Assembly: GCA_018660835.1 (NCBI GenBank) | Contig: JABJJN010000008.1 | Coordinates: 234,977 to 298,976 of the forward strand | From: Gemmatimonadota bacterium | GTDB taxonomy: Bacteria > Latescibacterota > UBA2968 > UBA8231 | DNA length: 64,000 bases | Direction: 5' to 3' | Part shown: piece after piece, positions 1 to 64,000 of the stretch | How the letters are laid out: each line of letters opens with the position of its first letter | Position numbering within the stretch: the stretch's first letter is position 1 | Notes under the pieces: generated by a model | Told to the model about the DNA's origin: nothing | The model's database searches: none | Seen by the model: the letters and a program-made list of their open reading frames with translations, nothing else | Program-made: the position numbers and the translations under genes

Positions 1-852
1 CAGTCGATTGCTATCTGGATGAGCATCCAGGGAGTCACACGCATGGCACTGAGCCTGGTCGGTGGCTCCCTGCCGGATCTGATGAGTTATCTGACGGGAT
101 ACGGAATCGACGAAGCCGAGCCCTTTCGCTACGCCCTCTTTGTCGGGTCGTTCCTCTGTTTTATCGCCATGCTGCCGTTGCTCGGTGTACATACGACCAC
201 CTCGCGCAACCGGGCACAGGAACGAGAGGATCCAGTGCCCTTTCCGCTGCGCACCTTCGTTGCCTTTGGCATCACCAGTGCCTGCCGCGGCGCGTCGATG
301 GGGTTTTCCTTCCCTTTCTTCAACGTCTTCTTCCAGCAGGCCTTGGGGTTGTCGACACCGATGATTGGCCTCGTGTTCTTTCTCAGCCAGGTCGTGGCCG
401 TGCCCTCGATCGTTCTGGCACCTGCGATTGCACGCAAGTTAGGCGCCATCAAGACCATCGTACCCGCGCGTATCTTCGGCTCCCTGGCGTTGGTGTGCCT
501 CGGCCTCACAGACCATCTGGGTCTGGGCATGCTCCTGTTTCTGATCTCGGCCATCGTCGAAGCAATTACGACACCGACAGAGATGACCTACGCGACGCAG
601 ATCATCCCCAGCAGATACTGGGCGCGTATGCAGAGTCTGCGCGTCACCGGCTTTCAGATCCCTGCAGGGCTTGCAAGTCTCATTGCCGGCTTCATCATCG
701 TCGACTACGGCTACTGGGCTACCTTCGCCATTGCCGGGTCGGCGCGTCTGACGAGTGCCCTGGTCCTGCTGGTGGTCTTTGCAGGGAAAGAGCTTGAGAA
801 GGCCCAGGGATACAACGTCGGGCCGGACACACAGGGATCTCAGTCCGGATAA
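1..852 (+). CDS. MFS transporter, C-terminal part (5' end outside window)
   Basis: The reading frame is open at base 1, so the first in-frame Met at 19 is probably internal and the gene starts upstream of the window. The visible 280 or so residues form several long hydrophobic segments separated by short charged loops, with a longer hydrophilic loop around residues 65-80, as expected for the central loop and C-terminal half of a 12-helix major facilitator. The protein should be in the inner membrane. The substrate cannot be read from sequence; the neighbouring catabolic enzymes suggest an organic solute. The 3' end overlaps the convergent haem/copper lipoprotein gene by 13 bp. Confidence 0.7.
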   Translation, partial: QSIAIWMSIQGVTRMALSLVGGSLPDLMSYLTGYGIDEAEPFRYALFVGSFLCFIAMLPLLGVHTTTSRNRAQEREDPVPFPLRTFVAFGITSACRGASMGFSFPFFNVFFQQALGLSTPMIGLVFFLSQVVAVPSIVLAPAIARKLGAIKTIVPARIFGSLALVCLGLTDHLGLGMLLFLISAIVEAITTPTEMTYATQIIPSRYWARMQSLRVTGFQIPAGLASLIAGFIIVDYGYWATFAIAGSARLTSALVLLVVFAGKELEKAQGYNVGPDTQGSQSG

Positions 853-2234
853 TAGAGACCGAAGAGAATCATCATTTCGTCTGTACTGAGCAGCCCGAAG
901 GCCACGTCGCGAACGCGTGTATTGTCATAGGTAGCGATCAGGCGGAAACCTTCACCTGACTCAAGCACCATCGGTGGATCGTATTCAACGATCGGTGGGT
1001 GTTCCCAATCGTTGGAGAAATACACCTCTTCTCCGTCACGCGCGCCACCAGCGATTTCGACGCGGAATTGCGTATTCAATTCGTGCGCGTGCGAAAACAA
1101 CTGAAACACATTCGCCCTCTCATCGAAGGTGAACACCTGCTCCAGCGTCGTCGTCTGCCCCGCCGGCAGACTGAAATCCGTGTTGTTGAAATCGATCACT
1201 TCCGCCACGTGTTCGATACTACCCGGATCGGCGTAGTGCAGATTGACGAAGACCTCACCCGTCGCGGCACTCGTTGACCGATTCACATAGTGTGCATTCA
1301 TGTCAAAGGCGAAATTGGCGGGAATCTTCAGCGCCACCCCTTCTGGCATATCCATGTTGAAGGCCGGCCACTGGGTCCCTACGAAGAATTGATGGAAGGG
1401 CATGGCGAGATAGTTGGCCAGAATGGGTGTTCCCTCATCATCGCGCAGGTCGCGGAAAACTCCTTCGACGGGAGTCACCCAGTCCGGCGTGCGCTCACTG
1501 AATCCATACAGAATGAAGTGATGACTGCCCTGGCGCATGGCGATTTCAACACGGTCGATATAGACAGGCTCGTCATTCTCCAGGGCCTGATAGTAGAAAA
1601 ACTCCCGCTCTCCCTGTGAGAACACTTCGAAGGGACCCAGGTGCAATTGGGTGCCCCTCACCGGTGGTGAAAGGGCCACAAAATCTTCTGCGCCATACGT
1701 ATAGCGATCAACATTCTCGAGCAACGCCACATCGGCGACCTCGCCCGTCTCAGGTGCGCCGGCGAAGATCCACTTGCGAATCAGTTCCAGTTCGCCATAG
1801 GTCAGCGGGCGCTGAGGTGGCGGCGGCATGAGCGTACCATATTCGGGATGGTCGTTGGCAAAGTGATCTTCGTTGGGTGCGTTGATCTTCTCCCACAGGA
1901 GACTCGTCGGCAGACTGACAGGGCCATCCGCCCCAACCCGCAGAAGTCCATCCGCCAGGGCAGCCGGATTCTTGGGAGCCTGCCCGACGAGCTGTGCGTA
2001 GGCGACATCGTCGGTCAGGATCAGTCCTGATTGCCGGGCCTGTGACGTGCCCTGTGTGTGACAGCTCGTGCAATTTGTCTCGAAGATCTGCTGCACCTGC
2101 AACCAGGTGGATCCCTGCACGACGGTCGAGTTGATCGTCCGATCATCATCGCCACAGCTGGTCGTCATCGCTGCGATTGAGCCCAGCCAGATCACCTTAG
2201 CGATAAGACGTCTCATCCTCGACAGCACGTTCAT
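840..2234 (-). CDS. lipoprotein with haem c motif and copper type II monooxygenase-like domain
   Basis: A basic N-terminus and hydrophobic stretch end in a lipobox-like Cys at about residue 27 (AMTTSC), so this is probably an exported lipoprotein. A CTSCH haem c motif lies at residues 55-59, with a likely axial Met in a TLMPPPP segment. The C-terminal 270 residues resemble the ascorbate-dependent copper monooxygenase fold: an SHHF motif, an NLHY motif and an SHAH (HxH) motif are candidate Cu ligands. Electron transfer from the c-haem to the copper site is inference. Met at 2234 was chosen because it gives a normal signal sequence; Mets at 2243 and 2249 are possible and no clear ribosome binding site decides. 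It is divergent from the sulfatase gene, 142 bp away. Confidence 0.65.
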   Translation of the reverse strand: MNVLSRMRRLIAKVIWLGSIAAMTTSCGDDDRTINSTVVQGSTWLQVQQIFETNCTSCHTQGTSQARQSGLILTDDVAYAQLVGQAPKNPAALADGLLRVGADGPVSLPTSLLWEKINAPNEDHFANDHPEYGTLMPPPPQRPLTYGELELIRKWIFAGAPETGEVADVALLENVDRYTYGAEDFVALSPPVRGTQLHLGPFEVFSQGEREFFYYQALENDEPVYIDRVEIAMRQGSHHFILYGFSERTPDWVTPVEGVFRDLRDDEGTPILANYLAMPFHQFFVGTQWPAFNMDMPEGVALKIPANFAFDMNAHYVNRSTSAATGEVFVNLHYADPGSIEHVAEVIDFNNTDFSLPAGQTTTLEQVFTFDERANVFQLFSHAHELNTQFRVEIAGGARDGEEVYFSNDWEHPPIVEYDPPMVLESGEGFRLIATYDNTRVRDVAFGLLSTDEMMILFGLYYPD

Positions 2235-2376
2235 TCCAGTCATTTGCATAGGTCGACTGTACGAATGCGCCAGGTGCTCCGCCACCAGAGGTAGGATCTT
2301 TGGCCCCGGTGGCACAGGTCGCTCGTGTCGGGTATTTTGCGACAGAACTCTCACGCGAAGACCATCGAAAGACCCC

Positions 2377-3720
2377 ATGCCTGAACCTCACAAGAATGTC
2401 CTGCTCCTGATCGCCGATGACTGGAGTCCTCTCGCCGGTTGTTATGGCAGTCCTGTGATCAAGACACCGAATGTCGACGCCCTGGCACGCCGCGCCACAC
2501 GCTTCACCAACGCCTATTGCACGTCTCCTTCATGTGCAGCAAGTCGTGCCAACATTCTCACGGGGCACTACAGCCATACCCACGGTCAGTATGGCCACTC
2601 ACACTCGATCCACAACTTCCACACAGCCGCGTCGATGCCATCGGTTCCACGACAGTTGGGCGACGTGAAGTATGCGACGGGAATCATTGGCAAGCTGCAC
2701 GTACAGCCACAGAGTGTGTATCCGTGGACCCACGACATGCAGAAGGTACCCGGCAGTCCGCGCAATGTTGCACAGATGGCATCGATGGCGCGAGAATTCT
2801 TCGCCGACATTGGCGACAAGCCCTTTTACCTGCATATGGGATTTACTGATCCGCACCGGGATTTCGGCAATCAGCGTGCGTATGAGGGTGTAGAGGAAAT
2901 TCGCTACAACGCCGCGGATGTACCCGTCCCCGACTTTCTACCCGATCATCCCAATGTGCGTGCGGAGCTGGCAGATTACTATCAGTCCATCTCTCGACTA
3001 GACACAGGGATCGGCCTGGCCATCGAGGCACTGCATGAGGCGGGTCGAGCGGATGATACGATGATCATCGTCATGAGCGACCATGGCATGCCCTTTCCAG
3101 GAGCGAAGGCCTCTTCCTTCGACTCGGGTCACCACTGCCCACTACTGATCGCTCGTCCCGACGCGGCTGAGCTGGAATGCGACGGCCTCGTCAACTGGTC
3201 GAATATTGCGCCAACCATCTTTGATTGGTGTGGTGTTGATACGCCAGAGGGTCTACCTGAGCGATCCATGCTGCCGATTCTGAATCAACCACACCCAGCA
3301 GGGTGGGACGAGACCTTCACATCCCACACCTTTCACGAGGTGACCAACTACTACCCCTATCGGGCTCTGCGTGGACGGCAATACAAATACGTGCGCAACC
3401 TGTATCCGGAATTGGCGCGACCTCTTCCCAGCGACCTGTGGGCATCGCCGACGTGGCAAGCCGTGACCCAGGAGGATCTGTCGATGATGGGCCAACGCCC
3501 TACGCATGAATTTCTGCATCAACGGGCTGAAGCACTCTTCGACATAGAGGCCGACCCAGTCGAAGCAAACAATCTCATCGACGAACCAGCCCTGGCCGAT
3601 GTGGCCAAGCAGATGCGCACCAAGGTGCGTCAGTTTCGCGTGGCGACGAAAGATCCGTGGGTACTGGCATCGCGACAGGCAGGTGAGGAGGGCTTGGAAG
3701 GTACTGCGAGCCCCGTCTGA
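2377..3720 (+). CDS. type I sulfatase, Cys-type active site
   Basis: A 447-residue arylsulfatase-family protein that would hydrolyse a sulfate ester. The N-terminal metal-binding Asp pair (IADDW, residues 14-15) is followed by the sulfatase signature SCAASRANILTG; Cys53 is the residue matured to formylglycine, in a CxAxR variant of the usual CxPxR. A later MSDHG motif supplies further metal and sulfate ligands. No signal peptide is visible, so it appears cytoplasmic. The start is the ATG directly before PEPHKN; the frame is open further upstream, but that stretch has no family similarity and overlaps the divergent gene's leader. The substrate, perhaps a sulfated polysaccharide fragment, is unknown. 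Confidence 0.9.
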   Translation: MPEPHKNVLLLIADDWSPLAGCYGSPVIKTPNVDALARRATRFTNAYCTSPSCAASRANILTGHYSHTHGQYGHSHSIHNFHTAASMPSVPRQLGDVKYATGIIGKLHVQPQSVYPWTHDMQKVPGSPRNVAQMASMAREFFADIGDKPFYLHMGFTDPHRDFGNQRAYEGVEEIRYNAADVPVPDFLPDHPNVRAELADYYQSISRLDTGIGLAIEALHEAGRADDTMIIVMSDHGMPFPGAKASSFDSGHHCPLLIARPDAAELECDGLVNWSNIAPTIFDWCGVDTPEGLPERSMLPILNQPHPAGWDETFTSHTFHEVTNYYPYRALRGRQYKYVRNLYPELARPLPSDLWASPTWQAVTQEDLSMMGQRPTHEFLHQRAEALFDIEADPVEANNLIDEPALADVAKQMRTKVRQFRVATKDPWVLASRQAGEEGLEGTASPV

Positions 3721-3746
3721 GATACGACATCAAAGAACGGACGTGG

Positions 3747-4604
3747 CTATAGGGGCAGCACCAACCCGTCGTAGGCCAGGGTGATCCCCTTCTTCGCCTG
3801 CACTTGAGCGACCTCGTCATAGGCGTCGATACTGGCAGAGCTTAGGTGGGCGGCAACGACGACTGTGTCCTCGTCTACACAGCCAGCCTCGCGTAGCTCA
3901 TTGAGCGTCTCGTCCAGCATGGCCCAGTTCAGATGGCCTGATAAGGCCGGGTCGATCTCCCGGGGGCCGAAGGTGGCGTCTAGGATCGCCAGGTTCAGAT
4001 GTGTACCCGCCAGTGCGGCGAGGGTCTGCGGCATCAGATACGAGGAATCCAGGCCATAGAAAATGGATTTGCGCTCTGTTTCAATGAGATAGTTGAAAAC
4101 CTGTTGCTCCATGATACAGTAGGGCTTGTTCATGAAGTGATTGCCGAGCATCGGTGTCACGTGAGGTCCGCCCACGGCCTGTCGAGTATTCAACTCGAGT
4201 TTCGTCGTTTCGATATTGTAGGAATCATGACGGGTCACGAATCGCCCCGATACCTCGTCGAAGACATGATCACGACACAACTCCAATGCATCGATGACCA
4301 TGCTGTTGCCATAGATATTGAGAGGCTGTGGCAAGCTGGCGGCGAAACGGATGATTTCAAGTGGCTGAAAGTGATCGAAGTGGCCATGGCTGATGAGGAG
4401 CGTGTCGATCTCCTCTGTAGCGATGCCATAGTCGACGAGAGCAGCCGCTGTATGGTTGTTAAAGTCGATCAACATGTTGGGGGCAAGGAAGTTGCAGGTG
4501 TATCGGCGTCTGTCCTTCGGCGCGACAGTATTCGGAGCGGCAGAATCGAAATTCGCATCCCCTGCCCCCGTTCCGAGAAGCTGCAAATACGTAGAATCCA
4601 TCAT
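3747..4604 (-). CDS. metallo-beta-lactamase-fold hydrolase
   Basis: A 285-residue protein with the metallo-beta-lactamase zinc signature SHGHFDH (HxHxDH). Further His and Asp residues (GNHFMN, GLDSSY, AAHLSS) are plausible remaining metal ligands. It resembles the general Lactamase_B_2/PhnP-like hydrolase group; no specific substrate can be named. Two adjacent ATGs (4604 and 4601) follow a GGAG ribosome binding site, and the second has the better spacing. The open frame continues far upstream under the PhyH gene on the other strand, but that extension is not homologous to the family and is rejected. Confidence 0.8.
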   Translation of the reverse strand: MMDSTYLQLLGTGAGDANFDSAAPNTVAPKDRRRYTCNFLAPNMLIDFNNHTAAALVDYGIATEEIDTLLISHGHFDHFQPLEIIRFAASLPQPLNIYGNSMVIDALELCRDHVFDEVSGRFVTRHDSYNIETTKLELNTRQAVGGPHVTPMLGNHFMNKPYCIMEQQVFNYLIETERKSIFYGLDSSYLMPQTLAALAGTHLNLAILDATFGPREIDPALSGHLNWAMLDETLNELREAGCVDEDTVVVAAHLSSASIDAYDEVAQVQAKKGITLAYDGLVLPL

Positions 4605-4757
4605 ATCTCCAAGGGTTGCGGCTCCCAGGATCCACAGGCCATCGCGGTTCAGGCCTCCGGCGTGATAGGCGCGACCCAGTAAGCTATATTGGCAACCACG
4701 TCCCAACACAAGCCGGCGCACCACCGGCACTAACGATAAAGCCCACGAGGCAAGCAA

Positions 4758-5501
4758 GTGCCCTATCTGAGCGTAGAGGACAAGCAGTCTTTCAAAGAGA
4801 ATGGCTATCTGATCCGCAATGACCTGCTCGACGACGAACATATCCAGGCAGCGCGCGATGCCATCTGGGAAGGTCTTGATGCAGATCGCACTGATCCCGC
4901 CACCTGGATCGGCGCCGGTCCACGTGTACCAGTCCCCGGCAGCCATCCCGCCATTCGCGGTACCGTCATGGATTCCCGCGTCTTCAGTGTCGCCGAAGAA
5001 CTCGTCGGCAAAGATCAGCTCAACCCGGGTGGCCCTGGACCTCACCTTGTCTTTCCCACTGGCGATGACGATTGGATGCCGGCGTCCGGTGGCCATCTCG
5101 ATGGTTACTACACACCGACCAATGGCGTCCCCGAAGGCACCGTCGGTCTGTTCCATGTGGGCGTTACGATTTACGTGGAAGACATAGAGCCACGCGGCGG
5201 TGGTTTCACAGTGTGGCCAGGATCGCATCGCCATGCGGCGACATATTTCCGCGACCACTCCTTTCTCAGCATCAGCGGCGGTAGTTCGCGGGATGTCTTC
5301 GACCTGCCAGAGCAGGTAGAAGTCACGGGCCCGGCGGGGACGGTCTGTTTCTGGCACGGCCAGACCGTGCATTCAGGTTCGAAGAATTGTGCACGCAATA
5401 TTCGTATGGCGCTGATCGCGCGTCTGTCACGCAAGGATCTCAACGACATCCGCTTCGAGACGCCCGACGACATGTGGACCTACTGGGAGGGTATTGAGTA
5501 A
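4758..5501 (+). CDS. phytanoyl-CoA dioxygenase (PhyH) family protein
   Basis: A 247-residue Fe(II)/2-oxoglutarate-type dioxygenase. The facial triad is visible as HLD (HxD) and a distal His in TVHSGS, with an Arg about ten residues later for 2-oxoglutarate binding. It starts at GTG, supported by a GAGG ribosome binding site seven bases upstream. The stop codon overlaps the ATG of the next gene (TAATG), so the two are probably translationally coupled. Members of this family hydroxylate or halogenate diverse small molecules; the substrate is not predictable. Confidence 0.85.
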   Translation: MPYLSVEDKQSFKENGYLIRNDLLDDEHIQAARDAIWEGLDADRTDPATWIGAGPRVPVPGSHPAIRGTVMDSRVFSVAEELVGKDQLNPGGPGPHLVFPTGDDDWMPASGGHLDGYYTPTNGVPEGTVGLFHVGVTIYVEDIEPRGGGFTVWPGSHRHAATYFRDHSFLSISGGSSRDVFDLPEQVEVTGPAGTVCFWHGQTVHSGSKNCARNIRMALIARLSRKDLNDIRFETPDDMWTYWEGIE

Positions 5502-6238
5502 TGGCGCGTAACAAGACGGCGAACTATGTCTTGTCCGCCGAAGCGCAACCTGAGCTGGAACTAGCCGCCCTCCTTGCAGCTGTGCAGAAAGACGGCTTGG
5601 GCGGGGTTGAACTGTTTCGCCACCGCACAAGCAGCAGTGTTGTACGAGATGATCTGTCCGTCCGCGGCATCCGTGACGCACTGGCTGCGTCGCAGGTAAA
5701 GCTGGCGGCGTACGAAATCCGTCCGCTCACCGGTCGCAAAGCTGACTCGGATGAGCGTAATCTTGCCTACAATCTGCGCCAACTCGAATGGGACACACAC
5801 CTGGGTCGCGCCCTGGGTATCCGGACGATCAGCGTCCGCGGTGGCACGACCTCGGGCCCGGAACAGGCGCAGGAAGCACGCGCCGATCTGCTGGAGGGAC
5901 TCGGTCAGTTGGTCGAGCGCATACCGGATGTCACCTTCGCCGTGGGACCCGCCGTCGATAGTGTCTTGCAGACAGCAGCAGACTTCGATGAGCTGTTGTC
6001 CGGCATCGATGGTGTTGGCGTGATTCTTGATGTGCCGCCACTACGGGCGGCTGCCGTCGACCTTGCCGCCTTCGCCCGCCAATGGTCTCGACGGGTGCGT
6101 CTGGTGCGCCTGAATGATGGCGACGTCCCTGTTGACGAAATCGCCGCCGCACTGACGGCTGCCGATTTTGACGGCCCGATCGTGCTCGAATCTCGAGACC
6201 CCGAATTGCGCCAGCGAGTGCAGACCAGCTTCGGATAG
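5501..6238 (+). CDS. sugar phosphate isomerase/epimerase-like TIM-barrel protein
   Basis: A 245-residue protein with the alternating hydrophobic-strand pattern of xylose-isomerase-like TIM barrels (GGVELFR near the N-terminus, VGVILDVPP and VRLVRLNDG later, IVLES near the end). Some usual metal ligands of the family are not obvious: the LDVPP segment lacks the typical His, so catalysis may be altered. It is coupled to the upstream PhyH gene by a one-base overlap, which suggests both act on the same sugar-like or inositol-like substrate. Confidence 0.65.
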   Translation: MARNKTANYVLSAEAQPELELAALLAAVQKDGLGGVELFRHRTSSSVVRDDLSVRGIRDALAASQVKLAAYEIRPLTGRKADSDERNLAYNLRQLEWDTHLGRALGIRTISVRGGTTSGPEQAQEARADLLEGLGQLVERIPDVTFAVGPAVDSVLQTAADFDELLSGIDGVGVILDVPPLRAAAVDLAAFARQWSRRVRLVRLNDGDVPVDEIAAALTAADFDGPIVLESRDPELRQRVQTSFG

Positions 6239-6286
6239 AAGCAACAAAGTGTGGACCCGCCCTCGCTGCTCAGGCCACATGCCCTC

Positions 6287-7429
6287 TTAGTCGATCGGAT
6301 GAGCGGCGATCCACTCCCAGTCGAAATCCCAGCCTAGGCCCGGCGTATCAGCAATGGTGACATTGCCTTCATCGTCCAGCGGATCCGCGATCGAATGCAG
6401 ATGCGGAGGCGGCGTTTCGTAGTCGACGAAGGGATGCAGGAGACCGCGTTCGTAGTATTCTCCGGGAATCTGCATAGCACACAGAGCAGCCAGATTGCCC
6501 GGCCCCCCACCGTGAATCTCACAACGCACACCGTGTGACTCACACAGATGAATCGTCTTCATCAATGGCGTGAGTCCACCCACGTCGCCTACGCCTGCAC
6601 GAGAGATATCGGCCGCATTCTGTACGATCCACTCGGCGCGCGTGAAGTGCTTGCCTTCCATGGTCTCGGGCCCCACAACGGGAATCAGTAGCTGATCCGT
6701 CAGCCACTTGTAGGACGACATCGATTGTTCGTCCATGGGCTCCTCGATCCAATAGTAGTCGAGCTTCTCCAGTTCGCGCCCGATCCAGCAGGCATCCTGG
6801 CGATCGTAAAAATGGAAGGGATCGAGCATGAGTCGCATATCGGGCCCCACTGCGTCACGCACAGCGGCACACGCAGCTACATCCATCTTCGGATCCGGCG
6901 CCCATTCGATCGGCGGTTGCCACGTGTGCAGTTTGAAGGCTGAGTAGCCTTTGTCCTGACAGGCCTTGGCGAAGGCGCCGTATTCCTCGGGGGTGCTTAA
7001 GCCACCCGGTAGTTCATCTCCACACATGGTCGACGCATAGGCGGGCACTTTCGAACGCGTCGCTCCGAGCAGTTTGTATACGGGCTGGTGGGTCGCTTTA
7101 CCTGCCAGATCCCACAAAGCCAGATCAACGGCACAGATCAACTTGTCCGACAGGGTTCCCTTGTGCAACCGCTGACGCTCATTCAGCAGATGCCAGATCT
7201 GCTCTCGGTAGAAAGGGTCGCGGCCAATGAGCAGTGGCTTCACAATGCTCTCTACAAGCGCCGCATTTCCACCCACCGTTACACCTTCTACACCCTCGTC
7301 CGTGTGGATCCGCATGACGGACGACGTCGTCTCATAGGGCTCGGGAGCCGGGTGTCCATGCCCATCGGCATCGGCAACCGTACGGCTTGTGGTCTTGAAT
7401 CGATCGATGGTGATGTCTGTGATCTTCAC
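6287..7429 (-). CDS. mandelate racemase/muconate lactonizing family enzyme
   Basis: A 380-residue enolase-superfamily protein with the N-terminal capping domain (residues 1-125) and a barrel. Mg ligands are seen in LMLDPFH (Asp), WIEEPMDE (Glu) and GPETMEG (Glu). A Lys in FKLHTW is the candidate second-strand base, and the His of CEIHGGG the opposing general base. Such enzymes dehydrate sugar acids or racemise 2-hydroxy acids. The start is GTG. The gene lies nine bases after the TIM-barrel gene upstream and is the last member of the O-demethylase/MetF run, so it probably processes a product of that pathway. Confidence 0.85.
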   Translation of the reverse strand: MKITDITIDRFKTTSRTVADADGHGHPAPEPYETTSSVMRIHTDEGVEGVTVGGNAALVESIVKPLLIGRDPFYREQIWHLLNERQRLHKGTLSDKLICAVDLALWDLAGKATHQPVYKLLGATRSKVPAYASTMCGDELPGGLSTPEEYGAFAKACQDKGYSAFKLHTWQPPIEWAPDPKMDVAACAAVRDAVGPDMRLMLDPFHFYDRQDACWIGRELEKLDYYWIEEPMDEQSMSSYKWLTDQLLIPVVGPETMEGKHFTRAEWIVQNAADISRAGVGDVGGLTPLMKTIHLCESHGVRCEIHGGGPGNLAALCAMQIPGEYYERGLLHPFVDYETPPPHLHSIADPLDDEGNVTIADTPGLGWDFDWEWIAAHPID

Positions 7430-7438
7430 GTCAGGTCC

Positions 7439-8224
7439 CTAGTCTCGCCTTAACACCTCTTCAGCAATCGACACATTCTCTTCCACCATGTCATCCTTGT
7501 CGCCGCGATGCATACCGACGTTAACGACGTCCGTCGGTTTGATATGGTCGAAGGTGTATTCGAAGGCCATACGTGGGTCGATGCGCCCGGCGCCCATGAT
7601 TTTGTAGGCAATGACGGGTTTCTGAATCGTCCGGATGCATTGAGTCGCCGGGGCCACATCTTTCAGTTGGAACTTGTGTCCGCGCCCATCATGCAGTGAC
7701 CCGCAGTTGAAGAAGGGTACCGCGTGAAAGTCGACGACATCTAGACTGTCCACCCACAAATGCACCTCGGGCGCGTGAGCAGCGACACCAACAATGGTGC
7801 CCCTCGACTTGGCGTGCTCCGCCCAGGCGCGCAGTGTGTCGGCATCTTGATCGACATACAGCTGATCGATACGTCCGCCGTGGAAATACAGGGCCTTGCA
7901 GCCCACATCGACGACATGATCCACAGCATCCGTCATCTCAGGCTCCGTGCGATTGTTCACCTGTGCGATCCACTGCAGTGAACCGCCAGCAGACAGATAC
8001 TCTTCCACCGACTGCATAACTCGCGGCGTTTCGTTGTTCGTGATCATCGTGTTGATGCCCGCTGCTTCCGCACGATGCCAGGTCTCGAAGATCTGCTCTT
8101 TCGTGTGGAAGGCGACCATCTCAGCATCACGCGATTTGCTCTGATGTGAATAGCCACCAAATGGATTGGCGCCCACGATCAAACGACGGATGGTCAGACC
8201 ACAGAAATCGACGGATGGCAGCAT
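7439..8224 (-). CDS. TIM-barrel protein of unknown function (aldo/keto reductase-like)
   Basis: About 261 residues beginning MLPSVDF, with an early IVGANPFGGY segment. Regularly spaced beta strands (INTMITNN, LQWIAQVN, CKALYFHGG, IVGVAAHAP, VDFHAVPFF, PVIAYKIMGAG, VVNVGMH) fit a TIM barrel. Conserved-looking His and Asn residues at strand ends suggest an enzyme. I do not recognise a specific family. Met at 8224 is preferred over the upstream start at 8293 because an AAGGGA ribosome binding site precedes it. It sits between the MetF fusion and the mandelate-racemase-type gene with tight spacing. Confidence 0.6.
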   Translation of the reverse strand: MLPSVDFCGLTIRRLIVGANPFGGYSHQSKSRDAEMVAFHTKEQIFETWHRAEAAGINTMITNNETPRVMQSVEEYLSAGGSLQWIAQVNNRTEPEMTDAVDHVVDVGCKALYFHGGRIDQLYVDQDADTLRAWAEHAKSRGTIVGVAAHAPEVHLWVDSLDVVDFHAVPFFNCGSLHDGRGHKFQLKDVAPATQCIRTIQKPVIAYKIMGAGRIDPRMAFEYTFDHIKPTDVVNVGMHRGDKDDMVEENVSIAEEVLRRD

Positions 8225-8336
8225 GATGTTTTTCCCTTGGGGTAGGCCCTGTTGATGAAGCAAAACATAACGAGAACCACAGGCTGTCGTCACCTGCCTG
8301 ATACGTATAAGGCCCTAGGTGACGTTGACTGTCGAC

Positions 8337-9590
8337 TCAGGAGGAGCTCGATCGCGTCAGCGCCTCGCTCGCACGATCACGGATCTGTGCCAGAAATTCG
8401 TCGATCAATTCGGCTGGCATCCCAAAATTCATCACATGCACACCTGCCGCCCCATGTTCAGTGACGCCTTCGGCGATATCGAAGGCCCACTCCAGAGCGG
8501 CCCGTTGAAAGTCTTCCTTTTCCATAATAGCGTGCAGGGTCGGATCAACATACACCCCTGGTAGCCGACACATCACCTCAAAAGCACGATGACTGCCTAC
8601 AAGGGGAACCGACGGTATCGTCAGTCGCGCCTCTTGTTCTCTTCCCTTGCGCAAGCCCGCATACCAACGAGCGAAGGTGTCGACCTTCGTAATCGCCTGC
8701 GTCTGGCTGAAACGCGCCCCTGCATACCGTTTGTTATGCAGCCGCTGTAAACTGACTTCCATGGGTGTGGAGAAGGGATTGGAAGCACAACCGATATAGG
8801 GTACGACCCCCAGGCGTTGCTCAAAGTCTTGCAGTCGCTGATTCACTTCGTGGATCATCTGCAGACTGTCCATGGGAAACCAGCTCTGTTGATCCACCTC
8901 ACGGTCGACACCAGGCAACCAATCGCCCGTGAGCAGAAGGAAGTTGCGGTAACCCATGCCGATTGCTCGTTCCAGCTCTGCGATCAGTTCGGCCGGATGA
9001 TGATCGCGACCACAGAACTGGATGACGGGTTCAACATCATGAGCCATCACGACAGTTGCCGTCTCCATCGAATGCAGCGATGGCACGCCCCCTGCGTTGG
9101 TGGTCGTATTCACGGCATCCACATGCTTGGCAACGCGCTTCATGATTCGTTCGACGCGCGACAGCCCCCTCTTCGTCAAGGGGGAAGCAATCTCGAGGGT
9201 TACGACGAATTCTCCCCGGAACATCTTCTGCGACAACTGGGAACTCGCCTGTATTCGGAGTGTATCAAGCACCGGCTGCGGGAGACGAGTCTGGCGATCC
9301 TTGCCATTGATGAGATTTACATAACTTGCCGTGTTATAGAGCGACGCATCCGTCGGCAGATGAACCGTGTCGGGAGCGATCGGCTTGCGATCGTCGATCC
9401 GCATCCACACACAGTCCTTTTCGGGGATCACTTCACACTTGCCGTCGAGGGTCCCACCGCAAGGGCCATTGCGTAGGCCCTTGGGACAATTCATCGGACA
9501 GATGAGGGCAGTGTGCGACAGAACACACTGGCCACACGACTGACAGTCGAACAGCCTCTCCTTCACCCACGTTTCGATTTCGTAAATCAT
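8337..9590 (-). CDS. metF: methylenetetrahydrofolate reductase with N-terminal MetV-type Cys cluster
   Basis: A 417-residue fusion. Residues 15-60 carry a Cys-rich segment (CQSCGQC, CPMNCPKGLRNGPCGG, then further Cys), as in the MTHFR C-terminal/MetV zinc or Fe-S domain. From about residue 115 the protein follows the MTHFR barrel: VTLEIASP near its start, FLLLTGD, YIGCASNPF and AGARFSQTQ. It would interconvert 5-methyl- and 5,10-methylene-tetrahydrofolate in the cytoplasm. It lies 20 bp after the LigM-like demethylase gene, where oxidising 5-methyl-THF back to methylene-THF would regenerate the methyl acceptor; this direction is inferred from context. Confidence 0.85.
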   Translation of the reverse strand: MIYEIETWVKERLFDCQSCGQCVLSHTALICPMNCPKGLRNGPCGGTLDGKCEVIPEKDCVWMRIDDRKPIAPDTVHLPTDASLYNTASYVNLINGKDRQTRLPQPVLDTLRIQASSQLSQKMFRGEFVVTLEIASPLTKRGLSRVERIMKRVAKHVDAVNTTTNAGGVPSLHSMETATVVMAHDVEPVIQFCGRDHHPAELIAELERAIGMGYRNFLLLTGDWLPGVDREVDQQSWFPMDSLQMIHEVNQRLQDFEQRLGVVPYIGCASNPFSTPMEVSLQRLHNKRYAGARFSQTQAITKVDTFARWYAGLRKGREQEARLTIPSVPLVGSHRAFEVMCRLPGVYVDPTLHAIMEKEDFQRAALEWAFDIAEGVTEHGAAGVHVMNFGMPAELIDEFLAQIRDRASEALTRSSSS

Positions 9591-9610
9591 ATCGACGAAG
9601 GAACCTGATC

Positions 9611-10957
9611 CTACTCGGGGACCGGGCGTGATGTGTGAATGACAGCCCGCACGTGTGTTTGCACATGGCGTTCGACAACAGGCTTCGAAGAGCCACCATC
9701 CTCTTCACCCCACACGACCACGACCTCGCTGCCATCGACTGCGTGCGCCGTATCGACCATGGCCAGTGAAAACCAGGCGCGCACGTTGGTCGTATACACA
9801 TTGTATGTCGACAGTCCCACCATCTCACCGTCAAGTAGCACTTTGTCAAAGGGAAGGGTCGAATAGTGTGAGCCCGGCATCTCCAGATACTTGTAACGCT
9901 CGCCATCACCCAGCATGCTGGCGAAAATGCGTGTCACATCCTCGTTATTCCAAACGAGCCAGACCTTGTCGCGATGCGGTCGGTCTGCCATCTGCTCGAG
10001 GGCATCACGGCCGATGAAATCGTGATCGAACTTTACGTGTCGACCGTAGCCAAGATCCCAGGGCGTTTGATAGTAGTCTTCGATGTTGTCCGAATAGAAG
10101 CTTCCGCCCAGAGAGGCATTCGCCTCAAAACCATCGGCAGGAAGCCACTGGCGATAGGCTTTCATGGAGTCGGAGAAAATCGCCGGCATCGGCGAAGGCA
10201 CCCAGCCAGATTCTGGCGATACCGTCGAATAGGCGCGTGCGCCCGCCTCCTTCAGACCGAAAGCCTCACCCGCTGCGACAATGGCGCTGCGTACGACCTC
10301 GGCATCCTGCGCCGGCCCCCACAGCTCAAGCCCCTGCGTCCGTGCCATGCCATGATTGAGGGCATTCACTTGCCTACCGGCAACGGTGAGCTTACCAATG
10401 TTGAAGAACTTGATCTTAGGCAACTCTGCACCCGTCGCTGCTTCCAGGATGGCCGCTGCATTCGGACCCTGAACCTGGAAGCGATAGGTCTTGCGCTCGC
10501 CTGTATTCTGCACGGCACGATGGTCGCGTGATACGGCGACATCGTAGTCACCCGTCTCGGCATGGTAGGCGATCCAGTTCGGCACAGAGGGGCGACCGCT
10601 GATGTTGACCTTGTTTTCTTCGAGGCCAAAGAGAATCGCATCGCCAATTACATACCCGTCTGCATTGCAGCAGACGATCTGCTTTGCCTTGTTCGGTGCG
10701 AAGTTGGCCAATGTGTTGACCGCCAGATCGGAGAGCAGCCGCAGAAGATCGGGGCCTTCGAAGTAGATATCCGTCATGTGCCTCGATAGGTCGAAGAGTA
10801 CGGCCGTCTTGTTCCACGCCTCCTGTTCATCACGCCAATTGCTGAATTCAGGCGCAATCGGAAAGATGTAGGGCCCCGTGGGCGCGTTGCGCAGCATGTC
10901 CACAGGATTCTTCCAGGATTGCAGTTTCTCTTCGAGTGATTCTGTTGCTGCTGACAT
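9611..10957 (-). CDS. ligM: tetrahydrofolate-dependent O-demethylase, LigM/GcvT family
   Basis: A 448-residue protein with strong resemblance, from memory, to Sphingobium LigM (vanillate/3-O-methylgallate O-demethylase). Shared stretches include PEFSNWR, NKAKQ, KFDHDFIGRDALE and WGEEDGG at the same relative positions, and the length matches. It should transfer a methyl group from a methoxylated, probably aromatic, substrate to THF. The start at 10957 follows a strong GAGGAGG ribosome binding site. It is the first gene of a run with the MetF fusion, a pairing also known in Sphingobium. The substrate could instead be another methylated compound handled by GcvT-like enzymes. Confidence 0.85.
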   Translation of the reverse strand: MSAATESLEEKLQSWKNPVDMLRNAPTGPYIFPIAPEFSNWRDEQEAWNKTAVLFDLSRHMTDIYFEGPDLLRLLSDLAVNTLANFAPNKAKQIVCCNADGYVIGDAILFGLEENKVNISGRPSVPNWIAYHAETGDYDVAVSRDHRAVQNTGERKTYRFQVQGPNAAAILEAATGAELPKIKFFNIGKLTVAGRQVNALNHGMARTQGLELWGPAQDAEVVRSAIVAAGEAFGLKEAGARAYSTVSPESGWVPSPMPAIFSDSMKAYRQWLPADGFEANASLGGSFYSDNIEDYYQTPWDLGYGRHVKFDHDFIGRDALEQMADRPHRDKVWLVWNNEDVTRIFASMLGDGERYKYLEMPGSHYSTLPFDKVLLDGEMVGLSTYNVYTTNVRAWFSLAMVDTAHAVDGSEVVVVWGEEDGGSSKPVVERHVQTHVRAVIHTSRPVPE

Positions 10958-11139
10958 CTGTTCGATTCCTCCTCGTTCGTGCAGATTCTGACGTCCTGAA
11001 GAACCTCTCTTATCCACTCGAGTCAGGCAACAGCACAGACGGTTGATATGGTCTGTCCTGGACACAGCTCGTTCCAAACCTGTGTTTTGCCGCCGCGAGG
11101 GAAGATGAACTGAAGTGAACCTTCAAAGGAGCATTCCAC

Positions 11140-11847
11140 ATGTCCTCTGCCCAAGACGAAGCACCACCCTTCGGCTCCCCTGAACTACGATTGCCTGATG
11201 AATTGCGCGGCCCACTCAAGGCGCACATGGAGAATCTTCGGCAGCGCTATATCGACATGGGATGGGCGGGTCGTGGTGGTTTCGGCAAGAAACCAGCGCT
11301 CATCGTCATCGATCTCGCCCTGTGGTGGACGAAACCAGACAAACCACCCATGGGCAGCCACATCGATCCCATCGTCCATTCCACCTGTGATCTGCTGAAG
11401 GCCGCACGCAGCGCCCAGATCCCTATTTTTTTCACCACCTACGACTACGATCCGGCCGATCCACCGACCCCACACAACAACAAGTGCGAATCGAACATTG
11501 GCCCCGAAGATGCGGGTCTGATGGAACTCGATCCTCGCCTGGGGCGCCGTGATAACGAGCGGATCATCAAGAAGAAATACGCTTCAGCCTTCAACAGCAC
11601 GAATCTGTATCACAATCTGACCACCCTCGGTATCGATACGCTCATCGTCACCGGCGTCAGCACAAGCCATTGTATCTATGCAACCAGTCGCGATGCGGCG
11701 CACACCTTTCGTGTCGTCGTTCCTCGCCAGGCAGTCGGCGAAAGATGCGAGTTACTGCACGAGGTAAATCTCCTCGATATCGACATCGATCTCGGTGACG
11801 TGATGGATCTCGACGAGGTCGTCAAGCACCTTGAAGCTTTGCCCTAG
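11140..11847 (+). CDS. isochorismatase-family cysteine hydrolase
   Basis: A 235-residue protein. The catalytic triad of N-carbamoylsarcosine amidohydrolase-like enzymes is visible: Asp in IVIDLAL, Lys in IIKKKYASAF and Cys in TSHCIYAT, with a cis-peptide-type VTGVST just before the Cys. It would hydrolyse an amide or carbamoyl bond. An AAAGGAG ribosome binding site at ideal spacing fixes the start. It is divergent from the O-demethylase operon across 182 bp, so the two may share regulation. Confidence 0.88.
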   Translation: MSSAQDEAPPFGSPELRLPDELRGPLKAHMENLRQRYIDMGWAGRGGFGKKPALIVIDLALWWTKPDKPPMGSHIDPIVHSTCDLLKAARSAQIPIFFTTYDYDPADPPTPHNNKCESNIGPEDAGLMELDPRLGRRDNERIIKKKYASAFNSTNLYHNLTTLGIDTLIVTGVSTSHCIYATSRDAAHTFRVVVPRQAVGERCELLHEVNLLDIDIDLGDVMDLDEVVKHLEALP

Positions 11848-11854
11848 AGCGTGA

Positions 11855-13099
11855 CTATACCAAGGTCTGTTGATTGTGTTTCACGAGATCACCTGCCTGC
11901 ACCACACTCGAAGCGATATCGAGTTGACGGATGTCGGCCGCAGGATCACCATCGAATGCTGCCAGGTCGGCGACCAACCCGGGCTTGATCTGTCCCACCG
12001 TGTCGCCGAGCCCGATCGCTTCCGATGTCGCCCTCGTCAGCGTTCTCAGCGCACGCCAGGGCGACCACCCCATCCAATCCACGAAGGCCCACGCATTGGC
12101 TGCCGTGCCGTCGTGCGGTGCATGAGGCATACCCATATCCAGACCCGAGGTAAAGCGGACGCCGGCCTCGTCCATACGTCGCAGCAATTCCAGATGCCCA
12201 TCTGTCGAGGCTGACGCGGCACTGCCAGATCGGCCGGCGCTTTGATGACTCGCCAGTGTGCCGCGGTAGATATGGCCAATCGTGGGATCAACCCAGTGGC
12301 CGAGATCGACGAGTCGCGCCACGACATCTGGTCTGTAATCGAGGCTCGGATCAGGGTCTCGAGCACGCCATCTCGCATGGATGTGATGATGGACGCCCGC
12401 CTCGACACAACGCTGCACGCCCTCCGCAGCGAGGGTGTGGGCGACGATGGGAATCCCCACACGCTCGGCCTCCTCGACAGCTTCCCTCAGGGTCTCAGTT
12501 GAGTATTGTGGACGCGCGGGATTGGCCGTGGGGGTGAACATGCCCCCTGTCGCCATCACCTTGATCAGATCCGCTCCGAGACGCACCTGTGTGCGCACTG
12601 CCTTGACGACGCCCTCTGTCGTATCTGCCTGCGAACTGAAGAACCAGCAGTGACCAGCGGTGATCGTGATCGGTTGGCCTGATACGAGCAACCGAGGCCC
12701 GGGGATCGTTCCTGACTTGATCGCCTCGCGTACGGGGAAGGCGACGTCGTTGCGTGAACCGATATCGCGGATCGTCGTGGTCCCTGCAAGCAGTGCTCTG
12801 CGCATGGCCGTCACAGCGCGCATCGTTAACTGCTGATCCGTATCCGTCATCGCATGCTGGAGTGCATTGGCCGTTGCGGAACAGTGCATGTGACAGTGGG
12901 CATCGATAAGCCCAGGGAGAAGGGAGACGTCGCCGAGATTGTGCACTTCTGCGTTTTCAGCAATGTCCCTCGGCAAGTGGCTACCTGGGAGGACAGACTC
13001 GATTCTATCCTGGTCGATGATCACCGCGTGGTCGTCGAGCCACCCGTCGACAGCCTCGTTGGCGACTCTCTTAGCGAGATACACTTTCCGTAGGGACAT
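11855..13099 (-). CDS. metal-dependent amidohydrolase (imidazolonepropionase-like)
   Basis: A 414-residue amidohydrolase. Metal ligands are HCHMH (residues ~69-73), a Lys in LIKVMATGG, His in IVAHT, a later His cluster HHHIHA and Asp in SGLDMGMP. The C-terminal IKPGLVADLAAFDGDP segment, which completes the composite beta-sandwich, is typical of prolidase/imidazolonepropionase-like members. No signal peptide. It is convergent with the cysteine hydrolase (seven-base gap), and both could work on the same amide or urea-type compound. Confidence 0.85.
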   Translation of the reverse strand: MSLRKVYLAKRVANEAVDGWLDDHAVIIDQDRIESVLPGSHLPRDIAENAEVHNLGDVSLLPGLIDAHCHMHCSATANALQHAMTDTDQQLTMRAVTAMRRALLAGTTTIRDIGSRNDVAFPVREAIKSGTIPGPRLLVSGQPITITAGHCWFFSSQADTTEGVVKAVRTQVRLGADLIKVMATGGMFTPTANPARPQYSTETLREAVEEAERVGIPIVAHTLAAEGVQRCVEAGVHHHIHARWRARDPDPSLDYRPDVVARLVDLGHWVDPTIGHIYRGTLASHQSAGRSGSAASASTDGHLELLRRMDEAGVRFTSGLDMGMPHAPHDGTAANAWAFVDWMGWSPWRALRTLTRATSEAIGLGDTVGQIKPGLVADLAAFDGDPAADIRQLDIASSVVQAGDLVKHNQQTLV

Positions 13100-13128
13100 C
13101 GTTTTCCATTCTGTGTATACACAGGTGA

Positions 13129-13335
13129 AACTGGGGTCTCAATGCTGAGCACGCGTTCGGACAGATCGCGCTGGCGACAGTATCGGGATCGCTTGGAACC
13201 TCAACAAGGCGACGAGATCTCCCTGCCACTCTGTTTGCAGCGATGGCGGCAATGGGTAGTCAGCTCCGGGGTCAGATCAATAGGGACGATGCCTTGCCTG
13301 CGGACTACCCTGCGAGCGTTCTTCCGTCTGTATGA
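13129..13335 (+). pseudogene. possible 3' remnant of a gene, coupled to the DUF4159 gene
   Basis: An open frame follows the stop at 13126 and ends at a TGA that overlaps the ATG of the next gene in the ATGA arrangement typical of translational coupling. The translation (ending PADYPASVLPSV) looks protein-like but has no early ATG or GTG; the first ATG is at 13243. It could be the tail of a gene that lost its 5' part, or chance. No family is recognised. Confidence 0.2.
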
Positions 13336-13877
13336 GATCTCTGCGCATTGCTGCCGCCATTTCCCTGGCGCTCCATTTGCTTGCCCTAGTCGTCGCCGAC
13401 CGGCTCATGAGGCAGCAGCAGGCCGAAATCTTCCGAGCGCGATTCACCATGCCCGCCCGCTTCTCACCGCGGCGCGCGCAGACGGACCGTCCCTCTCTGC
13501 CGCAGACGCAGATGGAATACCGTGCCGCAGCGCTCGGTACACAGATCGCAGACCCGGGAATCGCAGGAACCGCATTGGCTCGCCGCATCGAGATCGGCGA
13601 CCTCCCCCTGCAGTTGCAAGGCGAAGCGGGTGCGCCGAAAGCTGGCGGCCCCCTGCTTGCCAGGGAACGGATGCCATCGGCAACTCAGGGAATGCCCTCC
13701 GATACACTGCCCAGCCAGTCTCTGGAATTGCTGCGGATACAGGATATGATTCGCGCCGACGACAAGCGTGCCGTTGTGATCGCTGATCCTGACAGCGTGC
13801 GGGGGCACACGCGGGTTCATCAAGTTCACGCCACTGGATCTGGATGGCGCCTGGAGCCTCATCAAGCCAGTCGATGA
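13332..13877 (+). CDS. N-terminal fragment of a frameshifted DUF4159-type protein
   Basis: It begins with a membrane/signal segment (MRSLRIAAAISLALHLLALVV), then about 130 residues rich in Pro, Arg and Gln and a short helix ending RADDKRAVVIADPDS. After that the frame becomes meaningless and stops. Deleting one G from the run of five at 13801-13805 joins it to the downstream fragment through VRGTRGFIKF. The full-length protein would be about 556 residues and membrane-anchored. Confidence 0.6.
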   Translation: MRSLRIAAAISLALHLLALVVADRLMRQQQAEIFRARFTMPARFSPRRAQTDRPSLPQTQMEYRAAALGTQIADPGIAGTALARRIEIGDLPLQLQGEAGAPKAGGPLLARERMPSATQGMPSDTLPSQSLELLRIQDMIRADDKRAVVIADPDSVRGHTRVHQVHATGSGWRLEPHQASR

Positions 13878-13902
13878 GACGGCGATTTCAGGGCGACCCG
13901 TT

Positions 13903-15003
13903 TTGGGAGATCTGGCGCGCTACATGCGCGACTACACCGGAATCCATGCGCAGATTCGATCCACTGCAGCGCACATTTTCCTGTCGAAGGAATTGCTTCG
14001 TGATCCGATTCACTTTCTCTTCCCCGGACGCCAGCACGTCCCTTTCAGCGAGCCTCGGATTCGGCTGGCGGCTGAGGAGATCGAGTTGTTGTCCGAGTAC
14101 CTCCATGGGGGTGGATTTCTCTTCGTCGATGCAGGCGCTGCAGCCGACGATCGTCGCTTCCTGCGAAGCCTTGTCGATCTTCTTCGCCAGGCCCTTGGCT
14201 CTGAGGGTCGGCTGTACGAACTGCCTTCGCGACACGCTGTATACCATGCCTTCTACGACTATGAGAATGGATTCCCCGGCGAATGCAAGGAACCTGTCGA
14301 CGAACTCGACATCGGTTCGCCCTGGTTCTATCCGGATCGTCTACCTGGACAATTCTGCCCTCGGGGTCTTTGGGGTATTGGCGTCGGGGATCGACTCGTT
14401 GGTGTGATCAGCGATCTGAACCTGCACCGCAATTGGCCGGATACACAGGACAGCTTGTCAGCAGGGGCGCCGCCAGAGGGCGGCTCACTTCTGTCTCTGC
14501 GGGCGGCGACGAACATCGTCGTCCATGCGCTGCTTCGCCCGGAGGGCCTCACGACCAAATACGGCCAGTTCGCCTGGCAACCACAGTTCCGATCTGCAAC
14601 TCAAGGACTAGCACAGTTGGCCCTCATACGATCTCCCGTGGGCTCAGAGCTTGGCGATCATCCACTGCAGGTGAGTCTCACTGCAGGGACACAGATCGAG
14701 GTCGCAGAGGCGCATGCAAAGGGCTTGCTTCTGCGTGGACTCCCATCCGGTGAGCGGGAACTGCAAGTGGACTACGCCGGATACAGTGGCCGCATCCCGA
14801 TAGAGTTGGCGGCGGGGAAGGTGACAACCGTTTCCTTTCGCTCACGTGGACTTGGGCCCTTTGGCGGAATTGTTCTCGACCAGATGGAACAGCGTCTCAC
14901 GCCAGCCCGCTGGGAGGAGAGATTCAGCGATCTCTATCTTCACGAGGTCGCAGCATCTCAAGAGCTCTCGCCCGGACTCGAGACCTCTGTCGAGTCGCCT
15001 TGA
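13903..15003 (+). CDS. C-terminal fragment of a frameshifted DUF4159-type protein
   Basis: Sense coding in this frame actually begins near 13804 (TRGFIKFTPLDLDGAWS), upstream of the first usable start, showing that it continues the upstream fragment. It contains the DUF4159 pattern: LGDLARYM, a HIFLSKE region, then ELLSEYLHGGGFLFVDAG and a segment ending NIVVHALL. The remaining 160 residues look like a beta-rich carboxypeptidase-regulatory-like domain. DUF4159 proteins are thought to be exported components found near MoxR/DUF58 clusters in planctomycetes and relatives; none of those partners is present here. Confidence 0.6.
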   Translation: MGDLARYMRDYTGIHAQIRSTAAHIFLSKELLRDPIHFLFPGRQHVPFSEPRIRLAAEEIELLSEYLHGGGFLFVDAGAAADDRRFLRSLVDLLRQALGSEGRLYELPSRHAVYHAFYDYENGFPGECKEPVDELDIGSPWFYPDRLPGQFCPRGLWGIGVGDRLVGVISDLNLHRNWPDTQDSLSAGAPPEGGSLLSLRAATNIVVHALLRPEGLTTKYGQFAWQPQFRSATQGLAQLALIRSPVGSELGDHPLQVSLTAGTQIEVAEAHAKGLLLRGLPSGERELQVDYAGYSGRIPIELAAGKVTTVSFRSRGLGPFGGIVLDQMEQRLTPARWEERFSDLYLHEVAASQELSPGLETSVESP

Positions 15004-15008
15004 CGGGC

Positions 15009-16484
15009 TCATTGCAGAGCGACCTGTAGATTCTTTACCGCCTGCGTCAGGGTCCGCTCACCGACAGCGGAGAACCCCATGAGCACTCCTTGTGCTTTGC
15101 CCGCATTGACCTCGTACGCAGATAAGGGCGACAACACGATCCCCATCTCACCTGCCCGGCGACATACTTCAATCTCCGTCATGCCATTCTGAATCCAACC
15201 GACCAGGTGCATTCCTGTCTGGTCAGGTTCAACGTGGATCACCCCGGTGAGATGCTGCCGCACAGCCCGAACCAGGCAGGCCTGCCGCTCTGCATGAATC
15301 TTGCGCGAGCGACGTAGATGGCGAGTGTAGTGGCCCTCTTTCATGAAAGCAGCCAGCGCCGCCTGCTCGAGTACCGGTGGCGGGCCACCTGCCGCCAGTC
15401 GCGCTGCCCGAAAAGGGTCGATCAGATCCATCGGCACCACGACATAGGCCAGTCGCAACCCGGCAAACATCGACTTACTGAACGACCCCAGGTAGAGCAC
15501 ACGCCCGTCTGCATCGATGCCCTGCAATGAAGCGAGGGGCGACCCCGTATAGCGAAACTCACTGTCGTAGTCGTCTTCCAGAATCCACGCATCCACCTTG
15601 CGCGCTGCGGCGAGGAGCTCGGCTCGACGCCGGAAGGGCATCGTCACTCCCAGAGGAAATTGATGCGTGGGCGTCACGTGGATGACTCTGACCTCAGGCG
15701 CCAGTTGCTCCCCATCGGCGACACACATCCCATGCTCGTCGACGGGAACGGGAACCACCCGTGCCTCGCGGCCGACGAAAGCAGAGCTGGCACCTCGATA
15801 GCCCGGATCCTCCATCCAGACGAGGTCACCCGGATCGAGCAGCACACGCGCTGTCAGATCGATCCCCTGCTGGCTGCCACTGACGATGATGACTTGTTGG
15901 GCCTGACATCGGACGCCACGTGTGACACCGACGTGCTCGGCGATGGCCTCTTTGAGTGGGGCAAACTCGCGACGACCCAGATTCGCCTGCCGCTGCAGAT
16001 CATCCCAGCATCGCCCCAGAAGTTTGCGCCAGATCCGTGTCGGAAAGGGATCCATGGATGACGTCATGCTGAAGGCGCGTGCCCGCCCAGATTTCACCGC
16101 CGGAATCGACGGCAGCCGTTCCCCAAGGGCTAGCACCGCCTGCGCCGAACGGGACATCTGCCGCGCGCCAGGTACTGGCGTCTGCCCAGAGTCACCCATC
16201 AGCGGCGAGCCGCGTGTCAGCAGTGGATCACTCGACGTCAGATCCGCGACGAAAGTGCCCGCCCCCTGCCTCCCTAGCAAAAATCCTTCAGCCACAAGTT
16301 GCTCATAGGCTGTGTGCACCGTGTTGCGCGACACACCGAGTAGCTCACCAAGAGCACGAGTCGAAGGCAAACGAGCATGAGCCACGAATTGCCCATTGAG
16401 GATCGCCTGACGCAGTCCCTCGACCAGCTGCCGGGTCAGCGGTGTCGTTGCATCCGGGTCCAGTGCCAGTAGCAGTGATTTCAT
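15009..16484 (-). CDS. MocR/PdxR-type transcriptional regulator
   Basis: A 491-residue fusion of a GntR-type winged helix (residues ~8-75; ILNGQFVAHARLPSTRALGELLGVSR) and a class I aminotransferase-like domain. The PLP lysine is in YLGSFSKSMF, and the LEDDYDSEFRY motif typical of MocR is present. Such proteins sense PLP or an amino-compound adduct and regulate a neighbouring divergent gene. The start at 16484 removes seven unlikely upstream residues. It is divergent from the GNAT gene over 171 bp, which probably holds its operator. Confidence 0.88.
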   Translation of the reverse strand: MKSLLLALDPDATTPLTRQLVEGLRQAILNGQFVAHARLPSTRALGELLGVSRNTVHTAYEQLVAEGFLLGRQGAGTFVADLTSSDPLLTRGSPLMGDSGQTPVPGARQMSRSAQAVLALGERLPSIPAVKSGRARAFSMTSSMDPFPTRIWRKLLGRCWDDLQRQANLGRREFAPLKEAIAEHVGVTRGVRCQAQQVIIVSGSQQGIDLTARVLLDPGDLVWMEDPGYRGASSAFVGREARVVPVPVDEHGMCVADGEQLAPEVRVIHVTPTHQFPLGVTMPFRRRAELLAAARKVDAWILEDDYDSEFRYTGSPLASLQGIDADGRVLYLGSFSKSMFAGLRLAYVVVPMDLIDPFRAARLAAGGPPPVLEQAALAAFMKEGHYTRHLRRSRKIHAERQACLVRAVRQHLTGVIHVEPDQTGMHLVGWIQNGMTEIEVCRRAGEMGIVLSPLSAYEVNAGKAQGVLMGFSAVGERTLTQAVKNLQVALQ

Positions 16485-16655
16485 GATTCCTGATCGCTCA
16501 GACAACGGCGTGTTAAGAGCGTTGTCCTGTTCAGAATGGCCTGCAAACGAAGTGTCATGTCAAAATAAGCAGAAGTGGACCTTTCGAAAGGACAATATTC
16601 CTCGGCACTTTCAGATCAGAACACAGTTCCCTCAAAACACCCAGCAGGAGCAAGA

Positions 16656-17267
16656 ATGGATACGTCACCGCCGACACTCACTGGACGCTTCGTGCGCCTG
16701 GAGCCACTGTCCCAGAATCACCACGATGGACTCGTCGACGTCGCCGCCGATGGTCCCCTGTGGAATACCAGGGTGACCTCGGTGCCGACACCGGATCTGA
16801 TGTTTGACTGGATCGAGCGCAATGCAGCCAAGACCGCCGCAGGAGAGCAGATCACCTTTGCCATCCTCTACGAATCGACTGGACAGGTCGTGGGCACCTC
16901 GAGCTTCCTCTACTTTGAGCCGATGCACCGGCGCCTCGAGATTGGCAAGACGTGGATTGCCACAAGCTGGCAGCGTACCCCCATCAACACGGAAGCAAAG
17001 ATGCTCTTGCTGCAACATGCCTTCGAACAGATGCAGTGCCTGCGCGTGCAGTTTCTGACGGATGTACTGAATCGGCCCTCCTGTGCAGCCCTGGAACGGT
17101 TGGGCGCTACGAGAGAGGGAGTGATCCGCTACGCTCGTGTCATGCCTGATGGTCGGAATCGGGATTCCGCCTGCTATAGCGTTGTGGACCCAGAGTGGCC
17201 GATCATGAAGGTGAATCTGCAGCGGCTGTTGGACAGACCCTTCTCGCAAGACTTGCCACCATCATAG
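16656..17267 (+). CDS. GNAT-family N-acetyltransferase (RimJ/RimL-like)
   Basis: A 203-residue acetyltransferase: an RFVRLEPL strand near the start, GTSSFLYFEPMHRRLEIGKTWI in the centre and NRPSCAALERLGATREG at the acetyl-CoA-binding end match the Acetyltransf_3 type. The start is set by an AGGAG ribosome binding site six bases upstream; the earlier in-frame start lacks one. It is divergent from the MocR regulator and probably controlled by it. Confidence 0.85.
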   Translation: MDTSPPTLTGRFVRLEPLSQNHHDGLVDVAADGPLWNTRVTSVPTPDLMFDWIERNAAKTAAGEQITFAILYESTGQVVGTSSFLYFEPMHRRLEIGKTWIATSWQRTPINTEAKMLLLQHAFEQMQCLRVQFLTDVLNRPSCAALERLGATREGVIRYARVMPDGRNRDSACYSVVDPEWPIMKVNLQRLLDRPFSQDLPPS

Positions 17268-17325
17268 GATCTGCCCCATTGTAAGCAGCCTCGGCCTATG
17301 ATCTGACGCGGGAAAGTTGACGGTT

Positions 17326-18165
17326 ATGAACAAAGATGATTCGCGGCACTTCGATGTGGAAGAACTGCAGACTATTGCAGACAACTTTCATCGCGATGGG
17401 TTCGTTCACGTGCCCGCAGTTCTGTGTGGGGATCTTGTCGAAGATCTGAGAAGAAAGACGGATGAACTACTCGACGATCCTGAACTGGCAGCACGTGAGA
17501 ATATGGATCTGCACGACACACGTTATGCCCAGGCCCACAAGACCGAATCGGGTGAGCAGATCCCCTTCATTCTGAGGAATACGATCGGACTCGATCCGAT
17601 CTTCCTCCAGACGCTCGAGTTGCCACCGCTCATCGAGCTGGCAGAAGCCATTGTCGGCGAAGGGTGCAGATTTTGTGGCCAGAATGTGCTGCGCAATCGT
17701 CCTGGCATCGCCATTGAGAATTGGCACGTGGATGATGCCCTGTTTTACCCGGTACCGGACGATGTCGAGCGTCACGACCCGCGCATCCAATTGCCCGTGT
17801 TGTGGTTGACCGTGCAGATCGCCTTGAGTGACATCGATGCACAGGACCAGGGCCCGACGCAATACGTTGCGGGCAGTCACATGGCGGGACGGAAGCCAGA
17901 CCCGACGGCGACGCCCGATTTCGAGGGACATGGCCCGACATCCATCATGTGCCAGGCAGGCGATGTCTATTTGCACAATCCACAGTGCTGGCACCGTGGT
18001 GCCCCCAATTCGTCGGACCGAACCCGCTATCTGATGCAGAATCAGTATGCCGTCGACTGGGCCTTCCGGCGATTCGGTTGGATGAATCGAGTACCAGTCC
18101 CCGACGAGCAACTCCGCACCTCTTCGGAGCGATTGCTCTCGATCCTCGGCAGGCGCCGCCCCTGA
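17326..18165 (+). CDS. phytanoyl-CoA dioxygenase (PhyH) family protein
   Basis: A 279-residue member with the triad NWHVDD (HxD) and a distal His in CWHRGAPN, followed by an Arg in SDRTRYLMQ for 2-oxoglutarate. The N-terminal FHRDGFVHVP segment is typical of the family. ATG at 17326 is preferred; an upstream TTG at 17317 is less likely. It lies 74 bp before the hybrid sensor kinase on the same strand. Substrate unknown. Confidence 0.85.
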   Translation: MNKDDSRHFDVEELQTIADNFHRDGFVHVPAVLCGDLVEDLRRKTDELLDDPELAARENMDLHDTRYAQAHKTESGEQIPFILRNTIGLDPIFLQTLELPPLIELAEAIVGEGCRFCGQNVLRNRPGIAIENWHVDDALFYPVPDDVERHDPRIQLPVLWLTVQIALSDIDAQDQGPTQYVAGSHMAGRKPDPTATPDFEGHGPTSIMCQAGDVYLHNPQCWHRGAPNSSDRTRYLMQNQYAVDWAFRRFGWMNRVPVPDEQLRTSSERLLSILGRRRP

Positions 18166-18239
18166 GAGCGATCGTTGTGGATCCGGTGTCTCAGGCGTTA
18201 GCTTCTTGTTAACTCAAGAGACTGAGATCACCGAACCAT

Positions 18240-21200
18240 ATGAATAGACCGCCGCACTCCTGCTTCAGCGCCTGGCTCCGGTCCGCTCGCGCTGCGTCCA
18301 TCTACCGCATCGGCGCCTTGCTCCTCAGCCTTTGCGTCTCCGCAACCGCTGCAGACAAACTGAAGTTCGAGCACGCCTTCGACATTGGCGGCGAGCCTTC
18401 CTTTGCCATTACTCAGGACGATGACGGCTTTCTTTGGTTCGGCTCTTTCTTCAAAGGGCTCGTGCGCTACGATGGTACGAGTGTAAAGCAATTCTCTGAG
18501 GGCCCCGGATCAATTTCCAGCGATTTTGTCACGCAGATTTACCAGGATCGCCGCGGCATCATCTGGATCGGCACCAACAGTGGTCTGAATCGCTACGACA
18601 AACAGGCGAACTCCTTCACGAGCTTCTTCAAGGATGCCGCCCATCCGCAGACATCACTGGCGAGCAACACCTTCAATCTTTCATCTCGTACGATCATCGA
18701 AGATCGCGATTCGGTGCTTTGGTTCGGCACGCAGAATGGTCTGAGTCGTTTTGATCGATCGACGCAGACTTTTGCGAATTTCTGGCACAATCCGGATGAC
18801 ACGAACAGTCTCACGAGCAATGACATCTACACAGTCTTCGAAGATCGCCATGGTGATATCTGGATCGGTACCAAGCATCACGGTGCGACACGCTACAACA
18901 AGCGCTCCGGGAAATTCACGCGCTTTCGCCATGATCCCGCCGATCCAACCAGCATTCCGGATGACGAAATCCAGGCAATTCTCGAAGATGAGCAAGGCGG
19001 ATTATGGCTCGCCTCACGTGACAATGGTCTGATTCACTTCGATCACGACACACAACGTTTCGCTCACTACCGCCATAGTCCGGAGGACACAGGTAGTTTG
19101 CCGCAGATGAGCATCTGCGACCTGACTCTGAGCAAGGATGGGCGCCTGATCCTGATCCCTTCTATCGAAGCGGTAGGCTTGATTTTCTTCGATCCACGGG
19201 ACCACACATACGAACATTTCAGAAGCAGACCGGGCGACCCCTTCAGTTTTTCATCGGACACGATCCAGGGCGCCTTTGAGGATCGCTCCGGAACCCTGTG
19301 GATCACCGACAATACGGGGAAAGTCGATAAGGCCGATCCCAAGGCCCACCGTTTCAATCTTTACGTCCACAATCCTTTTGACTCGACGAGTCTGGCCAGC
19401 AACGCCCCCCTGCCGATCTACGAGGATCGCCAGGGTACGGTATGGCTGGGCAACTTTGGCGCCGGCCTGGATCGCTACAATCCGGAGACGGATGATTTCA
19501 CACACTTCATACCCGATCCGTCAGACTCGACGACACTGCCCCACGGCTATCCCGCCGGATTTTACGAGGATCACCTGGGCAACTTCATCGTCTCGACCGC
19601 CGAGGGGATGGTCATCTTCGACCGCGACACGGGGAAGGTCACCAAGAGACTCACTGACGATACCTGGCTCTATACGATCATCCAGGACACCGACGATCTG
19701 GACGTGGTCTGGGCCGTCGGCTGGGAGCAGAGCTTTCATCGCTTCAACATGGAGACAGGTGAGCACAAGATCTATCTCCATGACCCTGAAGATCCGACCA
19801 GCTTCGCCGCCGTCACGTCCATCCGCTTCGAGTTAGACACGGACGACCCGAATCTCATGTGGATTGCCACCTGGGGTGGTGGTCTTGAGTTATTCGACAA
19901 ACGCGCCGACACCTTCACTCATCATCAGTACGACCCCGACGACTCGACAACCATCGCATCCAACACGGTGTTCGATCTGTTGGAAGACTCACGTGGAATC
20001 TTCTGGGTCTGCACCGATCGTGGTCTGGATCGCTTCGACAAGGACACCGGCGTCTTCACCCACATCTCCCATGACCAGGGATTTACCGCCAAGATCGTGC
20101 ACAACATTGTCGAGGATCAAAGCGGAAGATTGTGGTTAGGGACCGACGTGGGTCTAGTCCAATACGACGCCGTCGAAGGCCGTGTTCTCAAGGTGTATAC
20201 AAAGGGTGACGGTCTGCACAGCCACGACTTCTGGCCCACATCGCGCCGCTGCACCCAGACGGGTCACTTGTGGTTCGGAGGATTCAATGGTGTCAACAGT
20301 TTCCATCCGGATGATCTGCGTGACAATGAGACAGCACCCCGCATCGTACTCACCACACTGAAGCAAGATGGGCACGAGATTGAAGGACTCCCGGCTTTCG
20401 AAGCCCTGGAGGATCTGCACCTCGATTGGCGACATAACAGCTTCGAATTCGAATACGTGGCGCTGAACTTTACACGCGTATCCAAGAATCGTTACGAGTA
20501 TTTCCTCGATGGCTACGACCGCAACTGGTATGACGCTGGAGACATTCGCTTTGGCCGCTACTCGAACATCCCAGGTGGTAACTACACGCTGCGTGTCAGA
20601 GGAACCAACAACGACGGTCTCTGGAGCTTGCCAGAGCAGGAAGTTCGGCTGTCGATTCTCGTGGATTCACCACCGTGGAAAACGTGGCCCGCCTACGCTG
20701 CGTATCTGCTGTCAGCCTTTGGTAGCATCGTCGGCTTCAGCCGCTGGCGACTGGGTGCTTCTGAGGCACAACGACTTCACCTGCAGCAGCAGGTCGAAGC
20801 CCGTACGGTTGAGCTCGTGGAGGCCAAGGAGTTGGCCGAGGCAGGTGCCCAGGCGAAGGCAGACTTTCTGGCGAACATGTCGCACGAGATTCGCACACCG
20901 ATGAACGCCATCATCGGCATGGCACATCTTGCCCTGCGCACGAACCTGGATCCCAAACAGGCCGACTACGTGAGGAAGATTCACGGCTCGGGTCAGCATC
21001 TGCTGGGAATCATCAACGACATTCTTGATTTCTCGAAGATCGAAGCGGGCAAGATGGACGTCGAGGTCGTCAGCTTTGACCTCGACCAGGTCCTGGACAA
21101 TGTGGGTAGCCTGATTGGCTCGAAAGCGGCTGCCAAGGATCTCGAACTGATCTTCGACATCGACCTCGATCTGCCGCGCCATCTTCAGGGCGATCCGCTG

Positions 21201-23144
21201 CGACTCGGGCAGGTTCTGATCAACTATGCCAACAATGCCGTGAAATTCACCGAGCAGGGCCAGATCGTCGTACGAGCCCATCTGGTACCAGATTCCGCCA
21301 ACGATCTGTCATCCAACGATCTCCTCGTGCGCTTCGAGGTGCAGGACACCGGTATTGGCCTCAGCGAGGAGCAAATGGACAGACTGTTCCAGTCCTTTCA
21401 GCAGGCTGACACGTCGACAACCCGAGAATTCGGCGGCACGGGCCTCGGACTGGCGATCTCCAAGAACCTGACGACCTTGATGGGTGGCGAAGTAGGCGTC
21501 GAGAGCCAGTTGGGGCAAGGCAGCACCTTTTGGTTCACCGCCCCCCTCGTCCGTGGCCAAGAGCGCCGCTCTGATCTGATTCCGGAACCTGAGCTGCGTG
21601 ATCTCTCCGTACTCATCGTCGACGACAATGAACTCACCCGTCAAGTGATTTCTCGACTATTGCAGAGCATGACTTTCCGCACCCGCGATGTGGCTTCGGC
21701 GGATCAGGCGTTGCGGGAGATCGAACGTGCCGACGCCGAGTCTGCCAGCTACGAGATCGTCTTCATGGACTGGGGGCTTCCTGGTTCGCAGAATGGAACC
21801 CAGGTTGCTCAGCAGATCAGCACAATGAACTTGCAGATCAAGCCGCGCGTCGTGCTCGTCACTGACCATGGCCATGAGGAAGTATTGCAGCAGATGGCAG
21901 GTGCCGACATCGAGGCATCACTAATCAAACCGATCAATCGCTCATCCCTCTTCGACACAACCATGCGCCTTTTGGGTGGCAAGTCCCGCGCCGTGGAAGC
22001 CGCCAAACAGCCATCGGGTGTTTCCGTCGAGGATCTCGCAAGAATACGAGGTGCCAGCATTCTGCTGGTGGAGGACAATCCGCTGAACCAGCAAGTCGCC
22101 GTGGAATTGCTGTCGCAGGCCGGTTTCGACACGGCCCTGGCCGAGAATGGTCGTATTGCGACGCAGATGGTCGATCGAGACAGCTACGACCTGATCTTGA
22201 TGGATATGCAAATGCCAGTCATGGATGGTTGCACGGCGACGAGGCAGATTCGCCTGAGTGAAACCAAATTGCCGATCCTGGCGATGACAGCCAATGCCAT
22301 GGCCCAGGATCGTGAGCAGTGTATCGCTGCGGGGATGAATGACCACATCGCCAAACCGATCGATCCGGACTTGCTGTTGGCAAAACTCGTAGAGTGGATT
22401 CCACCCCTGCCGGAGGAACGGCGCACGACGCCAGCCGTGGAGGCCAGCACAGCAGAAGCGGATCAGCCGTCGCAGACCGGGGGCATGCAGGGCGACCCGC
22501 TGCGCCAGGTGGACGGCCTCGATGTCGATGCAGGGCTGCGCAATGTCGCCAACAATCGCGAATTCTATGTGCGCCTGCTTCGTGGGTTTGTCAGTGGCAT
22601 CGAGGCAGATACGGTACATACCGTCACTGACCGTCTGGCCACCGACGACCGAGACGGCGCTGAACGAGCCGCCCATTCTTTGAAAGGTGTTGCCGGAACG
22701 TTGGGCGCGCAGCACCTGCAGGAACTGGCTCAGCAGTTGGAGACAGGCGTGAGAGAGAAGACCGACATCTCCACACAACTGGCTGCCGTTGACCGCTCCC
22801 TGACGCAGCTGCTCGGGGAAATCAATGCGGTCCTCCCCGTAGAGGAGGAGGCCCCTGTGGCAACAGAGGAAACGGTGTCGCTCAAGGATGTAGCCGCCCT
22901 TATCGAAGCCCTCGAAAGCCACCGGCCGACGTGGGCCGACATCTCCGAAACGCTATCGATCAACGACGTGGAAGTCTTCGGGGATCAGATTCGTGAACTA
23001 GGCGACCAACACGGGGCCACGTCACTGACACAGTGGGGACAGAGCCTGTCAGGCCATGCGTCCATGTTCGACCTCGACAAGATGGTGGCCACCCTGAGAC
23101 AGTATCCAGATCTGATCGAGCAACTGCGCTCCGAGGCAAACTGA
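18240..23144 (+). CDS. hybrid two-component sensor kinase with periplasmic beta-propeller
   Basis: A 1634-residue protein. Order: signal/anchor segment (to ~38); about 14 two-component-propeller repeats with the recurring D-R-x-G-x-[IL]-W-[IL]-G pattern (~39-690); Y_Y_Y domain (~700-805, GGNYTLRVRGTNNDGLWS); one TM helix (~812-830); coiled coil; HisKA with phospho-acceptor His near 882 (NMSHEIRTPMNA); HATPase (~990-1105; DTGIGLS, GGTGLGLAIS); REC1 (~1122-1240, Asp in FMDWGLPG); REC2 (~1272-1390, Asp in LMDMQMPVMDG); HPt with His near 1479 (AAHSLKGVAG). The sensor architecture matches Bacteroides-type hybrid systems that detect glycans, but the AraC DNA-binding output is replaced by an HPt, so a separate regulator must receive the phosphate. 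Confidence 0.93.
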   Translation: MNRPPHSCFSAWLRSARAASIYRIGALLLSLCVSATAADKLKFEHAFDIGGEPSFAITQDDDGFLWFGSFFKGLVRYDGTSVKQFSEGPGSISSDFVTQIYQDRRGIIWIGTNSGLNRYDKQANSFTSFFKDAAHPQTSLASNTFNLSSRTIIEDRDSVLWFGTQNGLSRFDRSTQTFANFWHNPDDTNSLTSNDIYTVFEDRHGDIWIGTKHHGATRYNKRSGKFTRFRHDPADPTSIPDDEIQAILEDEQGGLWLASRDNGLIHFDHDTQRFAHYRHSPEDTGSLPQMSICDLTLSKDGRLILIPSIEAVGLIFFDPRDHTYEHFRSRPGDPFSFSSDTIQGAFEDRSGTLWITDNTGKVDKADPKAHRFNLYVHNPFDSTSLASNAPLPIYEDRQGTVWLGNFGAGLDRYNPETDDFTHFIPDPSDSTTLPHGYPAGFYEDHLGNFIVSTAEGMVIFDRDTGKVTKRLTDDTWLYTIIQDTDDLDVVWAVGWEQSFHRFNMETGEHKIYLHDPEDPTSFAAVTSIRFELDTDDPNLMWIATWGGGLELFDKRADTFTHHQYDPDDSTTIASNTVFDLLEDSRGIFWVCTDRGLDRFDKDTGVFTHISHDQGFTAKIVHNIVEDQSGRLWLGTDVGLVQYDAVEGRVLKVYTKGDGLHSHDFWPTSRRCTQTGHLWFGGFNGVNSFHPDDLRDNETAPRIVLTTLKQDGHEIEGLPAFEALEDLHLDWRHNSFEFEYVALNFTRVSKNRYEYFLDGYDRNWYDAGDIRFGRYSNIPGGNYTLRVRGTNNDGLWSLPEQEVRLSILVDSPPWKTWPAYAAYLLSAFGSIVGFSRWRLGASEAQRLHLQQQVEARTVELVEAKELAEAGAQAKADFLANMSHEIRTPMNAIIGMAHLALRTNLDPKQADYVRKIHGSGQHLLGIINDILDFSKIEAGKMDVEVVSFDLDQVLDNVGSLIGSKAAAKDLELIFDIDLDLPRHLQGDPLRLGQVLINYANNAVKFTEQGQIVVRAHLVPDSANDLSSNDLLVRFEVQDTGIGLSEEQMDRLFQSFQQADTSTTREFGGTGLGLAISKNLTTLMGGEVGVESQLGQGSTFWFTAPLVRGQERRSDLIPEPELRDLSVLIVDDNELTRQVISRLLQSMTFRTRDVASADQALREIERADAESASYEIVFMDWGLPGSQNGTQVAQQISTMNLQIKPRVVLVTDHGHEEVLQQMAGADIEASLIKPINRSSLFDTTMRLLGGKSRAVEAAKQPSGVSVEDLARIRGASILLVEDNPLNQQVAVELLSQAGFDTALAENGRIATQMVDRDSYDLILMDMQMPVMDGCTATRQIRLSETKLPILAMTANAMAQDREQCIAAGMNDHIAKPIDPDLLLAKLVEWIPPLPEERRTTPAVEASTAEADQPSQTGGMQGDPLRQVDGLDVDAGLRNVANNREFYVRLLRGFVSGIEADTVHTVTDRLATDDRDGAERAAHSLKGVAGTLGAQHLQELAQQLETGVREKTDISTQLAAVDRSLTQLLGEINAVLPVEEEAPVATEETVSLKDVAALIEALESHRPTWADISETLSINDVEVFGDQIRELGDQHGATSLTQWGQSLSGHASMFDLDKMVATLRQYPDLIEQLRSEAN

Positions 23145-23154
23145 AGCGACACGC

Positions 23155-24831
23155 TCAGAAATCGTCGGGCCTGCGCCGATCCGGATAATAGCGTAGCCCC
23201 GGCAGCGTATTTCCCGCATAGAGCATATCGTCGATGGGCTCGCAGATATTGAAAGAGAACACGAAGCGCCCCCGCCCCTGAACGGCTCGCACGACGAGCA
23301 GATGTTCTCCCGCGCTCAGGTGTCCTTCGAGACGATCATCCCCGAGCTTGTGCGATCTTCGATCCTCATGAGTGTAGATCTGTTGGCCATCGATCCACAC
23401 GGTCAGCCCCTCATCTGATCCCGCCAAAAAGCGGACGGGACCCTCCTCGGCAACTGAAAACCACGTCGCCCCATAGACGACAGACTTGCTGAGATTGCCA
23501 AAGTGTTCCTCCAGATCGATCCGGTCATGGTCGAACCAGATGGGCTCCGACCAGTCGCCTTCACCAGGAATCGGGTCGAGGGCAGCCAACTCGCCAGCGC
23601 CAAGTGTGTGATCCGCGGCGAAAGGGCCCTTCAATGTCCAGTAGCGCGGGCCCATTCCGTAGTTGGCAACCTGTGCCCATTCACCCCCATAAAACCAACC
23701 TTCATAGGCACCACCCGCTTTCTTGAAACGCTGGCGGTGTTCGTCGAGATCGGCACCTGTGACCTCGACCTCGTCGAAGCGACGAGGCCCCAGACCGACC
23801 TTGTCGGCAAGGAGGGCGAACTCCATGTCATCGGGGTTGAATCCCATCAGATATGCCGCCGTCAGATCCACAGCAACCGGATTTCGACCAACCAACACCT
23901 GGTTGGTGCGAATCGGTGTACCGTTCTGCAGACCACCCTCTTCATGCCCCACAATGCCATCGACGACAACCAGATCTTCCGGCGCCAGACGCCACAGATC
24001 AACCATCAGCTCTTCGGCCTCAGAAGGTGCATGCGGCATCCCCGCGTGACTTTCCGTGCCCCGTTGCTTGCTGACACCATAGACGGATCCGGGCAGAATG
24101 CCATATCGATTCTTCATGGACACCGTGATCTTGGGCCCGTGTGTTTTCATCACCGGGCAATTGATCCACACATCTGCCTCCATGATCGGCTCAGCGATGA
24201 TGTATTCGTCTTCCGCCAGACCGCCGTCGGCGAAACTCAGTGTGTCGTTACGCCCCCAATTCATATCGATGCAGGCGATGTCGATCCCCTGCTCGCGCAG
24301 ATCACGGGCGACATCGCGATAGCCACCCTCCTCAAAGCCGTCAGAGATCAGATCACTGAGCCACTTGAAGAAGAAATTCGCCTCATACCCGACACTGTCT
24401 GCTGTGGCTGGCGCGATCCAACCACCTGGAGCCTCACCGATGCGAATCGCCGCATTCGGTGCCGCTTCATGCACAAGAACCGCGACAGCACGAATCAGGC
24501 GAGCATCGGTGACCACGCCTGAACCTCGTGGCATGGGGATGGAGATATTCGGTTTGATGACGACGAGGCGCGCCGTATCAGCGACCACCGTTGACATGCC
24601 GCCCACCAGATCAACGGCACGCCGCACCATCTCTTCGATCTGTTGCGTCGACAGAGATTCCCCTCGGTCGGCGGGGTTACTCAAGGTCGCGTCGTCTGAA
24701 CCAACGAGCGAGACCGTCTCTTTGGCATTGGCTACGGTGGTGACACCAACCGTGATGAGCGCCGCAATGACGAAATGTCTTCGGTGGTTCAGAGACTGCC
24801 TCCCCTCGAATAGTCCATAGTCATATCTCAA
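23155..24831 (-). CDS. exported DUF362-domain protein with C-terminal carbohydrate-binding-like domain
   Basis: A 558-residue protein with a twin-arginine-like leader (RRHFVIAALITVGVTTVANA). Residues ~45-370 follow the DUF362 pattern: VVIKPNIS, a DIACIDMNWG region, ADVWINCPVMKTH, VSMKNRYGILPG and VVDGIVGHEEGG. The last ~150 residues are beta-rich with FLAGSDEGLTVWIDGQ, like PA14 or galactose-binding lobes that bind sugars. DUF362 proteins are of uncertain function. It is convergent with the sensor kinase (11 bp gap). Confidence 0.75.
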   Translation of the reverse strand: MRYDYGLFEGRQSLNHRRHFVIAALITVGVTTVANAKETVSLVGSDDATLSNPADRGESLSTQQIEEMVRRAVDLVGGMSTVVADTARLVVIKPNISIPMPRGSGVVTDARLIRAVAVLVHEAAPNAAIRIGEAPGGWIAPATADSVGYEANFFFKWLSDLISDGFEEGGYRDVARDLREQGIDIACIDMNWGRNDTLSFADGGLAEDEYIIAEPIMEADVWINCPVMKTHGPKITVSMKNRYGILPGSVYGVSKQRGTESHAGMPHAPSEAEELMVDLWRLAPEDLVVVDGIVGHEEGGLQNGTPIRTNQVLVGRNPVAVDLTAAYLMGFNPDDMEFALLADKVGLGPRRFDEVEVTGADLDEHRQRFKKAGGAYEGWFYGGEWAQVANYGMGPRYWTLKGPFAADHTLGAGELAALDPIPGEGDWSEPIWFDHDRIDLEEHFGNLSKSVVYGATWFSVAEEGPVRFLAGSDEGLTVWIDGQQIYTHEDRRSHKLGDDRLEGHLSAGEHLLVVRAVQGRGRFVFSFNICEPIDDMLYAGNTLPGLRYYPDRRRPDDF

Positions 24832-24897
24832 CGAATCTCGTGGACATCGTCAAGTTCCTCTGGGCTTCCAGGGTCCGACGCAACCATCCACTTCAAA

Positions 24898-25401
24898 TCA
24901 CATCACAGATGCGAGTTTCACCAAGGACAGCAGCACACCGAGTAGGATCCACCCAGCCGCTGCGCCAACAACACGCCCCTCGATACGGCACAGGCGCGCG
25001 ATCGGTTCCAGCAGAAAGACAAGCAGGCTGAACAAGGCCCAGGCCATCTGCACGAGCACGTCTGTACCGGCACGAATCGAATCTTCATTGGCACCCAGCA
25101 GCAAGGTGATCAACAAGGCGCCGGCGAGTTTGCCCAGTTCATTTGCCTGGAAAGCAACTGAGAGTTTCCAGCCAAAGGGTCGGCGCAACAGGAACCCCGC
25201 TCCAGAGACGAGCAGAACGGCGGAGTGCAGAATCGCCATAGAGGCCAGCACGACACTCTGTGAGCGCTCAGCACCATGCGTCGATGCAGCGGGATCGAGC
25301 AGTACGACGAAGAACGACGCCAGACCACCGACTCCTCGCAGGACGGCCACCAGACCGAGGGTCACCAGAAACAGCCGATCATACTGTTGCAGGAAGCTCA
25401 T
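24898..25401 (-). CDS. four-helix membrane protein of unknown function
   Basis: A 167-residue protein with four to five hydrophobic helices (around residues 11-35, 50-70, 88-103, 118-132 and 145-165) and short charged loops. Its ATG overlaps the TGA of the upstream ATP-grasp gene (ATGA), so the two are almost certainly coupled. No family is recognised; a small inner-membrane partner of the ATP-grasp enzyme is inferred. Confidence 0.6.
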   Translation of the reverse strand: MSFLQQYDRLFLVTLGLVAVLRGVGGLASFFVVLLDPAASTHGAERSQSVVLASMAILHSAVLLVSGAGFLLRRPFGWKLSVAFQANELGKLAGALLITLLLGANEDSIRAGTDVLVQMAWALFSLLVFLLEPIARLCRIEGRVVGAAAGWILLGVLLSLVKLASVM

Positions 25402-26405
25402 TCAGATCCCTCAGCACGTGACACGGTGAAACTTCTGTGCCGACGTCGATGTCGAGCGAAGGCGGCCGCCACCAGTTGCCTTGTGAATCCATCGTGACCC
25501 GCCGGATCATGAGCCAGACACAGATCCGCACTGCCCATGTCCGTCTCAGGATAGTAGACACCACAGTTCGGATTGATCTCCAGCATATACGGGATTCCTG
25601 AGGAATCGGTGCGGATATCGCAACGACCGAAACTTGCCCCATTCAAAGCCACAAAGAAACGCGCTGACACATCTCGCAGTCGCTCATCCATCTGTGGATC
25701 GGTGACGGGAAAGCTCGCCAGCGCGTCATAGTCCTCCCATTTGATCTTGGCGTGTTTGAAACTCTCTCCCTGCGGGAAGCGATACTCAATCGGCTGATAG
25801 GTCGTGGGCTTGCGTGGATCCTCAGGATTCTCCGCGACGAGCACCGTGTATTCTGCGCCATCGATGTATTCCTCGATGAGCGCCCCTCCGTGCCGCGTCA
25901 TGATCTTGCGCGCCTGGCGTCGGAGTCCCGCGGGGGTTTGCACTCGCGACGCTCGACTCAGATCGATACTGGCGTAGCTGCTGGGGTGTTTGACGAATAG
26001 TGGAAAGCGCAGCCGGCGCGCTGCCTCCTCGACGTCATCCGCCGTCCTGGCCATCACCCATGCTGGCGTAGCGATTCCGCTCTCGACACAGGCTTGCTTC
26101 ATCTGCTCACGAGAGGGCTCAAAGAAACTCGACGTAGCGCCGGTAAACGGGACGTTGTGTCGCTCCAATGTCTCTACGACTTCAATCCCCGGCCGCTGCT
26201 CGTCTGCTGCGCCGTCACAGAGATTGAAAAAGAGGTCGAAGCCCTCCTTCACCTGCTGCGCCACGACAGCGGCGGCGGTCTCGTAGTCGAGAACCGTCAA
26301 ATGCCAATAGGCCTCGGGGAAAAAGGGCCGGGGATCACACGGCCAATCATCCGCAGGGAAGGGATCGGCATCCAGATCCTGGGTTGTGAGTAGACAGACC
26401 CGCAT
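25398..26405 (-). CDS. ATP-grasp ligase, D-alanine-D-alanine ligase-like
   Basis: A 335-residue enzyme. Seen are a FDLFFNLCDG segment as in Ddl N-lobes, NVPFTGATSSFFEPSREQMK, the ATP-binding LFVKHPSSYASIDLSRASRV, GGALIEEYIDGAEYTVLVAE and the metal-binding MLEINPNCGVYYPE. It should join a carboxylate to an amine with ATP. It lacks cell-wall gene neighbours, so a dipeptide or natural-product role is as likely as peptidoglycan. Met at 26405 begins the first beta strand (MRVCLLTT). It is coupled to the membrane protein gene downstream. Confidence 0.8.
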   Translation of the reverse strand: MRVCLLTTQDLDADPFPADDWPCDPRPFFPEAYWHLTVLDYETAAAVVAQQVKEGFDLFFNLCDGAADEQRPGIEVVETLERHNVPFTGATSSFFEPSREQMKQACVESGIATPAWVMARTADDVEEAARRLRFPLFVKHPSSYASIDLSRASRVQTPAGLRRQARKIMTRHGGALIEEYIDGAEYTVLVAENPEDPRKPTTYQPIEYRFPQGESFKHAKIKWEDYDALASFPVTDPQMDERLRDVSARFFVALNGASFGRCDIRTDSSGIPYMLEINPNCGVYYPETDMGSADLCLAHDPAGHDGFTRQLVAAAFARHRRRHRSFTVSRAEGSE

Positions 26406-26555
26406 GCACTCAAGGATAGCCTGCTTCAACTGTGATACAAGCTTTGCCGTGTCCCCTCCAGCACCTATTGTGGCTACATGATCTGGACTCTCATTCGCAA
26501 AGACTGGGATTGGCCATGGTCTACCATCCCCCACCACCAGCGATACAGCGATCTC

Positions 26556-27389
26556 ATGAATGAACGTGAACAGTTTCTTTTCGACCTGCAGGGATTCTTG
26601 AAAGTTGAGAATTTCCTCTCACCCGAGGAGGTGAGCTGCCTCAACGAAGCCTTCGATGCCAACTGGGACGAACGCGTCGACGATCCAAATTCACATGCCG
26701 AAGGTGGCACGTATGGTCCGGTTCGTCGCGGCATGTTTACTGGCATGCTCACGTGGGAGCAGCCTCATTGTCTGCCCTTCCGTGACCTGCTCGCCCATCG
26801 CAAGCTGATCCCTTATTTGAACACCTTGTTTGGGCGTGGCTGGAAGATGGACCACTCGCCCTTCATGCTGACAGGTGGCAAAGGCACAGAGGGCCTGCGC
26901 ATTCACGGCTCCACGTCGCGCCACTTTGATGACTCACAGTACTACATCTATCGCAATGGACAGATGCGCTGCGGTATGATCGTCTGCCAATTTCAGTTGG
27001 CTGATGTAAATGCTGGCGATGGCGGCATGTGTGTTGTTCCCGGTAGCCACAAAGCCAACCTGCCCTGCCCGGCGCCGATCCTCACGTGGGACGAAGATCG
27101 CGACGTTGTCTACCAGGTTCCCTGCAAGGCGGGTGATCTGGTCATCTTCAATGAGGCGACGCTGCACGGGACGTTGCCCTGGACCGCCGAACATGAGCGT
27201 CGCTCGCTGCTGTATCGCTACAGTCCGAAGACACTGCACTTCGCCGGTGGCACGTATCAAGTAACGCAGCCAGAGTGGGTCAGCGAGCTCACGGAGGCTC
27301 AGCAGGCTGTCCTTGAGCCGCCCTACATCTACAATCGACCCCTCGTCGAAGACGATGGTGTATCCGTGTCGCGACCTCGTCGAGGCTGA
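26556..27389 (+). CDS. phytanoyl-CoA dioxygenase (PhyH) family protein
   Basis: About 277 residues. The start FLFDLQGFLKVENFLSPEEV is the usual N-terminus of this family, so Met at 26556 is chosen; an upstream Met at 26478 would add 26 atypical residues and neither has a clear ribosome binding site. The metal triad is RHFDD (HxD) plus His in TLHGTLPW, with Arg in ERRSLLYRY for 2-oxoglutarate. GGMCVVPGSHK is the typical strand before the distal His. Substrate unknown. Confidence 0.85.
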   Translation: MNEREQFLFDLQGFLKVENFLSPEEVSCLNEAFDANWDERVDDPNSHAEGGTYGPVRRGMFTGMLTWEQPHCLPFRDLLAHRKLIPYLNTLFGRGWKMDHSPFMLTGGKGTEGLRIHGSTSRHFDDSQYYIYRNGQMRCGMIVCQFQLADVNAGDGGMCVVPGSHKANLPCPAPILTWDEDRDVVYQVPCKAGDLVIFNEATLHGTLPWTAEHERRSLLYRYSPKTLHFAGGTYQVTQPEWVSELTEAQQAVLEPPYIYNRPLVEDDGVSVSRPRRG

Positions 27390-27544
27390 AAACACGCAGT
27401 ATTTGACGGATCGACGCTAGTCGGCGTACACTACGCCCGAAGATGATTGGGAGTTCACCGCACGGCATTCGTCGTCAGCGACCCTCTCAGTTGTCCGACC
27501 ATAGCGGCACAGGTGCTCGAGTATCGATTGCGACTGACATCAGG

Positions 27545-27735
27545 TCGCAGATCGGTTTCGGGAGAATAGGGAAGGCAGTGAAAATCTGCCGCGGTCCCGC
27601 CACTGTGAACCGGTTGCGAATCGTTTTTCATTAGAAGATTCGCCTCCTGCCGATAGACACACTCCCACTGGCCTGCTGGTCGGGAAGGGAATCGGCACGA
27701 GATACTGGAAGTCAGGAGACCTGCCTGCGCCGAGA
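27545..27735 (+). ncRNA. cobalamin (adenosylcobalamin-type) riboswitch
   Basis: All conserved blocks of the Rfam cobalamin element are present in order: AGGGAAGGCAGTGAAAATC, GCGGTCCCGCCACTGTGAA (27591-27609), a CACTGG segment, GGGAAGGG, then the B12 box AGTCAGGAGACCTGCC (27710-27725). It lies directly upstream of the BtuB-type receptor gene, the commonest target. A U-tract terminator follows about 55 bases later and presumably serves as expression platform, with high cobalamin reducing expression. Confidence 0.93.
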
Positions 27736-27788
27736 CACGGAAACCTTCGAAGGAAAGGTGGTCCTCTCTGCGCCTGCGCGTAGATTCG

Positions 27789-27823
27789 CCCCGCTCTCAT
27801 TTGAGGTCGGGGTTTTCTTTTTT
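27789..27823 (+). terminator. intrinsic terminator, probable riboswitch expression platform
   Basis: CCCCG (27789-27793) pairs with CGGGG (27808-27812) and CTC pairs with GAG inside, closing an ATTT loop; a run of T with one C follows immediately. The hairpin and T-tract overlap the first codons of the receptor reading frame, so its signal peptide is partly encoded by the T-tract. A purine-rich AAGGAAAGGTGG at 27749-27760 is a strong Shine-Dalgarno candidate. Confidence 0.7.
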
Positions 27824-30071
27824 CTGGCTACTTGCTGCGCTCGGCCTTGTCGTATGTCGTTCGACAGGAGCGGAGGCGATCGACGCCGATATCACCGTAG
27901 TCGACAGCGATACCGGTGCGCCTGTCGTCGGCGCCGCGGTCAGCCTGGAGTCTGCAGACCAGTTACTGATCGGCGTCAGTGATGAGGGGGGGCGGATCCA
28001 ATGGCCTGCTGTGTCACCGGGGACGTGGCGGCTGCACATCATCACTCTCGGTTTCGAGTCGGTCGATCGTGAATTGCTGATTTCCGGTCCCTTCTCCGAA
28101 CGTATATCTCTGCGACCACAACCACTGCTGATGGACGAGATGGTTGTGCGCGGCATCCGTGATGCAGACCAGATTCGTGCGCCGGTTTTCGTCGAGTCGA
28201 TTACTCCTGCCGAAGTTGCCACGCCGGGTGCAGACATCGCGCAGTTGCTGCAGGTGGCCACGGGAATCAGCATCCGCCGCTATGGCGGCCTGGGAAGTTC
28301 CAGCACCGTATCTATTCGCGGCTCGACGTCAGAACAGGTACTGGTGTATCTCGACGGTATCCCCCTCAATCGTGCAGGGGGCGGCGGCGTCGATCTTGGC
28401 GCCATGCCTGTGGCTGGGATCGAATCTGTCGACGTGTACCGCGGTGCCGTACCGGCTCGGTTCGGCGGCAATAGTCTTGGAGGGGTCCTGCACTTGCGGA
28501 CCCGTTCATTGGGCGGTGCGCCACGCTGGCACATGCAAACCTCGAAGGGGTCCTTCGGGGCGCAGCAGGCAAGTGTATCGGCCGCCACGCCGTGGAAGGG
28601 CTTCGACCTCATGGCACTGGCCGATGTCAATCATTCGAACAACGACTTCCGCTTCTTCGATGACAACGGCACCGAGTACAATCTCGGCGACGATACGTGG
28701 GCATCCCGCCGCAATAGCGACTTCACCTCTCTCCGAACCATTGTCAAGATGGGACGTCGCGTCGGCGCCCATCGTTTGCAGGTCCACGGTGTACATGATG
28801 TGAGGCACAAGGGCCTCCCAGGCATCGGCAATTTCCAGTCTCTGCAAACCCGCTTCGACACTTGGAACCATCTGGCGGAAGCGCTGTTGTACGGCCCCTT
28901 TGGCAACGCAGGTGGCTATCGCTTGCGGCTGTATCACAGCCTGGACCGAGGCACTTTCAAAGACTTGGCCGGTGAAGTTGGCGCCGCCCGTGATCATGAC
29001 GAGACAACAACCCGTGGTGTGGGTGCTCGGGGAGAGATCGCCCAATTGGCAGGGCAACAGCGATTGATCACACTCTTCGCTGACACACGCCAGGAACAAT
29101 TCGACGGACGCGATCTGTTGCGGGACGGTGCACCGAAACCATCGGCGCGACGGCGTGCAGTGAGTGTCGGTGGTGAGGCCGAGGTGCCCGTCGGCATGGG
29201 GATCATTGTGCATACGGGCGGCCAATGGGAGGGTTTTGACGATCGGTTTTTCGATGATGGCAACTTTGTGCCCGCCGCCCCCCTCTCACCCATACATGAC
29301 CGCCGTGGTCTGTGGGGCGCTCGCGTCGGATTTTCTGCTGATGTCGCGGCTGGATGGATCGTCAAAGGCCATGCCGGCCGGTACGGACGAGCGCCGAGCT
29401 TCTTTGAGCTCTTTGGCGATCGGGGCGCTATTGTGGGCAATACGGATCTCACGCCGGAGTCAGGACAACAACGAGATCTCGGCCTTCACCATCGCGCGGA
29501 TGACGGTCTGACCCTGGCAGAAATCGTCGCCTACGACAACCGTGTAGAAGACCTGATTCGCTTTGTTCAGAACTCTCAGTATGTCTCCCGTGCCCACAAT
29601 ATCGGACGCGCCTCTCTTCGTGGTGTCGAGACGCGTATTGAGGCTCGCCTGAGGCTCGCAGGCTGGGCTTTCTCGCTGCACGCAGGCTACACCTATCAGC
29701 AGGCCGAGAATCGCTCGCCTTTCAGTTTCGAGAAGGGCAATGACCTGCCAAACGCCCCGCGACATCGATCGCAACTGCGTATTGGTACTGATACCGGACC
29801 TTGGCACGTGCACTGGGACCTGCGACGCGAGAGTCGCCACTTCCTGGATCGGGCGAATCTGCGCCCCATCGCAGCACGTACGATCCACGGTGCAGGAATA
29901 CGACGTCAGTTCGGCAAAGGTATGTCGGTAGCTGCCGAGATCAGCAATCTCACAGACAATGGCGTCGCCGATCTATGGGGTTACCCACTACCCGGCCGCT
30001 CCGTAAGCATCTCCCTTTCGGTTGAGCATCCCTCCAGTCATCTCTCAAACATGTCACGAGGAAACCAATGA
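27801..30071 (+). CDS. btuB: TonB-dependent outer-membrane receptor, BtuB-type cobalamin transporter
   Basis: A 756-residue receptor: signal peptide to about residue 26, a carboxypeptidase-regulatory-like domain (~27-105), a plug (~110-235; ISIRRYGGLGSSSTVSIRG, VYLDGIPLNRAGGG, SVDVYRGAVPARFGGNSLGGV) and a beta-barrel to the C-terminus. Cobalamin specificity is inferred from the riboswitch upstream. The start is uncertain: TTG at 27801 lies inside the terminator hairpin, and a CTG at 27768, correctly spaced after AAGGAAAGGTGG, would add RLRVDSPRSH before the hydrophobic core. Its stop overlaps the next ATG (ATGA). Confidence 0.88.
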   Translation: MRSGFSFFWLLAALGLVVCRSTGAEAIDADITVVDSDTGAPVVGAAVSLESADQLLIGVSDEGGRIQWPAVSPGTWRLHIITLGFESVDRELLISGPFSERISLRPQPLLMDEMVVRGIRDADQIRAPVFVESITPAEVATPGADIAQLLQVATGISIRRYGGLGSSSTVSIRGSTSEQVLVYLDGIPLNRAGGGGVDLGAMPVAGIESVDVYRGAVPARFGGNSLGGVLHLRTRSLGGAPRWHMQTSKGSFGAQQASVSAATPWKGFDLMALADVNHSNNDFRFFDDNGTEYNLGDDTWASRRNSDFTSLRTIVKMGRRVGAHRLQVHGVHDVRHKGLPGIGNFQSLQTRFDTWNHLAEALLYGPFGNAGGYRLRLYHSLDRGTFKDLAGEVGAARDHDETTTRGVGARGEIAQLAGQQRLITLFADTRQEQFDGRDLLRDGAPKPSARRRAVSVGGEAEVPVGMGIIVHTGGQWEGFDDRFFDDGNFVPAAPLSPIHDRRGLWGARVGFSADVAAGWIVKGHAGRYGRAPSFFELFGDRGAIVGNTDLTPESGQQRDLGLHHRADDGLTLAEIVAYDNRVEDLIRFVQNSQYVSRAHNIGRASLRGVETRIEARLRLAGWAFSLHAGYTYQQAENRSPFSFEKGNDLPNAPRHRSQLRIGTDTGPWHVHWDLRRESRHFLDRANLRPIAARTIHGAGIRRQFGKGMSVAAEISNLTDNGVADLWGYPLPGRSVSISLSVEHPSSHLSNMSRGNQ

Positions 30072-31465
30072 CCTTGCGCCACCTTTCACTTCTGCTCGTT
30101 GGCTTAGCTACAGGCCTTGCACCGGCAACAGCACAGACGGATCTGTTTGTCGTCACCTCTGATTTTGCGACGGGATCGGCTGCTATTCTGCAGGCATCAG
30201 CCGAGGATGCGCAGGTGAATCTGCTCACCGTTCATGCTGATGCGATTGGCCAGTACTTCGACGACCGCATCTATATCGTCAACCGCCTCGGACAGGACAA
30301 TGTCATCGTGTTGGATGCAGCCAATCCAACACAACCACTGACTCAGTTCTCCGTCGGCAATGGCACCAATCCTCACCAGATCTATGTCGTTTCACCAGAT
30401 AAGGCCTATGTAACTCGGTATGATGACAGCCACCTCCTCGTCGTGGATCCTAGAGACGGGACCGAATTGGGTACCATCGATCTGAGCGAATTTGCTGATG
30501 GTGACGGCTTGCCAGAGATGTCCGAGATGATCGGCGTAGATGACCGCGTCTATGTCAGTTGCCAGCGTCTGGACCGGGACAATGGCTGGATCTCGGATGC
30601 GAGCTTTCTCATCGCCATCGACACCGCCAACGACGCGGTCGTCGATCTCGATGCGGTGACGCCTGGAACACAAGGGATCAGACTCTCAGCAACGAACCCA
30701 AGCAGTCTTGTTGCCGCCGGTCGTCACATTGCCGTTGCTGTTGTTGCCGGCTTCGGCGATCATGAGGGCGGCATTGACCTGGTCGACCCAACGAGCGGAC
30801 GCAGTCTCGGCCTCGCCGTATCCGAGACAGACCTGGAGGGAGATATATCTCTGCTCACGATGACCTCGGCGACGAGAGGCTTCACCGTCGTCTCCGATGC
30901 AAATTTCATCAACAGCGTGAAACCCGTGAACCTTGAGACAGGTGCTGTGGGCGAGCCTCTGAGTGGGCTCAGTGGTGGCTTCATCTCCAGCATCGTCGTC
31001 GACGGCGATCGTGTCATCGTAGGAGATCGTGGCAGCTTTAGCGATCCCACTGCCGCGGGCCTGAAGATCTACGATGTCGAGACGGGCATGCTGATCGCTG
31101 GCCCCATCGATACAGGGCTTCCCCCTGCCAGCGTCGTTCCGCTGCGCAATGTCGCCACCGCCATCGTTGCCACCAACAGCATCGTGCCCGCCACGTCCGC
31201 ACTCGATGCAGCCTACCCAAATCCCTTCAATGCCACGATCCAGATTCCGCTGCGGACAACGGGGGGTGATATAGACGTAGCCATCTTCAACCTGCTCGGA
31301 CAGCGGCTGCGCACACTCACACATGCCCATCTGAGTGCGGGGGCATATCAGTTGTCTTGGGATGGTCTGACCGACGCCGGAACGACCGCTGCCAATGGGC
31401 CCTACCTGGTCCTGCTGCACAGCCACGACACCCAGCTCAGGCAGAAGATCATGCTGCTCAAATAG
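30068..31465 (+). CDS. BtuG-like secreted beta-propeller with C-terminal sorting-type domain
   Basis: A 465-residue protein with signal peptide (to ~22). Residues 25-370 form YncE/DUF5074-like propeller blades, for example RIYIVNRLGQDNVIVLD and KAYVTRYDDSHLLVVDPRDG. The last ~85 residues (AYPNPFNATIQI, FNLLGQRLRTL, WDGLTDAG, ending KIMLLK) match the FlgD-like/type IX secretion C-terminal domain of FCB-group bacteria. Four-base overlap with the BtuB gene and the shared riboswitch suggest the role of Bacteroides BtuG, a surface propeller that captures cobalamin. Bacteroides BtuG is a lipoprotein; here surface attachment would use the C-terminal domain. Function is inferred. Confidence 0.7.
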   Translation: MTLRHLSLLLVGLATGLAPATAQTDLFVVTSDFATGSAAILQASAEDAQVNLLTVHADAIGQYFDDRIYIVNRLGQDNVIVLDAANPTQPLTQFSVGNGTNPHQIYVVSPDKAYVTRYDDSHLLVVDPRDGTELGTIDLSEFADGDGLPEMSEMIGVDDRVYVSCQRLDRDNGWISDASFLIAIDTANDAVVDLDAVTPGTQGIRLSATNPSSLVAAGRHIAVAVVAGFGDHEGGIDLVDPTSGRSLGLAVSETDLEGDISLLTMTSATRGFTVVSDANFINSVKPVNLETGAVGEPLSGLSGGFISSIVVDGDRVIVGDRGSFSDPTAAGLKIYDVETGMLIAGPIDTGLPPASVVPLRNVATAIVATNSIVPATSALDAAYPNPFNATIQIPLRTTGGDIDVAIFNLLGQRLRTLTHAHLSAGAYQLSWDGLTDAGTTAANGPYLVLLHSHDTQLRQKIMLLK

Positions 31466-31480
31466 AATCTGTCGCCGTGA

Positions 31481-31744
31481 TCAGGCGGGTGGCACAAGAT
31501 CTTCACCACCAGAGGACCAGGGGTGGCACCGCAGCAGACGCCGACACGCCAGATACATGGCCTTGAAAGGTGGATGACTGCGGAAGGCCTCCACTGCATA
31601 CCTCGAACAGGAAGGATGAAAGCGACAGCCGGAAAGGGGTCCGAAGAATGCATGGAGAAGTGGCGAGACCGTGATCTGATACAGGCGCAGCAGAACGATC
31701 GCCAACCAGGCTGTTGGACCCCGACGTGGAGGGAGATCAGACAT
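31481..31744 (-). CDS. yidD: membrane protein insertion efficiency factor YidD
   Basis: An 87-residue protein with the family signature: LRLYQITVSPLL, GPLSGCRFHPSCSRYAVEAF, then LACRRLLRCHPWSSGGEDLVP. The amphipathic N-terminus associates with the inner membrane near YidC/Sec. The usual rnpA-yidC neighbours are not here; it is convergent with the propeller gene. Confidence 0.93.
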   Translation of the reverse strand: MSDLPPRRGPTAWLAIVLLRLYQITVSPLLHAFFGPLSGCRFHPSCSRYAVEAFRSHPPFKAMYLACRRLLRCHPWSSGGEDLVPPA

Positions 31745-31769
31745 AATCCGGCCACTGTCGGCTAGTTGA

Positions 31770-32798
<1,029 letters not shown>

Positions 32799-32872
32799 GC
32801 AGCGCGGCCCGTTGATTTCGCCTGATCTGATCGACCTCCACTGGTCGCTGCCTCTGATCCAGCTCGCTCCGG

Positions 32873-33922
32873 TCAGGTCGATGACGCCAGAAGCCCTTCT
32901 TGTTCCTGCTGTTTCCGTTGATTCTGCCAATCATAATCGACGGGACCATCATAGAATGCCGAGGGTGCCTCAATAGCCCACATCTGTTTACGAATGAGCC
33001 AGTTGTCCGGGTCACACACGACGGCCTGGCGCAATTGTTCCACCGCTTCCTCCTGCTTGTCTCGCGACAACAGCACCAGCGCCAGTTGCAGACGCGCATC
33101 CGCCTCTGCCTCAGCAGGGGTCAGCGCCCGCGTCGTGGCGTCATCCAGTTGCTGCCAGGCCACTGGGATCTCTCCTGTGCCTGCCCAGGCTTCGAGCTCG
33201 GCACGGAAATCATCATCACCGATGTTGACCAGGCCGACGGGACGGACCAGACGCCCCTGCGCGTCGAGGACAATTGCGACGGGGACGTACTTCAATGCAT
33301 AGGCCTTACCGATCGCATTGTGCTGATCGGTTAGTCGTGTGAATGTAACCTTCGCCTCGTCCAACCATGGCGTGGACGCAGAGGGTCCCTGGACATCGCA
33401 GGCGATGGAGATGACCTGAACCCGGTCACCATACTGCTCATGAAATGACTGCCACCCGGGCAGTTGGCCTCGGCATCCTCACCAGGAGGCCCACATGTAA
33501 AAGACGGCGGGTTTGCCGATCACATGCTCAGAGGACACCATGGCCGTGCTGCCATCCTCGGGCAGTCGGATCTCCGGCGGACGATCGCCGATGCTCAGGC
33601 CCAATGAGGCGGCCACGTGTCCTACTTGCAGTGCGTCATCGTCACACAAATGCCACTGGAGTTCGAGGGCTTCAGCGAAGGCACCGAGGCGACCGAAGAG
33701 GATGCCATCGATATTGCGTGTGTCCCCATCCGACAATGGGATACAGATCTCTGCGTCCCCCTCGCGACATATGCCCTGGCGCCCGGCGTCGATCTGTTTC
33801 ACCACACAGGAGACGAGGGGCGCGAAGTGATCCAGTGGTACCCAGGCCTCGTCGTCTTCGCGCCTGGCGGGCGGCGCCAGTTTCTGCGGCACGCCCTCTA
33901 CGATCAATTCAAGATCTGTCAT
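32873..33922 (-). CDS. selenocysteine-containing thioredoxin-like protein (UGC motif)
   Basis: The frame is interrupted only by TGA at 33479-33481 and continues unchanged on both sides, giving 349 residues with Sec at 148. The context YMWASW-U-GCRGQLPGW matches TlpA/ResA thioredoxins (WASWCGPCRAELP) with Sec replacing the first Cys and one residue fewer between the pair (UxC). Downstream, VISIACD and YVPVAIVLDAQGRLV complete the thioredoxin fold, then a TPR-like helical tail (~275-349). The N-terminal 130 residues contain three Cys and no known domain. A hairpin 15-31 bases after the UGA is the candidate SECIS. ATG at 33922 follows GGAAG. Annotated naively, it splits into two pieces. Confidence 0.82.
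33448..33464 (-). promoter_or_regulatory. candidate bacterial SECIS element, UGC thioredoxin gene
   Basis: Starting 15 bases after the UGA, ACTGCC pairs perfectly with GGCAGT around a five-base loop CGGGT. The geometry (six-bp stem at +15 to +20 and +26 to +31, loop +21 to +25) equals that of the hairpin in the neighbouring selenoprotein gene and resembles the position of the E. coli fdhF SECIS loop. Confidence 0.65.
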
Positions 33923-34150
33923 GTGTGTGCTTCCTCTGTCCACCTGGGTTCAATCACTGCGCGTGCCACAATCACGTGTAAGCAAGTCGTTGGCGGCCCG
34001 ATGACCGCGGCACAATCACCTGTGCGACGTTCCCTTCGCAGGCCGGAACTAGCCAATCTATCCTGCCACCCGGGCCACCTCAAGGACACTCCAAGTTGCG
34101 GCGCTCTAGCGGCCGAACGCCAGACGCCACTGCAGTATTGCGTCGAGAGA

Positions 34151-35104
34151 TCACTCATCGAGTGAATCCCAGTCATGGGGGGCCGACTGCAGGGGCAGTT
34201 TAAGCTGCAGAAATTGCGGTGTGTGACATACCGTCTCATCACACGCCTGCATGCTGATGTGCACGATCGGTTGAATGTCCACTTCCTCTGCGGACAGGCC
34301 GCGGCACAGAATCTTGATCGTGACGAGGCCTTCGTATACGGGCAACCGCTCATCGATCACAGGTAGATGCAGCATTCTCGTCTCTGGATACCGGATCTCG
34401 TCGACGACAAGGTGATCTACATCGGCTTCGATCTCGATATGCAATGGGATGTAGCCCTCTGGTAGTGGCTCCCCGTAGAGGTGTTCCCCTCTGGGCAGAT
34501 CGATCTCGATGGTCAGCAGATTCAGCTGCTGTGGCCGAATGATCGGGGCGGCGAACCATGCCCGGATCTCCCCATGTCCGGAATCCAAGCGCGTGCCGTC
34601 ATGTCCTGCAGCTAGCCCGAATCGCTCCTGCACTGCATTGGCCACCGACTCGCGAATACGATAATCTGGACCAAAGTGTTTGTCGAATATGACCCCTTCA
34701 GCATCGACGAGATACATCCCCGGATGCGGCACACCATAGTGCTTGTGGTCAGGTTCGATGTCTTCGTTGAGCAGCCCCCAGGCGCGGATGACCCGACTGT
34801 CTGCGTCAGACAACAGCGGATAGTCGATGCCATACCTGTCGGCAAACCGCTTCAGGATTTGCTGTGAATCAGGACTGATCGCGATCACGGCGATGCCATC
34901 GGCTTCGAATTGTGCTTTGTGTTGTTGCAGCTCGACCAGCTGCGTGCGGCAGAAGCCTCACCAGGAGGCGGACCGATAGAACAGAATCAGAGCACGGCGG
35001 CGACCGGTCACCGTGGACAGGCGAACCGGTTGCCCCCACTGATCATTCAGTTCGAAGTCGTCTACGGCGGCACCGATGGCTGGACCCGTTGGACGCGCTG
35101 TCAT
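34151..35104 (-). CDS. selenocysteine-containing peroxiredoxin-like protein with DsbD-alpha-like domain
   Basis: A 317-residue product if TGA at 34958-34960 is read as Sec49. The context FYRSASW-U-GFCRTQLVELQ is the AhpC/TSA-like redoxin active site with UxxC in place of CxxC. VIAISPDSQ, a DYPLLSD segment and PGMYLVDAEGVI complete the redoxin fold (to ~160). Residues ~180-317 resemble the N-terminal domain of DsbD, including its redox pair in SMQACDETVCHTPQFL. So a selenol peroxidase/thiol module is fused to a thiol-relay module; function is inferred. No signal peptide is visible. A perfect hairpin with a GGTCG loop follows the UGA. The start ATG at 35104 lacks an obvious ribosome binding site. 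Confidence 0.85.
34927..34943 (-). promoter_or_regulatory. candidate bacterial SECIS element, redoxin gene
   Basis: GCAGCT pairs perfectly with AGCTGC around loop GGTCG, beginning 15 bases after the UGA. The loop contains GGTC, as in the apical loop of the E. coli fdhF SECIS recognised by SelB. Confidence 0.75.
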
Positions 35105-35144
35105 GGGTGACGACCCTGGGCAGAATCGACGGCGAGGCTGTCTC

Positions 35145-36470
35145 TCATGGTATCACCACCGGTTCCTGGCCTGGGGATTCACCATTCTTATCGTTAATGG
35201 TCGCACCGGAGGGCGCCAGCACGGGGCCAGCAAGCAAGGGATCCAGGGTCGCCACCATCCACGTGTGGAGTCGGTCCTTCATGTCTTGAAGCGCCTGTGA
35301 CGCCTCATCATTGGCGGCCTCGCCATCGGCACCGATCAGATTGCGTGTCTCATTCGGATCGAAAATCAGATCGTAGAGTTGCTCCTGCGCCACCTCTCGC
35401 TGCGGCCAGTCGTGGTCGAGCCACACATCCTTGGCTTCACTCTCGTCACAGTTGGGCATGACGGGTGTCGTCTTTTCGTCGTCATAGCGCCTGATGTATT
35501 TCCACCGACGTGTGCGCACCGCTCGTTGTGGCTCATAGGCTGCGTGGTAGTTCACCTCCGCAAAGACCTGCTCATTCACACTCTCCACCTCACCAGCAAG
35601 TAGTGGCAACAGCGAGTTGCCCTGTAACCAGGAGGGCTGCTCGATCTGCAGCAGGTCACAGATCGTCGGATACAGATCGATGTGGGACACCATTTCGTCG
35701 CACACCTTGCCGCCGTCAAATCCACCAGGTCCACGGATGATGAGGAAGATGCCCATGCCATGATCCGTGAGATTGCATTTCATGCCGGGGTAGGCCAGAC
35801 CATGATCGGTTGTGCAGATCACGAGGGTATTTTCAGCCAAACCGTTGCGCTCGAGGGCCTGCAGCACGCGGCCATGTCCTTCATCCATTCGCCGAGCACT
35901 CTCGTGATAACCTGCTGTCATCTGCCGTATCTGCACAGAATCGGGCAGTGGATCAGGTGTACGGACATAGCGGGAATTTTCCTCAGGCATCTGGGGAAAC
36001 TTCAGATGTGTCTCCTGATATCCGACATCAAGGAAGAACGGCGTCTGTGGCTTGCCATCGAGAAAGGTCTCCGCCGCAGCGGATACGTTCTTTGCCTGCA
36101 GATTCTCGTGGTCGAGGACCTCGTCGAAGCCGATGGTCTGTGGCCCATCTTCGCGTGCTGCCACGTGTTGCATCCCAGCCAGGACCGTGTGATATCCCGT
36201 CGCCTTCAGTGTCGTCACCAGATGTTGAGCGTAATCATTCAGTGAAAAGCCACGGTGCGCCAATCCCAGCATGCCACTGGAGTGTGCACTCTGCCCCGTC
36301 AACAGTGCCGCGCGACTCGGGGCACTGGTCGGCGCCGCGCAGAAGGCCTGCCGAAAGAGCACACCCTCCTCGGCCAAGCGCTGCAGATTGGGCGTTGGCA
36401 CGGCGTGACCCATGGGTTGGATATATCGACCGCTGTCATGGGAGTGCAGGTAGACGATGTTGGGCAGCAT
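35145..36470 (-). CDS. type I sulfatase, Ser-type active site
   Basis: A 441-residue sulfatase-family protein. The signature is TSAPSRAALLTG, with Ser rather than Cys at the position converted to formylglycine, so maturation would need an anaerobic radical-SAM sulfatase-maturing enzyme (anSME); none is in the window. Further metal-site residues are seen in CTTDHGLAYPG. No signal peptide. It lies 14 bases after the Gfo/Idh/MocA gene and 40 bases before the selenoprotein gene on the same strand, so it is in a likely operon of sulfated-sugar breakdown. Confidence 0.88.
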   Translation of the reverse strand: MLPNIVYLHSHDSGRYIQPMGHAVPTPNLQRLAEEGVLFRQAFCAAPTSAPSRAALLTGQSAHSSGMLGLAHRGFSLNDYAQHLVTTLKATGYHTVLAGMQHVAAREDGPQTIGFDEVLDHENLQAKNVSAAAETFLDGKPQTPFFLDVGYQETHLKFPQMPEENSRYVRTPDPLPDSVQIRQMTAGYHESARRMDEGHGRVLQALERNGLAENTLVICTTDHGLAYPGMKCNLTDHGMGIFLIIRGPGGFDGGKVCDEMVSHIDLYPTICDLLQIEQPSWLQGNSLLPLLAGEVESVNEQVFAEVNYHAAYEPQRAVRTRRWKYIRRYDDEKTTPVMPNCDESEAKDVWLDHDWPQREVAQEQLYDLIFDPNETRNLIGADGEAANDEASQALQDMKDRLHTWMVATLDPLLAGPVLAPSGATINDKNGESPGQEPVVIP

Positions 36471-36484
36471 GCTAAGTTGCTCTT

Positions 36485-37543
36485 TCAGTGAGAGTGGACA
36501 CTGATGTCCCGAGATTGCATCGGCAGGTCGACACGCTGGCCGCCTTGTGCGTGCGAGGCGACCATGGCAAAGAGGATCTCCATGCCACGGCGAATGATAT
36601 CGATCCCACTGCGGGTCGGCTGCCCCTCGTTAATCGCGCCGACCAGGTCTCCGAGGATGGCCACCGTACCTGAACGAGCCTGCCAGGATGGAAAGGGCAC
36701 AGGTTCCCAATCATAGCGGTCTTGCCGGCGCATTGCTGTGTAGCGGGACGAGTCTCCCCAACTGCGTAACACACCCTCCTCGCAGACAATCTCGATATCC
36801 AGCGACGGCAGATCCGTGCAGGTCAGCCGTCGCCCCCCAGCCAAATCGATGGACGCGTGGCCGATGGCAGGATCCGCATCCAGGGCGATGGCATCCCCTT
36901 GTGTCGAGACGCCCAGTTCCTGATCTGCACGGCCAGTCAGCGTCGCCTGGACCGCGGCCGGTTCGGGGTCGCCCAGCAGATACATGGCGGCGTCGATGAT
37001 ATGCGAATGTGTATGAAATGCGGATCCGCCGCTGGCACCGATCAGTGCGCTACGCGGCTCACCGAGGTGACCTGCGTCTAGAAAAGCACGAGCCGTCTCA
37101 AAGCCTGCCCAGTAGCGCCGCATGGCACCATAGACGATGGGGATCTGCGCTGCGTGAACGGCCTTCACGATCCGATCGAGGTCTACCTGTGAAGTGCACA
37201 AAGCCTTCTCTGTGTAGATGCCGCGTACACCAGACTCGACGGCATCGATCAGTGGCTGTGCTCGCGCATGGGCTGGCGTCGTAACGGAGACGATATCCGG
37301 TTTGATCTGCTCAAGTAGCTGCCGATGATCAGTGAAACGTGATGCCACACCGAAACGATCACACCAGCCATCGAGCCGATCAGCTTCTACGTCTGCGGCG
37401 GCTACCAGTTCGACGCCATCTGTCGCTGCATAGCCGGGTGCGTGCCCATAGGGCAAAACAAAATCTGCATGATCATATGTGATCTCATCATCGATGGTGC
37501 CTGCCATTCGTCCACAGCCAATGACGGCGGCTCGCAACGTCAT
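36485..37543 (-). CDS. Gfo/Idh/MocA-family NAD(P)-dependent oxidoreductase
   Basis: A 352-residue protein: the nucleotide-binding AAVIGCGRMAG motif at the N-terminus, VSVTTPAHARAQPLIDA, and IYTEKAL in place of the common EKP motif, where the Lys is catalytic. HTHSHIIDAAMYLLGDP matches the substrate-side helix of the C-terminal alpha/beta domain. It probably oxidises or reduces a sugar or inositol. An AAGGAG ribosome binding site fixes the start. It precedes the Ser-type sulfatase in a tight run. Confidence 0.88.
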   Translation of the reverse strand: MTLRAAVIGCGRMAGTIDDEITYDHADFVLPYGHAPGYAATDGVELVAAADVEADRLDGWCDRFGVASRFTDHRQLLEQIKPDIVSVTTPAHARAQPLIDAVESGVRGIYTEKALCTSQVDLDRIVKAVHAAQIPIVYGAMRRYWAGFETARAFLDAGHLGEPRSALIGASGGSAFHTHSHIIDAAMYLLGDPEPAAVQATLTGRADQELGVSTQGDAIALDADPAIGHASIDLAGGRRLTCTDLPSLDIEIVCEEGVLRSWGDSSRYTAMRRQDRYDWEPVPFPSWQARSGTVAILGDLVGAINEGQPTRSGIDIIRRGMEILFAMVASHAQGGQRVDLPMQSRDISVHSH

Positions 37544-37569
37544 CTATCTCTCTCCTTGGTCACGTTTCA

Positions 37570-38640
37570 TCAGTTGTCGAAGCGAAAGTCTTCCAATTGC
37601 AGACTGTAGCCTCGAATCTGGGCCTTGGGTGCATCATCGAGGATATAGTTAACGATGTAGATCTCGCCATCATCGAACTGCACCCAGCCGGAGTATCCCG
37701 TATCTGATTCCAGGTGCCGATCAAAATCGATGGGAAGGATACGCGTGTGCGCGTCCTCACGACGACGGGCACGGCAAGACTCCATATCGGTCAAGGCGCC
37801 AAAGAAATTCTGCGTCCACCACCCTACCCAACCTTTGCCCCCCTGCATGAAGCGATGCGTGATGAGCATCAGGCCATTGGTGAGCATTCCCGCCACGGGT
37901 CGATGACAACCGGGTAGTGGAAAGCGGAAAGGGCCTTGCCAACTCTCACCACCATCCACACTCAGGCACTTGTATGCGTCGGCGCCCTCACCTGAATTCT
38001 CACGCATGAAGCATACCAGATCACCCTCGGGTAGTTCGGCGACACTGGCCTCGCACAACTGCAGATCGGGCACCTGGGCAATCTGCCGTGGTTGGCTCCA
38101 ACTCTCGCCCGCGTCGTCTGATATCCACGTTCGCACAGACCACAAGGGGGCCTCCGCTGGGGGTAGCTTTGTGTGCGCACCCAGCAACCAGCGGCCAGCG
38201 TATTCCCCGTGCTTCAACTCGATCAATTGATCAGGAACAATTCCGACAATCGGTGTTGCCCGCGGCGCACTCCAGGTGCCGCCGCCATCGTCGCTGAACC
38301 ATAACCAGTTGCTCTGCTCGCCACCGATATTTCCCACTCCTCTACCGGCGATCCGGTCACATACGACGACAAGACGACCATCGCCGAGACAGGAAACTCG
38401 TGGACAGTTCCACCAGGGATCAACCTTGGGATCACCGTGGAGAGCCTCACTGATCGCCTGCTTCGTGGTCCACGTACGACCACGATCGTCTGACGTGGTC
38501 GTCATTACCCGTGTATAGGAGCGATCACGGTGGTGGGTGCACTCTGCAAACACGCACACGAGTCGGCCCGTCGGCGTCAGGGCGACATCTGGAAACGCCT
38601 CATAGATCTCATCATCGCGACTTACAGCAAACTGTTCCAT
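37570..38640 (-). CDS. sialidase-like (BNR repeat) protein
   Basis: A 356-residue six-bladed-propeller-type protein with four Asp-box repeats (SDDRGRTWT, SDDGGGTWS, SDDAGESWS, SVDGGESWQ). Catalytic-type residues include an early Arg/Asp region (SRDDEIYEAFPD) and CFMRENSGEG. No signal peptide is visible. Exo-alpha-sialidase or another exo-acting glycosidase is possible; many members of this group have unknown substrates. It is followed after 26 bp by the Gfo/Idh/MocA gene on the same strand. Confidence 0.8.
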   Translation of the reverse strand: MEQFAVSRDDEIYEAFPDVALTPTGRLVCVFAECTHHRDRSYTRVMTTTSDDRGRTWTTKQAISEALHGDPKVDPWWNCPRVSCLGDGRLVVVCDRIAGRGVGNIGGEQSNWLWFSDDGGGTWSAPRATPIVGIVPDQLIELKHGEYAGRWLLGAHTKLPPAEAPLWSVRTWISDDAGESWSQPRQIAQVPDLQLCEASVAELPEGDLVCFMRENSGEGADAYKCLSVDGGESWQGPFRFPLPGCHRPVAGMLTNGLMLITHRFMQGGKGWVGWWTQNFFGALTDMESCRARRREDAHTRILPIDFDRHLESDTGYSGWVQFDDGEIYIVNYILDDAPKAQIRGYSLQLEDFRFDN

Positions 38641-38646
38641 CAGTCC

Positions 38647-39837
38647 TCAGCGGTAGGGAGCGAAACGACACAGGTCGGGTGGATGCCGACGCGAACGACC
38701 GATCTCATGAGCGTGAATTGCGCGTCCGAGATTGGCCATAAATGGGAAGCCCACTTCATCGTAGGCGTAAATCCCATCGTCGAAGATGCCATTCTCGTTC
38801 ACACAGATGACAGCGGTCAACAGGTATTCGATGCCATGGTCGAAATCGACGGTGTACGCATTCTCCGTCATGTAGCCATACGCAGCACCGACTTTGTTGA
38901 AGACTCTCGTCGCCGAATCGATCCGTTCTTTGCTGTCGCCAAAGAGCGTGAACTTCACGAAACCATCCCAGTACTGCTCAGAATCATACTTGCTGATCCC
39001 ACTCTCACGCGGCCACTGAGACATGGCTCGATAGAGCAGATCGAGATCATCTGCTGTAAGCTCAAAGCGATATCCTGGATCCACTGCCTCTGGAAACAAG
39101 ACGGCCTTCAGTATCTGCTGCAGATCATCAACGGCAATCCAGTTCTTGCCCGCAAAGTCCATGGGTGCCTCAACGAGGTCACCCTCTGCCATGTAACCCT
39201 GACCACGCAAGATTTTCGTGGCGGGCACATAGGAGGTGTCGTTGCAGACCAGTGGTTGCTCATAGACAGCCTTGCCAGTCTCCCGCTCAAAGAAGGTCAT
39301 CGGATTTGTTCGGGCATTTTGCTGTGGCGAGCGCGGCAGGGCCAGCCGGTGGGTCAGGCGAAGATTGTTGTAGCCCTTCGCCCACAATTTTTCATTGAGT
39401 TCCTGTTGGCCCAGAAACTCATACAGGCGATTGTGCGCGTCGTTGTCGCTCACCAGGAAGATCTTGCGGATATAGTGGCCGATCGACGGAATACCTCCCG
39501 GTGCCGTCGCATCGTGGAGGGCGGCGATCTGTCCAGGTGCCGCCGCGTCTATATGTAGAGGTGTGTCGGCGTTGAGCCCGTCGAGCGCCAGCTGGCGCAA
39601 TTTCTCCAGGGCCAGAAAGGCGGCGGGCATCTTGACCGTACTGGCGGGATAGAAATACGCAGTTGAGTCGACGCGAAATGCATGCGATGTGAACTGCGGT
39701 ACGTTGTCCTGATCGCGATCGATCTGCGTGTAGAGAATTTGTACCTCGTACTCGCCGACTCTATCGAGGACGGGGCCGAACCACTCCGGATGACGCTGTA
39801 GAATCTGCAGGACGAGATCGTCGGTGGGAGCCTTCAT
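38647..39837 (-). CDS. serine hydrolase of the class A beta-lactamase fold
   Basis: About 396 residues. The SxxK motif is YPASTVKMPAAF and the SDN motif is LVSDNDAHNRLYE, both at class A spacing. A KTG-type triad is not obvious (NKVGAAYGYMTE may substitute). Length exceeds true beta-lactamases, and no export signal is seen at the chosen Met (39837), so a penicillin-binding or peptidase/esterase role is as likely as antibiotic resistance. It is six bases upstream of the sialidase-like gene. Confidence 0.75.
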   Translation of the reverse strand: MKAPTDDLVLQILQRHPEWFGPVLDRVGEYEVQILYTQIDRDQDNVPQFTSHAFRVDSTAYFYPASTVKMPAAFLALEKLRQLALDGLNADTPLHIDAAAPGQIAALHDATAPGGIPSIGHYIRKIFLVSDNDAHNRLYEFLGQQELNEKLWAKGYNNLRLTHRLALPRSPQQNARTNPMTFFERETGKAVYEQPLVCNDTSYVPATKILRGQGYMAEGDLVEAPMDFAGKNWIAVDDLQQILKAVLFPEAVDPGYRFELTADDLDLLYRAMSQWPRESGISKYDSEQYWDGFVKFTLFGDSKERIDSATRVFNKVGAAYGYMTENAYTVDFDHGIEYLLTAVICVNENGIFDDGIYAYDEVGFPFMANLGRAIHAHEIGRSRRHPPDLCRFAPYR

Positions 39838-39886
39838 GGCTCGCATCGTAGCCCGACACGCGGCTAGTGTCAACCAATCAGGTAGT

Positions 39887-41584
39887 CTAAGAACCGAGGT
39901 TCAGCGTCAATGCCAGGCGCAGGTCCAGTCCATTGTATTTGCGACGCCCACCGATCGGCTTTGAGAAGGCGCTCATCCAGTTGTATCCCGAACGTGCACC
40001 GATCGACAAGAAACGGGCGACAGACACATCGATTCCCCCGCCAAGACGCACTCCGAAGGCTCCTTGTTCGCGCTGCCAAAGGGTGTCATCGAGCAGACTC
40101 CGCCCACGCTCCTGCCCTGTAACGGTTGCCAGAGACGCACTCAGGAAGGGTATCCAGCCTGAGGTGCGCAGCAACCAGCGTCCGCCGAATTGCCAGCCCG
40201 TCAGGCGTATCTCCCGCAGACGCGACAGACCATCCGCCGCGAGTGCATCCGTCTGCAGATCGCTGGCGAGGGTAGAGTAGGATAGTGTTGCCTCGAAGCG
40301 AGGATGCATCTGGTAGGCAAGTGTGAGCCCGCCGAGTGTCTCCCATGGCTGTATCTGTCGAATCGGTTCAGGTAGAGCCGGTAGCGCGCTGTCCTCCGCG
40401 GTCTGATCGCCACCCGTTCGGATCGCATCCGATTCGAGGACGCTGGCACTCGGCTCAGGCCCAATACGCCCGAGGTGCAACTCGACCCGCAGAGGCATCC
40501 CGGTCTCTGGTCGGGCCGCGCGTCGTGGGGCACCAGGAATTCCACCACGCAGAACAGCTTCTTCCATCGGCGTATCGCGGAAGTCGCTTGCGAGCACGAC
40601 GACTCGTTCACCCGCCTCGACACGTCGCGTCGCCTTCTGCAATCCGTCCCCGCGCCGCAGATAGATTTCGTAGTTATGTGGTTCCAAACCCAGCTCGATG
40701 CGTCGGCCTGCTGTCTTGCTCAGTTCCGCAACCAACAGTCGATCCCCATTACGGATGTAAAGTCGACCATCCACCTGCTCGCCGATGTCGAGACCCGCCG
40801 TAAACTGACGCACATCCGTCATCACCACGTCACCGGTGCCAGACAGATTCATGTCGTAGGCCGGATGCTGCGCCCCGCCGCGAAGATCGACGGTTCGAGC
40901 CAGGGTCTCGCGGAAAGCAAACTGATAGGCTTCACTGAGAGTCACTTGACCATCATCTGACACGTCAGCGGCGCCACGCATCCCTGATACCAGATAGTGG
41001 GTAAAAAAGGAGCCACCGATACGATCGGACTCCTGTGCAGACTCCTCAGCAGAACTGGACGTCAGAAATGCGTAGCCGCGGGTGTCAGTGGACGAATCGA
41101 GCAGAAAGGCAGCGCGCCGCTGCCCACCCTTGAGCCGGGTGATGGCACCCGATGCGCAAGCGTCGAGAATGGCAATGCGTACATCGGCGCCTATTTCGTC
41201 GAGTTCTGCCCGCAGTTCGCGATAGGTCAGGCGCTCGCCTGCAAGAAGCAACCCGGTCTCATCAGCATGCCCTGAATAATACAGCAGCACCTCACTGCGG
41301 ACCGTCGGTGGCACTTGCTCGAGTCGCTTCGCCAGTTCGTGCAGGGCGTCGACAAAGTCGGCGCGATCTGGTTCGGAAAGCAGCACCCGGTTCTCCGCGT
41401 CGACACCCCCCATCTGCGCCATCACTGCTGCGAAGTTGCCCGCATCAGACACGGCATAGCGCAAGCGAACCCGATCCGTCCCACCATCATTGGCGCCTGC
41501 AGCAAGGACGAAGCGTTGTGTCGTAGGCGAAGCGAATGCTGCCGACGACAGGATCATGAGCGCGAGAACGAGGCGCGTAATCAT
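39887..41584 (-). CDS. exported caspase-like (C14) protein with C-terminal beta-barrel-like domain
   Basis: A 565-residue protein starting with a signal peptide (MITRLVLALMILSSAAFA). The caspase-fold catalytic dyad is visible as His in LYYSGHADE and Cys in ILDACASG, separated by ~45 residues. Residues ~185-245 include SFFTHYLVSGMRG and a DVSDDGQVTLSEAY segment that looks like an EF-hand-type calcium site. The last ~150 residues alternate as transmembrane beta strands (GLTLAYQMHPRFEATLSYS, ending LDLRLALTLNLGS), typical of outer-membrane barrels. The ATG overlaps the stop of the anti-sigma gene (ATGA). It is the third gene of a sigma/anti-sigma operon. Confidence 0.8.
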   Translation of the reverse strand: MITRLVLALMILSSAAFASPTTQRFVLAAGANDGGTDRVRLRYAVSDAGNFAAVMAQMGGVDAENRVLLSEPDRADFVDALHELAKRLEQVPPTVRSEVLLYYSGHADETGLLLAGERLTYRELRAELDEIGADVRIAILDACASGAITRLKGGQRRAAFLLDSSTDTRGYAFLTSSSAEESAQESDRIGGSFFTHYLVSGMRGAADVSDDGQVTLSEAYQFAFRETLARTVDLRGGAQHPAYDMNLSGTGDVVMTDVRQFTAGLDIGEQVDGRLYIRNGDRLLVAELSKTAGRRIELGLEPHNYEIYLRRGDGLQKATRRVEAGERVVVLASDFRDTPMEEAVLRGGIPGAPRRAARPETGMPLRVELHLGRIGPEPSASVLESDAIRTGGDQTAEDSALPALPEPIRQIQPWETLGGLTLAYQMHPRFEATLSYSTLASDLQTDALAADGLSRLREIRLTGWQFGGRWLLRTSGWIPFLSASLATVTGQERGRSLLDDTLWQREQGAFGVRLGGGIDVSVARFLSIGARSGYNWMSAFSKPIGGRRKYNGLDLRLALTLNLGS

Positions 41585-42465
41585 TGCTCTCCACCCTCTT
41601 TCAACAGAATCCATTGATTCTGCAGCAAAGCATCCGACAGGGGAAGTGCCGTGGGTGGCATGATACCGATATCCATCGACTGTATTCTGGCCAGGACGGG
41701 TCGGATATCGAAAGAGACGTCACCCGTGATGAGATAGAAACATTCCCACCGCGGCGCAGCGTCCAGTTCGTAGGCGTGTTCGAGGGCGACGACACCACCA
41801 CGTAGAACACCTGCTTGTATTCCCTCGAGCGGGTAGTGGCGAGTGAGGACACCCGAACCATCAACAGAGACGATCAAGCCGTATCTTGCCCCCGCCGCAT
41901 CGTATTGGATCATCACGAGATCTCCCTCGGCGGCGCTAGCACCCTTCTCCAACAGAGTGCTCCGTGCTGCAGCCTGGCCTGCCGCCGTTTCCGACATGTT
42001 TCTGTTTGTGCCAGCAATACGATGCAGAAGCAGGCGAGGGCCATCGCCTTTTATGCGCACCTGCTCGCGCAGCTGTGGCGCTGGCACCGAGCGGGTCTGA
42101 CCCGGTGCAATGCTGGTCGCAAGCGGCGAGACGGTAGACGGGTCAGGGGACTGCAAGATCGGCAGTGCCGCTAGCGTCAGGACAATGGCCACCGCCGGCG
42201 ACCAACGCCACCATAGAGACCACTCCCCCTTCTTGTGAGCCTGTGGTTGTGACGCAGCAGCACGAGTTTCAATCTGGCGCGCCATCCATGCTGCGGGATA
42301 ACGTTCAAACACCAACTCGTCTTCGCGTGCCAGGGCATCGAGCCGGGCACGCAGTTGCTCGTCCTGCGACAGCAACGCCTCGATCTGCTGCAATTCGCTC
42401 TGCGGCAGTTGCTTGAGCAGATAGCGCTCGAGTCGCCAGTCGGCAATAGGCGCAGATAGTCTCAT
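41581..42465 (-). CDS. membrane-anchored anti-sigma factor-like protein
   Basis: A 294-residue protein. The N-terminal 75 residues are helical and charged (WRLERYLLKQLPQSELQQIEALL), as in sigma-binding domains, without a zinc HCC motif. One TM helix is at ~89-106, then a periplasmic part ending in a beta-rich domain (DLVMIQYDAAG, YGLIVSVDGSG). The gene overlaps the sigma gene upstream and the caspase gene downstream by ATGA junctions, so all three are coupled. Anti-sigma function rests on position and architecture. Confidence 0.75.
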   Translation of the reverse strand: MRLSAPIADWRLERYLLKQLPQSELQQIEALLSQDEQLRARLDALAREDELVFERYPAAWMARQIETRAAASQPQAHKKGEWSLWWRWSPAVAIVLTLAALPILQSPDPSTVSPLATSIAPGQTRSVPAPQLREQVRIKGDGPRLLLHRIAGTNRNMSETAAGQAAARSTLLEKGASAAEGDLVMIQYDAAGARYGLIVSVDGSGVLTRHYPLEGIQAGVLRGGVVALEHAYELDAAPRWECFYLITGDVSFDIRPVLARIQSMDIGIMPPTALPLSDALLQNQWILLKEGGEQ

Positions 42466-42950
42466 CCGGATTCCGTCTCGTCGGTCAGGCCCTGCAGGTG
42501 TGCTCGAAGTGTGCGCAGGCGTTTGCGCACGCCTGAGACAGACATTCCCATCTCGTTCGCCGTCTCCTCAAGAGTCAGACCGTCCACGTAGTGAAGGGTC
42601 GCCATCGTCCGTGTTGAAACCTGCTCACGCGCAAACAGACGTTCGAGCACGGAGGCAGCACCGAGTTGCTCGAGCGTATTCTCATCGAGGATCGCCAGTC
42701 GGTAGACCAAATCATCGTCTGCCGTCTCGGGGCGTCGACGGCGATCCCGGATTCGATTCAGACTCAGATTTGTGGCAATGCGATACAGCAGACTGGATGG
42801 GTATTGATCGTTCAGGCGATCGCGGCGACGCAGGACCTGGACGAATACGTCCTGCATCACATCGAGCGCCTCATCCTCGTCTTTCAACAGCTGACGGCAG
42901 CGTCGCATCACCATGGGACCGTATTCTCGGTAGAGCGCTTCTACGTCCAT
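42462..42950 (-). CDS. ECF-family RNA polymerase sigma factor
   Basis: About 162 residues. Region 2 is seen as EALDVMQDVFVQVLRRRDRL and SLLYRIATNLSLNRIRDRRRR; region 4 as MATLHYVDGLTLEETANEMGMSVSGVRKRLRTLR. Regions 1.1 and 3 are absent, as usual for ECF factors. Met at 42950 was chosen over a start two codons earlier. It probably autoregulates this operon; its promoter motif was not identified. Confidence 0.92.
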   Translation of the reverse strand: MDVEALYREYGPMVMRRCRQLLKDEDEALDVMQDVFVQVLRRRDRLNDQYPSSLLYRIATNLSLNRIRDRRRRPETADDDLVYRLAILDENTLEQLGAASVLERLFAREQVSTRTMATLHYVDGLTLEETANEMGMSVSGVRKRLRTLRAHLQGLTDETESG

Positions 42951-43058
42951 GCACACGATGAGTTCTGCTAGAGTGAAACACCGATGGACTGGCCAACTGT
43001 CACCAGACCCTGTCGAAAAAAGCTATCTTTGATGTAACCTACGAAGGGGAACTGGGAA

Positions 43059-43427
43059 ATGGGTAAGACAGTACTCATCGTCGATGACGATGACGACATC
43101 CGCTTGCTGCTGCGAACCTACCTGCGGCGCCTCGACTACGAAGTTCGGGAGGCGGGCAATGCCTGGCAGGCCCTGGCCGCTGTGCAGCAGCCAGTAGATC
43201 TGATTGTTCTTGATTTGCGGATGCCCTTCGATGTCAGCGGGGCAGACCTCATCCAGACTCTGGAGAGCCTCGGCAGATCAACCCCCGTCATCGTGCTGTC
43301 AGGTTGGACACAGGACCTGGACCGCGATAGCCTGCCAAGTTTCGTCCGCGCCGTCATCGACAAACCCGTGCGCCTGGAGGAATTCTCGGCGACCGTCGAT
43401 CGAGCGCTGCAAAACGACCTGAATTAG
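43059..43427 (+). CDS. single-domain response regulator (receiver only)
   Basis: A 122-residue CheY-like receiver: acidic pocket VDDDDD, phospho-acceptor Asp in IVLDLRMP, Ser in VLSGW and conserved Lys in VIDKPVR. There is no output domain, so it would relay phosphate or act by protein contact. No kinase gene is adjacent. It could receive phosphate from an HPt such as that of the large hybrid kinase in this window, which is speculative. It ends four bases inside the convergent MATE gene. Confidence 0.9.
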   Translation: MGKTVLIVDDDDDIRLLLRTYLRRLDYEVREAGNAWQALAAVQQPVDLIVLDLRMPFDVSGADLIQTLESLGRSTPVIVLSGWTQDLDRDSLPSFVRAVIDKPVRLEEFSATVDRALQNDLN

Positions 43428-44827
43428 GACGCCACCCTCGGCCCGGACAGTTGTGCCTCTACCTGATTCAGGCGCTGTCTGATCCAGATCAAGGCGACAA
43501 TGGACGATAGAATGGCGGAGCCAACGAAACACCACCAGACGGTCTGCAAGCCATAACCACCGAATCGCGTCAGTGCCCACGCCGCCGGAACCGAGACAAG
43601 CAGGACCCGCAGGGTCGTCGTTACCAGACTGGGCAGACCACTTCCCAACCCCTGAAATACCCGCCCGCTGATGATCCCGACCGTAATGAAGGGAAATCCG
43701 ACACACACGGTGCGCATGTATTGTACGGCCACGTCACCCACAGCTGGGTTGTCAGTAAACAGACCCGCCAACTGCGGCGCCAATAGCCAGAAAGACACAC
43801 CCATGCCGATGGCCAGGACCTCTCCCCAGAAGATGGTATAGCGGAAGGTCTGGCGGATCAGATCGATTCGTCCTGCCCCGAGAAACATCCCCGTCAGCGT
43901 CACTTGGCTCGATGACAGGGCGATCATGGGCAGGATGTAGACGGCGTCCATCCTCCCACCTACGCCAAGTCCGGCAACGGCCTCCGTGCCAAAAAAGGAG
44001 ACGATTCGATTGTAGAACATGCCACCAACGGCCATGATCACCATCGATGCTGACGCCGGCAGTCCGACCCGTAGAATCCCCTTCAGCACCTGCATCGAAG
44101 GGACAAAGGAGCGGAAGTTGAACTCGACGTAGGTCTTCTTGCGCACCAGGATGTAGACGATGAAGGCCACGAAGGCGAGTCCCTGACTGGCGACCGTCGC
44201 TGCAGCGGCACCACGCACCCCCATGTCGGCGGTGAAGATGAACAAGGGGTCCAGGACGATGTTGAGAAGCGTCCCACTCCCCTGAATCGCCATTGGTGTA
44301 CGTGTATCCCCCTCGCCTGAGAGGATCGAACTGCACGTGACATTGACGATCCCCAACAGAAACCCGGGTGCCGCCACACCGAAGTAAGTCGCCGCCAGTT
44401 CCAGAGCCTTGCCCTCAGCGCCCAGTGCGGCCAGGATGGGCACGCGAAATCCAAGCGCCAGAGCGACGATGGCAATACCCAGGATCACACCCAGAACAAT
44501 TGCATGTTCTGCCGCATTGTCCGCCGCCCGCTTGTCGTCTGCACCGATATGGCGTGCAATGACGGCCGTCGCCCCTGCCCCGAGACCGAAGGCGATGCCG
44601 ATAGCAAAGAAGGCGAGCGGCAGATTAAAGGTCAGGGCGGCGACGGCGTCTCCACCCAGACGGCCGACGAAGGCCATATCTGTCAATGTGTACAGGGTCT
44701 GGATACCCATGCCGGCCATCACCGGCAGGGACAACATCCATACGGCGCGACGGGGATTGGCGATAAACTCGGCCGTGCGATTGCGGTTTGGCGCCGCTTC
44801 GCTGTGGTCGTCTGGATCTTCGGTCAT
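43424..44827 (-). CDS. MATE-family efflux transporter
   Basis: A 467-residue inner-membrane protein with 12 predicted helices in two halves. The N-terminal PRRAVWMLSLPVMAGMGIQTLYTLTD segment and FVGRLGGDAVAALT are typical of MATE/NorM-DinF proteins, with an internal repeat around residue 250. It should export drugs or organic cations using a Na+ or H+ gradient. Substrate unknown. Confidence 0.9.
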   Translation of the reverse strand: MTEDPDDHSEAAPNRNRTAEFIANPRRAVWMLSLPVMAGMGIQTLYTLTDMAFVGRLGGDAVAALTFNLPLAFFAIGIAFGLGAGATAVIARHIGADDKRAADNAAEHAIVLGVILGIAIVALALGFRVPILAALGAEGKALELAATYFGVAAPGFLLGIVNVTCSSILSGEGDTRTPMAIQGSGTLLNIVLDPLFIFTADMGVRGAAAATVASQGLAFVAFIVYILVRKKTYVEFNFRSFVPSMQVLKGILRVGLPASASMVIMAVGGMFYNRIVSFFGTEAVAGLGVGGRMDAVYILPMIALSSSQVTLTGMFLGAGRIDLIRQTFRYTIFWGEVLAIGMGVSFWLLAPQLAGLFTDNPAVGDVAVQYMRTVCVGFPFITVGIISGRVFQGLGSGLPSLVTTTLRVLLVSVPAAWALTRFGGYGLQTVWWCFVGSAILSSIVALIWIRQRLNQVEAQLSGPRVAS

Positions 44828-44938
44828 GGACGATTTCGGTAAGGGTCGACTGGGGCCGGCATCAGCCGACGGACGCAGAGAAACTCGCCGTGCCAGTCGA
44901 TGCTGACAAGCTCTCAGCCCCCGACGACAGCGGCGACG

Positions 44939-46225
44939 TTAGTCGGCAGTGGATTCGCCGGGGATGCGTTTGCCCTGGGGATCGAAGCCATCATCGGGCA
45001 CGAGCCCACCGATCTCCTGCTGCAGCGATTCATCAAGATAGTGCTCGACGGAGTCCGCCGGCCCGTGCACGTGGTCGTGGGGTAACCCGAGTTGGTTCAG
45101 ATATGTTTCCCAAAGCCGATGTCCCCGCAGCAACTGCAACCCCTGACGCCGGCCTGCAGTAGTAAGATCAACCGTCGCATCTGCCTCAAGTGCGACGAGC
45201 CCGCGACCTCGCAGCAGGCGCAGGGCCCACTGCGCCAGCCAGGGATGCACGGAGGCAAGGCCCAACGCATCCCGACGACGCCACGTCCTCTCCGCACCTT
45301 TCTCTGTCTGTCGCACCATACCCAGCAGGATATGGTCCTGCGCAACCTTCACACTCAAGCGCCCACGCGATATGGCACGAGCCAACAGGCCCTGGCGCGG
45401 CGCCACGAGAATGGACACACCAAACAGCGCCCCAAGGACGACCACCATCGCACCGGCTATCGAACTATTCCACAGACCAGCCAGGTAGTAGCCACCTATG
45501 GCCGAGATCGCCCCTAGGACCACAGCGATGCCGAGAATAGTCGCCAGCCGATCACTCCATAGATAGGCAGTTGCTCCCGGAACGATCAGCATCGCCACGA
45601 CGAGAATTGCCCCCACCGATTCGAAAGAGGCGACAGTCGTCACCGACACAGCGCCCATCAGCAAGTAGTGAATGAGCGTCGCATTCACGCCAACCGCCAA
45701 CGACAGCCCTGGATCGAAGGAGGCGAGGGTCAGTTCCTTGTAGAGGAGGCCGACGAAAAGCAGGTTGAAAATCAACACACCAGAAAGAATCCATACGGGT
45801 CGGGGGCCGTAATCCTGATCATTCCACAGGAGCGTATCAAGAGACGTGTAGGCAATCTCTCCGTACAGCACGCACTCCTGATCGAGATCGACCTGCCCAG
45901 CGTAGACGGAAATCAGTACAACACCGAGGGCAAACAGGGCCGTAAACACGATACCGATGCTCGCATCCTCGGGGACAGACCAGCGCCGGTGGAATGCTTC
46001 CACCAACAGGGTCGTCAGCAATCCGAATGTGGCAGCACCGATGAACATGGGCAAAATCGCTCGACTTTCGCTGAAGAAGAAAGCGATCGCAATACCGGGT
46101 AACACAGCGTGACTCAAGGCGTCGCCAAGGAGAGACATCTTGCGCAAGACGAGGAAGGTGCCCAGCAACGCGCAGGATGTGGCAGCCAGTATGCCGGTAA
46201 GGATGATCCACCCCGCGTCAGTCAT
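44939..46225 (-). CDS. Mn/Zn-type ABC permease with C-terminal DtxR-like domain
   Basis: A 428-residue protein. Residues 1-~275 form the eight-helix ZnuB/TroC permease (LVLRKMSLLGDALSHAVLPGIA, SVGAILVVAMLIVPGATAYL). After APRQGLL the C-terminal 140 residues are soluble and resemble DtxR/MntR repressors: a winged-helix-like region and a dimerisation-like segment LLRGHRLWETYLNQLGLP with HDHVHGPADSVEHYLDE. The last gene of the four-gene importer operon, it overlaps the preceding permease by ATGA. The appended domain may sense the transported metal. Confidence 0.88.
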   Translation of the reverse strand: MTDAGWIILTGILAATSCALLGTFLVLRKMSLLGDALSHAVLPGIAIAFFFSESRAILPMFIGAATFGLLTTLLVEAFHRRWSVPEDASIGIVFTALFALGVVLISVYAGQVDLDQECVLYGEIAYTSLDTLLWNDQDYGPRPVWILSGVLIFNLLFVGLLYKELTLASFDPGLSLAVGVNATLIHYLLMGAVSVTTVASFESVGAILVVAMLIVPGATAYLWSDRLATILGIAVVLGAISAIGGYYLAGLWNSSIAGAMVVVLGALFGVSILVAPRQGLLARAISRGRLSVKVAQDHILLGMVRQTEKGAERTWRRRDALGLASVHPWLAQWALRLLRGRGLVALEADATVDLTTAGRRQGLQLLRGHRLWETYLNQLGLPHDHVHGPADSVEHYLDESLQQEIGGLVPDDGFDPQGKRIPGESTAD

Positions 46226-47565
46226 CCGACCACCTCCTCACCACGCTCGCGACCTGCAGGTCGGTAGCCACTACCACTACCGTGGATGTCGACGACCCGC
46301 TCCGTGTCGATGCCGTGATCTCGGCGTAGGATTTCTTCGAGGCGTTCGAGGATATCTGGCGTCAGCAGATGCTCTACCTCATCCGCCGGGCGATCGACAT
46401 GGTCCGCAGCCAGAATGTCTCGATAGACGAGATAATGTTCCCACAGACGATGGCATTTGACGACGAAGGTTCCCTCTGCGAGACCGGCGGGTGTCGCCTC
46501 AACGCCTTTGTGATCGAGGGTAACCATATCGAGTCGGCGCAGACGCTTGGCCTCTCTCGTGACCCTTCGACGTTCCCAACCGAGTTCGTCCACTAACTCC
46601 TGCGTACTGAAAGGCCGTGCTTTGCCGGCGCGCTCCTCCAACTCTATGAGGGCGCGAAGCAGATGATGTCGCCGCTCGCGCAGGGCATTGGCCCGCTGTC
46701 GCAACCAGCGAGCCAAGACGCCGCGGCGCGGCGCAAACAAAGCCGAAACGACAAACAGGCCTGTAGCGACAAGCACCATGACAGGGCCTGTAGGCACCCG
46801 CGGTGCCTGGGCACTGAGAAAGGTTCCCGTCGCGCCGGACACACCGCCGATGACTGCTGCGAGGACGACCATCACGTGTAGTCGTTCGGTCCAGAATCGC
46901 GCCGCCACAGCGGGTGTAATCAGCATCGCCGCGATGAGTACCACACCGACCGCCTGCAGCCCCACCATCACCGTCAGCACAATGAGCCCCATTAACGCCA
47001 GATCCACCTTCTGCAGTGAATATCCGAGAGATTGCAGGAAATTTGGATCGAAAATCAGCGCCTTGAATTCTTTGTAGAGAATCAACACGACGACGAAGAT
47101 GAACAGACTCATCACCGACATGACACGCACATCGTCCTCTACCATGGACGCCGCCTGGCCGAAAAGAAACTTGTCCAGTCCCGCCTGATTTCCCACGAGA
47201 CTTCGCTGGATATGTGTCAGCAGGACGATGCCGACACCGAAGAACACCGTCAGGACAATACCAATGGCTGCATCAGCTTTTATGCGCGTACGGGATGTGA
47301 TGAATTGAATGAGCACAACACCAATGATGCCAGTACAGGTAGCGCCCGTGATCAGAACGGGGAGTGACTTGCTACCCGTCCACAGAAATGCGAGGGCCAC
47401 ACCGGGCAGCGCCGCATGCGCCAGAGCATCGCCCATAAGCGAGCGACCGCGAAGAACGGCGAAGGAACCGAGTGCGCCGCCGGTGGCACCGATCAGCAGG
47501 GAGCCGAACAGCACCATGCGCACCGTCGCATCTTCCAGGTGCAGGGCTGAGAGAAAGTCGAACAT
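46222..47565 (-). CDS. Mn/Zn-type ABC permease with C-terminal DtxR-like domain
   Basis: A 447-residue paralogue of the next gene: permease residues 1-~285 (GRSLMGDALAHAALPGVALAF, AVGVVLIAAMLITPAVAARF), then a clearer winged helix (FSTQELVDELGWERRRVTREAKRLRRLDMVTLDHKG reduced to its core) and the DtxR dimer/metal segment CHRLWEHYLVYRDILAADHVDRPADEVEH in part. The two permeases probably form a heterodimeric channel. It follows the ATPase gene after 12 bp. Confidence 0.88.
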   Translation of the reverse strand: MFDFLSALHLEDATVRMVLFGSLLIGATGGALGSFAVLRGRSLMGDALAHAALPGVALAFLWTGSKSLPVLITGATCTGIIGVVLIQFITSRTRIKADAAIGIVLTVFFGVGIVLLTHIQRSLVGNQAGLDKFLFGQAASMVEDDVRVMSVMSLFIFVVVLILYKEFKALIFDPNFLQSLGYSLQKVDLALMGLIVLTVMVGLQAVGVVLIAAMLITPAVAARFWTERLHVMVVLAAVIGGVSGATGTFLSAQAPRVPTGPVMVLVATGLFVVSALFAPRRGVLARWLRQRANALRERRHHLLRALIELEERAGKARPFSTQELVDELGWERRRVTREAKRLRRLDMVTLDHKGVEATPAGLAEGTFVVKCHRLWEHYLVYRDILAADHVDRPADEVEHLLTPDILERLEEILRRDHGIDTERVVDIHGSGSGYRPAGRERGEEVVG

Positions 47566-47577
47566 GGAGGCAGCCGC

Positions 47578-48480
47578 CTAGCCCCGTCCTCTCTCGTAGT
47601 CCTGCACGGCCTGTGCCGCCTGTGACAGCACGGTGAGACGTCCGCCGTAGGTCTTATTGAGCGTCGTCTCGTTGAAGACTTCCTCCGTGGGGCCACTGGC
47701 TACGACACGCATATTGAGCATGATGACCCAGTCGAAGTAGCGAGTCACCGTCTGTAGGTCGTGGTGCACGACCAGAATCGTCTTGCCCTGAGCACGCAGT
47801 TCCATGAGGATATCGATGATGGCTGCTTCCGTCGCCGCATCGACACCGGCGAAGGGCTCATCCATCAGATAGACCTGGGCATCCTGCGCCAGCGCGCGGG
47901 CCAGAAAAACACGCTGCTGCTGCCCCCCCGACAGCTGACTGATCTGGCGATCGGCATACTCCGCCATTCCCACTTTGGCCAATGCCTCCGTCGCGATCTG
48001 CTTGTCCTGTCGCGACGGGCGACGGAACCATCCCACGTGGCCGTAGCGTCCCATGGTCACGACCTCGTGGGCACTGATGGGGAAATCCCAGTCGACGGAT
48101 TCACGCTGTGGCACATAGCCGACGATGCGTCGCATCTCTTCGTATGGCTTGCCATAAATACGTGCCCACCCGGAAGCCTTTGGTACCAGATTCATGATCG
48201 CCAGAATCATTGTGCTCTTGCCGGCACCGTTGGGCCCGACGATACCGACGAGCTTGCCCTCGGGAACATCAAGGTCGACGTCCCATAGAACCGGCTTGCG
48301 ATGATAGGCGATGGTCATGTCGTGAATGCGAATCGGAATCTTCTCCGGTTCCACGTCTGGCAGCAACTGGATTGCCGGCGCAGCGGGTGCAGCGGACGAG
48401 TCTTGCTCTGGCGTCGGACTCTGGTCACCCTCTGGCGAGGGACTCAGGTCACCCTCTGGCGTGGAACTCAGGTCACTCAT
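47578..48480 (-). CDS. Mn/Zn-type ABC transporter ATP-binding protein
   Basis: A 300-residue ATPase: Walker A GPNGAGKST, Q-loop YVPQRESVDWDFP (typical of Mn/Zn importers), signature QLSGGQQQR, Walker B VYLMDEPFAGVD and switch His in VVHHDL. An unusual N-terminal ~45 residues carry an acidic Ser/Pro repeat (TPEGDLSP, SPEGDQSP) encoded by a 24-bp tandem repeat. It overlaps the substrate-binding protein gene by ATGA. Confidence 0.92.
   Translation of the reverse strand: MSDLSSTPEGDLSPSPEGDQSPTPEQDSSAAPAAPAIQLLPDVEPEKIPIRIHDMTIAYHRKPVLWDVDLDVPEGKLVGIVGPNGAGKSTMILAIMNLVPKASGWARIYGKPYEEMRRIVGYVPQRESVDWDFPISAHEVVTMGRYGHVGWFRRPSRQDKQIATEALAKVGMAEYADRQISQLSGGQQQRVFLARALAQDAQVYLMDEPFAGVDAATEAAIIDILMELRAQGKTILVVHHDLQTVTRYFDWVIMLNMRVVASGPTEEVFNETTLNKTYGGRLTVLSQAAQAVQDYERGRG
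48417..48480 (-). repeat. 24-bp tandem repeat inside the ABC ATPase N-terminus
   Basis: Two nearly identical 24-bp units (48417-48440, 48441-48464) and a partial third at 48465-48478 encode an eight-residue S-P-x-P-E-G-D-x repeat. Copy-number change would keep the frame. Confidence 0.8.
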
Positions 48481-49424
48481 CGGAGGGCCCCAACGAGCGT
48501 CGTCACATTGGTTCGCACCATACCGACATATGTGTCCGCACCACTACCGGCTGCGCCCATGGCATCAGAATACAGAGTGCCACCGATGACGACCTCGTGT
48601 CCTCGTGCCAGACAACCCTCGCGCACAGCATTGATCGACCGTTCAGGGACACTGCTCTCGACGAAAATCGCCGGGATCTGTCGTTCTGAAATCATCGACA
48701 CGAGACGACGCACATCATTGACGCCGTACTCAGCCACAGTTGAGATCCCCTGAAGCCCCAGGACCTCCAGACCGTATGCCTTGCCGAAGTAGCCAAACGC
48801 GTCATGAGCGGTAATCAGGACACGCCGTGGTTGTGGGATCGTATGTACCTGCGCCTGAACCCACGCATCCAATTCGTCGAGTTGCTCCGCATAACGGTCG
48901 GCGCGGGCGTGGAAGGAATCAGCATTTGCCGGCTCCGCAGCGCTCAATGTCGAATCCACCGCTGCGATCGTCAGCCGCCAGAGACCAACATCAAACCAGA
49001 TATGCGGATCGAAATGCCCCTTGAACTCGGGTGGTCGCCGCAGCAGGTCTTCGGAGATGGTGTGCGAGACGGCGACGACCGTCTTGTTACGGGACATCTT
49101 GTTGAAGATGTCCTCCATTTTGCCTTCCAGGAAGAGACCATTGTAGAAAATGAGATCGGCATTCGTCAGATGCCGAAGATCGCCCTGTGTGGCTTTGTAG
49201 TAGTGAGGATCGACACCCGGCCCCATGAGGCCGACAACGTCTACTCGGTCGCCACCCACCTCAGACACGAGATCGGCAATCATCCCTGTCGTGGCCACTA
49301 CCTGGAGACGGTCAGACGAATGGGAAGCCTCCTGAGGGGCGCAACCGAGAGCCAAGGCCAGAACCAGCGTCGTGAATACGATCAATCTGTGCAAGAAAAT
49401 TGCTCCAGGAGATCCCGTACGCAC
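48477..49424 (-). CDS. Mn/Zn-binding lipoprotein of the ABC importer (TroA/MntA-like)
   Basis: A 315-residue cluster A-I solute-binding protein. The leader ends in lipobox LALGC. Metal ligands are in order: VDPHYYKAT (His), FDPHIWFD (His), FVESSVPE (Glu) and LYSDAMG (Asp); this His-His-Glu-Asp set and the lack of a His-rich loop favour Mn (or Fe) over Zn. GTG at 49424 begins the frame, but TTG at 49391, nine bases after GGAG, gives a more normal signal peptide. First gene of the four-gene operon, divergent from a DtxR-family regulator. Confidence 0.9.
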   Translation of the reverse strand: MRTGSPGAIFLHRLIVFTTLVLALALGCAPQEASHSSDRLQVVATTGMIADLVSEVGGDRVDVVGLMGPGVDPHYYKATQGDLRHLTNADLIFYNGLFLEGKMEDIFNKMSRNKTVVAVSHTISEDLLRRPPEFKGHFDPHIWFDVGLWRLTIAAVDSTLSAAEPANADSFHARADRYAEQLDELDAWVQAQVHTIPQPRRVLITAHDAFGYFGKAYGLEVLGLQGISTVAEYGVNDVRRLVSMISERQIPAIFVESSVPERSINAVREGCLARGHEVVIGGTLYSDAMGAAGSGADTYVGMVRTNVTTLVGALR

Positions 49425-49478
49425 AAACCGGACGGGACTGAGGTCTTTTCGAGGTGAATCCTATCTGAGGGTCACGAA

Positions 49479-49494
49479 TTTAGTCAAGGCTAAA
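49479..49494. promoter_or_regulatory. palindrome in the DtxR/metal-importer intergenic region, candidate operator
   Basis: TTTAGTCAAGGCTAAA is a 16-bp inverted repeat with seven-base arms and one mismatch. It lies midway between the divergent starts of the importer operon and the DtxR-family regulator and resembles the A/T-flanked TTAG-type boxes of DtxR/MntR proteins. Functional assignment is inference. Confidence 0.45.
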
Positions 49495-49605
49495 CCCTAT
49501 GTCAAACACTTGCAAAAACATGGAAGATTGGCGTACGTATAGAAAGTCAATTCACCAGGTCGGTTGCACCCAAAGATTCAACCAGCACTCAGTTGGAGGC
49601 CCTCT

Positions 49606-50292
49606 GTGCTCAGTGAAGCTGTTCAGGACTACCTGAAATCAATCTATAAACTCGCCAATGCCCCGCAGGCAGGGGAAATGGTGACGACTTCGTTGATCGC
49701 CGAACGGATGCAGGTGTCAGCAGCTTCGGCAACAAACATGATCAAGAAACTTGCAGAGATGCGCCTCCTTGATCACAAGCCGTATCAGGGCGTCGAATTG
49801 ACCTCCACGGGGGTAAAAATGGCGTTGGAAATCGTCCGCCATCATCGCCTGATTGAATTGTATCTGCGGCAGTCATTGGGATACGACTGGGATCAGGTCG
49901 ACGCAGAAGCTGATCGCCTCGAGCACGCGATCTCAGAGGATTTTGAGGATCGCATTGATCGCGCCCTCGGCTTCCCTACTGTGGGCGCCCACGGCGAGCC
50001 GATACCATCCAAGGATGGGGACATCGCCGTCCATGACTATCAGCGACTTGCCGACACGCCTGAGGGCAAGCGTTGCTGGATCCGACAAGTGAGTGATCGT
50101 GATCCGGCGCTACTTCGCTATCTGAAGGAGCATGGCTTGGTACTGGGTGCCGAGCTTGAGATACGCGAAAAATCGCCTTTTCGGGGTCCCCTGCGCATCG
50201 CCATCGGTGCTGACGGCGAACACCATCTGGGCCTGGATGCGGCTGAGCAGATCTACGTCGAACTGGATCCTACAGCCAGTCATTCACCCTGA
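49606..50292 (+). CDS. DtxR/MntR-family metal-dependent transcriptional regulator
   Basis: About 228 residues: winged helix (~1-60; SEAVQDYLKSIYKL, VTTSLIAERMQVSAASATNMIKKL), metal-binding/dimerisation domain (~65-140; HHRLIELYLRQSLGYDWDQVDAEADRLEH) and an FeoA-like SH3 domain (~150-225). GTG at 49606 follows GGAGG at seven bases and gives the family N-terminus; the upstream TTG at 49564 is unlikely. It should repress the divergent Mn/Fe importer when metal is abundant. It ends nine bases inside the convergent LON-domain gene. Confidence 0.92.
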   Translation: MLSEAVQDYLKSIYKLANAPQAGEMVTTSLIAERMQVSAASATNMIKKLAEMRLLDHKPYQGVELTSTGVKMALEIVRHHRLIELYLRQSLGYDWDQVDAEADRLEHAISEDFEDRIDRALGFPTVGAHGEPIPSKDGDIAVHDYQRLADTPEGKRCWIRQVSDRDPALLRYLKEHGLVLGAELEIREKSPFRGPLRIAIGADGEHHLGLDAAEQIYVELDPTASHSP

Positions 50293-50964
50293 CGGCGTGT
50301 GACCATTCGTCTTGACGCGACGCTGTCGGTCTTGTCGCTGCTGAACCGTGGGCAGCAATTGATCCAGAAATTCAGCCAGATATTGCAGCCGGTCGTTCTC
50401 GCCGAGCAATTCGAGCAGTTGCTGTCGCCGGGAGGGTTCCAAGCCGATTCTTTGTGCGATCGCAAAGGCGTCAGCATCATCCTGGTGTGACAGAGACTCC
50501 AGTTCGTCCGCTTGAGAACCAAAGCCGGCGCCTCCCATATCCTGGCCAACTAACTGCGTCAATTGGCGCAGACGGTCTTCGACGAGCATTTGCAGGGCAG
50601 GGTCAACGGGACCATCCTCGTCGTCATTCAGGGGTTCAACCTGGGCAACGAGATACGACCGTTCGTGGTCTCGGACATCAATGATACGGTAGCGCCACAG
50701 AGCCCGGCAGATGATATCGAAGGTGCCATTGCTATATTGTCGCGTCACCTTCATGACCTGTACGGCACATCCCACGGGTGCGATATCGCCCTCGTGTTCA
50801 TAGTTGAGACCAAAGAGGGAATAGTCGTCAGATCCTTGCTGGGCGCAATCGGCAATCATCTTCTTGTAGCGATCCTCGAAGATGTGCAGTGGCAGTGTCT
50901 GCTCTGGAAACACGACCACACCCAGTGGGAACAGTGGGAGAGTCTGGGGAGCGGCAGGTGGCAT
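50284..50964 (-). CDS. LON N-terminal (substrate-binding) domain protein
   Basis: About 226 residues. LPLFPLGVVVFPEQTLPLHIFEDRYKKM is the diagnostic LON-domain start, with VGCAVQVMKVTRQYSNGTFDIICRALWRYRI later. No AAA+ or protease domain follows, so it belongs to the stand-alone LON-SBD group, whose role is unclear (perhaps a proteolysis adaptor). The start at 50964 has an AGGG site; its start codon shares bases with a possible start of the divergent HNH gene. Confidence 0.85.
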   Translation of the reverse strand: MPPAAPQTLPLFPLGVVVFPEQTLPLHIFEDRYKKMIADCAQQGSDDYSLFGLNYEHEGDIAPVGCAVQVMKVTRQYSNGTFDIICRALWRYRIIDVRDHERSYLVAQVEPLNDDEDGPVDPALQMLVEDRLRQLTQLVGQDMGGAGFGSQADELESLSHQDDADAFAIAQRIGLEPSRRQQLLELLGENDRLQYLAEFLDQLLPTVQQRQDRQRRVKTNGHTPSG

Positions 50965-51022
50965 GAACGACCCTACGATCAGCGGGGGGCAAAATTGCGC
51001 CATAGGGCGCCGGGAAATCACG

Positions 51023-51349
51023 TTGGAAGATTACTACATACCAGCCTCAGATGAACATATTGGCCGCGAGCGTAGCCGGGCACGGGACCTGCGCAATTCG
51101 CAGTGGTGGAAGAGACAGCTTGCTGAAGGTCTTTGCCACTACTGCCGTGGTGAGTTTCGCCCGTCGGAACTGACGATGGATCACGTCGTTCCTGTCGTAC
51201 GCGGCGGCTTCTCTAAGCGCGGCAACGTAGTACCCTGCTGCAAAGACTGCAACAATCAGAAGCAGAGCATGCTACCCGTGGAGTGGAATCGCTATCTCGA
51301 GGGACTCGTCGAGACAGATGGGAGCCACACCACCGACACATCGTCCTGA
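51023..51349 (+). CDS. HNH endonuclease-domain protein
   Basis: About 108 residues. The HNH zinc finger is complete: CHYC, LTMDHVVPVVRGG with the catalytic His, Asn in GNVVPCC, and CKDCNNQK. The preceding helix ARDLRNSQWWKRQLAEG is common to a family of small HNH proteins that usually start near EDYYIP, so TTG at 51023, preceded by GGGAAA, is chosen. ATG at 50963 would add 20 residues. Such stand-alone HNH proteins may be nicking or restriction nucleases; no partner is adjacent. Confidence 0.8.
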   Translation: MEDYYIPASDEHIGRERSRARDLRNSQWWKRQLAEGLCHYCRGEFRPSELTMDHVVPVVRGGFSKRGNVVPCCKDCNNQKQSMLPVEWNRYLEGLVETDGSHTTDTSS

Positions 51350-51357
51350 GTTTTAAG

Positions 51358-51558
51358 CTACTGACCTTCCGCAGCCGCAGCGCGCACTTCAGAGCGGACG
51401 GCGCTGCGCACGGCCGTCTCCAACTCAGCCTCCGCGTAGGCACGCACTCGATCAGGTGCTTCGAACAGAAAATGCGCCAGCACTGCAATGACACCGCAGG
51501 CAACGGTGAGCCCCGCATAAAGTTTCAGATTGCTGCGACTTCTCCGATGGCGAGCCAT
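51358..51558 (-). CDS. small single-helix membrane protein
   Basis: A 66-residue protein: a basic N-terminus (ARHRRSRSN), one TM helix (~14-32) and an acidic/Ala-rich helical tail (RVRAYAEAELETAVRSAV). An AGGAGGTGG ribosome binding site, one of the strongest in the window, precedes the ATG, which argues that it is real. Last gene of the BMC strand run. Function unknown. Confidence 0.6.
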   Translation of the reverse strand: MARHRRSRSNLKLYAGLTVACGVIAVLAHFLFEAPDRVRAYAEAELETAVRSAVRSEVRAAAAEGQ

Positions 51559-51612
51559 CGATCCACCTCCTGTACTTTGCAGACTGGGTGACCTGAGTTT
51601 GGGGTCTGGGCC

Positions 51613-52554
51613 TTAGTGGTATGACAGGATCGGTTCGATCGCTGCCTGAACCTCGGCTGAGATCGCTTGTGGGACACGGGGATTGAAGGGGCCACCGACG
51701 CCACCCTCCACATCATCCCATCCGCCCAGATGAAGTGCCTCGACAACAGCAGAATAGTTGTACTGACGACCATTGCGGAAACGAATCTCCTCAAGGGGTG
51801 CAACAAGATCCTCAATCTTCTGAGACGCCTCGTAGTCGCCGCGGCGCTGGGCATTGTTGATCGCGTCTGACGCTTTGGCAAAACCGATATTGATGCCCGA
51901 CGTGTGCCCCTTGGCGCCGGCAACGGCGGGCGCTGTGCTGCGATCACCGACACCCCAGATAACCACGCCTGCCTCTGCAGGCACTTGCTCAACAATGGGT
52001 TTCACATCGTCAGGCACGGTCCCCACTTTGATGCCTACAAATTGGGCCGACTCGTTGAGCAACCGCACCGCCGTCTGCGTCTCACGATCCTGACGCAGAT
52101 AGTAGAGAAAACGGGCACCTGAGGAGGCCAATCGTTCGCCCAAGGCCATATAGCCATGATAAATGCCTTCGGGATCAGCGACCCCCGTCAGGGGCATGAG
52201 CAGAAACGCATCGGGTGGGTGAGTGAGCCGGGACTGGCTTTCGATCAGACGTTCTGCCTCGGCGAGTGGATTCGGAGCGATGCCTGCGATAAAAATGCCG
52301 CGGCCGGCGATTCGCTGGGTCGTGAATTCCATGAGCCGCAGCTGTTCGTCTGCGGCGAGATGGTGAATGAGGCTCGTACCTGCAACACACAAGACCCGCT
52401 GCCGCCCCCCATCCAGATCGTTGTTGGCCAGCAGATAGTCGATGTTTCTTCCATGACCATCATAGTCAATGGCACCTGCATCGTTGAACGGAATCGGCGG
52501 AATGGAAATGACCGTATCGAGGGCTTCAAACAGCTCTTCATTGCTCAACGGCAT
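51613..52554 (-). CDS. dihydrodipicolinate synthase-family aldolase/lyase (second copy)
   Basis: A 313-residue TIM barrel of the DHDPS/NAL superfamily: ISIPPIPFNDAGAIDYDGHGRNI at the start, AGTSLIHHL in place of the usual GTTGE, a Tyr in RFLYYLRQD and the Schiff-base Lys in FVGIKVGTVP. It lacks the N-terminal BMC module seen in the other aldolase of this locus and is separated from the FAD gene by 117 bp, so it may act outside the compartment on a related 2-oxo acid. Confidence 0.8.
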   Translation of the reverse strand: MPLSNEELFEALDTVISIPPIPFNDAGAIDYDGHGRNIDYLLANNDLDGGRQRVLCVAGTSLIHHLAADEQLRLMEFTTQRIAGRGIFIAGIAPNPLAEAERLIESQSRLTHPPDAFLLMPLTGVADPEGIYHGYMALGERLASSGARFLYYLRQDRETQTAVRLLNESAQFVGIKVGTVPDDVKPIVEQVPAEAGVVIWGVGDRSTAPAVAGAKGHTSGINIGFAKASDAINNAQRRGDYEASQKIEDLVAPLEEIRFRNGRQYNYSAVVEALHLGGWDDVEGGVGGPFNPRVPQAISAEVQAAIEPILSYH

Positions 52555-52671
52555 GACAGATCGTTACTCCGATGGGGGTAGGTTTGTGGCACAACCAATG
52601 CTCCAGCATACGGGTGATCGACGCTGGCTGTCAAACCGTTCAAACCTTCTTCGATCTATGGGTTTCAGCCC

Positions 52672-53862
52672 TCAGCGCTCGATGGCAAAAGGAGTCATGT
52701 CGACCCCTGGATCCCCTTCCGTGATCCAGGCTGTCAGCGCTTGCCCCGTCGCCGGTGCCATGAGGACACCATTCTTGTAGTGACCACTGGCGACATAGTA
52801 TCCGGGCGGCTGCAGGGGCGCGATCAGGGCGCGGCCCCGACGGGGCTTTGGCCGCAGACCAGCATTGTGCTGCACGACATTGCAGGAATGGCCAAGGACC
52901 CTCTCAGCGACCTCCAGCAGTTCCTGCCGGCCCTGCTCGGTGGGTTGAACTGGATCAGACAGATCATAGGCGGTGGCTGGGTCATTGGTGGCACCGACGA
53001 AAAGGTCCCCTGTGCTGGTTGGCAGAAGATGGTAGCCTTCCCAGTGGACGATGCCCTGTAGATGAACCGATGCCTGCAACTGCAGACTCTGTCCGGCCGC
53101 GGACCTCACGGCGCGGGGCGCGAGTCCGAGATTGACTCCCAGGGCTGAAGTTGCCGCCCCGGCGGCGAGGACAACCGTATCGGCCGTGAGTTTCTCCCCC
53201 GTTTCAAGCACTATGGCAGGTGGATCTGTCCCATCGAGATGAGCCACGTGTCCAGGATGGTGTCGGGCGCCGTGGCGCAAAGCGCCCAACCAGAGAGCCT
53301 TTGCCAGTTGCTGCGGATCCACTCGATGGTCTTGAGGCCACAGGCAGGCGGCGATCATTCCGAGTGCCAGCGCCGGCTCCCGTTCGGCGGCAGCGATCGG
53401 TGACAGCCATTGGCAGCGGGCACCGCGCTCCTGCAGACGGGAAACATGCGCTCGAAGCCGTAGGGCCTCTTGTTCGTTGTAGGCGACCTCAAGTCCGCCG
53501 CAGGCGGTCCAACCAATATCTACACCCGTCTCCTCAGCCAATTGACGAGCAAGAGGGTCATATAGTTCGTGGCTGAGTCGGTAGAAGGCGGACAGACTGT
53601 CCAGCCCTGCTGTGGGACGCGTGAGGACGCCAAGGCTGGCGCGGGTCGGAGCGGACTGGATGCGGGCGGGATCTTCCTCGCACACAAGCACAACGTGTAT
53701 GCCAGCTCGCGACAGATAGTACGCGACACTGCGACCGATCAGGCCACCACCAACGATGAGACAGGAGTGGACGATGGCCAGCTCTAGGGCCGTTGGGCCA
53801 AGTAGGAGGTTCGCGTCAGCTGCGGTGGACCAGAGGTGGCAGATGCGTGACCGGACAACCAC
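52672..53862 (-). CDS. FAD-dependent amine oxidoreductase (DAO/ThiO-like)
   Basis: A 396-residue protein with the Rossmann FAD motif LIVGGGLIGRSVAYYLSRAG, a central VVLAAGAATSALG strand and the C-terminal ASGHYKNGVLMAPATGQ typical of glycine oxidase ThiO and D-amino-acid oxidases. It would oxidise a small amine or amino acid to an imine/oxo acid. The listed GTG overlaps the aldolase gene by 47 bp; a start closer to the Rossmann strand (non-ATG, near 53781) is likely. Its place after the aldolase suggests it makes or consumes a 2-oxo acid, which is inference. Confidence 0.78.
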   Translation of the reverse strand: MVVRSRICHLWSTAADANLLLGPTALELAIVHSCLIVGGGLIGRSVAYYLSRAGIHVVLVCEEDPARIQSAPTRASLGVLTRPTAGLDSLSAFYRLSHELYDPLARQLAEETGVDIGWTACGGLEVAYNEQEALRLRAHVSRLQERGARCQWLSPIAAAEREPALALGMIAACLWPQDHRVDPQQLAKALWLGALRHGARHHPGHVAHLDGTDPPAIVLETGEKLTADTVVLAAGAATSALGVNLGLAPRAVRSAAGQSLQLQASVHLQGIVHWEGYHLLPTSTGDLFVGATNDPATAYDLSDPVQPTEQGRQELLEVAERVLGHSCNVVQHNAGLRPKPRRGRALIAPLQPPGYYVASGHYKNGVLMAPATGQALTAWITEGDPGVDMTPFAIER

Positions 53863-55039
53863 GAGCCCCTGTGACTGAAAATCCCATGTCGCTCAGGACA
53901 CAACTGATCTCCATCTCCAGCTGCTGCAGATAGTCACGCTCATCTGAACTCATGACAGTGCGCGCGGGACCGACATCAAAGCCACGGACACGGACACCTG
54001 TCTTGAACCCCTCTGGGAAGTTCACGCCGAGCAACATGAGATTGATCAGCGGCAGAATCCGATACTGCAATTCACGCGCTCGATCCAGATCATTGGCCAG
54101 CGTCCGCTCGTAGAGTTCGACGATGATCTCCGGAATGATACCCGACGTTGCGATGGTTCCACCATTGGCGCCCATGATGATAGACGGCAGCAGAATCTCC
54201 TCACAGCCATTGAGCACGACGTAGTCAGGTCGATGCTTGCGCAGACGCTGCATCGTGTTGATGATGCGCGGCAGGTCACGACTCGAGTCTTTTGTCCCAA
54301 AAATGCGATCAAAAGCGAGCAGATCCTCCATTACATCCAGGGGCAGTTCCTGAGTAAACTGCGGGATGTTATAGAGCAGGATATCCAGAGGGGAGTTTCG
54401 CGCAATCTCAGCGAAGTACTCGTAGAGACTGGTATCTGAGATCTTGTAGTAGTAGGGTGGTACAAGAGAGATCGCATCCGCGCCGATGTCAGCGTAATAG
54501 TCGGCCATCTGCAACACATCGCGCACATTGGCTTCGCTGGCACCGGCGAGAATCGGCACGCGCCCACCGTTGACATCCGCAATGAGCCGCACCACATCGC
54601 GCCGTTCCTCGCCGGAGAGTCGGACGAATTCTCCCGTGCTGCCGTTGGGGTAGAGGCCGTGAATTCCGGCGTCGATGAGCCAGCCGATGTAACGCTCCAT
54701 CTCTTTGTAATTGATATTTCCCGCCTCATCGTAGATGACGATGTTCGGCGTGAAAATACCACTGAAGCGTCGACTGCGTTCGGTCCCTCCCGGCGCCTCA
54801 GGCACCCCTGCCGGTTGCGAACCAGAAGCCTGAGTTGTTGGCTGATGGGCGGTCTGGGCATGGGTGTGCGAGGCAGAAGTCGCAGACCTCTTGACCACCT
54901 GGATCTGCCGGGCGCGTAACAGGTCGAGAGCAGAAGGAGTCAATTTCGCCCTGGGACAGACCTCAACCTGGCGTTCGTCACCGGTCAATCGACTCTCCAG
55001 TGTCTGCGCCGTGATCAGGCTGTCATCAATTCTTACCAT
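53816..55039 (-). CDS. DHDPS-type aldolase with BMC-associated N-terminal module, likely signature enzyme
   Basis: A 407-residue protein. Residues ~6-50 form a module ending KLTPSALDLLRARQIQVV, similar to EutT/EutQ N-termini and to the Cys-rich protein four genes upstream. A low-complexity Ser/Thr/Gln linker (~52-90) leads to a complete DHDPS/NAL barrel: GLYPNGSTGEF, Tyr in LLYNIPQFT, Schiff-base Lys in FGTKDSSRD and GANGGTIATSG. Such enzymes split 2-oxo-3-deoxy acids into pyruvate and an aldehyde, which would feed the aldehyde dehydrogenase encoded nearby. ATG follows AGGAG by ten bases. Cargo status is inferred from the added module and the operon. Confidence 0.85.
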   Translation of the reverse strand: MVRIDDSLITAQTLESRLTGDERQVEVCPRAKLTPSALDLLRARQIQVVKRSATSASHTHAQTAHQPTTQASGSQPAGVPEAPGGTERSRRFSGIFTPNIVIYDEAGNINYKEMERYIGWLIDAGIHGLYPNGSTGEFVRLSGEERRDVVRLIADVNGGRVPILAGASEANVRDVLQMADYYADIGADAISLVPPYYYKISDTSLYEYFAEIARNSPLDILLYNIPQFTQELPLDVMEDLLAFDRIFGTKDSSRDLPRIINTMQRLRKHRPDYVVLNGCEEILLPSIIMGANGGTIATSGIIPEIIVELYERTLANDLDRARELQYRILPLINLMLLGVNFPEGFKTGVRVRGFDVGPARTVMSSDERDYLQQLEMEISCVLSDMGFSVTGARGCPVTHLPPLVHRS

Positions 55040-55084
55040 CAAGCTTCAGCTCCTGATGCGTCGCGAAGTCCCCCAGGCACTGGC

Positions 55085-56248
55085 CTAGGCATGAGACAAG
55101 CGATCGGTCAATTCGGCGTAGGGAAGGGCGATGACGTGGCGAGCGAGAAGTTCGCCATGACGCTGTGCGGCTCGTGCCCCTACATCGAGGGCATTGTCCA
55201 CGGCGCCAAGTTCACCACGTATGACGACGGCCGTGAGGAAGTAACCCACTTTGTAGCGCCCCTCGTAGGAGACCTCGGAACTCTTCAACATGGCATCCAC
55301 GGCGCTCACGAGGCCCACGGTTGTGCGAGTCTCCAACAATCCCAGAGCCTGATCTGGTCGCGCCGCATGCGCCGCAGGCGGGGCAACTTCGGCGAAGGCC
55401 GCCACCAGTTGCGGATCGGGGTTGGTGATCAGCGCCTCGCCATTGTTCTGTGCAATGGGCTGCATCGCCTCTGCCGCCTTCGACACGGCGGCCTTCACAT
55501 TGTCGAGAGCGCCCGTCGCGACCGTCGCCACTCGACCGCCACTACCGATTGTCAGCCGAACGATGTCGACAGCCGCTTCTTTGACCATCTGATCGGCGGC
55601 GTGAATGGCGCCGATGTATCCCGTCGTTTCCACCAGCCCGAGAGCTCCGAGGGACTGCTGCTGGCCCGCGGGGGTTGGTGGGAGCAAATGCAGTACATCC
55701 GCTTCGGGCTGTTCAATGACCAGATGACTGAATAGTTCGCCGTGAGAAGAAGCGGCTTCTGCTCCGGCAGCGATGGCTGCCTCGACATCTGCGACACTAC
55801 CCTTCACGGCGGCATGAACCAATGCGCCACCGATAAAGGTCCAGCCCAGCAAGATCACATCCGCTGCCTTGAGCATCCGGTCAACACCGACGATCAGTGG
55901 CACCACACCCTTGGTTTCGAGCCAGCCAATCGCCTCACCTGCAGATAACTCTACGTCGTCGAGGGCTGTCTGCGTGTGCGGCATGGATGCGAGGGTCGCA
56001 TCCTCAGGACGTGGCAGGATGAGGGACGTGATGATCTCACCGTGACGCTGGGCGGCGACATCTGCTGCTGCCATCGCCGTCTGCACATCAGCCGTCGTCC
56101 CGTCGATGATGATGGTCAGCCAGCCAGAGCCGATGCCATGGCGACCAGACAGACGAACACTGGCCGCCTTGCCCATCGCATCGAGGGCGGCAGCAAGGGT
56201 GGTCATCCCTCGACACTCAAAGACGCCAACGGACCCAGTCACAGCCAT
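55085..56248 (-). CDS. shell protein with four tandem BMC domains
   Basis: A 387-residue single frame made of four consecutive BMC (PF00936-type) domains: residues ~6-89, ~106-190, ~202-288 and ~301-385, each starting [VA][IL]G[VWL][FL]E and ending near a HGE plus LP/QP motif. Standard shell proteins have one (BMC-H) or two (BMC-T) domains; four would allow one chain to build two-thirds of a pseudohexamer or two stacked trimers' subunits. The four copies are diverged from each other, so this is not a recent duplication. Start overlaps the stop of the upstream BMC-T gene by one base. It is complete, with no internal stop. Confidence 0.88.
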   Translation of the reverse strand: MAVTGSVGVFECRGMTTLAAALDAMGKAASVRLSGRHGIGSGWLTIIIDGTTADVQTAMAAADVAAQRHGEIITSLILPRPEDATLASMPHTQTALDDVELSAGEAIGWLETKGVVPLIVGVDRMLKAADVILLGWTFIGGALVHAAVKGSVADVEAAIAAGAEAASSHGELFSHLVIEQPEADVLHLLPPTPAGQQQSLGALGLVETTGYIGAIHAADQMVKEAAVDIVRLTIGSGGRVATVATGALDNVKAAVSKAAEAMQPIAQNNGEALITNPDPQLVAAFAEVAPPAAHAARPDQALGLLETRTTVGLVSAVDAMLKSSEVSYEGRYKVGYFLTAVVIRGELGAVDNALDVGARAAQRHGELLARHVIALPYAELTDRLSHA

Positions 56249-56829
56249 CAGTTCCCACCTGCCTTACGAAACTGCCCGAAGGCACCCACAACACATGCCT
56301 CTGGCTGCGATAACACAGCGCTCCCCATGAACCACTCGTTGCCGGACAGTGCCTGGCGCGCACCTTCGATGGCTCGCTCTACCGCACCCAATTCACCCTT
56401 CACGAGGGAGCAAACGACGCGATCTTGCACAGTGAGAACATTGACCAGTTCAACGTCCGCCTCTTTGACCATACGATCGTTGTTCTCTACGTGCAGACCG
56501 TAGCCCCGTATTTCGATCAACCCCAATGCTTCTGCTGTGGCTGACGTGTCGTCCGGGTCAACCGGCACACCGATGAAGTCATCGATGACCGCTTCGGGCT
56601 GCAGCAAACTATTGTGAGCGACATGGCCGGAAACCGTGGCCGCCGCCGCCGTGCCAGCAAGCAGCGACGACTCGATATCACTCACCTCGCCACGCACGAA
56701 GAGTGTCGTAAAGCCACCAATCGATTCCCACCCAGCCAGTTTCACAGCGGCTGCCTTGCAGGCTGCATCTGCGGCGACAATGATTCCTGCCACCCCCTCC
56801 ACTTCGATCATACCAATCGCCTGCGTCAT
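56248..56829 (-). CDS. BMC-T shell protein, divergent
   Basis: A 193-residue two-domain shell protein: domain 1 ~3-88 (AIGMIEVEGVAGIIVAAD), domain 2 ~100-185 (ALGLIEIRGYGLHVENND). It differs markedly from the two near-identical BMC-T proteins of this locus. A Cys in QPEACVVGAFG near the end is in a position where some BMC-T proteins carry metal centres; this is only suggestive. It lies seven bases after the Cys-rich gene and overlaps the four-domain gene. Confidence 0.85.
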   Translation of the reverse strand: MTQAIGMIEVEGVAGIIVAADAACKAAAVKLAGWESIGGFTTLFVRGEVSDIESSLLAGTAAAATVSGHVAHNSLLQPEAVIDDFIGVPVDPDDTSATAEALGLIEIRGYGLHVENNDRMVKEADVELVNVLTVQDRVVCSLVKGELGAVERAIEGARQALSGNEWFMGSAVLSQPEACVVGAFGQFRKAGGN

Positions 56830-56836
56830 CTTCTGC

Positions 56837-57352
56837 CTACTGTTCCAGTCGTGACATGATCTCGTCCGTCAACCGCTGCACGAGGAACTCCAGCTCCTCG
56901 TCGTCCCCTGCGCATTGCTCACAGCTGCAGGCGGATCCACCATTCTTGCCATTGCGAGCGCATTCATCGCAACAAGCGGGCTCAACGTACCCTGAGCCAA
57001 ATTCTTCCGTTTGGCAGCCAAAGGCGCGGTCAGGGTGATCGCATCGACCGTGGTATAGAAGCCCACTCTCCGACCCGGGTGGTAGAATCTCCTGAATCGG
57101 CGTCCCCGTCGTGGGCGAAGACGTCGCTGCGCCCGGTGATGAGCTACGCGCTGCCGACCCAATCGTCGATGATCCGGACGCGCCTTGAATAAGGACGACG
57201 CCGTGCATCCGCAGATAATCCCTCGCCGAGGGCGTCACAATGGCCTTGGCATGCAGATGAACCTCACCCTCCTGCTGATGTCGCTGCGCCAGCAACGATT
57301 CAGTGATCAGCATCTCGTCGAGTTGTAGAGTGTGAGCCATCTTGAGAATCAT
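56837..57352 (-). CDS. Cys-rich BMC-associated protein with EutT/EutQ-like N-terminal module
   Basis: A 171-residue protein. Residues ~13-56 (MLITESLL, AIVTPSARDYLRMHGVVLI) match the module on the operon's aldolase. A Ser/Gly/Pro-rich linker (~58-90) follows, then eight Cys (104, 113, 127, 128, 131, 142, 144, 147) in CxxxxxxxxC, CCxxC and CxCxxC spacing, fit for Fe-S or zinc binding. The C-terminal ELEFLVQRLTDEIMSRLE is an amphipathic helix like BMC encapsulation peptides. I do not recognise the whole protein; a redox or assembly role in the lumen is inference. Starts at 57352 or 57340 are both possible. Confidence 0.65.
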   Translation of the reverse strand: MILKMAHTLQLDEMLITESLLAQRHQQEGEVHLHAKAIVTPSARDYLRMHGVVLIQGASGSSTIGSAARSSSPGAATSSPTTGTPIQEILPPGSESGLLYHGRCDHPDRAFGCQTEEFGSGYVEPACCDECARNGKNGGSACSCEQCAGDDEELEFLVQRLTDEIMSRLEQ

Positions 57353-57361
57353 CGGTCGAGC

Positions 57362-57628
57362 CTACAGCCCGACGCGCTCCTTGAGCGTGGAAATGGGGCG
57401 CGGAATCACATGCACTGAACGCAGGTCTCCGACCCTTTGCGCCGCCTCAGCCCCGGCGTCGACGGCAGCCTTCACCGCCGCAACATCACCCTCGACAAGC
57501 ACATTGACCATACCACTTCCCACCCGCTTCTGACCCGCGTAGGTGACATCCGCGGTCTTCAGCATCGCATCAAGTGCTTCCACTGCTGCGATGAGACCAC
57601 GCGTTTCTATCATTCCCAAAGCTGCCAT
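57362..57628 (-). CDS. BMC-H hexameric shell protein
   Basis: An 88-residue single BMC domain ([56 protein letters not shown]), the main facet-forming tile. It differs from the second BMC-H of the operon at only about six positions. It lies 20 bases after the BMC-T gene. Confidence 0.95.
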
Positions 57629-57648
57629 CAGATCTCTCTTTCTACGCC

Positions 57649-58206
57649 CTATCCCAGAAACAGCCGAATAGCGGCTGCTGCAGGACGGGGAATGACATGG
57701 CGGGACACGACGACACCGACTCTCTCTGCCGCCTCTGCGCCGGCTGCGACAGCAGACTGCACGGAACCGACATCTCCCGTAACGAGCACGGTGATGTACC
57801 CACCACCGATTTCCTGCGAGCGCACAACCTCGACCTCGGCAGCTTTCTCCATTGCATCTGCCGCTTCGATTGCCGCTGTTGCGCCGCGCGTCTCGACCAT
57901 GCCTACCGCTGTGACATCTCCTACAGCGGCATCGCTCGCTTTGGGCACGATCGATGCGAGACCTGCGTGTGGCCGTGCGATCACGTGGGTGCCATTCACT
58001 TCAACGATTCTTGCAGCAGATGTCGCCCCGGCGTCCACGGCGGCGGTCACCGCCGCAACATCCCCCTCACAAAAAATCGTCACCAGGCCGGACCCCACTT
58101 TGTCCCACCCCAGCAACTCTACATTCGCCGCCTTCGCCATTGCGTCGGCACTGACGATCACTCCCGTCAATCCCGTCGTCTCGACCATTCCCACAGCTTG
58201 AGCCAT
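57649..58206 (-). CDS. BMC-T shell protein
   Basis: A 185-residue protein with two BMC domains (~1-88, [20 protein letters not shown]; ~99-185, [20 protein letters not shown]). It forms pseudohexameric trimers. It is a close paralogue of the other 185-residue BMC-T in the operon, sharing most residues, and both are followed by a BMC-H gene. Confidence 0.95.
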
Positions 58207-58222
58207 TTTACGTTCCGTCCTA

Positions 58223-58927
58223 TCAGCGCTTGGTCAATGTGACGTTGCGTGCATTTACGAGATCCACGGCGTTGCCTTCATCCGTGTCGAGATGGACTTC
58301 CAATTTTGATTCCGGTGAGATGCGTACGGAAACATCATCGAACACACCGCCCTGCTCCCCGTCGACGACGAGGCGCATCCGGTCACCTTCCACCACACCA
58401 TATTCAACAGCGTCGTCCGGACTCATGTGCACGTGGCGCGCGGCACGAATCACACCTTCGGCGATCGCCAACCCACCATGTGGCCCAACGAGAAAACACC
58501 CCGGCGTCCCTTTCGTGTTTCCGGAGACGCGGACGGGGGCATCGATGCCAAGAAATCTGGAATCACTAAAGGCCAATTCAATCTGTGATGCATCACGCAG
58601 GGGCCCAAGAATTCGCAGGTTAGAGATCATCTGCTTGCGGGGTCCGAAAATCGTCACCGTTTGCTCGGAGGCGAAGGCACCGCTCTGATAGAGTGGCTTC
58701 ATGACGGTCAGTTCCGCCTGCGGACCGAAGAGGATTCGCAGCGTGTCTTGATCCAGATGACAGTGTCGCGCGGAGATATTTGCAATCAGTCGAGGCGAGC
58801 CACTCTGCCCTTCGTTGCGGTGCCTGTGGCCGGGTTCGTGATCTTTATGTCCGGCGCCGGGTTGATGGCGCCGGAGGGAATCGCGGACCATCTGCTCTAC
58901 AGTCGCCCGAGAAATCATGGCCGTCAT
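58223..58927 (-). CDS. pduL: phosphate acyltransferase PduL, BMC type
   Basis: A 234-residue enzyme that converts acyl-CoA to acyl phosphate and recycles CoA inside the compartment. Metal-binding His motifs SARHCHLD, ARHVHMSP and LEVHLDTDEGNA are intact. The N-terminal ISRATVEQMVRDSLRRH is an amphipathic helix typical of encapsulation peptides, followed by a His-rich linker (~22-45). ATG overlaps the EutN-type gene's stop (ATGA). Confidence 0.93.
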   Translation of the reverse strand: MTAMISRATVEQMVRDSLRRHQPGAGHKDHEPGHRHRNEGQSGSPRLIANISARHCHLDQDTLRILFGPQAELTVMKPLYQSGAFASEQTVTIFGPRKQMISNLRILGPLRDASQIELAFSDSRFLGIDAPVRVSGNTKGTPGCFLVGPHGGLAIAEGVIRAARHVHMSPDDAVEYGVVEGDRMRLVVDGEQGGVFDDVSVRISPESKLEVHLDTDEGNAVDLVNARNVTLTKR

Positions 58928-59238
58928 GCCGCATCGTTGACGGCATTCAGGTCTAGCGACTGACCATCCGTCGTAAGTGCATCGAGAATCCCAACGACCA
59001 CCGCATCCGTCGGCACACTTCCCATCTCGGGGGCACTGCGAGCAGAGCTGCCCATCACGGTGATCACAACCTCTCCCGTTCCCGCGCCCACGGCGTCAAC
59101 GCAGACCATCTGACGGCCTGTGCGCTGCAGCCCCTCCGGGCGAACGGTGAGTACTTCAACCAGCAACAGTTTGCGTCCCACCAGCGTATCGAGCTTGGCA
59201 GTGGAGACGATGTTCCCTTTGACCTCGGCAAGTAACAT
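58924..59238 (-). CDS. EutN/CcmL-type pentameric shell protein
   Basis: A 104-residue BMC-P vertex protein: LAEVKGNIVSTAKLDTLVGRKLLLVE, VCVDAVGAGTGEVVITVMGSSAR and TDAVVVGILD are all typical. Pentamers cap the polyhedral shell. It is coupled to pduL and lies seven bases after the aldehyde dehydrogenase gene. Confidence 0.93.
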   Translation of the reverse strand: MLLAEVKGNIVSTAKLDTLVGRKLLLVEVLTVRPEGLQRTGRQMVCVDAVGAGTGEVVITVMGSSARSAPEMGSVPTDAVVVGILDALTTDGQSLDLNAVNDAA

Positions 59239-59245
59239 GGCGGCT

Positions 59246-60673
59246 TCAGGTAATCCGAAAGTAGTCGATAAGAGCGCAACGACGACGACGGGTAAAGGTG
59301 CGTGCCGTGGTCATTCCTTCACCTGTAGGTCCGGCGATCGAAAAGGTCGCGTAGCCCTCACCACCGACACCTAATCCGGCGAAAGAGGGGCCATTTTTCA
59401 CAAAAACCGTTGTATCCACAGCGCGTGCCATATTGTGCATGTTTTCGATATTGCGCGAGTGGATTATCGCTGTGTGCCGATAACCGTGTTCCGATTCGAT
59501 GGCTGCACGGATTCCTTCCTCCACATTGCGTACCCGAATGATGGGGAGGAAAGGCATCATTTGCTCGACTTCGACGAAGGCATGCTTCGCGTCGGTCTCG
59601 CCGATCAACAGGCGCAATTGGTCGTCCAACTTGAGACCGATGGACGCCGCCAGGACGTTGGCATTGCGGCCGACGAAATCGCGATTCACATGAGGCTTGC
59701 CGTCGTCTCCAAGGGGCAAGGCAACCTTCGTCAATGCCTCGATCTGACGACGATCTAGTTCGACAGCACTATAGGCAAGCATTTCACGTTTGAGTTCATC
59801 GGCGACAGAATCGACGACAAAACACTGCTTCTCGCCAATACACAGGACATTGTTGTCGAAGGCGGCACCATCGATGATGTCGCGCGCCGCTTTGCGGATG
59901 TCAGCCGTCTCATCCACCAGAACCGGCGGGTTCCCCGGCCCTGCGGCGATCGCCTTCTTACCACTGCGCATTGCCGCCTTCGCAACGGCGGCCCCCCCGG
60001 TAACCAGCACGAGACGCACGAGACGATGATGAAACAACTCGTCTGCGGACTCGATGGTGGGCTCGCCGATGGACGCGACAAGGTTGGCGGGTCCACCAGC
60101 GCGCACAATCGCCTCATTGAGCAACTGTACCGCATGTGCAGACACCACCTTGGCACCCGGATGCGGGTTCACCACGACAGCATTCCCTGCGGCGATAATA
60201 CCAATCGCATTGTTGACGAGGGTCGGTACCGGATGCGTCGACGGCGTGACGGCACAGATCACACCATAGGGTGCCATCTCCTCGACGGTGAGGCCATGAT
60301 CGCCCGTCCACGACACCGACGTCAGGTCCTCGACACCGGGCGTGAGGTCCGCTGCCAGTGCGTGTTTCTTCAGTTTGTCTTCGAGGCGACCGATACCGGT
60401 CTCTTCGAGGGTCATGCGCGAGAATGAGTCGGCGTGATCGCGGGTGACCTGACGAATTGCCTCGATGACCTGCCTGCGCTCTTCGAGACTCTTTGTCAGC
60501 AGCTCTTTTTGGGCCCGGTCAGCGGCGGTGACTGCCTCATCGACTGTGGCAAAGACGCCACCCCCAGATCGTCGCGGGCTTGCGGTGGCTCTACCTGCCG
60601 GAGCCGACTGCACGACGCGCTGCACGACCTCCTCGACAATCTGCCGAACGCGATCTTCGTTGACGTTGTTCAC
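59246..60673 (-). CDS. CoA-acylating aldehyde dehydrogenase, BMC type (PduP/EutE-like)
   Basis: A 475-residue enzyme oxidising an aldehyde to acyl-CoA with NAD+. The N-terminal helix EDRVRQIVEEVVQRVV plus a Ser/Ala/Arg linker (to ~42) is a standard encapsulation peptide. Nucleotide-binding AVTPSTHPVPTLVNNAIG and GAGNPP-like GPGNPPVLVDE segments are present, and the catalytic Cys is in FDNNVLCIGEKQC. With PduL it forms the metabolosome core. It lies 22 bases after BMC-H. Confidence 0.95.
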   Translation of the reverse strand: MNNVNEDRVRQIVEEVVQRVVQSAPAGRATASPRRSGGGVFATVDEAVTAADRAQKELLTKSLEERRQVIEAIRQVTRDHADSFSRMTLEETGIGRLEDKLKKHALAADLTPGVEDLTSVSWTGDHGLTVEEMAPYGVICAVTPSTHPVPTLVNNAIGIIAAGNAVVVNPHPGAKVVSAHAVQLLNEAIVRAGGPANLVASIGEPTIESADELFHHRLVRLVLVTGGAAVAKAAMRSGKKAIAAGPGNPPVLVDETADIRKAARDIIDGAAFDNNVLCIGEKQCFVVDSVADELKREMLAYSAVELDRRQIEALTKVALPLGDDGKPHVNRDFVGRNANVLAASIGLKLDDQLRLLIGETDAKHAFVEVEQMMPFLPIIRVRNVEEGIRAAIESEHGYRHTAIIHSRNIENMHNMARAVDTTVFVKNGPSFAGLGVGGEGYATFSIAGPTGEGMTTARTFTRRRRCALIDYFRIT

Positions 60674-60695
60674 TTGTGGTTAGTTCAGCACCGAC

Positions 60696-60962
60696 CTACA
60701 GGCCCGTGCGCTCCTTCAAGGTGGCGATAGGGCGAGGGATCACATGGACGGAGCGCAGATCGCCAACGCGTTGCGCCGCTTCGGCGCCTGCATCGACTGC
60801 AGCCTTCACGGCGGCCACATCTCCTTCAATGAGCACATTCACCATGCCACTGCCAACTCGCTTCTGCCCCGCGTAGGAGACATCCGCCGTCTTCAACATC
60901 GCATCGAGTGCCTCTACGGCGCCGATCAGGCCGCGTGTCTCGATCATTCCCAGTGCTGCCAT
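60696..60962 (-). CDS. BMC-H hexameric shell protein
   Basis: An 88-residue single BMC domain nearly identical to the BMC-H at 57362 (differences such as IGAVEAL for IAAVEAL, YAG preceded by Ser for Thr). The nucleotide sequences have diverged more at third positions, so both copies are under selection. Confidence 0.95.
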
Positions 60963-60995
60963 TGAAATCTTCTCCAGATTCGCGAAAGTGTGGGG

Positions 60996-61553
60996 TTAAC
61001 CCAGGAACAACCGCACGGCAGATGGCGCCGGCCGTGGAATCACCAGACGAGTAACGAGTTCTCCAACCCTCTCAGCCGCTTCAGCTCCAGCGGCGACGGC
61101 AGACTGCACGGAGCCGACATCACCGGTGACCAGGATGGTGACGTAGCCGCCACCAATCTCCTGTGAGCGGACGACTTCAACCTCTGCGGCTTTTTCCATC
61201 GCGTCCGCCGCTTCAATTGCACCCGTCGCACCCCGCGTTTCGACCATCCCGAGGGCACCCACGTCGCCTACGTCGGCACCTTCGGCGGTGGGGACGATTG
61301 CCTGCAAACCGTCGTGTGGACGCGCGATCACGTGGACACCGCTGACCTCCACCACCTTTGCGGCAGATGTGGCACCGGCATCAACGGCGGACTTTACCGC
61401 TGCCACGTCACCCTGGCAGAATACGGTAACCATCCCGGCGCCAACCTTGTCCCATCCCAGCAATTCGACATTGGCCGCCTTCGCCATTGCATCAGCACTG
61501 GCAATCACGCCAGTGAGTCCTACGGTCTCGACCATTCCTACAGCTTGAGCCAT
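60996..61553 (-). CDS. BMC-T shell protein
   Basis: A 185-residue, two-domain shell protein ([40 protein letters not shown]), a close paralogue of the product at 57649. A 33-bp gap separates it from the following BMC-H. It lies 18 bases after the third EutN-type gene. Confidence 0.95.
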   Translation of the reverse strand: MAQAVGMVETVGLTGVIASADAMAKAANVELLGWDKVGAGMVTVFCQGDVAAVKSAVDAGATSAAKVVEVSGVHVIARPHDGLQAIVPTAEGADVGDVGALGMVETRGATGAIEAADAMEKAAEVEVVRSQEIGGGYVTILVTGDVGSVQSAVAAGAEAAERVGELVTRLVIPRPAPSAVRLFLG

Positions 61554-61571
61554 CTGTTTCTACCCCTCGCT

Positions 61572-61850
61572 CTACGGCGTGGCGTCTGGTTCGATATGAA
61601 TTGTGTCAGCCCTGCCGATGACGACGGCGTCCGCCGGAATCGGTGGGTCGAATGCATTACAGGCCTCACGTGCCACCTCGACGATGACGAGATCATCATC
61701 CTTCATCGCCTGCCAGGTCACACAGACCTCCGGATCTCCCACTCCCTGCAACTGGCGCCCAACGTCCTGCACCAGATGCAATATCTTGTCCTCCAGAGGC
61801 TCAATAGCCCTGGACAATACGACATGCCCCACAACGCGTCCCAGTTTCAT
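61572..61850 (-). CDS. EutN/CcmL-type pentameric shell protein, divergent
   Basis: A 92-residue protein starting MKLGRVVGHVVLSRAIEPLEDKI, a normal EutN/CcmL N-terminus, then a divergent middle (QDVGRQLQGVGDPE) and DAVVIGRADTI end. The open frame extends upstream across the neighbouring gene, but only Met at 61850 gives the family start. It may be a specialised vertex protein. Confidence 0.8.
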   Translation of the reverse strand: MKLGRVVGHVVLSRAIEPLEDKILHLVQDVGRQLQGVGDPEVCVTWQAMKDDDLVIVEVAREACNAFDPPIPADAVVIGRADTIHIEPDATP

Positions 61851-61863
61851 ACAGCATAACCTC

Positions 61864-62163
61864 TCAAGAGACGCTGTCTTTGTCGATGATACTGTTGCTG
61901 TCAATAATTCCACTGTTGCTGTCAATAATTCCGACGACGACACTGCGAATCGGGGGATACTCAATACCCGTCGCCTCTGCCCCGGCTGCACCTGACTCGG
62001 AAACAAGCACGTGTGTGCCGATTCCTGCTCCTACCGCATCAATCGCCAACTGTAGAGGCGCATCATCTCCATCCCCGTCACTCAGCACGAGAATCTTGCG
62101 GCTGGCGAGGGACGCGTGTTTGGCCTCTGCCACCAGATGGCCGATGACGGTAGCCTGTCTCAA
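61864..62163 (-). CDS. EutN/CcmL-type pentameric shell protein with repeat tail
   Basis: A 99-residue BMC-P protein: ATVIGHLVAEAKHASLASRKILVL, IDAVGAGIGTHVLVSE and RSVVVGIID. The tail past the domain is a seven-residue repeat (GIIDSNS type) encoded by a 21-bp tandem repeat. It starts at TTG, overlapping the previous stop (TTGA), so translation is probably coupled. Confidence 0.85.
   Translation of the reverse strand: MRQATVIGHLVAEAKHASLASRKILVLSDGDGDDAPLQLAIDAVGAGIGTHVLVSESGAAGAEATGIEYPPIRSVVVGIIDSNSGIIDSNSIIDKDSVS
61891..61932 (-). repeat. perfect 21-bp tandem repeat in EutN-type gene tail
   Basis: Two identical, directly adjacent 21-bp units (61891-61911 and 61912-61932) encode the repeated C-terminal heptad. 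Identity at all 21 positions points to recent duplication or slippage. Confidence 0.9.
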
Positions 62164-62453
62164 GCGGCGACCGCCTGACCAAAGGCGGTGACCGTATCCA
62201 CAATGCCGACGATCACGGCATCGACTGGAGACGTCTTGTAACCTGGTGTCAGACGAGCCGAGCTACCCTGGACGATCACAACCACCTCGTCAGCACCTGC
62301 GCCGACTGCATCAACGGCCACCATATGTTTCTTCGTCGACTGCAACCCGTCTTGTGTCGCCTCAAGTAACTCCACAACAAGCAACTTGCTGCCCTCAAGA
62401 TTCTCGATCTTAGCTGCCGCGACGGCCGTTCCCTTGATACGGGCAATAATCAT
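62160..62453 (-). CDS. EutN/CcmL-type pentameric shell protein
   Basis: A 97-residue BMC-P protein with IARIKGTAVAAAKIENLEGSKLLVVELL, VAVDAVGAGADEVVVIVQGSSAR and VDAVIVGIVD. Most like the EutN copy at 58924. It is the first shell gene of the strand run, six bases after ispH. Confidence 0.93.
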   Translation of the reverse strand: MIIARIKGTAVAAAKIENLEGSKLLVVELLEATQDGLQSTKKHMVAVDAVGAGADEVVVIVQGSSARLTPGYKTSPVDAVIVGIVDTVTAFGQAVAA

Positions 62454-62459
62454 GACGAC

Positions 62460-63728
62460 TCAGACCGGATCCGCGATGGGCTCATGCAGAGCCAGTGACA
62501 CGAGTCCGGACTCGATGTCAGTCTGTCCATAGCCATAGAATGATGCAATTCGCTCAACGACGCAGTTCATCAGAACATCAGGGCAGGACGCACCGGATGT
62601 AACGGCCAGTCGTGTCGGCAACTCGGGCAGCCAGTCGTCACAGACCACAGTCTGCTTGGCGTGAATGTCGAAGTGGCGAATCTGAGTTGCAGACAATAAT
62701 TCCTCGGCTCTACTGATCAGGAAACTTGGCATGACCTGTTCGCAGATCTCGACCAGGTGGGCAGTGTTGGAACTGTTGTATCCCCCAACAATCACGGCCA
62801 CATCCGGTTCGGCGTCCAGCAGGGCCTTTGTCGCATTCTGGTTCCAGTTGGTCGCATAGCAGAGCGTGTCATTCGTGTCGGCAAAGTGCTTGTCGATCTG
62901 GTCATCGCCGTAGCGCTCACGCATAGCCTCGCGCAGAATGCCGGCAACTTGCGCCGTCTCCTCTGCCAGCATCGTCGTCTGATTGACAACGGCGAGTCGC
63001 TGCAGATCCGTTGTCGCATCGAAGCCCTGCGACCACTTGTCACCAAATTCGGCGACCAACGCTTCTACTGAACTGCGTCCCATGATATACGCCGCCACGT
63101 GCGCCGCCTCTTCCGCATCCCGCACGACGAGCGTCTTCGTATGCTGTTCGGTGTGCGAGTGTGTGGCCTGCGTCTCTTCGTGGCCGAATTTCCCATGGAT
63201 GACGATCGTGTATCCCTCGCGCCCTAATTCCTCGCCGCGATCCCACACCTTTGAAACGAAGGGGCACGTCGTATCGTAGTTCTCACGAAACGAATCGCTC
63301 GTGGTATCCACACCACTGCGCTGCAGAGACGACTCGATGTCGAGGGTCGTACCAAAAGCCGGGATCAGGACGACATCTTCCGACGATAACTCCGACTCCT
63401 GAATCTGTCGCTGTCCATCACTGTCGTAGAGAAAGCGAATACCACGAGCGCGCAGATCCTCATTCACGAGTGGATTGTGGATGATCTCGTTCACCAGGTG
63501 GATGTCGCGATCCGGATGCGTCTCGAGCGCTGAGAAGGCCATGTGAATCGCGCGTTCGACACCAAAACAGAAGCCGAAATGGCGTGGCACGAGCACCTCG
63601 AGTTCGCCGATGCGCAAAACCGTCGGCGCCAGGGAGCGCTTGCCCTCTTCCTGACGAAAATCCTTGATGCGCTGAATGATTTCGCCAGAGTAGTGATTGG
63701 GGACGCGGTCAAACTGCTTGAAGGCCAT
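62460..63728 (-). CDS. ispH: 4-hydroxy-3-methylbut-2-enyl diphosphate reductase
   Basis: A 422-residue enzyme making IPP and DMAPP in the last step of the MEP isoprenoid pathway. The three Fe-S Cys are in FGFCFGVERA, DTTCPFVSK and TSGASCPDVL, and the catalytic His/Glu region HGKFGHEETQATHSH is present. It is longer than E. coli IspH (about 316), matching the long form of several phyla. Only six bases separate it from the first shell gene, so a housekeeping gene appears to lead the BMC operon. Confidence 0.93.
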   Translation of the reverse strand: MAFKQFDRVPNHYSGEIIQRIKDFRQEEGKRSLAPTVLRIGELEVLVPRHFGFCFGVERAIHMAFSALETHPDRDIHLVNEIIHNPLVNEDLRARGIRFLYDSDGQRQIQESELSSEDVVLIPAFGTTLDIESSLQRSGVDTTSDSFRENYDTTCPFVSKVWDRGEELGREGYTIVIHGKFGHEETQATHSHTEQHTKTLVVRDAEEAAHVAAYIMGRSSVEALVAEFGDKWSQGFDATTDLQRLAVVNQTTMLAEETAQVAGILREAMRERYGDDQIDKHFADTNDTLCYATNWNQNATKALLDAEPDVAVIVGGYNSSNTAHLVEICEQVMPSFLISRAEELLSATQIRHFDIHAKQTVVCDDWLPELPTRLAVTSGASCPDVLMNCVVERIASFYGYGQTDIESGLVSLALHEPIADPV

Positions 63729-63785
63729 TCAGAGGACGTCCACGGATACGCGTGATGGGTTCGACCGCATTGCCTGAAGACGCCG

Positions 63786-63806
63786 CGGAGCATGGGACGT
63801 GCTCCG
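63786..63806. other. stem-loop between ispH and queC
   Basis: CGGAGCA pairs perfectly with TGCTCCG around a seven-base loop; a further TGCTCCC copy a few bases on could form an alternative pairing. No T-tract follows on the plus strand. It lies in the divergent region and may be an operator or leader element; meaning unknown. Confidence 0.3.
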
Positions 63807-63894
63807 AAAAATGCTCCCACGCCTGTCTGAGGACAGCGGGCGAGAATCTAAGCAACGCCCCCTACCTGTCAATCTTCCTATATTCACTCGCTTC

Positions 63895-64000
63895 ATGACT
63901 CACGACACCTCATCCATCCACGCCATTACGTTACTCAGCGGCGGCCTCGACAGTTGCGTGGCAACGGCGGAAGCTGTTGCTGCACATGGCCGTAGCGTTG
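63895..64000 (+). CDS. queC: 7-cyano-7-deazaguanine synthase, N-terminus only (runs off window)
   Basis: The first 35 residues contain ITLLSGGLDSCVATAEAV, the PP-loop ATP-pyrophosphatase motif in the QueC form. QueC makes preQ0 for queuosine. The remainder lies beyond the window, so another SGGLDS-type PP-loop enzyme cannot be fully excluded. Confidence 0.75.
   Translation, partial: MTHDTSSIHAITLLSGGLDSCVATAEAVAAHGRSV

Follow-up and report, generated by a model that had tools for sequence, protein, structure and literature searches.

Does the TGA that interrupts a redoxin reading frame in the window (the whole 64,000-nucleotide stretch of DNA that was analyzed) end translation or encode selenocysteine (Sec), and what could the protein do if this codon is read through? 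An earlier note, made from the sequence alone, had placed a Sec redoxin fused to a DsbD-alpha-like domain at 34151..35104. These coordinates proved correct, and the gene lies on the minus strand, which the note had not stated. Read from 35104 to 34151 with TGA as Sec (U), the frame encodes 317 residues, terminates at a TGA and contains one internal TGA, codon 49 (34958..34960, read as 34960-34958), and is thus intact on both sides of this codon, as had been claimed. The UGA is located in the motif SASW-U-GFC of an AhpC/TSA-type, peroxiredoxin (Prx)-like redoxin domain (residues 10-139; 34688..35077), and both U49 and its UxxC partner Cys52 (34949..34951) fall inside the Pfam AhpC-TSA domain. 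The expectation that standard annotation would lose the active site was also borne out: ORF calling with translation table 11 returned 34888..34151 alone, a product of 245 aa (residues 73-317) from which the active site is missing.

Matches to the fusion were found in 9 of the 64 genomes of the phylum, patchily distributed over seven genera in two families and sharing 38-66% identity. The UGA occupies the same codon in all eight aligned genes, within the motifs SASWUGFC, SASWUGSC, SADWUGFC and SADWUGYC, and Cys52 is invariant in this alignment. Homologues ending at the TGA had been named beforehand as evidence against a selenoprotein; the relatives instead read on through the UGA. The copies differ in their state of preservation. 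L017, L019, L021 and L022 are intact, L020 (G055) has one later TAG past the UGA, and L018 (G060) has a frameshift near its start, possibly an assembly error, and a run of Ns at its end. L023 (G027) and L024 (G045) are decayed, and a remnant found by profile search, L086 (G028), is missing the active-site region. Five full-length copies carry no stop other than the UGA. Homologue and profile searches of the 64 genomes recovered no full-length form with Cys at the Sec position, and no Sec-to-Cys change was seen within the phylum, the gene being either kept with Sec or decaying. A search of contigs gave a single generic redoxin (32% identity over 130 residues), a search of plasmids gave generic redoxins only and no fusion, and a search of viral contigs gave no match.

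The broken copies in G027, G045, G028 and G055 could be taken to mean that the gene is decaying, that the UGA genuinely terminates translation, and that what follows it is either a relic or a short ORF of its own. However, Nei-Gojobori comparison of the window gene with L017 gave dN/dS values of about 0.26 (0.32/1.21) for the part before the UGA, 0.12 for the redoxin part downstream of it and 0.14 for the C-terminal domain. The low values past the UGA imply that the downstream sequence evolves as a translated protein. Purifying selection on both sides of a UGA that keeps its position across this range of identities, together with the five full-length copies, the conserved hairpin and the Sec machinery described below, renders the decay of a gene with a genuine stop highly improbable.

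The perfect six-bp hairpin with a GGTCG loop that the earlier note had described 15 bases past the UGA is exactly as stated. Its sequence is GCAGCT-ggtcg-AGCTGC (34927..34943, read 34943-34927), with the 5' arm at +15..+20 after the UGA and the loop, GGUCG in the transcript, starting at +21. It thus forms a stem-loop just past the UGA whose small apical loop includes G, in line with the criteria for bacterial SECIS elements of PMC1088965. The model RF00031 (SECIS_1) did not match here, but as it matched in no control genome either, this negative carries no information. A perfect 6-bp stem is present in all seven non-decayed copies, where the first two loop nucleotides include a G and the loop is at +21 or +22, and the stem is lost in both decayed copies, L023 and L024. 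Three codon solutions for the stem were observed (CTG-GTC-GAG, TTG-GTC-GAA and CTC-GTG-GAG), so that both arms of the stem have changed without loss of pairing. The exact geometry, a 5-nt loop at +21, occurs at 5e-4 of positions in the sequence examined from the genome of the window (G000). Four other Sec genes of this genome have a perfect 6-bp hairpin after their UGA, in two of the four with a 5-nt loop at exactly +21. Taken alone, the hairpin is weak evidence, because about 10% of synonymous recodings of the QLVELQ stretch of the window gene also yield a 6-bp stem; the corresponding fraction is 2-17% depending on the sequence, since QLVELQ is easily palindromic, and we rejected the hairpin on its own as proof of a SECIS element. 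The product of these fractions over three clades is about 3e-4 if the clades are assumed to be independent.

The search for selA, selB, selC and selD that the note had proposed found the complete set in this genome, so the second outcome that it had named as refuting, a lack of the Sec machinery, did not occur either. SelA (C15:10864-12225) scored 469 bits and matched TIGR00474, SelB (630 aa) is encoded on C20, and a tRNA-Sec with anticodon TCA lies at C22:15276-15370 (66.6 bits vs a gathering score of 47). SelD (C4:28285-29205) is itself a selenoprotein with the motif TCGUAAK, and its UGA is followed by a perfect 6-bp stem at +18 (GAGTCC-ggtc-GGACTC). The genome is a draft with an estimated contamination of 8%; most of the concern about contamination is removed because selD and the window share a contig. 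Across the phylum, the fusion was found in 9 of 46 selA-positive and in none of 18 selA-negative genomes, a pattern that agrees with the Sec reading but was given no weight, being too weak and too confounded by kinship. The open frame would equally be expected if UGA had been reassigned throughout the genome, for instance to Trp. Yet the fusion gene and its neighbour both end at TGA, long ORFs follow table 11, the internal UGAs examined sit at redox positions with a hairpin after each, and a tRNA-Sec with a TCA anticodon is present, which leaves reassignment with a negligible likelihood.

Four observations together decided for the Sec reading: the hairpin is maintained by different codons, unrelated Sec genes share its geometry, the UGA is conserved, and the genome has the complete Sec machinery. 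Judged from the sequence, UGA 49 almost certainly encodes Sec in a real gene. The decoding genes and the sequence signature are in place, and SelB and tRNA-Sec would be expected to insert Sec at this codon, aided by the hairpin just downstream.

The redoxin domain scored 104.5 bits against PF00578 (AhpC-TSA; cut-off 26; E 4.6e-30). An AlphaFold2 model built on the eight-row alignment had a mean pLDDT of 85.9 and a pTM of 0.79, and in this model the domain resembles AhpE and PrxQ with Z of about 20 and an rmsd of 2.0-2.4 over about 150 residues. These two peroxiredoxins are the best PDB relatives by sequence as well as by fold, and Sec is a strong peroxidatic nucleophile. Both points are consistent with a Sec peroxidase in which Sec49 would be peroxidatic and the DsbD-alpha-like domain would regenerate it, making the enzyme self-recycling. 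The active site argues against this interpretation. In the sequence alignment, U49 corresponds to the Thr of the AhpE motif TGIC and C52 to its peroxidatic Cys, so the Thr of TxxC/TxxU has been replaced by Sec itself, and P128 aligns with AhpE Arg116, the residue that is mutated in 4xih (R116A). With neither this Thr nor the catalytic Arg, the domain is not a peroxiredoxin proper, and a thiol:disulfide oxidoreductase appears more likely than a classical peroxidase. Moreover, the Prx-like class in which UXXC replaces TXXU in the same fold (PMC1088965) has been named thiol:disulfide oxidoreductase (PMC1088965, PMC13188914). We regard the self-recycling peroxidase as unlikely.

By fold and motif, the protein belongs with these Prx-like UXXC selenoproteins (PF00578; PMC13188914 Table 1), with which it shares the peroxiredoxin-type fold, UXXC in place of TXXU and a bacterial SECIS-type hairpin after the UGA, but it presents them in a new domain arrangement: it adds a C-terminal DsbD-alpha-like domain, and no Cys form of it was seen. 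Assignment to the SelL-related redox proteins (NF040769) was rejected on a score of 49 bits against a curated cut-off of 120.

The C-terminal domain (residues 191-297; 34214..34534) was recognized by Pfam DsbD_N (PF11412) at 26.8 bits, close to the curated cut-off of 25, and five copies of the fusion scored between 26.8 and 52.6 bits. Its profile matched E. coli DsbD-alpha (E 0.003; 1jpe and 3pfu), with the Cys pair of the latter aligned to C288/C293 (CDETVC; 34226..34243). Modelled alone, the domain reached a pLDDT of 89.3, and the eleven best fold matches of this model were N-terminal domains of DsbD or ScsB with Z of 10.5-11.9 (the highest over 109 residues), the next unrelated structure scoring 9.3; 1z5y was among its Foldseek matches. 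Pfam, the profile with its Cys pair and the predicted fold thus agree with the earlier proposal of a fused domain carrying a DsbD-type Cys pair. The protein is not a whole DsbD: its 317 residues contain only AhpC-TSA and DsbD_N, and the transmembrane beta and thioredoxin-like gamma domains are absent. The domain also departs from DsbD alpha, which normally forms the periplasmic N terminus of a membrane protein: here it is C-terminal, the protein shows no evident signal peptide or membrane segment, and the cysteines are spaced C-x4-C instead of C-x5-C. No signal peptide was evident by eye in any copy of the fusion, and the protein is presumably cytoplasmic.

E. coli nDsbD hands electrons to CcmG, DsbC and DsbG, and its complexes with DsbC and CcmG have been solved (PMC7347389), so that a DsbD-alpha domain fused to a redoxin echoes a pairing already known. 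We consider it likely that the locus is a functional selenoprotein gene whose product, soluble and composed of two domains, is a thiol/selenol-disulfide oxidoreductase in which the alpha domain acts as redox partner. In this protein, Sec49 and Cys52, held in a peroxiredoxin-type thioredoxin fold, would carry out dithiol-disulfide exchange, C288/C293 would serve as their fused redox partner, and the alpha domain would most likely relay electrons between Sec49 and a reductant or substrate outside the protein. The built-in reductant relay suggested in the earlier note is plausible. Against this overall reading we counted the patchy distribution of the gene, its several broken copies, the failure to find Cys homologues, the lack of an evident signal peptide in a protein with a normally periplasmic type of domain, and the draft state and estimated contamination of the genome.

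An inventory from 2026 covering 119 prokaryotic selenoprotein families or subfamilies lists Prx-like UxxC, redoxin family UxxC and TsoB proteins (PMC13188914); a search of its table and text revealed no redoxin/DsbD-alpha fusion, and literature searches found no description of a selenoprotein redoxin/DsbD fusion. TsoB (rhodanese/DsbD fusion-like, NF045694), compared by name only, is likewise a selenoprotein in which a redox domain is joined to a DsbD-like part, but its redox domain is a rhodanese instead of a redoxin and its UxxxxU motif contains two Sec residues. The inventory of selenoproteins would thus gain a fusion in which a Sec redoxin is linked to a domain with which redoxins are known to dock, and the electron path to a selenoenzyme becomes testable within one polypeptide.

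A second selenoprotein gene (32873..33922, minus strand; 349 aa) lies directly downstream of the fusion after a gap of 228 bp. Its UGA (33481-33479) is part of the stretch WASWUGCRGQLPGW in a ResA-like domain followed by a TPR-like tail, and a SECIS-like hairpin, ACTGCC-cgggt-GGCAGT, follows at 33448..33464 with its loop at +21. The product resembles the ResA-like WAxxUGC family NF041054, carrying WASWUGC in a ResA/TlpA-like domain (model positions 24-202 of 354), yet its 118.5 bits fall short of the cut-off of 300, and it is thus related to this family without being a member by curated score. The two genes form a pair, in the same order, in the genome of the window and in G059. The earlier note had mentioned neither this neighbour nor the link to selD seen in a relative. 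In G060, selD is followed after 6 nt by the ATG of the redoxin, the fusion, a gap of Ns and a WAS#UGC gene. TGA-bearing relatives of the WASWUGC gene adjoin selB, selD or the tRNA-Sec gene in 15 genomes (G019, G025-G038), which suggests that this selenoprotein is a resident of sel clusters.

These arrangements bear on a different role, in which the fusion and the WASWUGC protein would serve the reduction or delivery of selenium for SelD and not general disulfide chemistry. The start of the redoxin immediately after the selD stop in G060, the WASWUGC genes beside selB, selD or tRNA-Sec, and the presence of such a gene next to the fusion in G000, G059 and G060 all point in this direction, and PMC13188914 treats the source from which SelD obtains selenium in vivo as an unsettled question. 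However, the fusion adjoins a sel gene in one genome only, G060, and has other neighbours elsewhere: a conserved MNASQ gene follows it in G054 and G055, and an apparent ABC transporter in G025. Furthermore, selenium genes could lie together because they are co-regulated or transferred jointly. We rate a role in selenium handling as quite unlikely, and the same applies to its specific form, a cytoplasmic relay of the two proteins that would reduce or channel selenium for SelD. If true, such a relay would explain both the WASWUGC genes in the sel clusters of 15 genomes and the position of the fusion right after selD; selD clustering in one relative and a second Sec gene that often resides in sel clusters make the pair a candidate for this function.

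Several further observations were made alongside. A sulfatase gene (35145..36470, minus strand) precedes the selenoprotein gene in the same orientation, with about 40 bp between its end and that gene, and a sulfatase-like gene, identified by eye, is also found upstream of the fusion in G059. The genome of the window contains another redoxin with an in-frame UGA (L011, G000:C50:186856-187170; AHWUGPC), whose hairpin GCAGCT-cgtgc-AGCTGC at +21 has a geometry identical to that of the fusion. It also contains a Bcp-like gene (L063, G000:C29:98639-98938) with TPGU, the TxxU motif of the true peroxiredoxin type, and the hairpin GGATTC-cgtgatc-GAATCC at +22. Finally, L087, L088, L093 and L096, from genus g16, are stand-alone Sec redoxins with the motif YRGYWUPHC that occur without a DsbD-alpha domain.

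Follow-up and report, generated by a model that had tools for sequence, protein, structure and literature searches.

A short module shared by an aldolase and a Cys-rich protein of one microcompartment operon, and its probable role in docking to the shell

Introduction

Why should an aldolase and a Cys-rich protein, otherwise unrelated and encoded in one bacterial microcompartment (BMC) operon, begin alike? An earlier note on the window (the whole 64,000-nucleotide stretch analysed here) had proposed that both N-termini are one module of ~45 residues followed by a low-complexity linker, that the module recurs at the N-termini of EutT and EutQ, and that it is a docking or assembly signal unlike the usual amphipathic helix. 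How cargo is attached to the shell is unresolved for most metabolosomes, and EutQ and PduM have so far been studied as separate cases. In the reading we prefer, to which we assign a probability of roughly two in three, the module is a folded, BMC-specific domain, homologous to H1/H2 of EutQ, that most likely docks proteins on the shell, with the Cys-rich protein acting as a bridge and the aldolase docking itself.

Results and discussion

Two module proteins and their operon

Both genes lie among shell-protein genes (Table 1), and the whole operon, including both module proteins, is conserved in ~20 relatives. Its acylating aldehyde dehydrogenase matches NCBIfam PRK15398 with 666 bits. The motif reads KLTPSALDLLRARQIQVV in the aldolase and IVTPSARDYLRMHGVVLI in the Cys-rich protein, and the proposed low-complexity linker follows the module in each.

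Table 1 Features of the operon around the two module genes.
Feature	Position	Strand	Basis or remark
FAD oxidase (ThiO-like) and second DHDPS-family protein, downstream	51613..53862	-	NCBIfam; synteny with operon
Aldolase ORF	53816-55042	-	TTG start in the ORF list; conserved ATG at 55039
DHDPS/NAL-superfamily aldolase domain PF00701	53906..54766	-	Pfam 198.9 bits
Aldolase low-complexity linker	54770..54886	-	AF2 pLDDT <50 at residues 53-100; variable between orthologs
Aldolase N-terminal module, residues 1-51 from conserved ATG	54887..55039	-	12-ortholog alignment, hhalign, AF2
Shell protein of the operon, four BMC domains in tandem	55085..56248	-	Pfam, 4 stretches, 227 bits; kept in relatives
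BMC-T shell protein, between the two module genes	56248..56829	-	PF00936, 2 stretches
Cys-rich protein ORF	56837-57352	-	
Cys-rich C-terminal helix, EP-like, residues 151-171	56840..56902	-	AF2 helix 151-170, block pLDDT 81-94
Cys-rich Cys/His region, residues 102-147, GRCDHPD..GC..EEFGSG.V.P..C..C ... C..C	56912..57049	-	Conserved
Cys-rich N-terminal module, residues 8-58	57179..57331	-	Profile comparison, AF2
Operon core: BMC-H, BMC-T, PduL (PTAC), EutN-type BMC-P, acylating aldehyde dehydrogenase, BMC-H	57362..60962	-	Pfam

The DHDPS family is the sole Pfam match of the aldolase, and the nearest solved chain to this domain is 4uxd, a KDG/KDPG aldolase. Lys250 and Asp251 are invariant in 18 orthologs, and we take Lys250 to be the Schiff-base lysine of the pyruvate-dependent class I aldolases (DHDPS/NAL). 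Judged by sequence, the PF00701 match and the invariant Lys250 suffice to place the protein in that class. No encapsulation peptide (EP) was found in the aldolase.

A Pfam scan of the Cys-rich protein returned no match. Within its Cys/His region C113, C128, C131, C144, C147 and H106 are invariant and C104 nearly so among 21 orthologs, and the region is a putative metal site. Its C-terminal helix resembles planctomycete EP helices (hhalign P 5e-7; control 0.17), while the amphipathicity of this helix is not significant by itself (869 of 5000 column shuffles).

One module on two proteins

Comparison of 12 Cys-rich with 12 aldolase N-termini by hhalign gave a probability of 99.0 and P 2e-18, which together with the presence of the motif in both proteins bears out the proposal of a single ~45-residue module. 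Likewise, a phmmer search with the window's Cys-rich protein alone reached aldolase N-termini (frames of ~390-423 aa), with E between 1e-6 and 9e-4, across a large number of related genomes. Relatives were required to detect the pair because the comparison within the window's own genome is weak (E 0.059, 32% identity). Cys-rich matches in two genomes, G038 and G040, remain unconfirmed, as no frame resembling the Cys-rich region was found there among the frames listed, all <200 aa. No Pfam model covers the module in any of 22 carriers scanned.

Recent duplication of both modules within the operon was considered and rejected: the window's Cys-rich module is about equally close to planctomycete modules (32-43% identity, six rows) and to aldolase modules (34-38%, five rows).

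Relationship to EutT, EutQ, TIGR02536 and PduM

A profile built without any Eut or Pdu row was run against 45 eut/pdu proteins, with E. coli K-12 as the source of the EutQ and EutT reference sequences. The top six were TIGR02536 (P 7e-11), E. coli EutT (7e-8), the EutQ of locus L188 (~1e-6; 1.3e-6), Listeria EutT (4e-6), E. coli EutQ (2.5e-5) and Salmonella PduM (0.0012), against 0.0082 for the best other protein. The likeness to EutT and EutQ given in the earlier note is thus recovered by a profile that had seen neither. When each of nine classes was left out in turn (6191 ORFs), all left-out members ranked above the first ORF not counted as a carrier, the weakest being E. coli EutQ (E 0.014) and Listeria PduM (E 0.016). 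For this ranking two untagged ORFs of the unannotated locus L054 were taken, by place and match, as EutT and a TIGR02536-like protein, and an 88-aa ORF (L053:14233-14499) and an 89-aa ORF (L054), with E 0.0017-0.09, were left undecided.

The best NCBIfam match of the window's Cys-rich protein is TIGR02536 (E 0.0013, profile positions 162-202 of 207). The C-terminal 42 residues of PduM match the module by hhalign (probability 94.9, P 4e-8, three PduM aligned), and for two of the three PduM the HMM score is poor. These comparisons support homology of the module to segments of EutT, EutQ, TIGR02536 and, probably, PduM, as far as sequence profiles can tell. PduB gave no hhalign match to the module profile (0.41). 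The NCBIfam EutA model matches EutQ, which had suggested a module on EutA; neither E. coli nor Listeria EutA has a match.

No EutT was found with the E. coli query across 198 genomes of one phylum, and a diverse set of EutT came instead from another search; no PduM family member was found in 47 genomes, and PduM sequences were taken from annotated pdu operons. The EutQ family was present in 4 of 50 genomes.

The proteins differ in what the module is joined to. By profile, EutQ of Salmonella and E. coli carries the same module as its N-terminal H1/H2, followed by a linker and an EP-binding helical region, and continues into a cupin, whereas the window proteins continue into a Cys/His region or a pyruvate-type aldolase domain; a Pfam scan found no EutQ cupin (PF06249) in either. 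EutT, also with an N-terminal module, continues into the cobalamin adenosyltransferase domain PF01923, likewise absent from the window proteins by Pfam scan. TIGR02536, an ethanolamine utilization protein of Gram-positive eut loci, combines an EP-like helix and the module as the Cys-rich protein does, but in reversed order and with another middle. PduM resembles TIGR02536, with an N-terminal signal sequence and a C-terminal module, and differs from the Cys-rich protein in having the module at the opposite end, in its middle and in a localisation that favours the core. According to a 2025 report, PduM has no sequence homology known beyond Pdu (PMC12108088). We found no described function for the EutT N-terminus or for TIGR02536.

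Predicted fold

The earlier note had held that unrelated predicted folds would refute its proposal. AF2 models from separate alignments instead give one strand-helix order: E8-11 H18-24 E30-33 H41-49 E53-56 in the Cys-rich module (block pLDDT 70-95, and 90-95 for residues 11-50) and E2-4 H11-17 E24-27 H35-43 E47-50 in the aldolase module (block pLDDT 72-90). In both, two short helices lie between strands, and the TP of the motif starts the second helix. Only single chains were modelled, without shell protein. Confidence over the whole models was low, at 65.3 and 57.7, with a poor aldolase barrel and only 18 near sequences used; for this reason we rely on the modules alone. For EutQ, the helices are those given in PMC12487888.

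Like an EP, the module is a terminal, linker-attached cargo element specific to BMCs. However, an EP is one amphipathic helix of ~18 residues, whereas the module is predicted to be an alpha/beta unit (pLDDT ~90), often with a separate EP-like helix on the same chain, and the hydrophobic moment of its helices does not exceed that of shuffles. On the models, then, it does not qualify as an encapsulation peptide (a single amphipathic terminal helix), in keeping with the proposed distinction from the usual helix. Foldseek found no match at E<=0.001, and no solved structure was found for EutT and none that was convincing for the module. The best hit by VIA structure comparison had Z 5.6, below the level called meaningful, with the Cas1 N-terminal domain, RPB5 and the TRiC apical domain further down. 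We claim no fold kinship from it, and the absence of the E3/E1-binding domain (PSBD) among the matches shown proves nothing.

Carriers and distribution

Beyond the four proteins for which an N-terminal module had been proposed, where the claim holds, the module occurs on many more and is not always N-terminal. Further carriers are TIGR02536, the PduM C-terminus, fuculose-type class II aldolases, the EP-bearing planctomycete protein, RpiB and PduL fusions, tandem copies and minimal proteins of EP plus module.

Among 386 genomes, the module was present at E<=1e-3 in 82 of the 137 that have BMC shell genes and in none of the 249 that do not (Fisher p 3e-47); outside the window's own phylum the counts were 37/80 and 0/242. 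All 24 distant loci retrieved by Cys-rich patterns also encode relatives of the shell proteins and of the acylating dehydrogenase. It is not universal, being undetected at this threshold in 55 of the 137 BMC genomes, and another one-phylum sample, lacking a positive control, gave 0/80. This confinement of carriers to organelle-bearing bacteria suggests that the module is probably a general part fastening cargo to the shell.

Docking and its alternatives

Published deletions of Salmonella EutQ suggest, by homology, a function for the module. In PMC12487888, the H1/H2 segment is required for shell association, EutQ(1-99) targets GFP to the BMC with residues 9-41 needed for shell association, and EutQ lacking 9-41 stays with cargo and off the shell while EutQ lacking 62-99 stays with the shell. 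H1/H2 is also reported to act at the EutM/EutL interface, and EutQ residues 1-100 appear required for EutM pulldown (PMC4827028). These data and the BMC-only distribution lend substance to the suggestion of a docking or assembly signal, which remains an inference for the aldolase and the Cys-rich protein; PduM localisation is not simple.

Rather than touching the shell, the module could bind other cargo or EPs and concentrate the enzyme core, with only indirect shell contact. In Salmonella without PduB(1-37), PduM remains with the core and shows no significant shell association (PMC9132943), which agrees with such a role and argues against strong, autonomous shell binding by the PduM module; enzymes (RpiB, PduL, aldolases) are common among the carriers, and tandem copies exist. 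We nonetheless consider this unlikely. By NMR an EutC(1-20) peptide affects residues 63-99 of EutQ and leaves H1/H2 unperturbed, and it is EutQ without H1/H2 that keeps its cargo and EutQ without H3/H4 that keeps the shell (PMC12487888); moreover, carriers frequently have an EP-like helix of their own.

There is little support for a domain that docks one enzyme on another, as the PSBD does in acyltransferases, or for a regulatory domain that binds small molecules. The Pfam family E3_binding gives a weak match to the module's second half at loci L159 (E 0.0028) and L090 (E 0.28), but only about half of the profile is aligned, the best relative reaching 18.3 bits against a cut-off of 23.7 over 18/36 positions. 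PF02817 has no match in the window proteins, whose modules are predicted to contain strands as well as two helices. Chance or convergent likeness of short N-termini through a recurrent TPSA turn and helix, without common function, is hardly credible. In its favour are the small size of the module, the borderline standing of E. coli EutQ and PduM taken by themselves, and the TrpG-, RuvB- and ThiL-like proteins (assigned by eye; L189, L192 and L198, E 0.002-0.009), which we counted as chance matches and which indicate that a TPSG-helix core can arise by chance. The lack of any match at E<=1e-3 in the 249 BMC-less genomes, the same order of elements and the expected ranking of the 45 eut/pdu proteins all tell against it.

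Under the shell-docking reading, the module (~45 residues in the order strand-helix-strand-helix-strand, built around [IVL]TP[ST]A.DYLR) would fasten the protein that carries it to the shell's luminal face. In the Cys-rich protein a flexible linker connects the module to the C-terminal EP-like helix, so that this protein would probably bridge shell and enzyme core, an adaptor as EutQ is. The aldolase, having the module and no EP found, would sit directly under the shell and may release its aldehyde beside the acylating dehydrogenase and PduL. The bridge and the partner shell protein are likewise inferred.

Wider implications

A broader version, which we advance only tentatively, holds that one docking domain is common to the assembly of EUT1, EUT2, PDU, SPU, PVM and the present type of metabolosome, most having at least one module-to-EP chain, with adaptor versions, direct use by enzymes and replacement by TIGR02536 included. 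If so, a single adaptor, its module the shell side and its EP helix the core side, would exist in several forms: EutQ, PduM, TIGR02536, the planctomycete protein, RpiB fusions, minimal EP-plus-module proteins and the Cys-rich protein. In some enzymes, among them PduL fusions, two unrelated aldolase folds and EutT, the module would place the protein at the shell with or without an accompanying EP, and TIGR02536 would replace the segment missing from Gram-positive EutQ. PduB(1-37), CcmN and CsoS2 are shell-cargo linkers compared with EutQ in the discussion of PMC12487888; for CcmN and CsoS2 the likeness involves no sequence comparison.

We found no paper that connects these module-bearing proteins. 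A single module across EutT, TIGR02536, RpiB, two aldolase folds, EutQ and PduM would offer a single mechanism, open to test, for many types of BMC and, for engineering, a second targeting element besides the EP. It could also serve as a sequence tag for cargo and adaptors in uncharacterised loci.

A conserved metabolosome operon

The 7.1-Mb draft genome containing the window has relatives whose names include Latescibacterota, Handelsmanbacteria, and 'Gemmatimonadetes' MAGs. The window encodes a bacterial microcompartment (BMC) operon of metabolosome type on the minus strand, in the order IspH (named by eye), several EutN-type BMC-P proteins, BMC-T, BMC-H, acylating aldehyde dehydrogenase, BMC-P, PduL, BMC-T, BMC-H, Cys-rich protein, BMC-T, a protein with four BMC domains, DHDPS-family aldolase, ThiO-like FAD oxidase, and a second DHDPS-family protein. 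This gene order is kept in about 20 relatives. The four-BMC-domain protein is kept across the family, mostly as frames of 379–419 aa, and a second family has it in five genomes; a literature search found no paper with the phrase 'four BMC domains'.

Coordinates of features in the window and of module carriers at surveyed loci (EP, encapsulation peptide)
Feature	Position	Strand	Remark
DHDPS-family aldolase	53816-55042	-	N-terminal module
Cys-rich protein	56837-57352	-	N-terminal module
Cys/His region of Cys-rich protein	56912-57049	-	EEFGSG core; highly conserved; no Pfam match
Shell protein	55085-56248	-	single chain with four PF00936 BMC domains in tandem
575-residue protein	39887-41614	-	start presumably caspase-type peptidase-like
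RpiB fused to module	L136-L147, L132, L155, L172 and others		both orders, often EP-like helix in front
PduL phosphotransacylase	L154:9026-10033 and ten other stretches		C-terminal module
Small protein (G468)	L159:3341-3826	-	two tandem modules; starts with EP-like helix
Small protein (G328)	L160:4594-5085	-	two tandem modules
Minimal EP+module proteins	L148, L173		80-93 residues
Class II aldolases	L086:2403-3452, L099:4204-5268		N-terminal module, C-terminal ECELC...C tail, EP-like end
Unannotated protein, Cetobacterium eut operon	L053:14233-14499		88 residues; borderline module match, E 0.0017-0.07

A module shared with EutT and EutQ

The proposal in the earlier note that the aldolase and the Cys-rich protein begin with the same module is supported by profile–profile comparison of 12 orthologs of each (hhalign probability 99.0, P 2e-18). 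With the Cys-rich protein as sole query against 100 genomes, aldolase N-termini were matched in many family genomes (E 1e-6 to 9e-4). AlphaFold2 was run with 21 aligned sequences for the Cys-rich protein and, independently, with 18 for the aldolase. It predicted the elements E8-11 H18-24 E30-33 H41-49 E53-56 for the Cys-rich module (pLDDT about 90–95 over residues 11–50) and E2-4 H11-17 E24-27 H35-43 E47-50 for that of the aldolase. This is the same series offset by about six residues; the unrelated predicted folds that the earlier note named as a refutation did not arise.

A likeness to the N-termini of EutT and EutQ had also been suggested. For the individual E. coli proteins, P was 1.3e-5 (EutT) and 0.0018 (EutQ) with the Cys-rich profile, and 9.5e-5 and 0.019 with that of the aldolase. 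Among 18,950 NCBIfam models, only TIGR02536 (0.0013), EutT (0.031), and EutQ (0.15) matched the Cys-rich protein at E<=1. The likeness held in a controlled test, in which a 20-row profile lacking any Eut or Pdu row was compared with 45 proteins (E. coli and Listeria eut, Salmonella pdu, and surveyed locus L188) and placed both among the top six: Listeria TIGR02536 (7e-11), E. coli EutT (7e-8), L188 EutQ (1.3e-6), Listeria EutT (4e-6), E. coli EutQ (2.5e-5), and Salmonella PduM (0.0012), followed by PduP in seventh place (0.0082). The short Listeria EutQ gave no module match in this test (0.037), which is expected because PMC12487888 describes its group as lacking the first helices.

Carriers beyond the operon

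PduM residues 120–161 (Salmonella, E. coli, Listeria) matched a PduM-free module profile (hhalign probability 94.9, P 4e-8). When each of nine carrier classes was left out in turn, the left-out members outranked the first ORF, among 6191, not counted among the carriers; the weakest were EutQ (E 0.014), PduM (0.016), and one TIGR02536-like protein (0.018). No Pfam model matched the module in 22 carriers (30 proteins scanned), apart from weak partial matches to PDU_like and E3_binding.

A pattern built from the whole Cys-rich alignment was scanned against 84,980 species genomes and hit 78 stretches; the 47 that could be confirmed correspond to 44 loci. Twenty of these have the operon type of the window, and all 24 stretches fetched for the others also encode relatives of acylating dehydrogenases and shell proteins (E<=1e-5). 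At these other loci the carriers include a planctomycete protein of ~235 residues with an EP-like helix followed by the module, a small Comamonas protein that ends in the module, and class II aldolases from two Verrucomicrobia-type MAGs (L086 is PF00596). The cysteine-containing tail of these aldolases appears to resemble the CC..C stretch in the Cys-rich protein, though homology is not established.

Literature linking these carriers was not found, but most subscription journals and supplements were outside the search and absence is unproven. According to PMC12108088, no sequence homologous to PduM is known outside Pdu MCPs. In the 2021 BMC catalogue RpiB is named, as are class II aldolases bearing C-terminal EPs and numerous proteins whose function is unknown; EutQ, EutT, DHDPS, and pfam00701 are absent from its main text. 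EutQ, PduM, EutT, and RpiB go unmentioned in a 2025 paper on EPs, as do EutQ and PduM in a 2024 study of EPs that bind between shell tiles.

Distribution among genomes

A 29-row module profile was searched in 386 genomes, 137 of which have PF00936 matches. At E<=0.01, 90 genomes matched, including three BMC-negative ones through TrpG-, RuvB-, and ThiL-like proteins (named by eye), which we count as chance hits. At E<=1e-3 the module was found in 82 genomes, all BMC-positive, and in none of the 249 BMC-negative genomes (Fisher p 3e-47); outside the phylum of the window the figures were 37/80 versus 0/242. A separate phylum sample yielded no module (0/80, without a positive control).

The carrier census covered 74 stretches (73 fetched after the family's own operons were set aside, plus L045). 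The top carriers were RpiB (29), PduL (11), DHDPS (4), EutT (2), EutQ (1), and others (27, including the three chance hits). RpiB is a sugar-phosphate isomerase of SPU-type BMCs. With our own shell profiles, 41 of the 74 stretches proved to contain a shell gene, and for many RpiB carriers shell genes are absent from the stretch and present elsewhere in the genome.

Proposed role of the module

EutQ(1–99) directed sfGFP to the Salmonella Eut BMC; EutQ lacking residues 9–41 (helices H1/H2, the segment matching the module) stayed with cargo, away from the shell, and EutQ lacking 62–99 (H3/H4, which bound the EutC peptide) stayed with the shell (PMC12487888). Residues 1–100 appear necessary for EutQ–EutM contact (PMC4827028). 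On these EutQ deletion, targeting, and contact data we therefore read the module as, most likely, a shell-side element, although no complex was modelled.

Other observations count against this reading. No module was detectable at E<=1e-3 in 55 of the 137 BMC genomes, and PduM was reported with the core rather than the shell when PduB(1–37) was missing (PMC9132943). A later paper disputes a PduB–PduM link and reports that PduM without its signal sequence still forms dim puncta and perturbs assembly more strongly than loss of PduM does (PMC12108088), which would fit a contact made by the PduM body itself.

If the module is a shell-side element, the combination of module, flexible linker, and EP-like helix in the Cys-rich protein suggests a EutQ-like bridge. 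Its C-terminal helix matched planctomycete EP helices in profile comparison (P 5e-7; control 0.17); its amphipathicity was not significant (869/5000 column shuffles). Its Cys/His region is possibly a metal or iron-sulphur site.

On the aldolase the module stands alone, with no EP-like helix. Among solved structures this enzyme is closest to KDG/KDPG aldolases and DHDPS. On this kinship, inferred from families alone, we propose that its substrate is probably a 2-keto-3-deoxy acid, cleaved to pyruvate and an aldehyde that the dehydrogenase and PduL would process.

Follow-up and report, generated by a model that had tools for sequence, protein, structure and literature searches.

A flat BMC ring consists of six domains, and a chain that carries four of them leaves two places to be filled. 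To our knowledge, the facet tiles described so far are all homomers with six- or three-fold pores, except for the mixed heterohexamers of the CcmK type. The stretch of DNA analysed here (64,000 nucleotides, referred to below as the window) encodes such a four-domain chain, Q, and the question it raises is what closes the ring around it.

The 2021 catalogue of BMC loci (Sutter et al., PMC8217296) recognizes five hexagonal building blocks, all of them with one or two domains. Our answer is that the two remaining places would be taken by T3, the divergent two-domain protein encoded directly upstream, and that T3 and Q probably form one heteromeric hexagonal tile of an aldolase-driven metabolosome. 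With a confidence only slightly better than even, we further propose that this heteromer, with its two-domain and four-domain chains at a fixed 1:1 ratio, is a sixth hexagonal BMC building block, fully asymmetric (pseudo-two-fold), with six different pore lips, and dedicated to one aldolase in a metabolosome whose substrate is undescribed.

The four-domain frame and its setting

The features of the locus, in order of position, are the following:

51613..52554, minus strand: second DHDPS-family protein (PF00701, E 2.5e-11; synteny)
52672..53862, minus strand: FAD-dependent oxidoreductase of the DAO family (PF01266, E 7.1e-56; synteny)
53816..55042, minus strand: ALD1, DHDPS/NAL-superfamily aldolase, 408 aa (PF00701, E 9.8e-59; motifs)
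55085..56248, minus strand: Q, four-domain BMC shell protein, 387 aa (four PF00936 domains; AF2 model)
56248..56829, minus strand: T3, divergent two-domain BMC-T, 193 aa (two PF00936 domains; AF2 pLDDT 90)
56837..57352, minus strand: ORF3, 171 aa, with a Cys-rich C-terminal part and an N-terminus resembling the ALD1 extension (synteny)
57362..57628, minus strand: H1, canonical BMC-H, 88 aa (one PF00936 domain)
57649..58206, minus strand: T2, canonical BMC-T, 185 aa, forming a T-H pair with H1 (two PF00936 domains)
58223..58927, minus strand: PduL-type phosphotransacylase (PF06130, E 3.5e-66)
58924..59238, minus strand: P1, BMC-P pentamer protein (PF03319, E 5.9e-25)
59246..60673, minus strand: CoA-acylating aldehyde dehydrogenase, EutE/PduP-like (PF00171; NF011927 666 bits, cut-off 403)
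60696..60962, minus strand: H2, BMC-H, 88 aa, 94% identical to H1 (PF00936)
60996..61553, minus strand: T1, BMC-T, 185 aa, per-domain 80-87% identical to T2, forming a T-H pair with H2
61572..61850, minus strand: P2, BMC-P (PF03319, E 2.4e-9; the ORF opens at 62006, with the domain start near 61850)
61864..62163, minus strand: P3, BMC-P (PF03319, E 6.6e-17)

The two T-H pairs (57362-58206 and 60696-61553) are nearly identical, which points to a recent duplication, of a sort able to yield the gene order T-H-T-H.

The Q frame (55085-56248) begins with ATG and contains no stop. In Pfam it matches PF00936 along four stretches (whole-protein E = 1.7e-68, 227 bits for a cut-off of 24.5), and a whole-genome search in six frames placed four in-frame PF00936 matches, each with an E value of 1e-14 to 1e-19, in a single open frame of 392 aa. 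These searches bear out the uninterrupted 387-residue frame with four BMC domains that a preliminary description, made by reading the window without database searches, had reported, and the per-domain matches number four, not two only. The domains (Q1 to Q4) span residues ~3-92 (H-like), 103-192 (Ta-like or H-like), 199-288 (Tb-like) and 299-387 (H-like). In the window sequence they are only 21-36% identical to one another, as diverged as that description had held them to be, which excludes recent tandem copying. They follow each other at a spacing of 96-103 residues, matching canonical BMC-T, and the join between Q2 and Q3 is not longer than the other two.

By its score and its four stretches Q belongs to the PF00936 superfamily, and its setting is that of a BMC locus, with three BMC-P, two BMC-H, two BMC-T, an aldehyde dehydrogenase and PduL in the same stretch. 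It is not a BMC-T, which has exactly two PF00936 domains per chain (Q has four in 24 orthologues), nor a BMC-H, a single PF00936 domain forming homohexamers, nor one of the circularly permuted types (BMC-Tdp/BMC-Tsp), its domains matching the profile unpermuted from position 1 to the end. Judged from its sequence, Q is a PF00936 shell-type protein outside both BMC-H and BMC-T by domain count. With BMC-T (BMC-Ts; HO-5812, 5dih, and PduT, 3n79) it shares tandem unpermuted PF00936 domains, linkers of BMC-T length and a predicted side-by-side placement of the domains; it differs in having four domains instead of two (so that three Q chains have too many domains for a single hexagonal ring), in its obligate partner T3 and in the six different pore loops of the pair, against two in BMC-T. 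With BMC-H (PduA/EutM/CsoS1 type) it shares the fold of each domain, Q1 and Q4 being the nearest; unlike the single-domain formers of homohexamers, however, these two are fused with two other domains in one chain.

No four-domain BMC chain was present among the PDB sequence matches or in Pfam/NCBIfam, and none with three or four BMC domains was found in the literature searchable in full text, the main text of the catalogue included. Within the searchable papers, the PDB and Pfam/NCBIfam, the arrangement is thus an undescribed one, as the first reading of the window had supposed. One literature match to “four BMC domain” was rejected, since it concerned four separate proteins.

Q is not a peculiarity of one assembly. 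We searched 64 genomes of the window's phylum and found it in 26, in 24 of them as an intact, stop-free ORF with four domains, including two single-contig assemblies (G050 and G051); the carriers fall into two families (f1 and f3) of one class. A scan of 84,980 species genomes, which reaches close relatives only, gave eight Q loci, in MAGs whose label is Gemmatimonadota, Latescibacterota or unclassified. Close pairs have a Q dN/dS of 0.04-0.16, a sign of strong purifying selection. Contig ends interrupt the gene in G062, and in G063 (locus L015) it is split 3+1 (302 + 86 aa), with the fourth domain in another frame and the break at positions 4141-4180 of the locus, near a GGGG run; the break reflects either an indel of one base or a gene that is truly split. 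This last case is what could be said for an accidental fusion, an assembly error or a missed stop joining two BMC-T genes; against such an artefact stand the 24 full-length orthologues in the phylum, split by neither stop nor frameshift and coming in part from single-contig genomes, and the purifying selection along the whole frame, and we discard it as having a negligible chance of being true.

The partner T3 and the proposed closure of the ring

T3 lies directly upstream of Q in every complete locus. At the T3/Q junction of the window, the TGA stop of the former and the ATG of the latter share one base (TGATG), and in the complete loci the likeliest Q start codon lies no more than 14 bases from the end of the T3 stop, on either side of it; this overlap or near-contact implies coupled translation. 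The genomes with T3 are exactly those with Q (26/64), T3 being found in no other, and the PF00936 domains of the two proteins always add up to six, even where Q is split (2+3+1 in L015). Additionally, in family f3 the genes for T3, Q and ALD1 form an isolated three-gene cluster, with PduL, BMC-H, BMC-P and the aldehyde dehydrogenase on other contigs. The pair is therefore obligate, with one gene of each, coupled translation and a linkage that persists apart from all other shell genes; this is our main argument for one shared tile. In such a tile, Q would give four of the six domains and the upstream-encoded T3 the remaining two, one copy of each forming a 1:1 pseudohexamer in which every position is different and the central pore is bordered by six different loops. 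Of the assemblies considered in the preliminary description, the single-chain two-thirds ring is the one that fits best; that description, though, treated Q alone and missed the two-domain gene upstream. A search for a natural protein joining T3 and Q into one chain of six domains found none, and an open frame of 621 aa in G054 was rejected as such a fusion, being merely an upstream extension of the frame.

The distribution of the pair also bears on whether Q could be a two-thirds ring closed by another shell protein, either a canonical BMC-T (T1/T2) or two BMC-H, with T3 as a separate specialised trimer. The BMC-H paralogues CcmK3 and CcmK4 can form heterohexamers, according to the passages on them in PMC8217296 and PMC6788708, and the most H-like domains of Q are its first and last. 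However, f3, which keeps T3 and Q, lacks a canonical BMC-T gene and has no BMC-H in the neighbourhood of Q (its genomes hold only two further PF00936 matches, both BMC-H in the two genomes inspected), and the perfect tracker of Q is T3; we regard closure by T1/T2 or BMC-H as improbable. The likeness of the T3-Q pair to CcmK3/CcmK4 heterohexamers, as cited in the text of PMC8217296, is that of a hexagon made from different chains; there, single-domain paralogues are mixed, whereas the composition of a T3-Q tile would be fixed by fusion (2+4).

The pore loops are consistent with a shared ring. The loop that lines the pore in known BMC hexamers differs at each of the six T3/Q positions (for example GIGSGW, FIGGAL, IGSGGR and KVGYFL in Q, and SIGGFT and TVHNRV in T3), which for Q agrees with the four different pore lips anticipated from the window alone. 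In the six T3/Q classes, conservation is 0.81-0.93 in the pore loop versus 0.68-0.77 in the rest of the domain, while the canonical domains of these loci show little or no such contrast (loop/rest 0.88/0.84 for Ta, 0.88/0.83 for Tb and 0.83/0.85 for H). Such a pattern fits six separately constrained lips around one pore.

Q might also build a tile on its own, with T3 as a homotrimer apart: three Q chains would supply 12 domains (3 x 4), enough for two stacked hexagonal layers with two domains of each chain in each layer. Double-stacked BMC-T are known (PMC8217296), and both Q2-Q3 and Q1-Q2 score well against the full BMC-T profile. The double-stacking BMC-T, though, are the permuted types, and the Q domains are unpermuted; a change of layer wants a special link, and the Q2-Q3 join is of the same length as the others; moreover, stacking would leave the absence of T3 from genomes lacking Q unexplained. 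A double-stacked assembly had been among the early suggestions for Q, and the unpermuted domains and BMC-T-length linkers give it no positive support; we consider self-stacking unlikely.

If the shared T3-Q tile is real, a natural 2+4 pair fixes the composition at every tile position and leaves each pore lip free to evolve separately. It would be an example of the loss of shell-tile symmetry through gene fusion and, for synthetic biology, an asymmetric tile that allows a single chosen position to be changed.

Domain classes, structural models and the probable origin of the pair

In order to trace the origin of the pair, the six T3/Q position classes were set against canonical domains from the same loci, those of BMC-T (Ta, and Tb as the second domain) and those of BMC-H, using FastTree and a maximum likelihood (ML) tree of 91 domains with UFBoot and the AU test; the domains, of ~90 residues, limit what such trees can separate. 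By HMM class in 22 loci, Q1 and Q4 are H-like in all (22/22 each), Q3 is Tb-like in 17/22, T3b Tb-like in 19/22 and T3a Ta-like in 17/22, while Q2 is mixed (H in 12/22 vs Ta in 9/22). Q1 and Q4 are closest to the BMC-H of the same loci. In the 91-domain ML tree, T3b groups with Q3 (UFBoot 99) and both with canonical Tb (93), Q1 with Q4 (84) and T3a with Q2 (63). In raw similarity, the T3b-Q3 pair alone is firm, and the pairing of T3a, Q1, Q2 and Q4 is divided between 55% and 41% of the bootstraps. PduT-type chains align to Q2-Q3, in register with PduT, and other BMC-T align best on Q1-Q2 or Q3-Q4.

These groupings (T3b with Q3 and Tb, Q1 with Q4, T3a with Q2) are the pattern expected if T3 and an H-T-H chain arose from two adjacent T-H pairs. 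It is likely, as far as domain sequences tell, that T3-Q descended from a T-H-T-H gene order, T3 being the first T and Q the H-T-H. Two adjacent BMC-T/BMC-H pairs would have stood in this order, and the fusion of the last three genes into one chain would have given a tile with a pseudo-two-fold axis, instead of a three- or six-fold one. A fusion of two BMC-T genes is disfavoured as the source of Q: Q1 and Q4 are H-like, and this history lies 30 log-likelihood units below the free tree. In the AU test this history, the three-BMC-T model, has p = 0.06 and the others 0.17-0.29, all tested alternatives thus staying above 0.05.

The structure prediction of the Q monomer that had been proposed with the first description was run with AF2 (7 sequences) and gave four folded domains, with a mean pLDDT of 78 and a pTM of 0.75. 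Using Foldseek, the model superposes on a natural BMC-T (5dih_C: TMt 0.82, rmsd 2.2 Å, 180 columns) and does not superpose on the synthetic tandem 6ner (TMt 0.45); at least one pair of neighbouring Q domains is thus predicted to lie side by side in the fashion of natural BMC-T. T3 modelled alone has a pLDDT of 90 and a pTM of 0.87 (the Q/T3 comparison uses models m5fa6444bb116 and mfd4ac6b5b8d5). It superposes on 6ner (TM 0.87) but not on natural BMC-T (TM of about 0.42, rmsd 16 Å), and according to this model the T3 domains may, unlike those of Q, run the opposite way round the ring. A reversed sense of T3 would change the identities of the neighbours and leave the count of six unchanged. The construct 6ner is thus the best structural match to T3 and, additionally, the best PDB sequence match to the Q profile; it is engineered, with two BMC-H domains, whereas Q is natural, with four diverged ones.

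The aldolase and the surrounding metabolosome

Directly downstream of Q lies ALD1, with an N-terminal extension of ~58 residues. It has the GxTGE, YNxP and Schiff-base Lys motifs of pyruvate-dependent aldolases (GSTGE at 134, YNIP at 224 and GTKD at 249) and stays below the cut-off of every NCBIfam equivalog; among solved structures, KDG/KDPG aldolase, YagE, DHDPS and NAL are the nearest to it. The pairing with T3-Q is obligate here too. A full-length ALD1 is found in 25/26 of the T3-Q genomes, the exception being G044, where the contig ends just after Q, and G045 has ALD1 without Q, with ALD1 at the very start of a contig and the place of Q off its end, so that both discrepancies are due to contig ends. 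In G016 and G017, which are distant and have no T3-Q, the ALD1 relative matches from profile position 59 only, the extension being absent.

This inseparability of T3, Q and ALD1, together with the missing extension in G016/G017, could also speak for T3 and Q as an adaptor or scaffold of the aldolase (an open arc or cap) that would link the enzyme with the shell or a cargo core, and not for a facet tile. The six domains nevertheless keep the BMC fold, their lengths and highly conserved pore loops, none of which an open scaffold needs, and we hold the adaptor to be an unlikely explanation. From the obligate linkage, the proposed T3-Q tile is most likely a specialised gate or docking site for this signature aldolase of the pyruvate type (DHDPS/NAL superfamily). 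Tetramers with two-fold axes are common among DHDPS/NAL enzymes and, as a speculation, a pseudo-two-fold tile could match them.

The locus contains a metabolosome core, made of the acylating aldehyde dehydrogenase and PduL. ALD1 most likely cleaves a keto acid, with pyruvate and an aldehyde as products, the aldehyde being retained by the shell; it would then pass to the CoA-acylating aldehyde dehydrogenase and on to PduL. A natural 2+4 pair would mark a BMC type with a DHDPS/NAL-type aldolase at its centre, and keto-acid sugar derivatives are the substrate class to which this points. In one f3 genome, an amidohydrolase/dihydroorotase-like gene, recognized by eye, directly follows ALD1 (L054:11633-12769), a possible clue to the substrate.

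Gene order is strongly syntenic in f1: BMC-Ps, (T-H), aldehyde dehydrogenase, BMC-P, PduL, T, H, ORF3, T3, Q, ALD1, DAO oxidoreductase and second DHDPS-like gene, with ORF3 flanked by T3 on one side and by the H gene or PduL on the other. ORF3 has no match in Pfam or NCBIfam. Its N-terminus (ORF3, 56837-57352) and the ALD1 extension (54870-55042 of the window) have a “TPSA.D.L” segment in common, which we take to be reminiscent of the N-terminal part of EutT.

With the FRAG/HO/SPU metabolosomes (PMC8217296) the locus shares the BMC-P triplet, the aldehyde dehydrogenase, PduL and partly scattered shell genes. FRAG, a type reported from Gemmatimonadetes (PMC8217296), is characterized by a BMC-P triplet with scattered shell genes, and in this respect the genome agrees with it, with P1-P3 in the window and more PF00936 genes on contigs C12, C61 and C84. 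It differs from these metabolosomes in the T3-Q pair and in the DHDPS-family aldolase as apparent signature enzyme, which is absent from the main text of PMC8217296. The genes on the other contigs (L078, L079 and L080, on C84, C12 and C61) code for two BMC-H, one of them with a long C-terminal extension that recurs in L067, L068, L070, L073 and L081, and for a BMC-T that has an ICSGK motif.

Some further genes of the 64-kb window were noted by eye. A metal-type ABC transporter cluster occupies 44939-50292 and includes two permease ORFs with MntR/DtxR-like C-terminal extensions; a separate MntR-like gene (49564-50292) adjoins the transporter genes. Three ORFs (4758-5501, 17317-18165 and 26478-27389) are PhyH-like (phytanoyl-CoA dioxygenase), a family whose expansion has been reported for Poribacteria (PMC3909097).
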